A stretch of DNA of 40,633 nt, taken from Muribaculaceae bacterium (GTDB lineage Bacteria > Bacteroidota > Bacteroidia > Bacteroidales > Muribaculaceae). The translations under genes and the position numbers were made by a program. The notes beneath the pieces are model-generated. The model did no database searches. It was not told the DNA's origin and worked only from the letters and a program-made list of their open reading frames with translations. Shown here one piece after another: positions 1-40,633 of this stretch. Every line of letters starts with the position of its first letter. Position 1 is the stretch's first letter. The DNA lies in the NCBI GenBank assembly GCA_017940245.1, contig JAGAYZ010000042.1, positions 1 through 40,633 on the forward strand, given 5' to 3'.

Positions 1-84
1 CCCGGCAATGCCGACTTGAACAACGACGGCAAGGTGGATGTGGAAGACGTGAACGCGATCATCAACATCACGCTCAAGCTGTAG
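1..84 (+). CDS. C-terminal end of a secreted protein with a dockerin-like tail (partial)
   Basis: Only the last 27 codons and a TAG stop are inside the window. They encode a calcium-loop motif of the dockerin type I/EF-hand kind, with D-x-N-x-D-G-x-x-D-x-x-D spacing (ADLNNDGKVDVEDV), followed by the helix NAIINITLKL and then the stop. The tail is nearly the same as the tails of the C10 peptidase (ends at 8431) and the decayed gene at 18009-18599, so it is a shared C-terminal module. The main body of the protein lies upstream and its function cannot be told. In known dockerins this fold binds cohesins. In this type of bacterium the partner is not established. Confidence 0.75.
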   Translation, partial: PGNADLNNDGKVDVEDVNAIINITLKL

Positions 85-95
85 GCCGCTAGAGA

Positions 96-132
96 ATGAA
101 TAATTAATAATGAATAATTAATAATGAATAAT
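96..132. repeat. 14-bp tandem repeat, about 2.6 copies
   Basis: The unit ATGAATAATTAATA starts at 96, 110 and 124, the last copy being partial. It is AT-rich and lies 11 bp after the stop of the first gene. It is a short tandem repeat, possibly from replication slippage. No function can be assigned. Confidence 0.8.
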
Positions 133-166
133 GTGGCGCGAAGCGTCGTGCCTCTCCCCTCAGTTC

Positions 167-265
167 TGGCGGATTTGCAATCCGCCAGGGCTTAAAGGGG
201 GGATTTGCAATCCCCCGTTAGGCACGGCACACCAGTGACTGTCGCGGCGGCCGGATTGCAAATCC
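167..265. repeat. Cluster of three REP-like palindromes with a GGATTTGCAATCC core
   Basis: Three near-perfect palindromes share the core GGATT-(T)GCA-ATCC but differ in their outer arms. They are 167-187 (arms TGGCGGATT / AATCCGCCA around TGC), 198-216 (GGGGGATT / AATCCCCC around TGC) and 253-265 (GGATT / AATCC around GCA). A weak relative (GGATTTGCAGTCC, 38954-38966) sits in the loop of the terminator after ettA. A conserved core with variable but self-complementary arms fits repetitive extragenic palindromes. Such elements are often spread by REP-associated tyrosine transposases in other bacteria; that link is inference here, and no such transposase is in the window. Confidence 0.65.
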
Positions 266-324
266 AGCCGAATTGGAAATTTTTCAAACAATCGGTTGAT
301 AAGGTAACAATTAAGTTGCAAATA

Positions 325-370
325 GCCGGGGCCGACCTCGTTGTAGTCCGCGAGTGGGCCCCGGCGCTTA
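325..370. other. Strong inverted repeat in the spacer before the phosphate transporter gene
   Basis: A perfect 9-bp stem, GCCGGGGCC (325-333) with GGCCCCGGC (357-365), encloses a second small stem CTCG/CGAG (337-340, 351-354). A T-rich stretch, TTATTTTT, follows on the plus strand. It could end a transcript coming from the left or be part of a structured leader. Apart from this hairpin and the repeats at 96-265, I see no gene in 85-534. Confidence 0.5.
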
Positions 371-461
371 TTTTTGCGAGTGATGTGATAGAACTAATAA
401 AAAATGACGCTGGCAGCAAAAAAAAATGGTCGATTGTGATAGTGGGTTGGGCTTTTTGTAG

Positions 462-469
462 TACTTTTG
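462..469 (+). promoter_or_regulatory. Candidate -7 promoter element for the Na/Pi cotransporter gene
   Basis: TACTTTTG matches the Bacteroidetes -7 consensus TAnnTTTG and lies 65 bp before the ATG at 535. No well-spaced TTTG -33 element is seen, so the call rests on the -7 box alone. Confidence 0.45.
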
Positions 470-534
470 TAACATATTGGTATGATGGGCCGTTCTAGGT
501 GCGATTGCCATAACAATCATCAATATAACAAACA

Positions 535-2355
535 ATGAATTACAGTTTTCTCGATTTTCTGTCGCTACTGGGTGCCGTTGGCCTGTTCCTGTATGGCATG
601 AAAGTGATGAGCGAGGGATTGCAGAAAGCGGCCGGCAACCGGCTGCGCTCCATCCTGTCGGCCATGACGCGCAATCGCGCGATGGGCCTGCTCACCGGTA
701 TGATTATCACGGCGCTCATTCAGAGTTCCAGTGCTTCAACGGTGATGGTGGTGAGTTTTGTCAACGCCGGCTTGATGAGCCTGGCGGAGTCAATCGCCGT
801 GATTCTTGGTGCCAACATGGGGTCGACGTTCACCACGTGGATTGTGGCCTTCTTTGGCTTCTCGGTCGATACCAGCTTGTTCACACTGCCGGTACTGGCC
901 ATTGCCGTGCCCATGTTGTTCATGAAGCGGAGCCACTACAAGAGTGTGGCCGAGTTCCTGATAGGTTTCGTGTTTCTGTTCATGGGTCTGGCGGCCATCA
1001 GTGCCAACGTGCCCGACCTGGAGAAGTCGCCCGAAATTTTCGAGGCGCTGAAGTATTACACGTCGATGGGCTTCTGGTCGATGCTCATCTTCTTTTCCGT
1101 GGGCGTGGTGATTACACTGGTGATACAGTCCAGTGCCGCCACGTTCTCGATAGTGCTGATTATGGCCACCAAGGGGTGGATTCCCTACGACATGGCGTGT
1201 GCCATGGTGCTGGGCAGCAACGTGGGCACGACTATCACTCCGCTGCTGGCCTCGCTGGGCGGTAACATTGCGGCCAAGAAAGCTGCGGTGAGCCACCTGC
1301 TCTATAACCTGGTAAGTGCCGCGTGGATGTTTGTGGTGTTTTTCCTGTTTGTCAAAGCTACGGCATGGATTACGCAGGCGCTTCCATTTGGCTGGAACGA
1401 CCCCAATCTGCTCTATGAAACCATGCATGGCGGCGGCGAGTCCACGCCAGCACTGGTGGAGTCGATGTCGTGGGGCTTGACTATCTATCACACCTTTTAT
1501 AATGTGGTGAGCCTGCTGGTGGTATTGCCTTTCTTTAACCTCCTGCCCCGTGCCGTCAATGCTTTGGTGAAATCTAAACCCAGCAAGGATGCCGAGGAAT
1601 TCCAGCTCAAGTACATCTCGGCGGGTCTGCTGAGCGCGTCGGAGTTGAACATCCTGGCCGCCCAGCGCGAGATAGGCATCTTTGCGCAGAAGACCGAGGA
1701 AATGCTGGGCATGGTCAAGACACAACTTCACACCAAGATAGGTAGCTCGGAGTTTAAAGACCTGTGCACGCGCATCGAAAAATGCGAGGACTTCAGCGAC
1801 CGCATGGAATATGAGATAGCCAAGTACCTGAACCAGGTGATGGATGGCCGCCTGAGCTTTGACGCCAAGATGCGCGTGACCACCATGCTCAACATCGTGA
1901 GTGAGCTGGAAAGCATAGGCGACAGTTGCCAGAACTTGTCCAAGACGCTGCAGCGCAAGGGCGAGGCACAGGCACACTTCACCGACTACAACTACGGGCA
2001 CATCGACCGCATGTTCCAGTATGTGAGCGAGGCCATGAGCAATATGTTGGCCGTGCTGGTGGACCTGGACAACGTGACCATCGAGGACCTTACACGCAGT
2101 TACGACAAGGAACGGGAAATCAATGAGTACCGCAACAAGTGCCGTGACGAGAATATCGAGAACATTAACAACAAGCTCTATCCCTACTCGGCCGGAGTGT
2201 TCTACATGGACGTGATTTGCGAAGCCGAGAAACTGGGCGACTACATCGTGAACGTGATTGATGCCGTAGAGGAACAGATGCAGCGCACAGTGGTGGATGA
2301 GCAGGGCAAGCCCGTAATAGGCGAGCTGAACCCCGAGAAGTCGCACCGCCAATAA
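535..2355 (+). CDS. Na/Pi cotransporter family protein with C-terminal PhoU-like domain
   Basis: This 606-residue protein is an inner-membrane sodium-dependent phosphate transporter of the NptA/PF02690 type. The transport domain (about residues 5-340) is built of two inverted repeats, each with the family signature: QSSSAST (63-69) followed by GANMGSTFTT (92-101), then QSSAAT (198-203) followed by GSNVGTTITP (227-236). Hydrophobic helices fill this half. The remaining ~250 residues are charged and helical and resemble a cytoplasmic PhoU-like domain, which is common in bacterial members. Length is normal for the fused form. The ATG at 535 gives an N-terminus that goes straight into the first helix. 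The next gene, rubrerythrin, starts 42 bp downstream on the same strand and may be co-transcribed. Substrate is assumed from the family. Confidence 0.9.
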   Translation: MNYSFLDFLSLLGAVGLFLYGMKVMSEGLQKAAGNRLRSILSAMTRNRAMGLLTGMIITALIQSSSASTVMVVSFVNAGLMSLAESIAVILGANMGSTFTTWIVAFFGFSVDTSLFTLPVLAIAVPMLFMKRSHYKSVAEFLIGFVFLFMGLAAISANVPDLEKSPEIFEALKYYTSMGFWSMLIFFSVGVVITLVIQSSAATFSIVLIMATKGWIPYDMACAMVLGSNVGTTITPLLASLGGNIAAKKAAVSHLLYNLVSAAWMFVVFFLFVKATAWITQALPFGWNDPNLLYETMHGGGESTPALVESMSWGLTIYHTFYNVVSLLVVLPFFNLLPRAVNALVKSKPSKDAEEFQLKYISAGLLSASELNILAAQREIGIFAQKTEEMLGMVKTQLHTKIGSSEFKDLCTRIEKCEDFSDRMEYEIAKYLNQVMDGRLSFDAKMRVTTMLNIVSELESIGDSCQNLSKTLQRKGEAQAHFTDYNYGHIDRMFQYVSEAMSNMLAVLVDLDNVTIEDLTRSYDKEREINEYRNKCRDENIENINNKLYPYSAGVFYMDVICEAEKLGDYIVNVIDAVEEQMQRTVVDEQGKPVIGELNPEKSHRQ

Positions 2356-2397
2356 GTAAAACCGAAAATAAATTTGTCAACTAATAACTTTATTGCA

Positions 2398-2940
2398 ATG
2401 AAAGAATTAAAAGGAACACAGACCGAGAAGAATCTGCAAATCGCCTTTGCCGGCGAGTCGCAGGCACGCAACAAGTACACTTATTTCGCATCCAAGGCCA
2501 AGAAAGACGGTTACGAGCAAATAGCAGCCATCTTTGAGGAAACCGCCAACCAGGAGAAGGAGCATGCCAAGATGTGGTTCAAACTGCTCGAGGGTGGAGC
2601 CATCAAGAGCACGCCCGAGAACTTGAAGGCTGCCGCAGCCGGCGAGAACTATGAGTGGACCGACATGTATAAGGAAATGGCTCGCGTGGCCCGCGAAGAA
2701 GGGTTTGACGACATCGCTGCCAAGATGGAAGGTGTGGCAGCCGTTGAGAAGGCTCACGAGGAGCGCTACCTGAAGCTGCTGGCCAACGTGGAAGGCGACC
2801 TGGTCTTCTCGCGCGATGGCGACCGCATCTGGCAGTGCCGCAACTGTGGTCACATCCATGTGGGTCCCACCGCTCCCGAGGTGTGCCCCGTGTGCGACCA
2901 TCCTCGTGCACACTTCCAACTCAAGGCCGAGAACTACTAA
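2398..2940 (+). CDS. rbr: Rubrerythrin
   Basis: A 180-residue cytoplasmic non-haem iron protein that reduces hydrogen peroxide in anaerobes, taking electrons from NAD(P)H via rubredoxin-type partners. The N-terminal four-helix diiron domain shows E20 in GESQAR, E53 and H56 in NQEKEH, and E117/H120 in VEKAHEERY. The C-terminal rubredoxin-like domain has paired cysteines C147/C150 and C163/C166 for one Fe(SCys)4 centre. The ATG at 2398 is chosen because family members begin MKELKG. An in-frame TTG at 2374 would only add eight unlike residues. The gene follows the phosphate transporter by 42 bp and ends at a strong terminator. It suggests an anaerobe that meets occasional oxygen. Confidence 0.96.
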
Positions 2941-2960
2941 TCGCAGTTTTACCATCATCA

Positions 2961-2994
2961 CAAAGGGCGTGGCATCGCAGTGCCGCGCCCTTTG
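2961..2994. terminator. Bidirectional terminator between rubrerythrin and nhaD
   Basis: CAAAGGGCG (2961-2969) pairs with CGCCCTTTG (2986-2994), with an inner TGGCA/TGCC stem. It lies between two convergent genes (stops at 2940 and 3017), and its A- and T-flanked stem can serve both directions. Confidence 0.75.
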
Positions 2995-3016
2995 TCGTAA
3001 TGGTGTGATGAGTGGG

Positions 3017-4357
3017 TCAGAACAGGAATGTGCGCTCAATCCAGTAGCAACCCATACCGGCCAGGTAGCCGGCAAGTGCAGTCCACGAGATGTGTCGCAG
3101 GTACCAGCCGAACGAGATGCGCTCCAGTCCCATGACCACTACACCTGCAGCACTGCCGATGATGAGCATCGATCCGCCCACTCCAGCGCAGTAGGCCAGC
3201 AGTTGCCAGAAGATGCCGTCGATGGCCATGTCGCCGGTGGGTGCCAGCGGATACATACCCATGCAACCGGCCACCAGTGGCACATTGTCTACGATGCTCG
3301 ACAAGATGCCTATGGTGCCGGTCACCACATAGTGGTTGCCGCCACTGGCGGTGTCGAGCCAGCGTCCCAGGCCAGTGAGCACGCCCACTTCTTCCAGGCA
3401 ACTCACAGCCATGAGGATGCCCATGAAGAACAAGATGGTGGACATGTCGATGTGGGCGAGCAGACGGCTCACTCGGTTATGCCAGCCGCCCGACTTGGGT
3501 TTTTTGCGCAAGTGAGCGTAAAACAGTTCGGTGGCCAGCCAAACTACCGACAGCACCAGCAAAATGCCCATGAAGGGTGGCAGTCCTGTGAGATGGCGGA
3601 AGATGGGCACGAAAATGAGTCCGCCCACGCCCAGGAAGAACACCGCCTTGCGTTCACGGCTGGTGAGCTCGTCTTCGGTGTCGTCGTCGCTGGTCGTGTC
3701 GGCACTGTCCAACTGACCATGCAACGAGAATTGCAGCAGGAACGCCGGCAGCACCATCGACACCAGCGAGGGAATGAGCAATTCCTTGATGACACCTTCG
3801 GCCGAGATGAGCCCCTGGTTCCACAGCATGATGGTGGTCACGTCGCCAATGGGTGAGAAGGCTCCGCCAGCATTGGCGGCAATCACTACCAGTCCTGCAT
3901 AAATCATGCGGTCGGCAGGCTTACTCACCAGTTTGCGCAGCACCATGATCATGACGATGCTGGTGGTGAGGTTGTCCAGGATGGCACTGAGCAGGAACGT
4001 CATCAGCGCAATGCGCCACAGCAGCGTGCGCTTGCCGGTGGTCTTGAGCGCGGTGCGCACAAAGTTGAAGCCGCCGTTCTGGTCCACCACTTCCACGATG
4101 GTCATCGCCCCCATGAGGAAGAACAACGTGGTGGACGCACTGCCCAGATGCCGCTCGATGGCCTCGCTCACCGCGGCCATCACGCCATCGGGTGTGGTGC
4201 CCATGTAGGCTTCGGGATTGATCATAAACAAAGTCCAGCAAATCACCATCATAAACAGGGCGATGGCGGCCTTGTTGACCTTAATGACACTTTCTAGCGC
4301 AATGCACGCATATCCGAAGACAAAAGCGATGACGATTGCAAGGGTTAAAGCACTCAT
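3017..4357 (-). CDS. nhaD: NhaD-type Na+/H+ antiporter
   Basis: A 446-residue inner-membrane protein of the ion transporter superfamily (CitMHS-like fold, COG1055). It exports Na+ (often also Li+) in exchange for protons. NhaD hallmarks are present: ALESVIKVNKAA near the N-terminus (20-31), ILDNLTTSIV (126-135), ANAGGAFSPIGDVTTIMLW (161-179) and SSIVDNVPLV (353-362). The two D-N-containing segments are the pseudo-symmetric re-entrant regions. A charged cytoplasmic loop (about 215-236) separates the halves. Length is typical. The upstream gene on the same strand is the frame-shifted 4380-4777 gene, 22 bp away, so the two may share a transcript. Confidence 0.92.
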   Translation of the reverse strand: MSALTLAIVIAFVFGYACIALESVIKVNKAAIALFMMVICWTLFMINPEAYMGTTPDGVMAAVSEAIERHLGSASTTLFFLMGAMTIVEVVDQNGGFNFVRTALKTTGKRTLLWRIALMTFLLSAILDNLTTSIVMIMVLRKLVSKPADRMIYAGLVVIAANAGGAFSPIGDVTTIMLWNQGLISAEGVIKELLIPSLVSMVLPAFLLQFSLHGQLDSADTTSDDDTEDELTSRERKAVFFLGVGGLIFVPIFRHLTGLPPFMGILLVLSVVWLATELFYAHLRKKPKSGGWHNRVSRLLAHIDMSTILFFMGILMAVSCLEEVGVLTGLGRWLDTASGGNHYVVTGTIGILSSIVDNVPLVAGCMGMYPLAPTGDMAIDGIFWQLLAYCAGVGGSMLIIGSAAGVVVMGLERISFGWYLRHISWTALAGYLAGMGCYWIERTFLF

Positions 4358-4379
4358 ACTCTAAAATTTCTTTTCTTTA

Positions 4380-4777
4380 TTATGCATTTAAAAACGTTTC
4401 TATAGCGTGTGCCGCCTCCCCCTCGCAAAACCGTGGCTCGGCAACGGGGCGATAAAGGTAGTCGGCGAAACGCAGCAGTTGCACGGCGCAAACTCGCCGT
4501 TGCGCGACAGGCAGGCCTCAATGCGCACGTTGCCCACGGGAGTGGGGGTGAGGTGCAGCGATGCAGCCACTTCGGCCAGTTTGGCATCGGGAGTGTCGAG
4601 CAGACGCTCAAGTTTGCTGGCCGCTTCGGGCATATAGTCGCGCTTGACAATGCGCAACGGGCTGCCGGTGGGTGTGTTGATGGCTTTCTGGCTCAGGCCG
4701 AAAAGCGTGTTCTTGATTTGTATGTGCTGATGAGCCGTCAGTGCCGAGGCCATCTCTAAACTAGAAAATTTTGCCAT
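4380..4777 (-). pseudogene. Small gene of unknown function, interrupted by a 1-nt frameshift
   Basis: The frame from ATG 4777 reads as an ordinary soluble protein (MAKFSSLEMASALTAHQ..., then ERLLDTPDAKLAEVAASL, then NVRIEACLSRNGEFA). From about position 4490 it turns into cysteine-, proline- and arginine-rich text and stops at 4400. The -1 frame over the same bases instead continues as a natural-looking chain, AVQLLRFADYLYRPV, then AEPRFCEGEAAHAIETFLNA, ending in TAA at 4380. Adding one base at GCG-CCG joins the two into a 132-residue protein. So this is either a real frameshift mutation, a sequencing/assembly error, or less likely programmed frameshifting. If the shift is not real, the encoded protein ends at 4400 (125 residues). 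I do not recognise the family. It precedes nhaD by 22 bp. Confidence 0.6.
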
Positions 4778-4867
4778 AATCGTTTTTTAGGTTGAAAGTT
4801 AATGAAATAAGAACTGCGGGCATGTGCTAATTTATGCCCGGAATTATTTAGAAAAAACGAAAATGGC

Positions 4868-5257
4868 CTAACGGATGATGTGGCGGAGCACAATGAAATA
4901 ATCACATGAGAGGTGAGGCAAGATGTGTCCTGCCCATGTGCTCCACACTCTCATGGGCCTGTGCAGATGCAACGGTGACTTGACGGCCGAGCAGCTGCTG
5001 TGACCGCCAGTGCGCGTGGAATGGCTGTTGTGGCTGCCGCTGGTGCGCATCGAGTGGTTGATGACCATGCCGGTAGCCGAGCCGTTGCCGGTGAACTCGG
5101 CCTCGGCCTGCTCGCGCTCCCACAGGTGCGCGTTGCGCACTTCGCCTTGTGCATGATGGGTTGCAGCCACACGCCCGATGGTTGTGGGTGCATGGCCCAA
5201 GCAACACAGTAAAAGTGTCGCAAAGAGCACAATAATATGGAATAAACGCTGCATCAC
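4868..5257 (-). CDS. Small exported protein of unknown function
   Basis: A 129-residue ORF with a hydrophobic N-terminus (RLFHIIVLFATLLLCCLG, about 4-21) that looks like a signal peptide or membrane anchor. The rest is rich in His, Ser, Thr and Gly (SMRTSGSHNSHSTRTGGHSS), without a recognised domain. The C-terminus (DYFIVLRHIIR) ends in an aromatic and basic pattern seen at the ends of other small Bacteroidales proteins, which favours a real gene. The two ATGs at 5257 and 5254 cannot be told apart. A good promoter (5274-5304) sits just upstream, leaving a leader of roughly 10 nt. Function unknown. Confidence 0.5.
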   Translation of the reverse strand: MMQRLFHIIVLFATLLLCCLGHAPTTIGRVAATHHAQGEVRNAHLWEREQAEAEFTGNGSATGMVINHSMRTSGSHNSHSTRTGGHSSCSAVKSPLHLHRPMRVWSTWAGHILPHLSCDYFIVLRHIIR

Positions 5258-5273
5258 TTTAGAATTGGCGGCA

Positions 5274-5304
5274 CAAAATTACAGCAAACCTCGGAAATGA
5301 CAAA
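5274..5304 (-). promoter_or_regulatory. Promoter of the small exported protein gene
   Basis: On the minus strand TTTG (5301-5304) is followed after 19 nt by TAATTTTG (5274-5281). Both elements and their spacing fit the Bacteroidetes housekeeping promoter. Confidence 0.65.
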
Positions 5305-5351
5305 GCATCGCTTTACTTTTTCCGAGGCGTGTAGTGAATTTGAGTTGAAGT

Positions 5352-6272
5352 TTATGGCTGGCCCATGCGGTCGATTTGTTTCTTGGCCCATTCTTTGGCC
5401 GTCTGGATGGCTTGGCGCTTGGCCTGTGTGGCCAGGCTGTCGAGCAATTCCTCGGCCGGATTGGGAGCCGATTGCAGCAGGGTGTCTTCCTCCACGGGTG
5501 GAGCCAGATAGCTGTCGTCTTCATCTTCCTCGGCCGGTGGCATTTCCTGTGGCTGCGACGGTGCCTGGTTGTCGATGCCGGTCTGGTCTTTCACGGCATT
5601 GAGCAAGAAGTTGTCCACATCGTCTTTGTCGAAGGTGAACACGTGGTTGAGCACGCCCAGCGACACCGTTTTGCGTTCATTGCCCACACGGAAGCGTCCC
5701 ACCGAGCACACGAAGTAGTTGTCCACGTCCAGGTACTCGTCGACGGCAAAATCGATGCCCTTGCCGGAAATCCATTCCACCACGCCATTGAGCAAGTTGC
5801 CCAGGCCGCCCATGTTGTTGGCCGCCTGTATCTTTGTGCTCATCCACTCGCGTGAAGAAGTGGCGATGGCATCCTTGTGGTCTTGTCGCGAGGGGCACGT
5901 TACAGCCAGCACACCGCCCAGAATCACCACAATGAGCAGTGCCAGCAGCAACTTGGTGCCGCATCCGCTGCCGCCGCGCTTGGGTTCGGGCTGCTGTGGA
6001 AGCGGCTGTTGTGGCTCGGCCCACGCAGTGGGGACCGACTCGTCGGCAGTTGTGGCCCGGCCGGAATAGGGTGGCGGTGTTGTGTCCATGTGATGCTGGA
6101 ACTGCAACTGCTGCAGCAGCGAGGTGAGTTCGGGCACGTCGCCGGCCTGGCGCCAGTCGTCCATTCCCTGAGTCCATACTTCGGTTTCGGGAGTAATGGC
6201 CATTTCGGCCAGTTGTCCCATGGTGAACGGCCCTTGTTGCTGGCCATCTACAATGACAAAAAACTCTTTCAT
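5352..6272 (-). CDS. GYF_2-domain membrane protein
   Basis: A 306-residue protein. Residues 1-53 form a GYF_2 (DUF4339-type) domain: FFVIVDGQQQGPFTMGQLAEM, then W33 and W40 in VWTQGMDDWRQAGDVPEL. GYF folds usually bind proline-rich peptides. A Pro/Gln-rich linker (about 62-100) leads to one membrane helix (about 107-126, LLLALLIVVILGGVLAV). The outer or periplasmic part (130-240) resembles the DUF4359 type, with DHKDAI after the helix and a VCSVGRFRVG strand pair. The C-terminal 60 residues are acidic and Pro-rich, then helical. No catalytic residues are seen. The gene lies 74 bp before the LytTR regulator gene on the same strand. Function unknown. Confidence 0.75.
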   Translation of the reverse strand: MKEFFVIVDGQQQGPFTMGQLAEMAITPETEVWTQGMDDWRQAGDVPELTSLLQQLQFQHHMDTTPPPYSGRATTADESVPTAWAEPQQPLPQQPEPKRGGSGCGTKLLLALLIVVILGGVLAVTCPSRQDHKDAIATSSREWMSTKIQAANNMGGLGNLLNGVVEWISGKGIDFAVDEYLDVDNYFVCSVGRFRVGNERKTVSLGVLNHVFTFDKDDVDNFLLNAVKDQTGIDNQAPSQPQEMPPAEEDEDDSYLAPPVEEDTLLQSAPNPAEELLDSLATQAKRQAIQTAKEWAKKQIDRMGQP

Positions 6273-6346
6273 CGTTCCAAAGTATTTATATTGATAAAAC
6301 GAAACAATCGTGTGTTAGACCCTGTATCGGTCCATTGGTTTAATGA

Positions 6347-7075
6347 CTAGTGGTTGTTGATGAACTCCTGGAAGGCGGCCTTGTAGCTGTCGCCGATGGG
6401 GATATAGACATCGCCAAAGACGATGCGGTTGCGGTCGATCTCGCGAATCTTTTCTTTAGAGACGATGAACGAGCGATGCACGCGAATGAAACGCGAGGCC
6501 GGCAGCATCTGTTCCATGGCCTTCATGTTCATCAGCGAGAGGATGGGGCGTGCCGTCTGCTCGGTGTAAATTTTCACATAATCTTTCAACCCCTCGATGT
6601 AGCGTATGTCGTCGAGATTGATTTGCAGCAACTTGTATTCGCTTTTGACGAAAATAGACTTGATTTCTGTCTCGTGTTGCGATGCCGTGGCCCCCGATGC
6701 TTCACTCTGCTTAGTGAGTGAGAACCACTGCAGGGCCTTGTTGCACGCCTCCAGGAATGTGGCGAATGTGATGGGCTTGAGCAGGTAGTCGAGGGCATTG
6801 ATGCGGTAGCCGTCGAGGGCATACTGCTCGAAAGCGGTGGTGAACACGATGCGCGTGGTCTCGGGCAGCATGCGCGAGAGTTCCAGTCCGTTCAGCTCGG
6901 GCATCTGAATGTCCAGGAATACGAGATCTACCGGATTCTCGGCCATGCCCTTGAGGGCATCGGTGGCGTTGGAATATTTTCCGGCCAGATTCATGAACGG
7001 AATCTTAGTTACATAGCTGGCCAGCAGTTCCACTGCCAGCGGTTCATCGTCAACGATGGCGCAATTAATTGTCAT
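6347..7075 (-). CDS. LytTR-family response regulator
   Basis: A 242-residue DNA-binding response regulator of the LytR/AlgR class. The receiver domain (1-120) has the acidic pair D9/D10, phospho-acceptor D55 in VFLDIQMPELNG, T80 and K100. The C-terminal LytTR domain (about 140-238) has the family pattern: IRYIEGLKDYVKIYT, then FIRVHRSFIV, then the closing strand VYIPIGDSYKAAF. LytTR proteins bind pairs of direct repeats with a beta-rich fold. The start overlaps the stop of the LytS-like kinase gene by 11 nt, so the two are surely translated together and form a two-component pair. The target is not visible. Confidence 0.93.
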   Translation of the reverse strand: MTINCAIVDDEPLAVELLASYVTKIPFMNLAGKYSNATDALKGMAENPVDLVFLDIQMPELNGLELSRMLPETTRIVFTTAFEQYALDGYRINALDYLLKPITFATFLEACNKALQWFSLTKQSEASGATASQHETEIKSIFVKSEYKLLQINLDDIRYIEGLKDYVKIYTEQTARPILSLMNMKAMEQMLPASRFIRVHRSFIVSKEKIREIDRNRIVFGDVYIPIGDSYKAAFQEFINNH

Positions 7076-8117
7076 GAGTGTTGATTGATAGGTTGGAGTG
7101 ATAAATGGTTTTGTCGTCGTTGAGTCCTTGATCCCAGGTATATCGTCCGGGATAGATGAGTTCCAGGCGCTTGCTCACCTGCTCCAGCCCTATTCCGCTA
7201 CCGCTCTTGTCGTTGTCGCGCTTGGGGTAATAGGAATTGCTGATGCGGCAGGTCACGGTGCCGTCTTGTTGACCGATGGTCACGTCGATGGTACCCTTTC
7301 CGGCAGGCGAAACGCCATGCTTGAATGCGTTTTCCAGCAACGAGATGAAGATGAGCGGTGCGATGGGAGTGGCATCGTCGTCGGCCACGTCGATGTCCGT
7401 GGTGATATTCACGCCGGCCGTGACGCGAATCTTCATCAGTTCGATGTAGTTGCGCATGAATTCCACCTCCTTGTATAGTGGCACGTAGGGCTGCTGGTTG
7501 TCATATAGCACATGGCGCAGCAGGCGGCTCAGTTCCTCGACGGCGGTTTGTGCCTTGTCGGCATCAAAGGCGATGAGGGCGTAGATGTTGTTGAGCGTGT
7601 TGAGCAGGAAGTGGGGATTGAGCTGGTTGCGCAGGTTGCTCAGCTCGGCCTGGGTGCGGCTTTGCTCGGCGGCCTTGCGCGCGTCCTCAATGTGCTGCCA
7701 TCGCATGCTCATGCGCACGGCCATGCTCAGCCCCACGACCAGCACCATCGACAGGCAGTTGTAGAAGTACATGGGGTAGCGTGGCGGGCGGTGACTGCCG
7801 CCCGTGGGCGGGTGGGCCATGAAGTTATTTACCGTGTGCCACCATTCCATCATCAGCCCCATGCACAGGGCTATGGCCAAGATGTTGAGCAGGAAGAACG
7901 CGTTTTTGCGCTCCTTGAAATAAAACTTGGGAATGAGCCACAAGTAATTCAGATAGAATAGCACCATGTAGCTGAAAGGCCCCCCTAACCCGCGCAAGAA
8001 TCGGGTCAATGCCATCTGGTTGGTGTCGTTAGGGTGGTAGAAGAGCAGGGGGAAAAACAGCACTATGCCCCAGCACAGCACGTGGATGATGAGTTCGCGT
8101 TTAGAAGTTTTAATCAT
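7065..8117 (-). CDS. LytS-like sensor histidine kinase
   Basis: A 350-residue membrane kinase. Four N-terminal helices (about 11-27, 47-64, 73-92, 118-136) form the sensor, with almost no periplasmic loop, so the signal is probably in or near the membrane. A short coiled coil (about 141-164) leads to the His_kinase (PF06580) domain with phospho-acceptor H169 in NQLNPHFLLNTLNNIY. The ATP-binding domain shows the N-box LLENAFKHGVSP and the G-box GSGIGLEQV. Length and layout are standard for the Bacteroidetes LytS/YehU type. The partner regulator overlaps by 11 nt. The ligand is unknown. Confidence 0.93.
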   Translation of the reverse strand: MIKTSKRELIIHVLCWGIVLFFPLLFYHPNDTNQMALTRFLRGLGGPFSYMVLFYLNYLWLIPKFYFKERKNAFFLLNILAIALCMGLMMEWWHTVNNFMAHPPTGGSHRPPRYPMYFYNCLSMVLVVGLSMAVRMSMRWQHIEDARKAAEQSRTQAELSNLRNQLNPHFLLNTLNNIYALIAFDADKAQTAVEELSRLLRHVLYDNQQPYVPLYKEVEFMRNYIELMKIRVTAGVNITTDIDVADDDATPIAPLIFISLLENAFKHGVSPAGKGTIDVTIGQQDGTVTCRISNSYYPKRDNDKSGSGIGLEQVSKRLELIYPGRYTWDQGLNDDKTIYHSNLSINTHDN

Positions 8118-8167
8118 AATCTTGTTTTAAGGCTCCATGTAGCGGTTGGACGATGAAGGCGAAAATG

Positions 8168-8175
8168 CAAAGTTA
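8168..8175 (-). promoter_or_regulatory. -7 promoter element of the kinase-regulator operon
   Basis: TAACTTTG on the minus strand is a perfect TAnnTTTG, about 50 bp before the kinase start at 8117. The -33 element is not clear. Confidence 0.5.
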
Positions 8176-8209
8176 CAAAAAATATGGGTTAAGCCCACTG
8201 AGAACCGGC

Positions 8210-8266
8210 TAAAAAAGACAGCTGCTGTGTCTTGTGCCAAGTAGCACCGATGTCACCGCAGCTGTC
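8210..8266 (-). terminator. Terminator after the C10 peptidase gene
   Basis: On the minus strand GACAGCTGC (8258-8266) pairs with GCAGCTGTC (8217-8225), and an inner GTGC/GCAC stem shortens the loop. A run of T follows at once (TCTTTTTTAGCC). It lies about 165 bp after the stop at 8431. The rest of 8267-8430 is untranslated trailer with a small GTAATG/CATTAC hairpin (8319-8336) and no gene. Confidence 0.7.
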
Positions 8267-8430
8267 GTCAACACAACAAACAATTTATTAACCATGATGC
8301 GTATAAAGCCAATACACAGTAATGTGTTACCATTACGCCGGCAAATTTATGCCGTGTGGAATTTAATTGCAAAAGGAATAGACCGAAAGGCCAAAAAAAC
8401 CGATGATTGCCCCGATTTTATCGATTTTCC

Positions 8431-11196
8431 TTATCGCTTCAAGATGATGTTGATGATGGCGTTCACGTCGGCAACATCGACTGCTCCGTCGCCATTCACA
8501 TCGCAAGCGACTTGCATATCGATGCGCGTGTCGCGTCCCAGAATCGTGTTGATGGTCATGTTCACGTCTTGCACGTCTACCACACCGTCGGCATTGATGT
8601 CGCCCAGAGTGAAGGAGTCATCGACCACATCAATGAGCCGATAGGCATCGTTGTAACTACCCACCACCAGCTCGGCCGATCCGGCCTTGGCTTCGTACAT
8701 GAGCGTGTAGCGTCCCGCATCGAAGTTGATGGTCTGCTTCACGTTGATGGTCTTGCTCTCGCCGGGGTTGAGTTTCACACTGCCCATGTTCAATATTCCG
8801 CCATTGGTGAGGGTGTACTGGCGCATGCGCACATAGACCGTACCGCTGAAACTCTCTTCGGCGGTGATGGTGACAGAGCCTTGAATCTGCTCACCTTTCT
8901 TGACACGTCGCGGGAACTTCGCCTCGGTTATCCGGTAGGCAATGGCTGGAGCCGGTTGCACGGTGACCATGTCGTTGAGTGCAGGCGAGAGGTTGTCGTC
9001 GGTGATGTGTCCGTCTTCGGTGGCATAAGCTATCTGCACGCGGTAGGTACCGGGGTCTAGGGGCAACTTGCGATAGAAGGTGAGTGTCTTGGCTTCGCCC
9101 TTTGCCACGCTGGCGTTGGCTTGCTGGTACATGTATCGCTTGGTGGGGTTGGCTGTGTCTACCAGGTAGAGGATGACTCCCACGGTGCCGGGCGCGCCAT
9201 AATTGCGGGTGTTGAGGGCGAAATAGACGTTATCGCCTTGATTGATGATTGTGTTATCGCCGGGCATCTGCCAGAGTACGTGTTGGGTGAGTCGCATCAC
9301 GGGCAACGTGGCAGGTGGCAACACGGTGATGGGTTTGCTGGGCTGTGCCTGAGTGAAGGGATAGTCGGGGAAACCTTTCTCGTAGGCAGAGAGCAGATAT
9401 TGTCCTTGCGGCATGTTGTCGTCCAGGTTGACCAGCAGGCTCAGGTCTTCGGTCACTTCGTCGTAGCAGTTTACGGCATTTTCGTAGTCGAAGAACACAT
9501 TGGGGTCTTCGGCGCTGGTGAAACGGATGACGATGTTTTTCAATCGCACGTCGCCGCTGTTGTTGCGCAGTGTCACGTTAAAATGTGCACTGCCCTGGGC
9601 ATAAACGTCTCCGTCGGGTGCTAGTGGTGTGAGCAGGCTCACGTCGGGCACCTGGCACGACCCGTCAATTTCGCCCAGTGTGCCACCGGCGACTGTTGCA
9701 CTAAACTGGCCGATGTAGGGCAATCCACGGCTGTCGCGGCCGCGGCAGTAACGCATGATGTTCCACTGCGCCGAAGCGTCTTCGCGGAAGGCCATGCGGA
9801 TGGTGCACGGGCCATCGGGAACGTTACCCACGTTCTTGCTGATGCCGTCTATGGTCTTCATGGCCAGCAGGCCGCTGTGGCCGCCGGCAAAGCCGTCGAT
9901 TTGTGCCGAGAAGGTCTTGAGCACTGCAATGATGGTGTCATTGCGCACAGCCACCACAGCCAGGTCGCCCGTAAAGGGTCGTGTGTCGTGGTTTTCTACC
10001 GAAGTGATGATGCCGAAGTCGCTGGACGTCTGCGTGTAGAGTCGCATGCTCATGGGGTTATAGAGAGGGCGCAAAGCTTGTGTGCCCAGTCCGGTAGGCG
10101 GCTGGATGCCGGTCACGATTTCCTGGTCAAGGTTGTATCCGCCGGTGCCGCCGCCAATGCCCAGTGTGCTGGGATCGAGGTGCGAAACGAGAAAATAGCC
10201 GTTGCTGGTGCCATTCCACCCCCAATTGATGTGCACATAGTCTTCAGTGTCATATCCGTCGCACACAAAGGCATGCCCGCTGTTGCTCACGTCGCTTGAC
10301 GCTCCGTAGAAAACGGCCCGTCCGGCATCAATCTCGCTCTTGATGAGTTGCATCCACTCGCTGGTGCTGTAGTAGTCGCGCTTGTGCATGGTCACGGCTG
10401 AGTCGTAGCCGAAATAGTCGCGCAAGGCGGCCGGCACCAGTTGCGACAATGCACCGCTGCCGCTGGGTGCATATTCCATCTCCACGGCGATGCCAAAATG
10501 TGCTGCCAGAGTGGCCACTGCATTCTGCTGCTGGGCCGTGGTGGCAGAGGTGTACTCGGGCAGAATCAAATCCCAGTCATAGGTGGTTGAGCCGAAGTCG
10601 GCAGTGAGCGTGAGTCCATTGCTGGTGTAGGTTTTGCTGCCGGTGCCTTTAGGCGGATAGTTGTGCAGTTTCATGATTTGTGTGGCGGCAGTAGCCACGC
10701 AACCCACGTAGTAGTTGGTGGTCTGTCCGTCGTTCTGATAAGTGGGACATAGCAGGTTGAACGGTGCGCCTTGCCCCCAGCAGATATCGCCCAGCAGAGG
10801 TGGCTGCACCGGAGTTCCAATGCGTGCGGCATGCGTGGCAGCCGATGAGCTGGAGCAGGCTTCCACATATTGCTTGGAGAGTTCTATCCAGGCCAGCATG
10901 TTGGCCGGTGCCTTGCTCAAATCTAGTGAGCCATGGTCGCTGTAGCCCAGCACGGGGATGGCCTGGTCGTCGCCGGCCACGATGACCCATCCCCGACGTG
11001 ATGAGTTGAACACATAGAGCAGGTCGCTGTTGTCGGTGCCGGTGATGCGGGTGGGAGCCTGGCGTAGACCGGTGACACTGGTGTGTGGCCCTAGAAATCG
11101 TTGAGCCACCTCCAGTGCTTGTTGCTTGCTGATGGGACTGCCCATGGCGGCCATGGCGGTCATGATGAGCAGAGATAGAGAAAGAAATCTTCGCAT
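8431..11196 (-). CDS. C10-family cysteine peptidase (streptopain-like) with dockerin-like tail
   Basis: A 921-residue secreted protease. A signal peptide (about 1-19) precedes an inhibitory prodomain of the Spi/I69 type (about 22-115), which includes RRGWVIVAGDDQAIPVLGYS. The papain-like catalytic domain (about 130-365) has C166 in YYVGCVATAATQIM, H308 in NSGHAFVCDGY and the WGWNG motif at 325-329, so the active site looks intact. About 500 residues of beta-rich Ig-like repeats follow. The last 60 residues hold two calcium loops, DINADGVVDVQD and DVNGDGAVDVAD, each followed by an INxIL helix, making a complete dockerin-like pair. C10 peptidases degrade host or dietary proteins and mature by losing the prodomain. 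A terminator lies on either side, so the gene is a single unit. Surface or medium location is expected. Confidence 0.92.
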   Translation of the reverse strand: MRRFLSLSLLIMTAMAAMGSPISKQQALEVAQRFLGPHTSVTGLRQAPTRITGTDNSDLLYVFNSSRRGWVIVAGDDQAIPVLGYSDHGSLDLSKAPANMLAWIELSKQYVEACSSSSAATHAARIGTPVQPPLLGDICWGQGAPFNLLCPTYQNDGQTTNYYVGCVATAATQIMKLHNYPPKGTGSKTYTSNGLTLTADFGSTTYDWDLILPEYTSATTAQQQNAVATLAAHFGIAVEMEYAPSGSGALSQLVPAALRDYFGYDSAVTMHKRDYYSTSEWMQLIKSEIDAGRAVFYGASSDVSNSGHAFVCDGYDTEDYVHINWGWNGTSNGYFLVSHLDPSTLGIGGGTGGYNLDQEIVTGIQPPTGLGTQALRPLYNPMSMRLYTQTSSDFGIITSVENHDTRPFTGDLAVVAVRNDTIIAVLKTFSAQIDGFAGGHSGLLAMKTIDGISKNVGNVPDGPCTIRMAFREDASAQWNIMRYCRGRDSRGLPYIGQFSATVAGGTLGEIDGSCQVPDVSLLTPLAPDGDVYAQGSAHFNVTLRNNSGDVRLKNIVIRFTSAEDPNVFFDYENAVNCYDEVTEDLSLLVNLDDNMPQGQYLLSAYEKGFPDYPFTQAQPSKPITVLPPATLPVMRLTQHVLWQMPGDNTIINQGDNVYFALNTRNYGAPGTVGVILYLVDTANPTKRYMYQQANASVAKGEAKTLTFYRKLPLDPGTYRVQIAYATEDGHITDDNLSPALNDMVTVQPAPAIAYRITEAKFPRRVKKGEQIQGSVTITAEESFSGTVYVRMRQYTLTNGGILNMGSVKLNPGESKTINVKQTINFDAGRYTLMYEAKAGSAELVVGSYNDAYRLIDVVDDSFTLGDINADGVVDVQDVNMTINTILGRDTRIDMQVACDVNGDGAVDVADVNAIINIILKR

Positions 11197-11220
11197 ACTA
11201 TAATAATGTGAGAAATGAGT

Positions 11221-11264
11221 AAAACAAGCGGGAAGCCTGTTGAGAATGAGATGGGCTTCCCGCT
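11221..11264 (-). terminator. Terminator after the type IX sorted protein gene
   Basis: An 11-bp perfect stem, AGCGGGAAGCC (11227-11237) with GGCTTCCCGCT (11254-11264), is followed on the minus strand by TGTTTTACT. It separates the two secreted-protein genes. Confidence 0.75.
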
Positions 11265-11282
11265 GAGTTTGGGGTTGATAAA

Positions 11283-13154
11283 TTATTTGACGATAGTCTT
11301 GGTGGCTGTGTTGCCCACCTTCACTATCACTACTCCGGTATGAGCCGGAATGGTGACCGAGCCGTTGCTCACGGCCGTGCCGAGCAGGCGCCCGGCCATG
11401 TCTACGACGGTGACAGGGGTGCCTGCCGGAGCATCAACGACCACAGCACCCGTGGTGCCCGTCACACGGGCTTGCGTGGTGCGCACGTCGGTGACGGCAG
11501 TGGAAGGCACGACCAGTTCCACCAGCACAGTGTTGCTGAGGCCGGAAGCTATCTCAGCCACGTAGTTGTTGGGATAGGAACTGATCACCGTGGGAGCATA
11601 GGCCCTGACCTGATAGAGATAAGCTATTTTCTCGCTCAGTGGCACTTCAAAGTGGCACGAAGTGACATTCTCCACCGGGAAGATGCCGACCGGGGCCACT
11701 ACCTGGTCGCCGGCCTCTACATGCTGAGTCACCTTGAAATCGTCGATGAACAACTTGTGCCCGGTGTACTCACTTTCCAGTTTCTGCTCGGGCCATACCA
11801 GTTTGATGTAGGTCATCTCGCTGCCGCCAGTCAGGTCTAAGGTGTAATCCTTAAATGCGCCATCGAGCGTGACGGTGGCTTCGTCTACCACGTTGTCGTC
11901 TTGATAGACGTTGATGGTGAGCACATCACCCGTCTGGGGTGTGCTTGAGTAGTAGGATGCCATGTTGAGCGTGAGCTGGAAGTTGCCCCCGTTGTTGCTC
12001 AGGTTGATTGCGGGAGTGATGAGAGTGGCATTGCTGCTATAGGGCGCGAGTCCCATGTAGCCGGCGGCATAGGCAATGTTGGTGCCATACCATCCCGGTT
12101 GCTGGGTGTCGTTGTCCAGATAGTCGCCCATGGAGGTGCCATACTCGGTGCTGGTGATGGTGCCCTTGGTCACCTTCGCAAAATCTTCAACGAGCATTTC
12201 CATGTCGCCTGCCTGGCTAATGGTTTCCTGCTTGAACAGGGACACTTTGTAGCTTGTGGCATCGGCCACGGGCTCCCAGTTGGCAACGAAGCCGTTTTCG
12301 TCGACCTCGGTAGCATCGGTGGCAATAGGTGCGTCAAGGCTCTGGATGAATTTGACCACGGCGATTTCCTCGCTATAATCGCTCACGTTGTCGCCTTTCA
12401 CAGTGCGGGCGCGGTAGTAATACTGCACGCCGTCGGTGAGTCCGGTAACCTGGTAACGAACCGAGTAGGACGATGTGGGCACTTCTTGGTCTTGCAGCAC
12501 ATATTGTGGTTGTCCGCTGGCGTCGCGGCTATACACGTCTAGCAAGTAGCCCGTGGCTCCTGTTATGGCCCGCCACGAAGCGGTGAATGAAGTGCCTGTG
12601 GCATCGATGGGCTGTTCCACAATGGGAGCGGCAACAAACGCCTGCGACGATTCCACCTTAAGGTCGTCAATGAGCACACCGTTAAACGTGAGGTAGGGTG
12701 TGAAGCGCAGATAGGTATAGGACGTGCCGCCGGTCATGATGACGGATATTTGTGCCCACTCATTATTAATATAATAGGTCTGGGCGCTGTTGTAACCCAG
12801 TTGCACCTGCACGCCGCCCAAGTCGTCGATGGAGCGAACGCGGAACGACACGCGCAGGTTGCCGCCGCCCGACGACATGTTGGTGTAGGCCGTCTGCAAG
12901 TTGCCGCCATCGCCTATGAGCAGGCATCCGCCGGCCTCATACACTTTTGAGCCGCTCCAGCCGGTGAGGGTGGAGCGCAGTTTGCCGCCGTAACCGCTGA
13001 TGTCGGTAGTGGCTGGAGCTGATTCACTGCCTTCGGTGAAGGCATCAAAATTTTGGTCGATGATTACCGTCAGGTCGTCTTGTGCCTGTAGGCTAAACGA
13101 CCAGAACCCCGTCATAATAAGGGTTGTCATGAGAAAAAGTAAACGTTTAGTCAT
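11283..13154 (-). CDS. Adhesin-like secreted protein with type IX sorting domain
   Basis: A 623-residue exported protein. A signal peptide (1-24, ending SLQAQ) is followed by a jelly-roll adhesion domain of the choice-of-anchor-J kind (about 28-170, closing with the LIDDLKV strand). FN3-like modules cover about 175-310. A second jelly roll (about 317-480) closes with LFIDDFKV. Another FN3-like stretch leads to a C-terminal domain (about 545-623) with the type A Por-sorting features VTVVDMAGRLLG, then a glycine turn, then VVIVKVGNTATKTIVK. That tail directs transport across the outer membrane by the type IX system and anchoring at the surface. No catalytic domain is seen, so a binding role is likely. 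It has its own strong promoter and terminator. Confidence 0.82.
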   Translation of the reverse strand: MTKRLLFLMTTLIMTGFWSFSLQAQDDLTVIIDQNFDAFTEGSESAPATTDISGYGGKLRSTLTGWSGSKVYEAGGCLLIGDGGNLQTAYTNMSSGGGNLRVSFRVRSIDDLGGVQVQLGYNSAQTYYINNEWAQISVIMTGGTSYTYLRFTPYLTFNGVLIDDLKVESSQAFVAAPIVEQPIDATGTSFTASWRAITGATGYLLDVYSRDASGQPQYVLQDQEVPTSSYSVRYQVTGLTDGVQYYYRARTVKGDNVSDYSEEIAVVKFIQSLDAPIATDATEVDENGFVANWEPVADATSYKVSLFKQETISQAGDMEMLVEDFAKVTKGTITSTEYGTSMGDYLDNDTQQPGWYGTNIAYAAGYMGLAPYSSNATLITPAINLSNNGGNFQLTLNMASYYSSTPQTGDVLTINVYQDDNVVDEATVTLDGAFKDYTLDLTGGSEMTYIKLVWPEQKLESEYTGHKLFIDDFKVTQHVEAGDQVVAPVGIFPVENVTSCHFEVPLSEKIAYLYQVRAYAPTVISSYPNNYVAEIASGLSNTVLVELVVPSTAVTDVRTTQARVTGTTGAVVVDAPAGTPVTVVDMAGRLLGTAVSNGSVTIPAHTGVVIVKVGNTATKTIVK

Positions 13155-13193
13155 AGTTTTAAGAGATTAGATTATACACTAAAATTGTAAAAG

Positions 13194-13225
13194 CAAAGTT
13201 ACAACAAAGAAGGAATAAAACCAAA
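13194..13225 (-). promoter_or_regulatory. Promoter of the type IX sorted protein gene
   Basis: On the minus strand TTTG (13222-13225), 20 nt, then TAACTTTG (13194-13201). This is an ideal Bacteroidetes promoter, 40 bp before the start codon at 13154. Confidence 0.75.
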
Positions 13226-13382
13226 ATGAAAGTTGAAAGTTTTTTGTTTTTTTAGGAATATTCTAGCATGCAGCTATCAAGCAACCCAGATTTATGGTTT
13301 GTACTTGATTTTCACTGCTGCACGGCGAACTTTTGGCGGATAACCGGCTACCGGCAGACAACTATATTTCATGGAAAAGAAG

Positions 13383-13479
13383 AAAAAAACAGATGCAATT
13401 TTTCACAAAATCGCACCTGCCAATTTTAGAGTATGAGAAAATTTACTTTTTCAGTGTAGTATAAAAGCAATAATTATTT
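13383..13479 (-). ncRNA. Candidate small RNA with its own promoter and terminator
   Basis: A promoter (13486-13516) points left into this stretch, and a textbook terminator closes it. On the minus strand the stem GGTGCGATTTT (13407-13417) pairs with AAAATTGCATC (13392-13402) around a GNRA-type GUGA loop and is followed by TG and seven T. Two of the eleven pairs are G-U in the minus-strand RNA but would be A-C clashes in a plus-strand RNA, so the hairpin is built for leftward transcripts. The expected product is about 97 nt with no convincing ORF. It stops before the next promoter (13194-13225), so it is not the leader of the 13154 gene. No known RNA family is recognised. Confidence 0.45.
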
Positions 13480-13485
13480 TCGTGG

Positions 13486-13516
13486 CAAAGATAATATCTT
13501 TTTATGAATCCACCAA
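13486..13516 (-). promoter_or_regulatory. Promoter of the candidate small RNA
   Basis: On the minus strand TTG (13514-13516, preceded by a T-rich stretch and C), 20 nt, then TATCTTTG (13486-13493). The -7 box and spacing fit the Bacteroidetes consensus. In the rest of the spacer, from 13517 to 13733, I see only AT-rich sequence and no gene. Confidence 0.5.
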
Positions 13517-13733
13517 GAAAAAACAAAAAAATATCACAAAAAATTATTTTTTTCTTTCAATTACGATTTTTTTTCGCGAAAATAGGGGCAAAATTCATCT
13601 CAAAAGAGTAGCTCGAAAATAGAAAAAAATCACCTTTAGTTGAAAAGGAACAAAACATGTGCTAAAAACCATTAGAGAGTCATACCGAAATGAATAGTTT
13701 TGAGGTAGATAGGCCAATTTTATGCTTGAAATA

Positions 13734-13766
13734 TTTGGAAGTTTTTCAGATATTGGAGTACATTTG
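13734..13766 (+). promoter_or_regulatory. Promoter of the small LuxR-type gene
   Basis: TTTG (13734-13737), 21 nt, then TACATTTG (13759-13766). The expected start site is near 13773, about 37 nt before the ATG at 13810. Confidence 0.65.
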
Positions 13767-13809
13767 CAAACAAAATCCAATCTAGGGAAAAATTTTTTAT
13801 AAAATAACT

Positions 13810-14028
13810 ATGAGCAACCCCAACATCGACCTGACGGCAAGAGAACTTGAGGTGCTGGAATTATTATCGTTTGGATATAACAGCAAGGACATAGCCGAAA
13901 AGCTGTATATCTCGCCCAATACGGTAGAGTACCACCGCAAGCAGCTGTTAAGAAAAACAGCTTCGCGCAATGCTGCTGAGCTAATCGGTAATGCATTTCG
14001 CTTAAACATTCTCTCTGTGGATGACTAA
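13810..14028 (+). CDS. Stand-alone LuxR-type helix-turn-helix protein
   Basis: A 72-residue protein that is almost nothing but a GerE/LuxR DNA-binding domain. It has LTARELEVLELLSFGYNSKDIAEKLYISPNTVEYHRKQLLRKT in the classic order of four helices, with the recognition helix around SPNTVEYHRKQLLRK (about 40-54). There is no receiver or ligand domain, as in GerE-type proteins. It has its own promoter and a strong terminator, so it is a complete single-gene unit and not the broken end of a larger regulator. The target genes are unknown; the neighbouring NamZ operon (17731-14137) converges on it. Confidence 0.85.
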   Translation: MSNPNIDLTARELEVLELLSFGYNSKDIAEKLYISPNTVEYHRKQLLRKTASRNAAELIGNAFRLNILSVDD

Positions 14029-14073
14029 TGTCCACTGCCCGTGCGAGTGACAGCATTTTGTCAGTAAACCAAC

Positions 14074-14108
14074 AATCCTCCCACTCTTCTGAGACTGGGA
14101 GGATTTTT
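14074..14108 (+). terminator. Rho-independent terminator after the LuxR-type gene
   Basis: AATCCTCCCA (14074-14083) pairs with TGGGAGGATT (14096-14105), with an inner CTC/GAG, and T continues to 14108. It can also stop the convergent operon ending at 14137. Confidence 0.8.
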
Positions 14109-14136
14109 GTGTAGGTGTCGTCGATGTTGTGGCGGT

Positions 14137-15027
14137 TTATTGGTAGTGCGCCAGGGCGCGCTGCAATTCATCGCGAATCATGGTTTTGAGTTCCGGCGGC
14201 TGGAGCACCTCGATGGCGCTGCCGTGAGAGAGCAGTTCCTCGCGCAGGTCGTAGGTGAGGCGCATGTGGTAGTGAAACACCGAGTAGGAATCGTGCAGTT
14301 CCTCCTGTTGAGACCAGTGCAGCGGTAATGCCCGGAAATACTTCGCTTGAGTGGGCTCAACCCGCAGAATGATGTGCTTGGGCGCGTTGTGGTTGGTGGT
14401 GATGCCAAAGCAGTCCTTGAAAAACTCTTGCGGGCTCAAGTTGTCGGGCATAATGAACGATTCGCCAGCCAGCAGCTTGAGGTCGCTCATGCGGTCCAGG
14501 GCATAGGTCTTGATGCGATGATCCTTGACATTGAAACCTATCACATACCACAGTTGCTTGAAAATCTTCACAAAGTAGGGTTCTAGTGTGACGGCAGAGC
14601 GCTGTGAACGGGTGTAGGACCTGTAGCTGAACTGGATGCGCGTGTTTCTCTTGAGAGCGTCTATGATGACAGGCAGATGCTCACGGGCGCTGGGCACATT
14701 TTCCAGCACGATGCGGCTCGACACGTCGCCCACATCGCGCAGGGCGTCGTTAACGGCCATGGAGTCGAGCAGCCAGTCGTGTAGCGAGCGTTGACCGTCG
14801 GAGTTTTCCTCGATGTAGTATTCATAGGTGGTGCGGTCGCAGGCAATGTTCACATGCAGCAGCTGCTCGGCCGCGTTGCGATAGGTGTGGAAAGTGCGCC
14901 GTGGCATGGGACGGCCGTTGCTCATGGGCGTATCCATCCACAACCGGTTGAGCTGCTCTTGTGTGATGCGGCCATAACGGCGGATGGTGTCGACCAGCCA
15001 CAGATAGTTGTTTAGCGTATTTCTCAT
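14137..15027 (-). CDS. WYL-domain transcriptional regulator
   Basis: A 296-residue DNA-binding regulator. The N-terminal part (about 1-75, YLWLVDTIRRYGRITQEQL) is a winged-helix region of the DeoR/HTH_11 kind. The middle (about 118-190) is a WYL domain, with FSYRSYTRSQRSAVTLEPYFV, then KQLWYVIGFNVKDHRIKTYALDRM, which is thought to bind a small ligand or nucleotide. The C-terminal 90 residues match the usual WCX extension. The start at 15027 is chosen because its ATG overlaps the symporter stop as ATGA, a sign of coupled translation; the ATG at 15051 would run 28 nt into the symporter gene. Position at the end of the NamZ-symporter operon suggests it senses the transported sugar, but that is inference. 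Confidence 0.88.
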   Translation of the reverse strand: MRNTLNNYLWLVDTIRRYGRITQEQLNRLWMDTPMSNGRPMPRRTFHTYRNAAEQLLHVNIACDRTTYEYYIEENSDGQRSLHDWLLDSMAVNDALRDVGDVSSRIVLENVPSAREHLPVIIDALKRNTRIQFSYRSYTRSQRSAVTLEPYFVKIFKQLWYVIGFNVKDHRIKTYALDRMSDLKLLAGESFIMPDNLSPQEFFKDCFGITTNHNAPKHIILRVEPTQAKYFRALPLHWSQQEELHDSYSVFHYHMRLTYDLREELLSHGSAIEVLQPPELKTMIRDELQRALAHYQ

Positions 15028-16472
15028 TGCTCGTTTTTGATGAGTGCGCACAAGCCCAGCATGGTGAGTGCGGCATTAAGCAGCAGTAATTCAAATCCCA
15101 GTGTATAGGCATACTGGTTCTCAAGCCATCGCTGGATAAAGAAACTGATGACCGGGGCCGCCACACACACTACGGGCACGAGTCGGTCGCGCACAGGCTT
15201 GCGGCACATCATGCCGAAGGCAAACAGACCCAGGATGGGGCCATAGGTGTAGCTGGCCAGTGTGTAGACGGCGCTGATGGCATCGCTGTTGCTGATGGCG
15301 TAGAAGATGAGGATAACGATGCCCATGCCTGCGGCCATGGCCACATGCACCATCTTGCGGGTGCGGCCCAGTGTCGTATCGTTCTGTCGCTTGTCGGCAT
15401 TGAGAATGTCGACGGTGAACGATGTGGTGAGCGAGGTCAGCGCCGAGCCGGCGGCCGAGTAGGCGGCGGAAATCAGTCCCAGAATAAACAGCACGCCCAC
15501 AATCACGGGCATTCCGGCCGAGAAGGCTACGGTGCCAAATAGCTCATCGCTCTTTTCGGGCATAGCCAAGCCATTGGCCTTGACGTGCAGGGTGAGCAAT
15601 GTGCCCAAAATCAGGAACAAGGCGATGACGAAGAACTGTGTGATGCCGCTCACGATGAGGCCCTTTTTCGACTCACGGGCGTTTTTGCTGGCCAGTGTGC
15701 GCTGCATGAGGTCCTGGTCAAGGCCGGTGGTGGCAATCACCATGAAAATGCCGGCAATGAACTGTTTCCAGAAATAGGTGCCCTCCTTGGGATTGTCGAA
15801 GAAGAACATGCGCGAAGTTTCGTCGCCGGCAATGGCCTGGCACATACCGGCTAGGTCGTAGCCCAGCCCGCGTGCGATGAAGAAGATGCACAGCACCACC
15901 GACGTGATCAGGCAGAACGACTTGAGCGTGTCGGTCCATATCACGGTCTTCACACCACCTTGCAACGTGTAGAGGAAGATCAGGGCAATGGTGGCAATCA
16001 CATTCACGATGAAGGGAATGCCCAGCGGGGTGAACACGAGCAGTTGCAGCGTGACACACACCACGTAGAAACGCACGGCGGCTCCCAGCATCTTGCTGAT
16101 GAAGAAGAACCATGCTCCGGTCTTGTGGGTGCCGGCACCAAACCGCTGCTCCAAGTAGCCATAGATGGATACTAGGTTGCGCTTGTAGAACAGCGGAATG
16201 AGCACGTAGGCAATGGCGAAGTAGCCAATGACGAATCCCAGCGTCATCTGCAGGTAGCTATAACTCTTGGCCACGACCATGCCGGGAACCGACACGAAGG
16301 TCACGCCCGAAATGGGGGCCCCTATCATGGCAATGGCCACAATGAACCAGGGTGCCTCGCGGCCGCCGGTGAGGGCGGCATTGTCGTCGGTGCGGCGTGA
16401 AACGGCCCACGAAATGAGAAACAGAATCAAGAAATAGCCAACTATTGTGGCAAGTACTATCCAGGGTGTCAT
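15024..16472 (-). CDS. Sodium:solute symporter (SSS family)
   Basis: A 482-residue inner-membrane transporter with about 13 hydrophobic helices. The SSS family is visible in the start (WIVLATIVGYFLILFLISW), in GGREAPWFIVAIAMIGAPISGVTFVSVPG, in the YLEQRFG loop and in the AAYSAAGSALTSLTTSFTVDIL segment, where the Na2-site serines and threonines usually lie. It couples Na+ entry to uptake of a sugar, amino acid or sialic-acid-like solute. Upstream by 41 bp is the NamZ-like gene, and downstream (ATGA overlap) is the WYL regulator. From this setting N-acetylmuramic acid or a related cell-wall sugar is the likely cargo; this is inferred from context. Confidence 0.9.
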   Translation of the reverse strand: MTPWIVLATIVGYFLILFLISWAVSRRTDDNAALTGGREAPWFIVAIAMIGAPISGVTFVSVPGMVVAKSYSYLQMTLGFVIGYFAIAYVLIPLFYKRNLVSIYGYLEQRFGAGTHKTGAWFFFISKMLGAAVRFYVVCVTLQLLVFTPLGIPFIVNVIATIALIFLYTLQGGVKTVIWTDTLKSFCLITSVVLCIFFIARGLGYDLAGMCQAIAGDETSRMFFFDNPKEGTYFWKQFIAGIFMVIATTGLDQDLMQRTLASKNARESKKGLIVSGITQFFVIALFLILGTLLTLHVKANGLAMPEKSDELFGTVAFSAGMPVIVGVLFILGLISAAYSAAGSALTSLTTSFTVDILNADKRQNDTTLGRTRKMVHVAMAAGMGIVILIFYAISNSDAISAVYTLASYTYGPILGLFAFGMMCRKPVRDRLVPVVCVAAPVISFFIQRWLENQYAYTLGFELLLLNAALTMLGLCALIKNEQ

Positions 16473-16513
16473 GAGTGTATGTTTTTTAGCTGCAAGTTAC
16501 GAGCTATGAGTTT

Positions 16514-17731
16514 TTAGTTGCTAGATTGATAGATGAGGTAGGGCTGGCGCTGCTGCTTGAAGGCGGCCACATCGGCAGCCCACGAGGCTTTGATTTGTGC
16601 GGCACTTTTACCGTCCATAATCATCTGCTTGACATCGCGTCGGCCCATGAGCAGGTCGAAGAAGCGCGTAAAGAATTTCTCGCCCATGTTCAGGTTGTGG
16701 TAGGCGTCGATGACATATTCCAGGTTGATGCCTTGAGCGATGGCGGCTTCGGGATCCATCTGGTGCAGATCCACGCCATGACACAACTGGTTCAGGCAAG
16801 GCGGATTCTTGGCACCAAAGCGGCTGCGCGGTGTGAACGAAAAGTCATATCCTTTCATCTGTGGGTGACCATAGACCTGGAAAGGCCAGTCGGTACCGCG
16901 GCCCAGGCTCACCGGTGTGCCCTCAAAGAAGCATGTAGAGGGATAGAGATAAATGGAGAGCATGTTGGGCAGATTGGGCGACGGAGCCACCGGCAGAGTG
17001 TAGCGGGTCTGGCGCGTGTAGTGGTCGCAGGGAATCACGGTCAGTTGGCAGCTCTTGCCGCCGGTGAGCCAGTGCTCGCCGTTGGCCATCAGCGCCAGCT
17101 CGCCCATGGTCATGCCATACACCGTGGGGATGGGCAGGCGACCCACGCCGCTCTTGAGGCTCATGTCCAGGATGGGGCCGTCCACGGTCATGATATTGGG
17201 ATTGGGGCGGTCGAAAATCACCACCTCTTTTCCGTGCAGCACTGCGGCATCCATGAGATTGATCATGGTCACATAATAGGTGTAGAAGCGCAGTCCTACG
17301 TCTTGCAGGTCGATGACAATCACGTCGAAGAGGTCCATCGTCTCCTTGGCGGGCATGGGCGACTTGCCGTCGTAGAGCGAGGCAATGGGAATACCGGTCT
17401 TTTCGTCCACGCTGCTGGCCACGTGCTCTCCGGCGTCGGCTGTGCCGCGGAACCCATGCTCGGGTGAGAAAATGGTGGTCACGTTCAATCCGTGCTCCAG
17501 CATGATGTCGAGCACGTGCTTGTCGCCCACGATGCCCGTCTGGTTGCTGAGCAAGGCCAGGCGTTTTCCCCGCAGGCGCGGCACATACATCTGTGTGCGT
17601 GCCGCCCCCACAATCACAGCTGTGGCTGTGTCGCTGCCGGTCACCGGCCGCGGCGATTCTTTGGCGGTGCTGGAACTGTGGCAGGCCATCACGCTCATCA
17701 CCAGTGTCAATAATATGATTATCTGTCTCAT
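16514..17731 (-). CDS. namZ: NamZ-like exo-beta-N-acetylmuramidase lipoprotein (DUF1343/YbbC)
   Basis: A 405-residue protein of the DUF1343 family (PF07075, GH171), whose studied members cut terminal N-acetylmuramic acid from peptidoglycan fragments. The N-terminus is a lipoprotein signal with the lipid cysteine at C17 (SVMAC). Family motifs are present: LALLSNQTGI (58-67), the conserved SPEHGFRG (89-96, with E91 and H92), DVIVIDLQDVGLRFYTY, IFDRPNPN and SLGRGTDWPFQVYG. Length is normal. It probably acts at the periplasmic or outer-membrane face. It is the first gene of a three-gene operon with the symporter (41 bp on) and the WYL regulator, which suggests release, uptake and sensing of a cell-wall sugar. 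No MurQ- or MurK-like gene is in the window. Confidence 0.88.
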   Translation of the reverse strand: MRQIIILLTLVMSVMACHSSSTAKESPRPVTGSDTATAVIVGAARTQMYVPRLRGKRLALLSNQTGIVGDKHVLDIMLEHGLNVTTIFSPEHGFRGTADAGEHVASSVDEKTGIPIASLYDGKSPMPAKETMDLFDVIVIDLQDVGLRFYTYYVTMINLMDAAVLHGKEVVIFDRPNPNIMTVDGPILDMSLKSGVGRLPIPTVYGMTMGELALMANGEHWLTGGKSCQLTVIPCDHYTRQTRYTLPVAPSPNLPNMLSIYLYPSTCFFEGTPVSLGRGTDWPFQVYGHPQMKGYDFSFTPRSRFGAKNPPCLNQLCHGVDLHQMDPEAAIAQGINLEYVIDAYHNLNMGEKFFTRFFDLLMGRRDVKQMIMDGKSAAQIKASWAADVAAFKQQRQPYLIYQSSN

Positions 17732-17769
17732 TGCTAGTAAAAATGATCCGTTGTATAACTTTCGATTTA

Positions 17770-17777
17770 CAAAAGTA
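17770..17777 (-). promoter_or_regulatory. -7 promoter element of the namZ operon
   Basis: TACTTTTG on the minus strand matches TAnnTTTG and lies 38 bp before the start at 17731. No clear -33 box was found at the expected distance. Confidence 0.45.
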
Positions 17778-18008
17778 CGAATTAATTATGAATTAGCAGC
17801 GATGAATGAAGAATTGATTTGACCGGAAGATTTTTTTTTAATCAATCGCACATTACCGAAACTCGTAGAATCCAAGAAATGGAAGTGTATTGCATCAAGG
17901 GGGCTTATAAAATGATAAAAAATATTCATTGTTATGGCAGAAATGAAAAATAATAACAATCTTTGTGTCAACTTGGCTAGTTCATATTCAATTAACTAAA
18001 TAATAAAC

Positions 18009-18599
18009 ATGATGAAAAAATCAATACTAACATTAGTGGGGCACTACTGGTAACGGTGTCGGTGCATGCCGCTGTAATTATCAACAATACTAAATTTCCC
18101 GATTCCGCGTTTCGCAGCTACGTGTTGAACAACCATGACAGGGACGGCGACGGAGTGCTGAGTGCCAGCGAGATAGTAGCAGTGACATCGATGGATGTCA
18201 GCGGCAGGAACATCGAAACTGGACTGCCATCAGAACCTGCTCACCACCATTGAGCTGCCCAACACCCAGACGCTGACACAAATCTCCTGCCAGCAGAATA
18301 ATTTAAAAGGATCAGGAATGGATGCCATGATAGCGAGCCTGCCCGACCGCACCGGGACAAGCACCGGAAACCTCAATGTGCGTTTCACCTACAATACGTC
18401 ATGGCCCGAAGCCAATGTAATGACAGTAACTCAGGTGAATGCGGCCCGAGCCAAGAACTGGGACCCCCGCTTCTATAATGGTGGCTGGATGAGTTATGAT
18501 GGAGCCGAAGAATATGAACAGGGCGATGTTACTGGCGACAACAAGGTGGATGTTGAAGATGTGAATGCCATCATCAACATCATCCTGAAGGTATCATAA
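18009..18599 (+). pseudogene. Decayed gene for a secreted repeat protein with dockerin-like tail
   Basis: The gene starts at ATG 18009 with a signal peptide (MMKKSILTLVG) but stops after 14 codons. A run of four G (18038-18041) where five would be needed shifts the frame. In the -1 frame the chain goes on as ALLVTVSVHAAVIINNTKFP, then FRSYVLNNHDRDGDGVLSASE with an EF-hand-like loop, then MDVSGRNI. Near 18215 the frame changes again to LDCHQNLLTTIELPNTQTL, so one or more leucine-rich repeats between NI and LDC seem to have been lost by an out-of-frame deletion. The last frame ends with the dockerin-like tail DVTGDNKVDVED-VNAIINIILKVS. At least two independent lesions argue for a true pseudogene. 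The intact relative would be a small surface leucine-rich repeat protein. Confidence 0.75.
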
Positions 18600-18621
18600 T
18601 TGCGGTAAACAGCGATAAATA

Positions 18622-18657
18622 AGCGGCGGCTCTCCATCGTACAGGAGAGCCGCCGCT
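18622..18657. terminator. Bidirectional hairpin between the decayed gene and the GH3 gene
   Basis: A perfect 14-bp stem, AGCGGCGGCTCTCC (18622-18635) with GGAGAGCCGCCGCT (18644-18657), with an 8-nt loop. It lies between convergent stops at 18599 and 18683. There is no long T run on either side. Confidence 0.65.
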
Positions 18658-18682
18658 GTGCTGTGTGATGAACCGGTGCGGG

Positions 18683-20953
18683 TTAACGCACGGTGAAGGG
18701 GAGACGTTGCACGTGCTGGCTATCGGTGCCCACCATCACTTCAAAGTCGCCGGGTTCGAGCACATAGTCGAGCTGGGCGTTGTAGAACTTGAGCTTGTCG
18801 GGGGTGATGGTGAAGGTGACTGTGCGGCTCTCGCCGGGTTGCAACTGGATGCGGGCAAAGTCTTTGAGTTCCTGCACAGGACGGGCGATGCTCCCCACCA
18901 TGTCGCGGATGTAGAGTTGCACCACCTCTGCGCCGGCACAGCTGCCGGTGTTGGTTACCGTCACGCTGGCTGTGATACTGCCCGTGGTCGTCATGGCATT
19001 GCTGCTCAAAGTGAGCGGGCTATAGCTGAAAGTGGTATAGCTCAATCCGTAGCCAAAGGGGAACAACGGGTCGTTGGGCACGTCCAGATAATTGGTGGTG
19101 AACTTGGTGAACCACTTGGGGTTGGGCCGGCCGGTGTTCAGGTGGTTGTAATAGATGGGAATCTGGCCTTCGTTGCGCGGCATGGTGGCCGAGAGCTTTC
19201 CGCTGGGAGCCACATCGCCGAACACCACGTCACAGATGGCATCGGCGGCTTCACTGCCACCGAACCACACGTTAAGGATGGTGGAAAGGTTTTCCACTTC
19301 CCAGTCCATGACTGTGGCACGGCCCGAGAAGTTGAGCAACACTATGGGTTTGCCGGTCTTCTTGAGGGCTTCAAGCAGATCCTTCTGTGCGTCGAGGATG
19401 GTGAGCCGACTGCGCGAACTGCTCTCGCCGCTCATCTCGCTAGGCTCGCCCATGGCGGCGACAATCACGTCGCACTGCTGTGCCAGGCGAACGGCCTCGT
19501 CGCGCATTACAGTGGCATCTCGCGGGTCGCGCATCTCGCGACCGAACATGGTGGAATTTTTCTCCAGTTCCTCGTCATAGCACACGTTGCATCCTTTGGC
19601 ATACATCACCTCGGCTTTGCCTGCCGTGGCGCGCTGCATGGCCTCGAGCAGAGTGCTGTAGCGGTCGCTGGCGGCTGCCACGCTCCAGGTGCCCGGCATG
19701 TTGGCGCGGGTGTTGGCCAGTGGCCCTACGAGTGCAATCTTTCCCTCGCGCTTGAGCGGCAGCACATGGTCGTCGTTCTTGAGTAAGACAAAGGTCTCGG
19801 TGGCGATGCGCCGAGCTTCGGCCCGGTGGGCATCGGTATAGATTTCCTTCTTGGCACGTTTGGGGTCAAGGTAGCGGTAGGGGTCATCAAACAGTCCCAG
19901 TTTGTATTTAGCCTCCAGAATGCGGCGGCAAGCCTGATCGATGGCCGCCATGTTCACCTTGCCTTCGGCCAGCGACTTTTCGAGAGTTCCCAAGAAACCA
20001 TCGGCCACCATGTCCATGTCGGTTCCGGCATTCAGTGCCAAGGCCGAGACGGTCTGCAAGTCGCCCATGCCGTGATTGATCATCTCGCTGATAGCGGTGT
20101 AGTCGGTTACAACAAATCCGTCGAAGCCCCACTTGTCGCGTAGCACCTCGGTGAGCAACCAGCGGTTGCCCGTGGCGGGGATGTAGTCGATAGTGTTGAA
20201 CGAGGTCATGTAACTGCCTGCTCCGGCTTCTACACCAGCCTTGTAGGGCGGAAAATACTCGTTGAACATGCGCAGCCGGCTCATGTCGACGGTGTTATAG
20301 TCGCGCCCGGCCTCGGGGGCACCGTAGAGTGCGAAATGCTTCACACACGACATCATGGTGGTGCGGTCGGCCAGATTGTTGCCCTGATAACCCTCAATCA
20401 TGGCGCGGCAGATTTCCGAACCCAGATAAGGGTCTTCGCCGTTGCCCTCGCTCATGCGTCCCCAGCGTGGCTCACGGCAGATGTCCACCATGGGGCTGAA
20501 GGTCCAGCAGATACCGTCGGCTGTGGCTTCGACCGATGCGATGCGAGCCGAATTGCGGATAGCTTCCATGTCCCAACTCATGGACAAGGCAAATGGGATG
20601 GGAAACACCGTCTCATAGCCGTGAATCACGTCCATGCCGAAAATCAAAGGAATGCCCAAGCGGCTCTTCTTGACGGCAATTTCTTGTAGCGCGCGGATGT
20701 TGGTCACGCCTTTCATGTTGAACAGGCCACCCACTTGTCCTTTTTCAATCTTTCCCACCACGTTACCGCTCACTGAACTGCCCGTGATGATGTCGCCGGT
20801 GACCGGCAGATTGAGTTGGCCTATTTTCTCTTGCAGGGTCATGCGGGCCATGAGGTTGTCAATGAACTGGTCCATCTTGGCATCGCTCGACGCGTTGGCG
20901 ACCATTATGCAGGCCACCATCAGTAGTGCTGAAAATAATCTCTTGAATGTCAT
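18683..20953 (-). CDS. GH3 beta-glucosidase (BglX-type)
   Basis: A 756-residue exported glycoside hydrolase that removes terminal beta-linked glucose (or xylose) from oligosaccharides. A signal peptide (about 1-22) is followed by the TIM-barrel domain with MTLQEKIGQL (38-47), PRWGRMSEGNGEDPYLG (162-178) and K205/H206 in CVKHFALYG. The likely nucleophile is D284 in FDGFVVTDYTAI. The second alpha/beta domain includes GEPSEMSGESSSR, where the acid/base Glu is expected. A C-terminal FN3-like domain is present (last ~75 residues). Length matches periplasmic BglX. It is the last gene of the SusC/SusD locus, 40 bp after the GH144-like gene, and would finish digestion of oligosaccharides in the periplasm. 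Confidence 0.94.
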   Translation of the reverse strand: MTFKRLFSALLMVACIMVANASSDAKMDQFIDNLMARMTLQEKIGQLNLPVTGDIITGSSVSGNVVGKIEKGQVGGLFNMKGVTNIRALQEIAVKKSRLGIPLIFGMDVIHGYETVFPIPFALSMSWDMEAIRNSARIASVEATADGICWTFSPMVDICREPRWGRMSEGNGEDPYLGSEICRAMIEGYQGNNLADRTTMMSCVKHFALYGAPEAGRDYNTVDMSRLRMFNEYFPPYKAGVEAGAGSYMTSFNTIDYIPATGNRWLLTEVLRDKWGFDGFVVTDYTAISEMINHGMGDLQTVSALALNAGTDMDMVADGFLGTLEKSLAEGKVNMAAIDQACRRILEAKYKLGLFDDPYRYLDPKRAKKEIYTDAHRAEARRIATETFVLLKNDDHVLPLKREGKIALVGPLANTRANMPGTWSVAAASDRYSTLLEAMQRATAGKAEVMYAKGCNVCYDEELEKNSTMFGREMRDPRDATVMRDEAVRLAQQCDVIVAAMGEPSEMSGESSSRSRLTILDAQKDLLEALKKTGKPIVLLNFSGRATVMDWEVENLSTILNVWFGGSEAADAICDVVFGDVAPSGKLSATMPRNEGQIPIYYNHLNTGRPNPKWFTKFTTNYLDVPNDPLFPFGYGLSYTTFSYSPLTLSSNAMTTTGSITASVTVTNTGSCAGAEVVQLYIRDMVGSIARPVQELKDFARIQLQPGESRTVTFTITPDKLKFYNAQLDYVLEPGDFEVMVGTDSQHVQRLPFTVR

Positions 20954-20993
20954 ATCATGTCATATTTTTTTTATTAACGGGAAAAATGCACAT

Positions 20994-22364
20994 TTATTTT
21001 GAGATTGTGAATCCCAGTTTCTGCAGTCCTTGTTTCACTTCGGGGCAACTCATGAATAGATTCCACAGCAGTCCTGTGCGGTAGTTCTCGATCATGGGAG
21101 CAATGGTGCACTGGTCGATGGCCAGATACCGGGGTTGTGTCCATCCCGAGGCGGGACTGAAGGCATCGTAGAAGCCATATTTACCCCAGATGCTTTCGCC
21201 ATGTTTATAGAAACCCTTGAGGGCGGCCATCGACTGTTGGGGAGTGTAGGGCATCGACGACAGGGCCGCCGTAGGAGTGATCACTCCGCGGTCGTTGCCG
21301 GGGCAGTGCGCTGCGTAGCCATCGGTGGAGTAGCTGGCTGTGAGTCCCCAACAGTCGGGGCCGTAGCCCGAGTAGTGCTTGGGATTCTCAACGCAATAGG
21401 CATAGTTGCTCATAGCATGGTTGCGCACCACGTCCCAGTAAGATGCATACCGGTCGTTGAGGCCTCGCGGATCCAGTCCTATCCAACTGTAGTGCGCCCA
21501 GAAAAGGGGGCCGCCGGTGGCTTCGGCGCCATTGTGCTTGAGGCGCAGAGGGTAGCCATAGGGTGCGGCAGTGCTGGTGATGGCACCGCTGCGTGCCCAG
21601 CCCTTGTGATAGCACGACTCGGGCACGGAATGTGTGGGCGATGCTGCCGCTAGCACATACACAATCATGCACTCGTTGTAGCCCTCAAGCGGAAAATTCA
21701 TCTCCCAGCCATAGGTGGGCGACCAGTGCCAGTAGAGCACGTCTTGCCCGCCCCGGGTGTAGCAGTCAAATTCCATGGCTTGCCACAGGCCGTTGATGCG
21801 CTGCACCAGGGCTTTCTCGGCTTCGGTGTCGCGGTTGAGGTACTGACGGGCGCAAAGCAGTCCTTGCATGAGGAAACAACTCTCTACCAGGTCGCCACCA
21901 TTGTCTTTCTGCCCGAAGGGTTTCACCTTTCCGCTGGGGCCGTGCAGCCAGTGAGGCCACACGCCGTGAAAGCGGTCGGCCCGCTCCAGAAACGCTACAA
22001 TCTTGGCAAGTCGTTGCACGCCTTGCTCGCGTGTGATGAAACCGCGCTCCATGGCCACGATGAGGCCTGCAATGCCGAAGCCGCTGCCGCCGGTGGTGAC
22101 CACGTCCTGGTCGTGCTCGGGATACTGGCCGTCGAGGTGGATGCGCTCGCAAGCCAAGCCCGAGGTGGGTTCGGCTCCGTCCCACATGTAGTTGAAATGG
22201 ATGCGCTGAATGTAGTCGAGCATTTCATCATCGCTGGCAAAAGTGGCGGGCCGTGTCTCGTGTGTAGTGGTGTCGGGCTCGTCAACGATGGCTTTTGTGC
22301 TGCTCTTGCAAGCGCACATTACCAAAAGCACGCTCATTGCTGCGGTATAAATCAAGTGTCTCAT
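20994..22364 (-). CDS. GH144-like glucanase lipoprotein (PF10091, glucoamylase-like domain)
   Basis: A 456-residue protein whose whole mature part fits the PF10091 (alpha/alpha)6 domain: HFNYMWDGAEPTSGLACERI, GGSGFGIAGLIVAMERGFITRE, DNGGDLVESCFLMQGLLCARQYL, LYWHWSPTYGWEMNFPLEGYNEC, GGPLFWAHYSWIGLDPRGLNDR and MIENYRTGLLWNLF. Studied GH144 members cut beta-1,2-glucan, some of them endo-acting. A lipoprotein-like signal (MRHLIYTAAMSVLLVMCAC) suggests membrane anchoring. The start at 22364 is chosen because it begins this signal 13 nt after the previous stop. The ATG at 22391 would add MLNANRFYL and overlap the upstream gene. Next to a GH3 gene, it points to a beta-glucan substrate. The family call is strong; the linkage is less sure. 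Confidence 0.85.
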   Translation of the reverse strand: MRHLIYTAAMSVLLVMCACKSSTKAIVDEPDTTTHETRPATFASDDEMLDYIQRIHFNYMWDGAEPTSGLACERIHLDGQYPEHDQDVVTTGGSGFGIAGLIVAMERGFITREQGVQRLAKIVAFLERADRFHGVWPHWLHGPSGKVKPFGQKDNGGDLVESCFLMQGLLCARQYLNRDTEAEKALVQRINGLWQAMEFDCYTRGGQDVLYWHWSPTYGWEMNFPLEGYNECMIVYVLAAASPTHSVPESCYHKGWARSGAITSTAAPYGYPLRLKHNGAEATGGPLFWAHYSWIGLDPRGLNDRYASYWDVVRNHAMSNYAYCVENPKHYSGYGPDCWGLTASYSTDGYAAHCPGNDRGVITPTAALSSMPYTPQQSMAALKGFYKHGESIWGKYGFYDAFSPASGWTQPRYLAIDQCTIAPMIENYRTGLLWNLFMSCPEVKQGLQKLGFTISK

Positions 22365-22377
22365 AAGATAAAAACGA

Positions 22378-24480
22378 TTAGCGTTTAACAAGTGAGGAAA
22401 TCGGGCTGCGTCCGGTCTCGGCCAGGGCCTCGATGGCGAAGAAGTAGGTGGTGCCTACGTCCAGGCCGCGCAGGTCGTATTGCGTTGCACCGTTCACGGT
22501 GATGCAGTGATATAGCTTTTCGGGCTCAGTGCCGAAGTAGATGTTGTAGCCATAAGCCCCTTGCGTGGCCGTCCAGGAAATCAAGGCATTGCGAGGATCG
22601 GCTTTATCGCGGCTGACTATCAATTTCTTTACCCTTTCGGGCTTCTCGCCAGAGGCGTGGCCAAACACTCGCAACTCACTCAGGCAGAAGTTCCCTTCCG
22701 AGGGCATGTGCACGTTTTCCACGCGCAGGAAACGGGTGTGCAGCGGCTCTCGCAACTCGATGTAGTCGTGTGGTGTGTCTCGGTCGTTGTCGGTGCGGTC
22801 CACCGCCAGTGTCCATTGGCGACCGTCGTCGCTGGCCATGATGCGATATTGGTAATAGAGGTCGTTGGCACGGTTGTGCTGGATGGTGTGGTGGTCGTAG
22901 AAATTGAGTTGAATGGCTTTTACCTCGCGTTCGCCACCCAGATCTATCTGTGCCCATTCGTCCGTGTTGCCAGTGGCGGCACTCCAGTAGGTGCGCATGT
23001 TCTCGTCGGTGAGGCTGGTGGCCGTCAATGTGCTGTCGGTGCTCGACACGGTGCAGTGCTTGCCATAGGAGAGCAGCATCCATCCGGTAAAGCGGTCGGC
23101 AGGCCGGCTGATGTCGTGGTCGGCATTCCAGCAAGGATAGTCGCCAAAGGCTGTGCAGGCGTGCATCACGCCGTCGGTGTCGAAGGCGGTGGGGTAGAGT
23201 CCTATGCGGCGCTCAAACTTGTACTTGAGCGAGAGCATGCAGGTGCCCACGTGCCAGTAGTTGCCTTTCAAGTCGGCAAAAGTGCCGCCATGGCCCACAC
23301 CCTGCACGAAGCCACCCGGTTTGTAACTCATGGGATTGTGCCGCTGATAGGTGAAAGGTCCCAGGGGGTGGTCGCCGACGTAAACACCATCGGCATACAC
23401 TTTGAATTCGGTACCCGGAGCACCATATTGCAGGTAGTATTTTCCGCCATGCTTGGTCATGAATGCGCCTTCGGTAAACGGTTTCAGGGTGACTTCGTCG
23501 TCGTTGTTCATGCCGAAGCGTTCCCAGCCGTGTTGTCGCGGCTGCAGCAGGATCAGGTCGTGAATCTTGCTGATAGGGGTGAAGTCGTCGCGGCTTATCT
23601 GGACTCCCTTGATGGGATATTCGTTGCTGGAGCCGTAATACTCATAAAGGCGGCCGTCGTCGTCGAGAAACACGTGTGGGTCCCATGTGGGGAGCGTGTT
23701 GCGTTCCACGGCGCGCCGCCAGCGGCCAGTCTTGGGGCTTGTGGTGTACCAGATGGGCAGTCCGCGGTAGGTGGAGCCGGTATAAAACAAGGTGTCGCCC
23801 ACTACCCATGCCGTCGGTGCGCACTCATCATCGTCGGCGGGATGGCGCTGAAACGATGCCGCGGCAAAATCCCAGTCGCTCAGGTTGGCCGAATAGTGAA
23901 AGCCGCCCTGATTGGTCGAGAACAAGTAATATTCATTTTTATAGGTGAGTGCCATGGGGTCGGCCGAGGAACGGAATGAACCACCTGTGCGGGTGTTATT
24001 GTTCCAGGGCTCGTAGTTATAGCTGATGTTGAGCGGGTTGCAATAGGTGGAGGTGGCGGTGTGGCGCGGATCGTACCAGCGAGTGACCTGCGCGGCACGT
24101 CGCGGCGCGGCCATGGCTGCATGGTGCTTGGGGTGCATGACGATGTTTACCTGGTGAGCATCGGCTGTGCGTGTCACCACGGTCATTTCTTTGCCGGGGT
24201 AATGCGCGCAGAGGTTCACGTCGGAATCGGTGCCGATCAGCGAGAAACGTCCTTGCGCGTCGGTGTTGCAGTGTGCCGGGCTATAGAGCCACATCACAGT
24301 GGCCCCTTCCAGTGGCCGTCCGTTCTGGTCGGTGACAGTGCCGGTCACATTATACTGGGTGACGACGGGGATATAGTAGTCGCTCACTTGCCCTTTGACC
24401 ACCTTCACCGAGTCTGTGCTGGCGTAGGCACACAGGTGTAGCATCAATGCCGTGGCAATGAAAAAGTGTTTCATCGTCAT
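22378..24480 (-). CDS. GH43-like glycoside hydrolase with N-terminal carboxypeptidase-regulatory-like domain and C-terminal F5/8C and FN3 domains
   Basis: A 700-residue exported protein. After a signal peptide (1-20) comes a small beta-sandwich of the CarboxypepD_reg kind (about 44-115, VTGTVTDQNGRPLEGATV). The five-bladed propeller (about 145-475) carries the three acidic residues expected of GH43: D174 in RSSADPMAL, D267 in TWDPHVFLDDDG and E337 in FTEGAFM. Residues about 500-625 form an F5/8 type C (CBM32-like) binding domain (DEWAQIDLGGEREVKAIQ ... FLRVENVHMPSEG), and an FN3-like domain ends the chain. GH43 enzymes mostly cleave arabinofuranosides, xylosides or galactosides, so this gene may trim side groups. 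It follows susD by 96 bp, with a hairpin in the gap. The exact substrate cannot be read from the sequence. Confidence 0.85.
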   Translation of the reverse strand: MTMKHFFIATALMLHLCAYASTDSVKVVKGQVSDYYIPVVTQYNVTGTVTDQNGRPLEGATVMWLYSPAHCNTDAQGRFSLIGTDSDVNLCAHYPGKEMTVVTRTADAHQVNIVMHPKHHAAMAAPRRAAQVTRWYDPRHTATSTYCNPLNISYNYEPWNNNTRTGGSFRSSADPMALTYKNEYYLFSTNQGGFHYSANLSDWDFAAASFQRHPADDDECAPTAWVVGDTLFYTGSTYRGLPIWYTTSPKTGRWRRAVERNTLPTWDPHVFLDDDGRLYEYYGSSNEYPIKGVQISRDDFTPISKIHDLILLQPRQHGWERFGMNNDDEVTLKPFTEGAFMTKHGGKYYLQYGAPGTEFKVYADGVYVGDHPLGPFTYQRHNPMSYKPGGFVQGVGHGGTFADLKGNYWHVGTCMLSLKYKFERRIGLYPTAFDTDGVMHACTAFGDYPCWNADHDISRPADRFTGWMLLSYGKHCTVSSTDSTLTATSLTDENMRTYWSAATGNTDEWAQIDLGGEREVKAIQLNFYDHHTIQHNRANDLYYQYRIMASDDGRQWTLAVDRTDNDRDTPHDYIELREPLHTRFLRVENVHMPSEGNFCLSELRVFGHASGEKPERVKKLIVSRDKADPRNALISWTATQGAYGYNIYFGTEPEKLYHCITVNGATQYDLRGLDVGTTYFFAIEALAETGRSPISSLVKR

Positions 24481-24501
24481 GTGAATTAGTTTTGTAAAGA
24501 A

Positions 24502-24533
24502 GGCAGGGCGTCACCATGTGGCGGCGCCCTGCC
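24502..24533 (-). terminator. Hairpin between susD and the hydrolase genes (possible attenuator)
   Basis: GGCAGGGCG (24502-24510) pairs with CGCCCTGCC (24525-24533). On the minus strand it is followed by TTCTTTAC, so there is only a weak T tract. It lies inside the operon and could lower expression of the enzyme genes relative to susC/susD, or protect the 3' end of the susCD message. Confidence 0.5.
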
Positions 24534-24576
24534 GCTTATATATTAATGTAAAGTGCGATTGCAGGATCAAGACCGA

Positions 24577-26031
24577 TTATTCGTCCTTGGGCTGGTTGTT
24601 GATGGTGGGCACGGTCTGTACTTGTGTCAGAGGCACGGGATAGTACTTCACGCTTTCGCTCCATCCGGCCATTTCGGCGGCTTTTCCGGTGCGAACCAGG
24701 TCGTTGTAACGCTCGCCCCACTCACACACAAATTCCATGCGGCGCTCGTCGAGAATCTGATCGATGGTGACGTTAGACAGCGTGGGCATTTTAGCGCGTG
24801 TGCGCACCAAGTTGAAGGGCTCATCGCCGTTCTTGCCCTGGCGCACCTTTGCCTCGGCATTGATCAGCAGTGCGTCGGCATAGCGGAAGATGCGGATATT
24901 ATTGTTGGCACCATATTTTGTGCGGCCGGGAGTCAACTGGTTAGACGGAGTGTAGGCCTTTCCGTTCCAAGTGTTGGTGTTGTTGGTATTGCCTTGCACG
25001 TTGACGATGTCACCATCGCGAGTGGTTGTGCCACCTTCCAGCACCGAGGTCTCGAGACGAATGGTCTCGCCGCGACCCTTGGCCCAGTTGATGAAATTGT
25101 CGGTGATTCCCACGAAAGTCCATCCACCTTCCATATTGGCCATGGGAGGACCTTGGAACACGAACCACATGTCGGCATCGACCATCTCGCCGCTTGACTG
25201 ACCGAAATCGGTGCACTGGCACTCGAGCAGACTCTCGTTGCAGAGCTTGCCGGGAATCTTGAACAGGTTGTAGAAATCGTCGTAGAGCGCAAATTTCTTG
25301 CTGTTGATGATGTCGTTAGTGAGTGCTTCGGCTTCGGCATACTCGCCGCGGTTGAGTCGAATCTTGGCGGCAAGCAGTTCGGCAGTATAGGCCGTAGCGG
25401 CACCGATGTGTGTAGCCTCGTTGGGGCGCACCTTGAGGCAGTTGTCGATGGCATACTGCAGGTCTTCGAGCATGTAGCGCTCCACGGCGTTGCGTGTGGA
25501 ACGGGTGAGGTCGCTCTGCTCGTTGGAGCGCAGGATGGTTACATCGCCAAAAGCTTGCGTGAGCCTGTAGTAGGCATAGGCACGCAGGATGCGCACCTCG
25601 CCGCAATAGGCGCGATAGGTGGCACGATCGGCGTCGCTGGTGATGTTGGCGGCATAGTTGTCGAGCGAGGTGAGCGCTCCGTTGGCCACCTTAATCATTC
25701 CATAATACTGGTTCCACATCTCGTTCAGTCCCCAGAACGAGGCATCGTACTTGAAGTTGCCGAAATCCACGAGCAAGCCCTGGTCGTCGACACGTCCACT
25801 CCACACGTCACCGTCGCGGATGATGCTCAGGGGCCAAATCACCCAGTGCATGCCGCCGGTGCGCAGTTTAGCATAAACACCCGAAACGGGCATATACATT
25901 TCACTGATCTTGGTATAGTCCACATCTTCCTCGGGAATGGTGTTCTCGGGCAGGATGTCCAGCCAGTCGTTGCAGGACGATGCTCCCAGCATGAGGAGGC
26001 CTGCAATCATGATATGTTTTAGAAATTTCAT
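24577..26031 (-). CDS. susD: SusD/RagB-family outer-membrane glycan-binding lipoprotein
   Basis: A 484-residue lipoprotein with lipid cysteine C20 (LMLGASSC-NDWLD). It is the surface lid that captures oligosaccharides and hands them to the SusC channel. The SusD fold is seen in the N-terminal TPR-like helices (NEMWNQYYGMIKVANGALTSL, YCGEVRILRAYAYYRLTQAFGDV) and in the conserved end (RTRAKMPTLSNVTIDQILDERRMEFVCEWGERYNDLVRTGK). Slightly shorter than the usual 500-600 residues. It lies 46 bp after susC. No separate SusE/F-like surface glycan-binding protein follows. Confidence 0.96.
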   Translation of the reverse strand: MKFLKHIMIAGLLMLGASSCNDWLDILPENTIPEEDVDYTKISEMYMPVSGVYAKLRTGGMHWVIWPLSIIRDGDVWSGRVDDQGLLVDFGNFKYDASFWGLNEMWNQYYGMIKVANGALTSLDNYAANITSDADRATYRAYCGEVRILRAYAYYRLTQAFGDVTILRSNEQSDLTRSTRNAVERYMLEDLQYAIDNCLKVRPNEATHIGAATAYTAELLAAKIRLNRGEYAEAEALTNDIINSKKFALYDDFYNLFKIPGKLCNESLLECQCTDFGQSSGEMVDADMWFVFQGPPMANMEGGWTFVGITDNFINWAKGRGETIRLETSVLEGGTTTRDGDIVNVQGNTNNTNTWNGKAYTPSNQLTPGRTKYGANNNIRIFRYADALLINAEAKVRQGKNGDEPFNLVRTRAKMPTLSNVTIDQILDERRMEFVCEWGERYNDLVRTGKAAEMAGWSESVKYYPVPLTQVQTVPTINNQPKDE

Positions 26032-26077
26032 TGTTTCTGTATTTTATGAATGATGTAAATCGTGAAAATCACTGGAT

Positions 26078-29000
26078 TTAGAAGTCAATGGTCACGCCGA
26101 AAGTGTAGGTGGCAGTGAGGGGATAGACCTCGGTGTCCCATCCCTCGGCATCGCTCAACTCGGGGGTGAAAGCGTTGGCACTGAACAGGGTGAGCGGACG
26201 GTCGGCCGTTGCGCTCAGTCGCACTGCGGGCAGTGTGTAGTTGCCCATCTTGATGTTGCGGAAGGTGTAGCCCAGCGTCACGTTCTGGATGCGGAAGAAG
26301 TTGGCGCTCTCCACAAAGAAGTCGTTCACGCGCTGATCGCTCACGTTCCAAGTGCGAATCCATCCTTCGGCCGAGGGGTAAGTGTTGCTGGTGCCTACAC
26401 CGGTCCAGCGGTTGGTCACCTGGTCGCGGTCGAAGTTGTAGTTGGATGCGGCATAGCGCAGGGCGCGCTTGCGGTTATACATCTTGCCACCGGCGTTGCC
26501 GTAGGTGGTGAGCATGAAGTCGAGGTTCTTCCACTGGAAGCCCAGGTTGAAGCTGTAGATGAAGTTGGGCAGATAAGAACCCAGAGTGGTGCGGTCGTTG
26601 CCATCCACGATTTTGTCGCCGTTCAGGTCTTTATACTTGAAGTCGCCGGGCTTGAGGCCATTGGCCACTGCAGTGGGATCGGCAGCAATTTCTTCGGCGG
26701 TCTGATAGATGCCTTCTACCTTGTAACCATAGAACGAGTTCATCTTCTCGCCCACAAACTGATAGGTCTTGCCTCCGGCAATATAGGGGTTACCCGCGAG
26801 ACTCTTGACCTCGTTGTGGATATAAGAGAGGTTGGCACCGATGTTATACTTGAAGTTGTCGCCGATGCGGTCGGCCCAGTTGATGCTCACGTCAACACCG
26901 GTGTTGAGAATCTTACCTATGTTCTGCAAGAGTGTGCCGTTCTCGAAGGGCAGGCGCGGAGCGATGACCGCTTTGCGGGTCATGCGGTAGAACCAGTCCA
27001 CGTCCACGCTCAGACGATTGTGCAGTGTGGCCAACTCAAAGCCCACGTTGGTTTCGTCTACAACTTCCCACTTGAGGTTGGTGAAATAGCTGTTGTTCTG
27101 GAAGCCTGCGATGAGCGAGTTGCCAAACACGGCCGACGAACCATTGCCGGTGGTCACCGAGCGGAAACCGTCGCTGGCGGGCACGGCGTTGTTGCCCAGG
27201 CGACCCCAGCTGGCGCGCAACTTGAGGTAGTCGATGGCGTTCTGGTCGAGCATGAAGTTTTCTTTGCTCATTACCCAAGCGGCACCAATTGAGGGATAAT
27301 AGCCCCAAGTCTCTTGATACTTGCTGGTGCCATCGGCGCGGAAGGTGAACATGAGCAGGTACTTGCCCAGGTAATCATAATTGATGCGACCGAAGTAGCT
27401 GTTGCTGCGGTAGCGGGTTCCACCATCGCTGGCGCGACGGCTGTCGCTCTCCTGCGAGGAACTGATATACTGGTAGGCTTCATCGCCGTCGACGATGCCG
27501 TAACCGATGCCGTAGAGATAGTGGTAACGGTCTTCACGCAGCGAGTGACCCAGCATCACGCCCAGGTTGTGGTTGCCGAAGCTGTCCTTGTAGGTGAGCA
27601 CGTTGTCCCAAATCCAGTTCTTGTAGGTGGCCTCGCTCTTGCTCACCGACGACTTGTCGTTGTGCTGCGTAGTGCTCACGTAATACTCGGGAGTATAGGT
27701 GCGGTTGCTCACCTGTGAGAAGTCGTAGGCATAGCTGGTTCTAAAGAACAACTTGCTGGGGATGAAATTGATTTGAGCATAGAAGTTGGTGAGGTATTTG
27801 TTCACGTCGTTCTTGCTGTTGTGGTAGTTGGCCGTGGCCACGGGGTTGTAGAAGTTGTTGGTGAATCCCACGCTCTCGGGCGAAGCGTAGTGGTTGGGAT
27901 AGTTGCTATTTTTCTCGTCGAAGACGGGATAAATGCCGGGTGCGTTGAACGCCTGCTGCCATGCGGCATTGTTGGGCGTGCGTTGAGTCCCCTTGGAGAA
28001 GATGCCGTTGAATCCTACCTTGAGCCAGTTGGTGGCTTCGTAATCTACAGCGGCGCGGAAGTTGAGACGCTTGTAGTAGTTGCTCACATCCATGACACCA
28101 TCCTGGTGCAGGTAGTTGATACCCAGTGAGTAGGTGGCTTTCTCACCACCGCCGGTGATGCTCAGGCTGTGGTCGGTGATCAGAGCCGTGCGCAGCAGCT
28201 CTTTGTACCAGTCGGTGTTGCTGCCATAGGTCCACTTGTGGAAGTCGCTGTCGGCATAGCTGCCGCCGTAGCGGTCGATAGAGGCCTTCATGAGCGATAC
28301 ATAGGCGTCGTAGTTGGCTTCGAGCAGCATCGTGGCGTATTCGCTCGACGATGCCATGGGCAACACGTTGGTGGCCTTCTGGAAGCCCACGTAACCGTTG
28401 TAAGTGATCTTGGCGGCCTGGTTCTTGTTGCCGTGCTTGGTGGTGATGAGCACCACGCCGTTGGCGGCACGCACACCATAGATGGCGGCTGCCGAAGCGT
28501 CTTTAAGCACCGACATGTCGGCGATGTCGTTGGCATTGAGGAAGTCGATGTTGTCATAGAACATGCCATCAACCACATAGAGTGGGCTACCGCCGGTGAA
28601 TGAACCATTACCGCGGATAGTCACCTTGGGACCCTCGCCCGGCGTACCGCTGTTGACCACGTTCACACCCGATACCTTGCCCTGCATGGCGGCCATGGGC
28701 GATGCGGCTGGAGTGGCGAGTAGTTGTTCGCCCTTGACTACGGAGATGGGAGCGGTCAGGTCCTTGGCCTGGGCCGAACCATAACCAATCACTACCACTT
28801 CGTCGAGATTACGCACATCATCTTCCATCTGCACGTTCATCACGTCGGTTGCTTTCATTTCTACTGCTTTCATGCCCATGAAGGTAAACTTCAGTGTGGC
28901 ACCATCGGGAACGTTGGCAATCTCGAAATTGCCATCGAAGTCAGTCACAGCCATTACCGTGCCATTTACCAGCACGTTGGCTCCAATCACGGGTTCGTTG

Positions 29001-29095
29001 ACCTGGTCAACAACCGTACCTTTTACTGCGCGCGCATGTAGTCCCATGACCGAGCATGCCACAACAAGTAAAAACGTCAGGATTCTTTTTTCCAT
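26078..29095 (-). CDS. susC: SusC/RagA-family TonB-dependent outer-membrane transporter
   Basis: A 1005-residue 22-strand beta-barrel that imports oligosaccharides using TonB energy. A signal peptide (about 1-23) is followed by a CarboxypepD_reg-like domain (24-95, VKGTVVDQVNEPVIGANVLV), the TonB box/start-of-plug region (LDEVVVIGYGSAQAKDLTAPIS) and the plug with the SusC signature (NDIADMSVLKDASAAAIYGV, then NGVVLITTK). The barrel ends in an aromatic residue (TYTFGVTIDF). There is no STN domain, so it is not expected to signal through an anti-sigma factor. That fits with control by the divergent one-component regulator. First gene of the locus, with a good promoter and three upstream motif copies. 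Confidence 0.97.
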   Translation of the reverse strand: MEKRILTFLLVVACSVMGLHARAVKGTVVDQVNEPVIGANVLVNGTVMAVTDFDGNFEIANVPDGATLKFTFMGMKAVEMKATDVMNVQMEDDVRNLDEVVVIGYGSAQAKDLTAPISVVKGEQLLATPAASPMAAMQGKVSGVNVVNSGTPGEGPKVTIRGNGSFTGGSPLYVVDGMFYDNIDFLNANDIADMSVLKDASAAAIYGVRAANGVVLITTKHGNKNQAAKITYNGYVGFQKATNVLPMASSSEYATMLLEANYDAYVSLMKASIDRYGGSYADSDFHKWTYGSNTDWYKELLRTALITDHSLSITGGGEKATYSLGINYLHQDGVMDVSNYYKRLNFRAAVDYEATNWLKVGFNGIFSKGTQRTPNNAAWQQAFNAPGIYPVFDEKNSNYPNHYASPESVGFTNNFYNPVATANYHNSKNDVNKYLTNFYAQINFIPSKLFFRTSYAYDFSQVSNRTYTPEYYVSTTQHNDKSSVSKSEATYKNWIWDNVLTYKDSFGNHNLGVMLGHSLREDRYHYLYGIGYGIVDGDEAYQYISSSQESDSRRASDGGTRYRSNSYFGRINYDYLGKYLLMFTFRADGTSKYQETWGYYPSIGAAWVMSKENFMLDQNAIDYLKLRASWGRLGNNAVPASDGFRSVTTGNGSSAVFGNSLIAGFQNNSYFTNLKWEVVDETNVGFELATLHNRLSVDVDWFYRMTRKAVIAPRLPFENGTLLQNIGKILNTGVDVSINWADRIGDNFKYNIGANLSYIHNEVKSLAGNPYIAGGKTYQFVGEKMNSFYGYKVEGIYQTAEEIAADPTAVANGLKPGDFKYKDLNGDKIVDGNDRTTLGSYLPNFIYSFNLGFQWKNLDFMLTTYGNAGGKMYNRKRALRYAASNYNFDRDQVTNRWTGVGTSNTYPSAEGWIRTWNVSDQRVNDFFVESANFFRIQNVTLGYTFRNIKMGNYTLPAVRLSATADRPLTLFSANAFTPELSDAEGWDTEVYPLTATYTFGVTIDF

Positions 29096-29147
29096 TGTTT
29101 CGTTTTAAAGGTTGGTAAAAACTTGAATTTATTGCGGTTTTTGCTCG

Positions 29148-29179
29148 CAAAATTAGCGCAGGAGGCTCAGCATGGCAAA
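29148..29179 (-). promoter_or_regulatory. susC promoter
   Basis: On the minus strand TTTG (29176-29179), 20 nt, then TAATTTTG (29148-29155), about 52 bp before the susC start at 29095. The first CTAC-type motif copy (29187-29201) begins 7 bp upstream of the -33 element, a typical activator position. Confidence 0.75.
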
Positions 29180-29186
29180 TTTTCTG

Positions 29187-29309
29187 CTACGATAACACTA
29201 CACGCCCCCATTTCATTGCTACGATATTACTACGATAATAGTAATTAAATTATTAGTTTACAATAAAATATAATGATTAAAAAATATTTCAATACTACAA
29301 TAATACTAT
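29187..29309. promoter_or_regulatory. Three copies of a 15-bp direct-repeat motif, candidate operator of the locus regulator
   Basis: CTACGATAACACTAC (29187-29201), CTACGATATTACTAC (29219-29233) and CTACAATAATACTAT (29295-29309) give the consensus CTACRATAWYACTAY. Each copy is two CTAC/CTAT half-sites 11 bp apart, one helical turn, in the same orientation. The first two copies are 32 bp apart (about three turns). They fill the spacer between susC and the divergent regulator gene, next to the susC -33 box. Binding by that regulator is inference. Confidence 0.7.
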
Positions 29310-29347
29310 CTTTTACCTGTTGGCTTGTTTTTTTCTTGTTCATAGGG

Positions 29348-29378
29348 TTGCACGTGTGATAATTGTTTAGTAATTTTG
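29348..29378 (+). promoter_or_regulatory. Promoter of the membrane-spanning regulator gene
   Basis: TTG (29348-29350), 20 nt, then TAATTTTG (29371-29378), only 18 bp before the ATG at 29397, so the leader is very short. A three-codon ORF (ATG ACG AAA TGA, 29389-29400) overlaps the start codon. Confidence 0.6.
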
Positions 29379-29396
29379 CAATTATAACATGACGAA

Positions 29397-32240
29397 ATGA
29401 TGAAACTCCGTTACCTCTTCCCACTGCTGTTGTTACTACTGAAATATGTAGTGTCCACTCCTGTTTTTGCTGCTTCTTTCATGCCGCTCATCCATAACTA
29501 TAATGTGGCCGACTATCATGGGGCATTACAAAACTGGGATTTGGCTCAAGGTGCTGGAGGTGAGATGTTTGTGGGTAACGGGAAAGGCGTCTTGTGTTTT
29601 GATGGCTATCGCTGGACGCTTACGCCTTTGCCAAGTGGTGGTGTTGTGCGTTCGCTATTGCTTGATGGTGACCGTCTGTATGTGGGTGGATATCAAGAGT
29701 TTGGTTATATGATACGGGATCAATTCGGGAAATTGCAGTATCATTCACTTTGGCCCAAAGATTATCGGCCGCACGATGATGAAATATGGAATATTGTACG
29801 CGACAAGAATGGAGTGATTTATTTTCAGTCGTTTGCTGCATGGTTTTCCTACGACGGAAGTCGTGTGACTTCTCACTTCGACCCCTCTTTTTTACCTTTG
29901 TATTTTCATGAAGTTGGAGGTGAAATTTATGTGCAAGAGCAGGAGGGAGATTATTATCGTATGGTGAAAGGCCGGCCTCGTCGGTTACTGGAACGCAAGC
30001 AGGTTGGCAATGACCACATTGTGGCAGCCGTGCCGGGTCGTGAGGGTCACATCATTTTATGTACTCAATGGCACGGGCTGTTTGATTTTGATGGAAGCCA
30101 TTGTGTGCCTATGTCCACGTCGTGCGATGAGGCTTTGCGTCTTACAAATGTTAATAGAGCCGCGTTATTGTCGACCGATTCCACTCTGGTGATAGGTACC
30201 ATATTGGGTGGCATTTACGGCATAGCTCCTGATGGGCATTTGAAGTGGCATTACCACATGGGTAACCATTTGAACAACAACTCTGTGCTGAGTCTGATGC
30301 CCGATGATGCCGGGAATGTGTGGGCCGCGCTTGATATCGGTGTAGCCATGATTGCCACCGCTTCGCCCTATTCTCTCTTGTTGCCGGGGCAAGGTCAACC
30401 CTCGCTAGGCATGGTCTATGGCTTAGCCGCATCGTGGCCCTATCTCTACATTGCCACCAACCAGGCTGCGTGGCAATATGATTTTGAGCAGAAGCACTTT
30501 CGTCACATTGCGGGCAGTGATGGCCAAAACTGGCATGTAACGCGGGTCGACGGACAGTTGCTGCTGGGTAATAACGTTGGCTTGAAACCGCTTCAAGGTA
30601 ATGTGGCCGGGGCCGTGTTGGGAGCCAGCAACAGCAGCACATGTATTAGAAAATGTGTGATGAACGGGCAGGAGATTCTCCTTGAATCCTCCTATTATTC
30701 CATGCGCGTTTTTCGCAAGCAGAATGGACAGTGGGTCTACTCGCATGAACTGCAAGGATTCCATGCGCCGGTATCAGAATTTGAGGTCGACCACCTGGGC
30801 AATATCTGGGTTGCGCACATGAGCCAGGGATTGTTCAGAGTAACCCTCTCGGCCGATCTGACCCAAGCCTCGGTGCGCCGCTATGATAAGATGGGTGAGG
30901 ATTCGATAGCCGGCTTGACGCATGTGATGAAGGTGTGTGGGCGCGTGGTCTTTTCTCGGCAGCGTCACCTTTATACCTATGACGACCGCACCGACCGTGT
31001 GGTTGCCTTTGACGATTTGGGTGAATTAAATAGTAATGTGTGTTCGGCTACGCCGGTAGACGACAATACGTTCTGGCTTGCAACCGACGACGGTTTTATG
31101 CTCATGCGTCGTGAAGGGCAGCGTTATCGCACGATTAATTCTGTGTCGGCACGATTTTTCGGGTTGGAATGTAACGACACGAAAAATAACGTATATGTCC
31201 ACGACAGCGTGGCTTATTTTAACCTCAATAACGGAGTGGGACGGCTCAATATGCGTAGGCCGTTACGTCCCGACACCGCTCATCATCGGTTGCAATTGCG
31301 CTCGGTGCTCACCAAGGGTCGCAAAGGTGCCAGCAGCAGTATGCCGGTAAAAGGCACCAAGCGGCATCGCGCGCAGTCGATGGGCAATATCATTTTTGAC
31401 CTGTCCTATCCCAATTTTTCATTTGAACCCATCACCTTTGAATACACGCTCACCGGCGGCGGTGCTCAGCTACACTCGCAGTCGGCCGAGCCACATGTGG
31501 AATATGGCGTGCTGGCGTATGGTAACTATCATTTTACCTGCCTTGCCCGCCGGCTAGATGGCTCGGTCGTGGGGCGTGTCGACTACTACTTTGAGCGTCC
31601 GCGACCGTTCTACGCATCGTGGTGGGCATGGGTGCTCTATGCCGGTCTCATGGCAGCCGGTGTCTATGCGCTGGTGCGGTACCGCACGCGCAAGACAGCC
31701 GAGCAAATGCGCCGTCAGTATGAGGACAAACGCTTGCAGCAAGACATCAAAGTGCTGGAACAGGAGAAAATCATCGCCGAGCAGCGGCATCAGTTGCTTG
31801 AGGCGCAACTTCACGACAAGACGCGCGAGGCGGCATCGCTTGCGCTGGATGCGGTGGCTCGCAACCGTGCGATTGAGGGCATTCGTGACACCTTGCGCGA
31901 GAAGCGGCGCAAAGGCTCCATCACACAGGGCGACATGGCGGCCATGTTGCGCCAACTGGGTGAGAATGCCGACAGCGACAACTTCTGGGAAGTGTATCAG
32001 AACAATTTCAACCTCATCCACAAGAATTTTTTCAAAAAGCTCAAAGCCCAGTACCCGTCGCTCACCCCCACCGATTTGCGGTTCTGCGCGTTGCTGCGCT
32101 TGAACCTTTCAACCAAGGACATAGCTCAATTCACCGGCTTGAGTGTGCGTGGCGTTGAGGGTGCCCGTTATCGCTTGCGCAAGAAACTGTCGCTGCACGA
32201 GGGCATCAATCTGGTGGATTTCCTCATCAATTACGAGTGA
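29397..32240 (+). CDS. One-component membrane regulator: periplasmic propeller, Y_Y_Y domain, membrane helix, LuxR-type HTH
   Basis: A 947-residue regulator of the adjacent locus. A signal peptide (about 1-25) is followed by a large periplasmic sensor of beta-propeller repeats (about 40-620, with repeated blades such as GEMFVGNGKGVLCFDGYRW and LGNIWVAHMSQGLFRV). A Y_Y_Y-type Ig domain (about 655-735) and one membrane helix (about 738-760, WWAWVLYAGLMAAGVYALV) follow. The cytoplasmic part is a long coiled coil (about 765-815) and a LuxR/GerE-like HTH (about 888-935, TPTDLRFCALLRLNLSTKDI, then GLSVRGVEGARYRLRKKL). There is no histidine kinase and no receiver domain, so it is not a hybrid two-component system. 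The layout suits glycan sensing in the periplasm with direct DNA binding from the membrane, as in SusR-like regulators. It is divergent from susC. Confidence 0.88.
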   Translation: MMKLRYLFPLLLLLLKYVVSTPVFAASFMPLIHNYNVADYHGALQNWDLAQGAGGEMFVGNGKGVLCFDGYRWTLTPLPSGGVVRSLLLDGDRLYVGGYQEFGYMIRDQFGKLQYHSLWPKDYRPHDDEIWNIVRDKNGVIYFQSFAAWFSYDGSRVTSHFDPSFLPLYFHEVGGEIYVQEQEGDYYRMVKGRPRRLLERKQVGNDHIVAAVPGREGHIILCTQWHGLFDFDGSHCVPMSTSCDEALRLTNVNRAALLSTDSTLVIGTILGGIYGIAPDGHLKWHYHMGNHLNNNSVLSLMPDDAGNVWAALDIGVAMIATASPYSLLLPGQGQPSLGMVYGLAASWPYLYIATNQAAWQYDFEQKHFRHIAGSDGQNWHVTRVDGQLLLGNNVGLKPLQGNVAGAVLGASNSSTCIRKCVMNGQEILLESSYYSMRVFRKQNGQWVYSHELQGFHAPVSEFEVDHLGNIWVAHMSQGLFRVTLSADLTQASVRRYDKMGEDSIAGLTHVMKVCGRVVFSRQRHLYTYDDRTDRVVAFDDLGELNSNVCSATPVDDNTFWLATDDGFMLMRREGQRYRTINSVSARFFGLECNDTKNNVYVHDSVAYFNLNNGVGRLNMRRPLRPDTAHHRLQLRSVLTKGRKGASSSMPVKGTKRHRAQSMGNIIFDLSYPNFSFEPITFEYTLTGGGAQLHSQSAEPHVEYGVLAYGNYHFTCLARRLDGSVVGRVDYYFERPRPFYASWWAWVLYAGLMAAGVYALVRYRTRKTAEQMRRQYEDKRLQQDIKVLEQEKIIAEQRHQLLEAQLHDKTREAASLALDAVARNRAIEGIRDTLREKRRKGSITQGDMAAMLRQLGENADSDNFWEVYQNNFNLIHKNFFKKLKAQYPSLTPTDLRFCALLRLNLSTKDIAQFTGLSVRGVEGARYRLRKKLSLHEGINLVDFLINYE

Positions 32241-32299
32241 GAGAGGTGCCAGATGGACGAAAATAATAAATTTTGCAATGAATTCTCATGCAGAATGAT

Positions 32300-32307
32300 T
32301 ACTTTTG
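32300..32307 (+). promoter_or_regulatory. -7 promoter element that fixes the start of the next gene
   Basis: TACTTTTG matches TAnnTTTG and covers the TTG at 32305 that an upstream reading of the ORF would use. A transcript from here would start near 32314, so translation must begin at ATG 32341. A TTTG lies 24 nt upstream, slightly beyond the usual spacing. Confidence 0.5.
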
Positions 32308-32340
32308 CAATTCAACACCGAAATTATAATTGAACTGGAA

Positions 32341-34563
32341 ATGATTGGGTCTGTTGTGTTTGTGCCGTTGGGCGTGGTGGCGTGGCTGATGGGAATTCAA
32401 GTGAGTCACCGCGACTTTTTGTTGCTCACTATGCGTTACGATTATCGCATGGGAATGGCACAGTGCATTTCCTTTGCCGGTCTGCTGGCGGTGATGGCGC
32501 TGGAGTGGGTGATGCCCGCCAGTGCGATGACCACTGTGGTCCTGACCGGTGCCGGGCTTGCTGTTGCTTTCGTTGTCGAATGGGTGCTGGCGCGCCTGCG
32601 TTCATCACGGCTTGCTGTCACGCTGCTGGTGCGCTTGCTGTCGGTGCTGTTGATGGCTGCTGTCATGGCTGCGTGTGGCGCGATGACGGTGTTGCCGCTG
32701 GCTGCGATGGGCTGGTATGTGCGTAATAGCGGGCTGGGCGTGGTGCACCGCAATCCATTTGTGTTGGCATGCCGCTTGCGCCGCAGTCAGGTAGCGCGTC
32801 GCAACAATCGAGTGGCTCAGGTAGAAATATCGCCATCGATGCCCGACTTCTCGCATGCCGGTTGCCAGCGTCATGGCGAGCCATCACAGCGATATGTCGT
32901 TACCGATTATGGCATAGTTCCCGGCAGTGACCGAGATCAGATAGAACCACTGCAGGCTCTGCTTGACAGGGTGGGGCAGTTGGGTGGCGGAACCATCTTT
33001 TTCCCACGAGGAAAATACCTTTTTAACAAGTGTGGCAAGAAACGATTTCTGCGCATCAATTACAGTCACATCACGCTGGAGGGCGAACTGAATGCTGCGG
33101 GCCGGCCTGTGGCGCAATTGGTGAACTGCGGCTCGCTCGACCGGGGACATGCCCAACCGTGGTTGTCGCCGTTCTTCATCACCACAGGCGAGCAGTTGCA
33201 GCCCAGTAATCAGTTCTGGGGACTACAATTCGGCAGATGGCACCAGGTTGAGATGCAAAGCGACTCGATGAGCGACCCTGGGAGTGATGGCTCGTTGCTG
33301 AGTCCGAAAGTGTCGACTCGTGTCACCACTACCAGCCCGAAAGGCGATGACGTGCTACACGTGGAGAGCACGGCCAATGTGGGTCGTTACATCTTGCTGG
33401 GAATATATAATGCCGATGACGAAGCTACATTATTGAAAGACATTTTGGGCCAGCCTCGCTTACGGCCTGAATGGAAGGCCGCCATGCGTGCCGGCGTGGA
33501 GCGTGCGCCATCGCTCCAGTGGCTGGTGGAGGTGAAGCAGGTGCTCGACGAGCACACGCTGCAACTGGTGCAACCCTTGTGGCGTGATTGTGCAGTGGAA
33601 AACTCGCCTGTGGTGTGTAGTGTGGAGATGCTAGAAGACATCACCATTCGCAACTTGCGCTTGAGTAGCCGCTGGAACGGCCTGTTCCGTCATCATGGAT
33701 GCCGGCATTACTACAGCGTGCCGCAGGCACAAGAGATGGATTACGGCTGGAATGCCATCAATCTCAAGCGTGTGGCACATGCCGTAGTGGAAGATGTGGT
33801 TATCGAGAATTTCACTAATCCACTGTGTGTGACCGACAGCCGCAACGTCACGTGTCGGCGCATCGGCATCGGTGGCTACGACGGGCATCAGGGTCTCAAG
33901 GTATATAGCCATGCGTGCGACAACCTGTTCAGCGACATCAACTTCTATAGTCACTTTGCCGACATGATGGGTGGCGAGGGCAATGCCTATGGCAACGTGT
34001 TCACGCGCATCCATTATCTTAACCCCTGTTTCCATCCGGTGGAGTATGATTTCCATGGTTTTTCCGAGGCTCCTTTTTCACCACCGTGTTACAACCTTTT
34101 TGAACAGGTTTATGGTTTTGCCGCTATTCACAGCAGTGGACCGCTGCACATGCAACCGGCATGTGGCCGCGGCAACGTGTGGTGGAATTGTGTCCAGGAG
34201 GGTGAACGCAAGGGTGGCAACCTGTTACATCAGGGGCATTATGATGTGCGGCTCACATTCAAGAACCATCTGGCCATCGTTGCGCGGACGGTTTTGGCCG
34301 TGGTGCGTCGTCGAGCGTTGTCGCCAGGAAGCATGAAACAGTGTTACCATGATGCTTTGCATGCCAAGCGTGCGGCCTGTCTGTTGACGGTCGATGAGTA
34401 TGCCCAATTCTACACTGATTTCCACTTCTGCGGCATCCAGACTGTGAGCGACACAGCTTTCACGCAGTCGCCCTCCATTCACGCAGCCCACTGGAACACC
34501 GCCATCTCCATCCCCTCGCTCTACGACGCCCAGCTGTCGCACCACAGTCGAGATGTAGATTAA
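32341..34563 (+). CDS. Membrane-anchored pectate-lyase-like beta-helix protein (DUF4955-like)
   Basis: A 740-residue protein with an unusual layout. The first ~130 residues hold at least four hydrophobic helices (about 4-19, 40-58, 63-83, 97-127). Then a right-handed beta-helix of the pectate-lyase superfamily begins (about 184-, QIEPLQALLDRVGQLGGGTI then FFPRGKYLF). It continues through segments typical of the DUF4955 group: GLFRHHGCRHYYSVPQAQEM, then WNAINLKRVAH, GHQGLKVYSHACDNLF, FADMMGGEGNAYGNVFTRIH and FHGFSEAPFSPP. Such folds cut or bind uronic-acid polysaccharides, but no lyase active site can be named. Relatives I know of are exported by a signal peptide, so the membrane domain is odd. 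It follows the regulator by 100 bp, with its own -7 box. The ATG start is decided by that promoter. Confidence 0.75.
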   Translation: MIGSVVFVPLGVVAWLMGIQVSHRDFLLLTMRYDYRMGMAQCISFAGLLAVMALEWVMPASAMTTVVLTGAGLAVAFVVEWVLARLRSSRLAVTLLVRLLSVLLMAAVMAACGAMTVLPLAAMGWYVRNSGLGVVHRNPFVLACRLRRSQVARRNNRVAQVEISPSMPDFSHAGCQRHGEPSQRYVVTDYGIVPGSDRDQIEPLQALLDRVGQLGGGTIFFPRGKYLFNKCGKKRFLRINYSHITLEGELNAAGRPVAQLVNCGSLDRGHAQPWLSPFFITTGEQLQPSNQFWGLQFGRWHQVEMQSDSMSDPGSDGSLLSPKVSTRVTTTSPKGDDVLHVESTANVGRYILLGIYNADDEATLLKDILGQPRLRPEWKAAMRAGVERAPSLQWLVEVKQVLDEHTLQLVQPLWRDCAVENSPVVCSVEMLEDITIRNLRLSSRWNGLFRHHGCRHYYSVPQAQEMDYGWNAINLKRVAHAVVEDVVIENFTNPLCVTDSRNVTCRRIGIGGYDGHQGLKVYSHACDNLFSDINFYSHFADMMGGEGNAYGNVFTRIHYLNPCFHPVEYDFHGFSEAPFSPPCYNLFEQVYGFAAIHSSGPLHMQPACGRGNVWWNCVQEGERKGGNLLHQGHYDVRLTFKNHLAIVARTVLAVVRRRALSPGSMKQCYHDALHAKRAACLLTVDEYAQFYTDFHFCGIQTVSDTAFTQSPSIHAAHWNTAISIPSLYDAQLSHHSRDVD

Positions 34564-34615
34564 GGCTTGAAGAACAAAAGGAACATGATGGTATTACACT
34601 GCGGTAACCCGCAAA

Positions 34616-34647
34616 AAAAGAACCGGGCCGGGTGGCTCGGTTCTTTT
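34616..34647. terminator. Bidirectional terminator between the beta-helix gene and kbl
   Basis: A 14-bp stem (34616-34629 with 34634-34647, one G-U pair) around a GGGT loop. The A-rich left arm and T-rich right arm give a U tract in both directions. The convergent stops are at 34563 and 34670. Confidence 0.8.
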
Positions 34648-34669
34648 GTGATGTGTGGCGCATGTAGCG

Positions 34670-35860
<1,191 letters not shown>

Positions 35861-36026
35861 GTCTTTTACGATTAAAAATGAGGTTAAAAAGTTTTCGCTG
35901 TTTTTATACCCACAAAGTTCCGAAAAAAATGCGACATGGTGAAATGTATCGTGTAAAAAACCTCAAAAATGCCGTCATAGAACCAAAATTTAACCTACTT
36001 TAGATGTGAGATTGCAATTTTAATAG

Positions 36027-36034
36027 TAACTTTG
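36027..36034 (+). promoter_or_regulatory. -7 promoter element of the threonine dehydrogenase gene
   Basis: TAACTTTG is a perfect TAnnTTTG, 45 bp before the ATG at 36079. The -33 element is unclear. Confidence 0.55.
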
Positions 36035-36078
36035 CATGATTTCTAAAACCGCAACCATTAACAACAAAATATCCATTA

Positions 36079-37035
36079 ATGAAAAACGTTTTGATAATCG
36101 GCTCTACCGGCCAAATCGGGTCGGAGCTGACGATGAAACTGAGAGGCATTTATGGCAACGCTAACGTTGTCGCTGGTTACATTCCCGGCGCAGAGCCTAA
36201 AGGTGAGTTGGCCGAGAGTGGACCTAAAGAAATTGTAGATATTACTAATGCGCAGCAGATTGCCGATGTGGTGAAAAAATATGACATCGACACCATTTAC
36301 AATCTGGCTGCCCTGCTCAGTGCGGTGGCCGAGAACAAGCCTCAGTTGGCGTGGAAAATAGGTATCGGCGGGTTGATGAACACGCTGGAAGTAGCGCGCG
36401 AGCACCATTGCGCTGTGTTCACTCCCAGCAGTATTGGCTCGTTTGGTCCCAATGCGCCCAAAGATGGCACTCCGCAAGACACCATCCAGCAACCCCGCAC
36501 CATGTATGGTGTGACTAAGGTGAGCGGCGAGTTGCTCAGCAACTATTACGCGCTCAAGTTCGGTGTCGACACCCGTTCGGTGCGCTTCCCGGGCTTGATT
36601 TCCTATGTGGCTCCTCCGGGTGGAGGCACCACCGACTATGCTGTTGACATTTACTACAGTGCCGTGCGTGGCGAGAAGTTTATATGCCCCATCAAGGCCG
36701 GTACGTTCATGGACATGATGTATATGCCCGACGCATTGCGCGCCGCTATCGAAATCATGGAGGCCGACCCGTCGCGCCTGCAACACCGCAACTCGTTCAA
36801 CATCGCTTCCATGAGTTTTGATCCCGACATTATCTATCGGAAAATCAAGGAATATGTGCCATCGTTCGAGATGGAATATCAGGTGGATCCGCTGCGTCAG
36901 GCCATTGCCGACTCATGGCCCAACCGCCTGGACGACACTTGCGCCCGCATTGAATGGGACTGGAAGCCCGAGTATGACCTTGACGGCATGACACGCGACA
37001 TGCTGGAAAAACTGCGCGTGAAGCTGGGAAAATAA
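36079..37035 (+). CDS. L-threonine 3-dehydrogenase, SDR type
   Basis: A 318-residue NAD-dependent enzyme of the extended short-chain dehydrogenase (UDP-galactose-4-epimerase-like) family. It oxidises threonine to 2-amino-3-oxobutyrate, the substrate of Kbl. The Rossmann motif GSTGQIG (8-14), the NLAALLSAVAE segment (75-85), the catalytic S118/Y143/K147 set (PSSIG; TMYGVTK) and the family-specific SYVAPPGGGTTDYAVDIYY are present. This is the SDR-type enzyme, unrelated to the zinc-dependent Tdh of E. coli. Position divergent from kbl supports the call over a general sugar epimerase. A terminator follows at 37058. Confidence 0.92.
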   Translation: MKNVLIIGSTGQIGSELTMKLRGIYGNANVVAGYIPGAEPKGELAESGPKEIVDITNAQQIADVVKKYDIDTIYNLAALLSAVAENKPQLAWKIGIGGLMNTLEVAREHHCAVFTPSSIGSFGPNAPKDGTPQDTIQQPRTMYGVTKVSGELLSNYYALKFGVDTRSVRFPGLISYVAPPGGGTTDYAVDIYYSAVRGEKFICPIKAGTFMDMMYMPDALRAAIEIMEADPSRLQHRNSFNIASMSFDPDIIYRKIKEYVPSFEMEYQVDPLRQAIADSWPNRLDDTCARIEWDWKPEYDLDGMTRDMLEKLRVKLGK

Positions 37036-37057
37036 TTGTTTTTGTTTCATAATGAAG

Positions 37058-37100
37058 GCCCATCGGTTGCCGCAATAGCCCCAATCGATGGGCTCTTTTT
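37058..37100 (+). terminator. Rho-independent terminator after the threonine dehydrogenase gene
   Basis: GCCCATCGGTTG (37058-37069) pairs with CAATCGATGGGC (37082-37093), one G-U pair, followed by TCTTTTT. Confidence 0.85.
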
Positions 37101-37195
37101 AAAAAGCAGGGAGCAAAGATTCACAAGCCCAGGCACGAACAATGAGACCCGTGAACATTGAAAAATCATTAACAGTCATATAATTAGAAGGAATC

Positions 37196-38893
37196 ATGGC
37201 AACGGTCGACGACAAAAAAATCATTTTCTCGATGGTGGGTGTGAGCAAAACCATCGAGCAGAATCAGAAACAGATTCTCAAGAACATTTACCTCTCGTTT
37301 TTCTATGGCGCTAAGATTGGCATCATCGGCTTGAATGGCGCTGGAAAATCCACGTTGATGAAAATCATTGCCGGGCTGGAAACTTCTTACCAGGGGCAAG
37401 TGGTGTTTGCTCCGGGTTACTCGGTGGGTTATCTGCCGCAAGACCCGCAACTGGACCCCAGCAAGACCGTTAAAGAAGTGGTACAAGAAGGCGTGCAGCA
37501 CGTGGTGGATACGCTCAAGGAATATGAAGAAATCAACCAGAAGTTTGGCCTTCCCGAGTATTATGAAGACGAGGAGAAAATGAATGCGCTCTTTGCCCGC
37601 CAAGCCGAACTGCAAGATGTGATAGATGCCACCGATGCCTGGAACCTGGACAGCAAGTTGGAGCGTGCCATGGATGCGCTGCGTTGTCCCGACGGCGACC
37701 AGCTCACCGAGCACTTGAGTGGTGGCGAGCGCCGCCGTGTGGCACTGTGTCGGCTCTTGCTGCAAAAGCCCGATGTGTTGCTGCTCGATGAGCCCACCAA
37801 CCACCTTGATGCCGAGTCAATCGACTGGCTTGAGCAGCACTTGCAGCAATACGAAGGCACTGTGATAGCCGTCACACACGACCGTTACTTTCTGGACCAT
37901 GTGGCCGGCTGGATTCTGGAACTGGACCGCGGCGAGGGAATCCCCTGGCAGGGCAATTACAGCAGTTGGCTCGAGCAGAAGGCCCAGCGACTGGCACAGG
38001 AGGAGAAGTCAGAGAGCAAGCGCCAGAAGACGTTGCGCCGCGAGTTGGAATGGGTGCGCATGGCACCCAAGGCTCGTCAAGCCAAAGGAAAGGCGCGCCT
38101 GAACAGCTACGACAAGTTGCTTAATGAAACTGTCAAAGAGAAAGAAGAGAAACTGGAAATCTTCATACCCAATGGCCCACGACTGGGCAACAAGGTGATT
38201 GAGGCCAAGCATGTGGCCAAGGCGTTTGGCGACAAGTTGCTCTTCGACGACTTGAATTTCATGTTGCCACCTAATGGCATCGTGGGTGTGATAGGCCCCA
38301 ACGGCGCTGGCAAGACCACCTTGTTCCGCCTCATCATGGGACTGGAAAAACCCGACAGCGGCGAGTTTGAGGTGGGTGAAACGGTAAAGGCGGTCTATGT
38401 AGACCAGCAGCACACGAGCATCGACCCCGAAAAGACCGTGTATGAAGTCATCTCGGGCGGAGTGGAACTGTTGCGCATGGGCGGCCGCGATGTGAATGCG
38501 CGTGCCTATCTGTCGCGATTCAATTTCTCGGGCGTGGACCAGCAGAAAAAATGCGGCGTGCTCTCGGGCGGTGAGCGTAATCGCCTGCAGTTGGCACTGG
38601 CGCTCAAGCAGGAAGGCAATGTGCTGCTGCTCGATGAGCCTACCAACGACATCGACGTGAACACTCTGCGTGCGCTCGAGGAAGGTCTTGACGACTTTGC
38701 CGGGTGTGCCGTGGTCATCAGCCACGACCGCTGGTTCCTGGATCGCATCTGTACCCACATTCTTGCCTTTGAGGGCGATTCGCGCGTGTTTTTCTTCGAG
38801 GGCTCCTACTCCGAATATGAGGAAAATAAACTCAAGCGCCTGGGACGCGAAGAACCCACCCGCATCCGCTATCGCCGCCTGACCACCGACTAG
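37196..38893 (+). CDS. ettA: Energy-dependent translational throttle protein EttA (ABC-F)
   Basis: A 565-residue soluble ABC-F ATPase that binds the ribosomal E site and tunes the first elongation steps to the energy state. It has two ABC modules. The first has Walker A GLNGAGKST (45-53), LSGGERRRVALCRLLL (about 174) and LLLDEPTNHLD. The second has GPNGAGKTT (about 368), LSGGERNRLQLAL (about 456) and LLLDEPTNDID. An arm insertion in the first module (about 95-150) and the long charged linker between modules (about 255-330, GKARLNSYDKLL) are typical of EttA. A C-terminal FFEGSYSEYEENK is also conserved. There is no membrane domain. An AAGGA stretch lies 6 nt before the ATG, a clearer Shine-Dalgarno than is usual in Bacteroidetes. 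Confidence 0.95.
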   Translation: MATVDDKKIIFSMVGVSKTIEQNQKQILKNIYLSFFYGAKIGIIGLNGAGKSTLMKIIAGLETSYQGQVVFAPGYSVGYLPQDPQLDPSKTVKEVVQEGVQHVVDTLKEYEEINQKFGLPEYYEDEEKMNALFARQAELQDVIDATDAWNLDSKLERAMDALRCPDGDQLTEHLSGGERRRVALCRLLLQKPDVLLLDEPTNHLDAESIDWLEQHLQQYEGTVIAVTHDRYFLDHVAGWILELDRGEGIPWQGNYSSWLEQKAQRLAQEEKSESKRQKTLRRELEWVRMAPKARQAKGKARLNSYDKLLNETVKEKEEKLEIFIPNGPRLGNKVIEAKHVAKAFGDKLLFDDLNFMLPPNGIVGVIGPNGAGKTTLFRLIMGLEKPDSGEFEVGETVKAVYVDQQHTSIDPEKTVYEVISGGVELLRMGGRDVNARAYLSRFNFSGVDQQKKCGVLSGGERNRLQLALALKQEGNVLLLDEPTNDIDVNTLRALEEGLDDFAGCAVVISHDRWFLDRICTHILAFEGDSRVFFFEGSYSEYEENKLKRLGREEPTRIRYRRLTTD

Positions 38894-38936
38894 CCATACC
38901 CTAACCGGTGATTATAACGGCGCAAAGTCGTATTGA

Positions 38937-38988
38937 TCAAGCCATCTTCACATGGATTTGCAGTCCCGAAGGTGGCTTGACCTTATTT
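38937..38988 (+). terminator. Terminator after ettA
   Basis: A 13-bp stem (38937-38949 with 38968-38980, one T-G pair), followed by CCTTATTT. Its loop contains GGATTTGCAGTCC, a variant of the palindrome core found at 167-265. The T tract overlaps the -33 box of the next promoter. Confidence 0.7.
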
Positions 38989-39017
38989 GCACATTCAAAG
39001 ATTAATCGTTATCTTTG
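38986..39017 (+). promoter_or_regulatory. Promoter of the AAA ATPase gene
   Basis: TTTG (38986-38989), 20 nt, then TATCTTTG (39010-39017): both boxes and spacing match the Bacteroidetes consensus. The ATG follows at 39050. Confidence 0.75.
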
Positions 39018-39049
39018 CAGTCAATAACACCCTGAATGTTCAAATTAAA

Positions 39050-40633
39050 ATGGAACGCTTTTTCAATACCGCCGGACCCAACCAGCCCAAAATGGCCTAC
39101 ACACTTAATCCTTTGAGCCGTTTCGACCTGGATGAAGTTTTAACCCTCATCAATCAGACGAAGTATTTCGTACTTCACGCGCCACGTCAGACGGGCAAAA
39201 CTTCGTGTATGCTCGCCCTGCGCGACTATCTCAACGAGCAAGGCGACTATATTGCCGTCTATGTGAATGTGGAAGGAGGTCAGGCCGCGCGCAACGATGT
39301 TGCCCGCGTCATTCGCGCCACTTGCGATGCGATTGTTGAAAGAGTCGTTAGTATAGTAAATTGCGATTCTCCACGTGAGATACTTCAATCAATTAAAGAT
39401 ATAGGGGCCGACACGATGCTCACGGTACTCCTGAAGCGTTTGTCGCAATCGTTGCCTAAGCCTCTTGTACTGTTACTTGATGAGATCGACGCGCTCGTGG
39501 GCGACTCGCTGGTGAGCGTACTGCGGCAGATTCGTGCCGGATATGATGAGCGTCCGTTGGCATTCCCGCAGAGCATCGTGCTGTGTGGTGTGCGCGATGT
39601 GCGCGACTACCGCATCGTGCTCTCCAACCAGGACATCATCACCGGCGGTTCGGCATTCAACATCAAGGCTGAGTCGCTACGCCTGGGCAACTTCACGCAG
39701 GAAGAAATCCGCGAGCTCTATGGCCAGCACACGGCCGAGACGGGGCAACGCTTCGACGAAGGCTGCTTCCCGCTCGTGTGGGAGGCAACCGAGGGTCAGC
39801 CCTGGCTGGTGAATGCTCTGGCCAACGAAGTCACCTATAAGATGAAAGAAAACCGCGACCGCTCGGTGGTCATCACCCCCGAGATGATGTATCGTGCCCA
39901 GGAGCGCATCATCTACCGCCGCGACACGCACATCGACATCCTCATCGACAAGTTGCGCGAGCCGCGCGTGCGCCGTGTGATAGAACCCATCCTGGCCGGT
40001 ACCGATGAGGCCGACGACAGCCTCATTCCCACCGACGACGTGCAATACACTGCCGACATGGGACTCATCAAGATAGAACGCGGTCAGCCGCGACGCATCG
40101 CCTGCGGCATCTATCGCGAAATCATCCCTCGCGAGTTGACGTGGACCACGCAGACCGGCATGACACAGCAATCGCAGTGGTACATGAATGCCGACAACAG
40201 TATCAACATGGAGAAACTGCTGCTCGACTTCCAGCAGTTCTTCCGTCAGAATGCCGACTCGTGGATAGGCCGTTTCGACTATGCCGAGGCTGGACCGCAA
40301 CTGCTATTGCAGGCGTTCTTGCAGCGCATCGTGAACGGAGGCGGCTACATCGACCGCGAGTACGGCTTGGGTCGCCGCCGCACCGACCTGCTCATCCGCA
40401 AGCCGCTCACCGACGGCTATGGCGGTCCCTACCAGCGTGTGGTGCTGGAACTGAAAATCCTGCGTGGCGACCTGGAGAAGACCATCGAAAAGGGGCTGGA
40501 ACAGACCGCAGCCTACATGGACCTGTGTGGCTCGGTAGACGAGGGGCACTTCATCGTCTTCGACCGCTCGGGCAGCAAGACCTGGGACGAGCGCATCTGG
40601 CACGAGACGCGTCAATACCAGGGGCGCACCATC
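39050..40633 (+). CDS. AAA ATPase with PD-(D/E)XK nuclease-like C-terminus (partial, runs off the window)
   Basis: 528 codons are visible; no stop is reached at the window edge. The N-terminal ATPase has Walker A APRQTGKTS (44-52, with Ala for the first Gly), Walker B LVLLLDEID (139-147) and arginines in the following VRDVRDYR segment. A winged-helix-like middle part follows (ITPEMMYRAQERIIYRR, about 285-300, on to ACGIYREIIP). The last third resembles a PD-(D/E)XK nuclease fold: D446 in RRRTDLLIRKP, then E467 and K469 in VVLELKILRG. Such ATP-binding proteins form a large paralogous family in Bacteroidales. Their role is unsettled, with defence or mobile-element links suggested. The start codon fits the promoter 33 bp upstream. 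Confidence 0.8.
   Translation, partial: MERFFNTAGPNQPKMAYTLNPLSRFDLDEVLTLINQTKYFVLHAPRQTGKTSCMLALRDYLNEQGDYIAVYVNVEGGQAARNDVARVIRATCDAIVERVVSIVNCDSPREILQSIKDIGADTMLTVLLKRLSQSLPKPLVLLLDEIDALVGDSLVSVLRQIRAGYDERPLAFPQSIVLCGVRDVRDYRIVLSNQDIITGGSAFNIKAESLRLGNFTQEEIRELYGQHTAETGQRFDEGCFPLVWEATEGQPWLVNALANEVTYKMKENRDRSVVITPEMMYRAQERIIYRRDTHIDILIDKLREPRVRRVIEPILAGTDEADDSLIPTDDVQYTADMGLIKIERGQPRRIACGIYREIIPRELTWTTQTGMTQQSQWYMNADNSINMEKLLLDFQQFFRQNADSWIGRFDYAEAGPQLLLQAFLQRIVNGGGYIDREYGLGRRRTDLLIRKPLTDGYGGPYQRVVLELKILRGDLEKTIEKGLEQTAAYMDLCGSVDEGHFIVFDRSGSKTWDERIWHETRQYQGRTI

Follow-up and report, generated by a model that had tools for sequence, protein, structure and literature searches.

The window analyzed here, a stretch of 40,633 nucleotides from a Muribaculaceae bacterium, carries on its reverse strand a PUL headed by susC (SusC/RagA TonB-linked receptor; positions 26078 to 29095), the predicted target of the regulation discussed below. 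Next come susD (24577 to 26031) and genes for a GH43 protein with F5/8C (22378 to 24480), a glycoamylase-family protein (20994 to 22391), and a GH3 protein (18683 to 20953). By sequence search, the glycoamylase-family protein is close to the endo-beta-1,2-glucanase 5gzh, and the GH3 protein is close to periplasmic beta-glucosidases. The likely substrate of this PUL is therefore beta-1,2-glucan. Divergent from susC, on the forward strand, lies the gene for a regulator of 947 amino acids (29397 to 32240).

An earlier note on this DNA had described three copies of a 15-bp motif in the spacer between susC and the regulator. Our scan of the window recovered three exact copies of the proposed consensus, at 29187-29201, 29219-29233, and 29295-29309, all on the forward strand. 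As described, each consists of two same-direction half-sites spaced 11 bp apart (the third copy ends in CTAT; the other words are CTAC), and the starts of copies 1 and 2 are separated by 32 bp, or about three helical turns. Copy 1 starts 7 bp beyond the end of a predicted susC -33 box (TTTG, or CAAA on the forward strand; 29176-29179), also in agreement with the note. The predicted susC -7 box, TAATTTTG, is at 29148-29155 on the reverse strand, 20 bp from the -33 box, and a predicted regulator -7 box, TAATTTTG, is at 29371-29378 on the forward strand. Outside the three copies, matches in the window carry two mismatches (at 11319, and at 29230, where an extra 15-bp match begins on the second half-site of copy 2) or three. 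At up to three mismatches, the scan gave 10 matches versus 4.06 expected.

The spacers of related genomes lead to a somewhat different description of the array, as six same-direction half-sites with the core NTAC (mostly CTAC) at 0, 11, 32, 43, 105, and 116 bp, and hence with steps of 11, 21, 11, 62, and 11 bp. Their positions in the window, all on the forward strand, are A1 (CTAC, 29187-29190), A2 (CTAC, 29198-29201), B1 (CTAC, 29219-29222), B2 (CTAC, 29230-29233), C1 (ATAC, 29292-29295), and C2 (ATAC, 29303-29306). Of the 15-bp motif, relatives conserve NTAC and the spacing, but not the RATAWYA middle. Copy 3 is present, but the register shared with relatives is that of C1 and C2, which begin 3 bp before its CTAC (29295) and CTAT (29306), so that C1 overlaps this copy. 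The three sites are also not equal: four half-sites are conserved, and the third pair is limited to a close clade.

Within its own genome (2.7 Mb, 80% complete), the consensus at up to one mismatch matches the three exact copies in the window and four further places with one mismatch, all four inside open reading frames of at least 280 amino acids; the reversed control gave three matches. A looser pattern for the four-half-site array occurs once in this genome (control, 0), and shuffled versions of the window spacer reached the score of the real array in 0 of 100 cases.

The regulator itself is built from a propeller sensor, one transmembrane segment (approximately residues 742 to 760, by eye), a coil, and a C-terminal HTH (approximately residues 889 to 935). 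Pfam at E ≤ 0.001 detects Reg_prop only, and thus no histidine kinase, receiver, or AraC-type HTH. A profile built from 37 relatives matches three HTCS sensor structures (3v9f, 4a2l, 3ott) and, less strongly, designed propellers. The protein ends in LTPTDLRFCALLRLNLSTKDIAQFTGLSVRGVEGARYRLRKKL, and E-x-x-R-Y-R-L-R is invariant in 32 relatives. Among these 32, 20 match GerE at E ≤ 1 (best, 6.9e-8), and 29 match Sigma70_r4_2 (best, 1.9e-4). The HTH of the window protein scores 13.8 bits against Pfam GerE, for which the cut-off is 23.5, and the best PDB profile match is EsrB (E = 4e-4). The note's membrane-tethered LuxR-type HTH therefore holds by sequence as far as the kinase-less chain of sensor, transmembrane segment, and HTH is concerned, and the weak profile matches suggest that the HTH may be LuxR/NarL-like.

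An hhalign comparison also relates this HTH to the SusR HTH (probability, 92.6; E = 4.6e-7; 95 columns). Judged by its sequence, however, the regulator is not a SusR, as it has no match to NF058541 (SusR) at E ≤ 1; the whole genome likewise has 0 matches at E ≤ 0.001. Proteins of about 461 to 606 amino acids with a similar C-terminus, found in 20 regions, were considered as SusR candidates and set aside; none of the six scanned was above the SusR cut-off. Five of the six match TPR models, and one (L095) matches GerE only; the 20 stretches contain no relative of the window susC.

Orthologues of the regulator (34 to 100% identity) were gathered by protein searches, and the motif was not used in their choice. 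In the spacers between susC and these orthologues, which we call family 1, the first four half-sites are complete in 16 of 20 cases, and at least three are present in 19. The remaining spacer, L064, has two half-sites in register, with one base, by eye, inserted between A and B. When 23 family-1 regions are scored, all four NTAC words are found in 16 and at least three in 19; the rest are L064 (two of four) and L023, L024, and L028 (one of four each), the last three having regulators that are not divergent from susC. The stretch scored for L028 is not true upstream sequence, as most of it lies in the 5' portion of a gene that is broken into two frames, and the 19.9 kb around L028 contain no complete array. 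Adding five susC regions whose regulator is elsewhere or downstream gives complete arrays in 20 of 25 regions and at least three half-sites in 24, with a -7-like box at a fixed place in 23. The pattern itself led to four of the 25 (L169-L172); among the 21 unselected regions, 16 have the complete array. Arrays with three of four half-sites occur in L027, L025, L031, and L180, and L064 fits only with a one-base shift. We also observed regulator copies that are stop-broken or split in two frames, at L027 (genome G099) and at L165/L180 (G046); the arrays of both genomes have three of four half-sites.

Anchoring on the promoter gives the same picture at finer resolution. Both susC boxes were found in 11 of 15 close spacers (L064, L069, L070, and L027 are outside this alignment), and in these 11 CTAC lies at offsets from the -33 box of 7 (nine spacers), 18 (11), 39 (10), 50 (10), 112 (five), and 123 bp (four). 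At the first four offsets, NTAC is present in 44 of 44 instances. Pairwise identity is 0.96 for site columns versus 0.52 for other columns. The forward strand of the 11 spacers has 63 CTAC words, 49 of them inside the six registers, and only five GTAG words; the half-site consensus is aCTAC(g/t). Distances between CTAC words in all 15 close spacers are most often 11 bp (27 pairs), 32 (20), 73 (12), 21 (11), 43 (nine), and 62 (six), and the maximum at these distances in any of 200 shuffles was three. Rows were dropped when they had no upstream sequence because of contig edges (L032, L071, L017) or almost none (L037, L042), and L008-L014 and L016, which duplicate loci with G handles, were counted once each. 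In a wider stretch, L064 has both susC boxes, with CTAC at the 7-bp offset from the -33 box; this row does not enter the half-site table and was anchored by hand for the count of C pairs given below. L180 was likewise anchored by hand.

The earlier note had suggested asking whether the motif follows the regulator's orthologues and their susC promoters, or is instead common in unrelated spacers. In 101 genomes of the genus, the array pattern at up to one mismatch has 49 matches in 16 genomes (reversed control, 13 in 12). Eleven of these, one per genome, are at the susC-regulator spacer, and every one of the 11 genomes belongs to the 14 whose orthologue is full-length and at least 52% identical. 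The three misses are G246, with a one-base shift, and G095 and G236, with two changed first letters each. The remaining matches are tandem repeats by eye, save one each in G240 and G220, inside long open frames. A strict composite pattern (gap, 16 to 18) applied to 198 genomes of the family yielded 10 matches in seven genomes (reversed control, 13 in five), and the three that are non-tandem by eye are all at the susC-regulator spacer (G000, G017, G109). In eight genomes whose orthologue is distant, unlinked, or incomplete, a loose pattern had six matches. Because the reversed controls, which give counts without places, were comparable in the 198-genome scan and in the eight-genome scan (six versus six), we rejected array counts as a measure of enrichment and used only the places at which arrays occur; tandem repeats were set aside by eye. 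By place, then, in related genomes as in its own, the motif does track with the regulator and the susC promoters rather than being scattered among other spacers.

The eight genomes, all but G003 followed further, also help to assign the array to one of the two divergent genes. Four of the six loose matches, all complete arrays, immediately precede the best susC match of their genome (G478, G479, G027, G066); the others are the known linked spacer of G025 and a match elsewhere (G025:C14). G046 has three of four half-sites at the same place before the orthologous susC, and G035 has three of four in a linked spacer. The array-bearing susC of G027, G066, G046, and G479 heads a PUL like that of the window, with susD and the glycoamylase-family enzyme in all four, a relative of the GH43-F5/8C protein in three, and GH3 in three (the G027 contig ends inside the glycoamylase gene). 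The stretches read around susC in these four genomes contain no relative of the regulator, and in G478 the regulator is downstream of susC, susD, and the glycoamylase gene. Linkage of these four genes is seen in the culturable relative Prevotella illustrans. Since the array precedes orthologous susC genes even where the regulator is not divergent, its location argues that it belongs to the susC promoter.

Pair C has a narrower distribution. A C-type pair of NTAC words 11 bp apart, placed 104 to 107 bp from A1, occurs in 12 of 20 linked family-1 spacers, where any such pair is expected in 1.4. The carriers are 12 of 14 genus-level spacers and 0 of six other linked spacers, and none of the five susC regions whose regulator lies downstream or at another locus has the pair. 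The pair stands 40 to 96 bp from the nearest candidate regulator -7 box, depending on the spacer, and the 105 bp from A to C in the window amount to ten turns. An A-tract just before the pair (AAAAAAT, 29279-29285) is kept column for column in six or more of the eight spacers aligned and is possibly a bend.

Some relatives have a further element between pairs A and B. The excerpt available from PMC3878776 gives the Bacteroides Crp motif as wwwTATGTTnTAnAACATAwww, and matches with at most two mismatches in 14 positions are found in 11 of 25 family-1 regions, centred 24.5 to 25.5 bp from A1. These Crp/Cur-like palindromes, which overlap B1 by one or two bases, are upstream of susC at L022, L067-L070, L025, L026, L029, L030, L172, and L180. 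The window (best, five mismatches) and its nearest relatives have no such site.

Paralogous regulators of about 22 to 28% identity have spacers with related layouts, namely 11-bp direct repeats of other words or other spacing. We picked two further families by eye after viewing the spacers, so the counts for them are descriptive; from one set of 28 regions, nine were used. In family 2 (CTAC, with pairs 33 bp apart), at least three of four half-sites are present in 11 of 16 spacers, nine of which have arrays that begin 10 or 11 bp from the -33 box; the best score is at another place in L118 and L119. Two of the 18 members named (L036, L121) fell out, as no divergent start was called. The Crp motif at up to three mismatches occurs in 13 of the 16, in six of them 96.5 to 97.5 bp from A1. 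In family 3 (ACTCAC or CCTCAC), 21 five-letter word pairs at a lag of 11 bp come from six of eight loci (shuffles, 2.1; maximum, nine); L033 and L077 are counted in this family and have no 11-bp word pair, and L106 and L128 are near-copies. A separate excess, at a lag of 100 bp, comprises 14 word pairs versus 1.3 in shuffles (L033, L073-L075, L077, L106, L128, L129). L107, L110, and L115-L117 were placed in no operator class, although AACTCAC/AACTCAA repeats 11 bp apart can be seen by eye in L115 and L116, which belong to further paralogues. A regulator tree of 37 rows, with class labels on 30, requires two changes among the three operator classes, the least possible. Three genomes with a paralogous regulator have a different half-site word in its susC-side spacer (L022/L106, L067/L128, L068/L129). 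G109, G220, and G258 each have one family-1 and one CCTCAC-type regulator, and these three CCTCAC-type proteins are outside the tree.

The tracking of the array with the regulator, its fixed place at the susC promoter, and its clade-specific words support the earlier proposal that the spacer holds the operator of the divergent one-component regulator. We consider it probable (about 0.82) that the adjacent tethered regulator controls the susC operon through this array. Binding of the array by some other transcription factor, either an HTCS with an AraC-type HTH or a global factor, with the neighboring regulator incidental, is unlikely. HTCS sites are direct repeats approximately 21 bp apart (PMC3878776, in the excerpt available), which is also the distance from A2 to B1, and a different global site, the Crp-like palindrome, does lie inside the array of 11 of the 25 relatives. 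Two 11-bp pairs are nevertheless unlike the described HTCS pattern, the spacer array follows the regulator across the 101 genus genomes, and both word and geometry shift with the regulator clade. That the array or pair C serves mainly autoregulation of the regulator gene might be suspected from the position of pair C on the regulator side of the spacer, yet C is fixed relative to A1 and variable relative to the regulator -7 box. Non-divergent orthologues in G027, G066, and G046 moreover have no complete array in surrounding stretches of 16 to 20 kb, the regulator upstream regions of L023 and L024 have at best one of four half-sites, and the available flanks of L015 and L018 have no complete array, whereas orthologous susC genes do have the array in the same genomes (four of four half-sites in G027, G066, G478, and G479; three in G046). 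We regard autoregulation as quite improbable.

An operator of the SusR type, in which one dimer would read two single boxes far apart (67 or 77 bp), here B and C, seems slightly less probable again. The two HTHs are related, SusR spacers contain repeated CTAC or CTAT words, and a long in-phase spacing recurs here as the 73 bp from B1 to C1. Against this, the A-B quartet is the most conserved part, and C is missing from 11 of 11 regions outside the genus-level clade and from two of 14 within it. According to the excerpt available from PMC3878776, SusR sites are direct repeats with a spacing of 67 or 77 bp; our control on SusR spacers, which used 14 of 22 loci, gave both 67 and 77, plus a 65 that comes mainly from one locus (L149), rather than 11, 21, and 32; the 11/21/11 array of the window is therefore distinct from SusR sites. 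Chance, a functionless repeat, or an RNA element is extremely improbable. The spacer is AT-rich, but its shuffles did not reproduce the array, and the cores are kept in diverged spacers; for an RNA element, there is no Rfam match in 28900-29600, and the array is upstream of both predicted starts.

Our best reading is thus that a kinase-less regulator with an HTCS-type sensor and a LuxR-like HTH activates a probable beta-1,2-glucan PUL; we infer binding, stoichiometry, activation, and ligand from sequence. A periplasmic oligosaccharide, probably a beta-1,2-gluco-oligosaccharide, would bind the propeller sensor, and the signal would pass through the transmembrane segment and the coil to C-terminal LuxR/NarL-like HTHs, each of which would read one NTAC half-site. 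Neighboring HTHs one turn apart would form pairs at A (offsets of 7 and 18 bp from the -33 box) and at B (39 and 50 bp), on one face of the DNA and beside the -33 box, and would bring in RNA polymerase. Pair C of the close clade, at a distance of ten turns from A, may add a dimer by looping or cooperative binding. An activator in contact with RNA polymerase would fit the position of the array, on one face and 7 bp from the -33 box, and two tethered dimers would fit the two half-site pairs.

The window regulator may share with NarL/LuxR (GerE) regulators a related C-terminal HTH, by profile, but the usual sites of that family are inverted, and the window operator consists of tandem direct repeats at one-turn spacing. 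It resembles SusR-type Bacteroides regulators (NF058541) as a membrane-bound one-component PUL regulator with a related HTH and with direct-repeat sites, often with CTAC or CTAT, at long in-phase spacing; it differs in its propeller sensor and in a core operator of two 11-bp pairs 32 bp apart instead of single boxes. With HTCS proteins, whose sensor is described in PMC3243724 (in the excerpt available), it shares the type of periplasmic propeller, a PUL target, and direct repeats with one 21-bp spacing, and it lacks their kinase, receiver, and AraC HTH by Pfam. Among the matches listed in a search of the open-access literature, we found no described operator for kinase-less propeller-HTH PUL regulators of Bacteroidota; PMC12125979, by the excerpt available, concerns another regulator.

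There is perhaps an even chance that a general operator grammar applies to propeller-HTH one-component PUL regulators. In it, two one-turn direct-repeat pairs on the same face would be separated by about three turns and stand at a set distance from the susC -33 box, with a word that varies by clade and a geometry that stays nearly constant; the space between them could take up a Crp/Cur-type site, and a loop could be closed by a further pair ten turns off. A fixed geometry readable from sequence would allow regulon assignment in uncultured rumen and gut genomes and would link a regulator to its PUL even when the two are not neighbors, and it would offer a ready test of tethered-dimer assembly on DNA. 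Beside the PUL of the window, at 15024-17731, a NamZ-type exo-beta-N-acetylmuramidase gene adjoins a sodium:solute symporter gene, possibly for muropeptide salvage.
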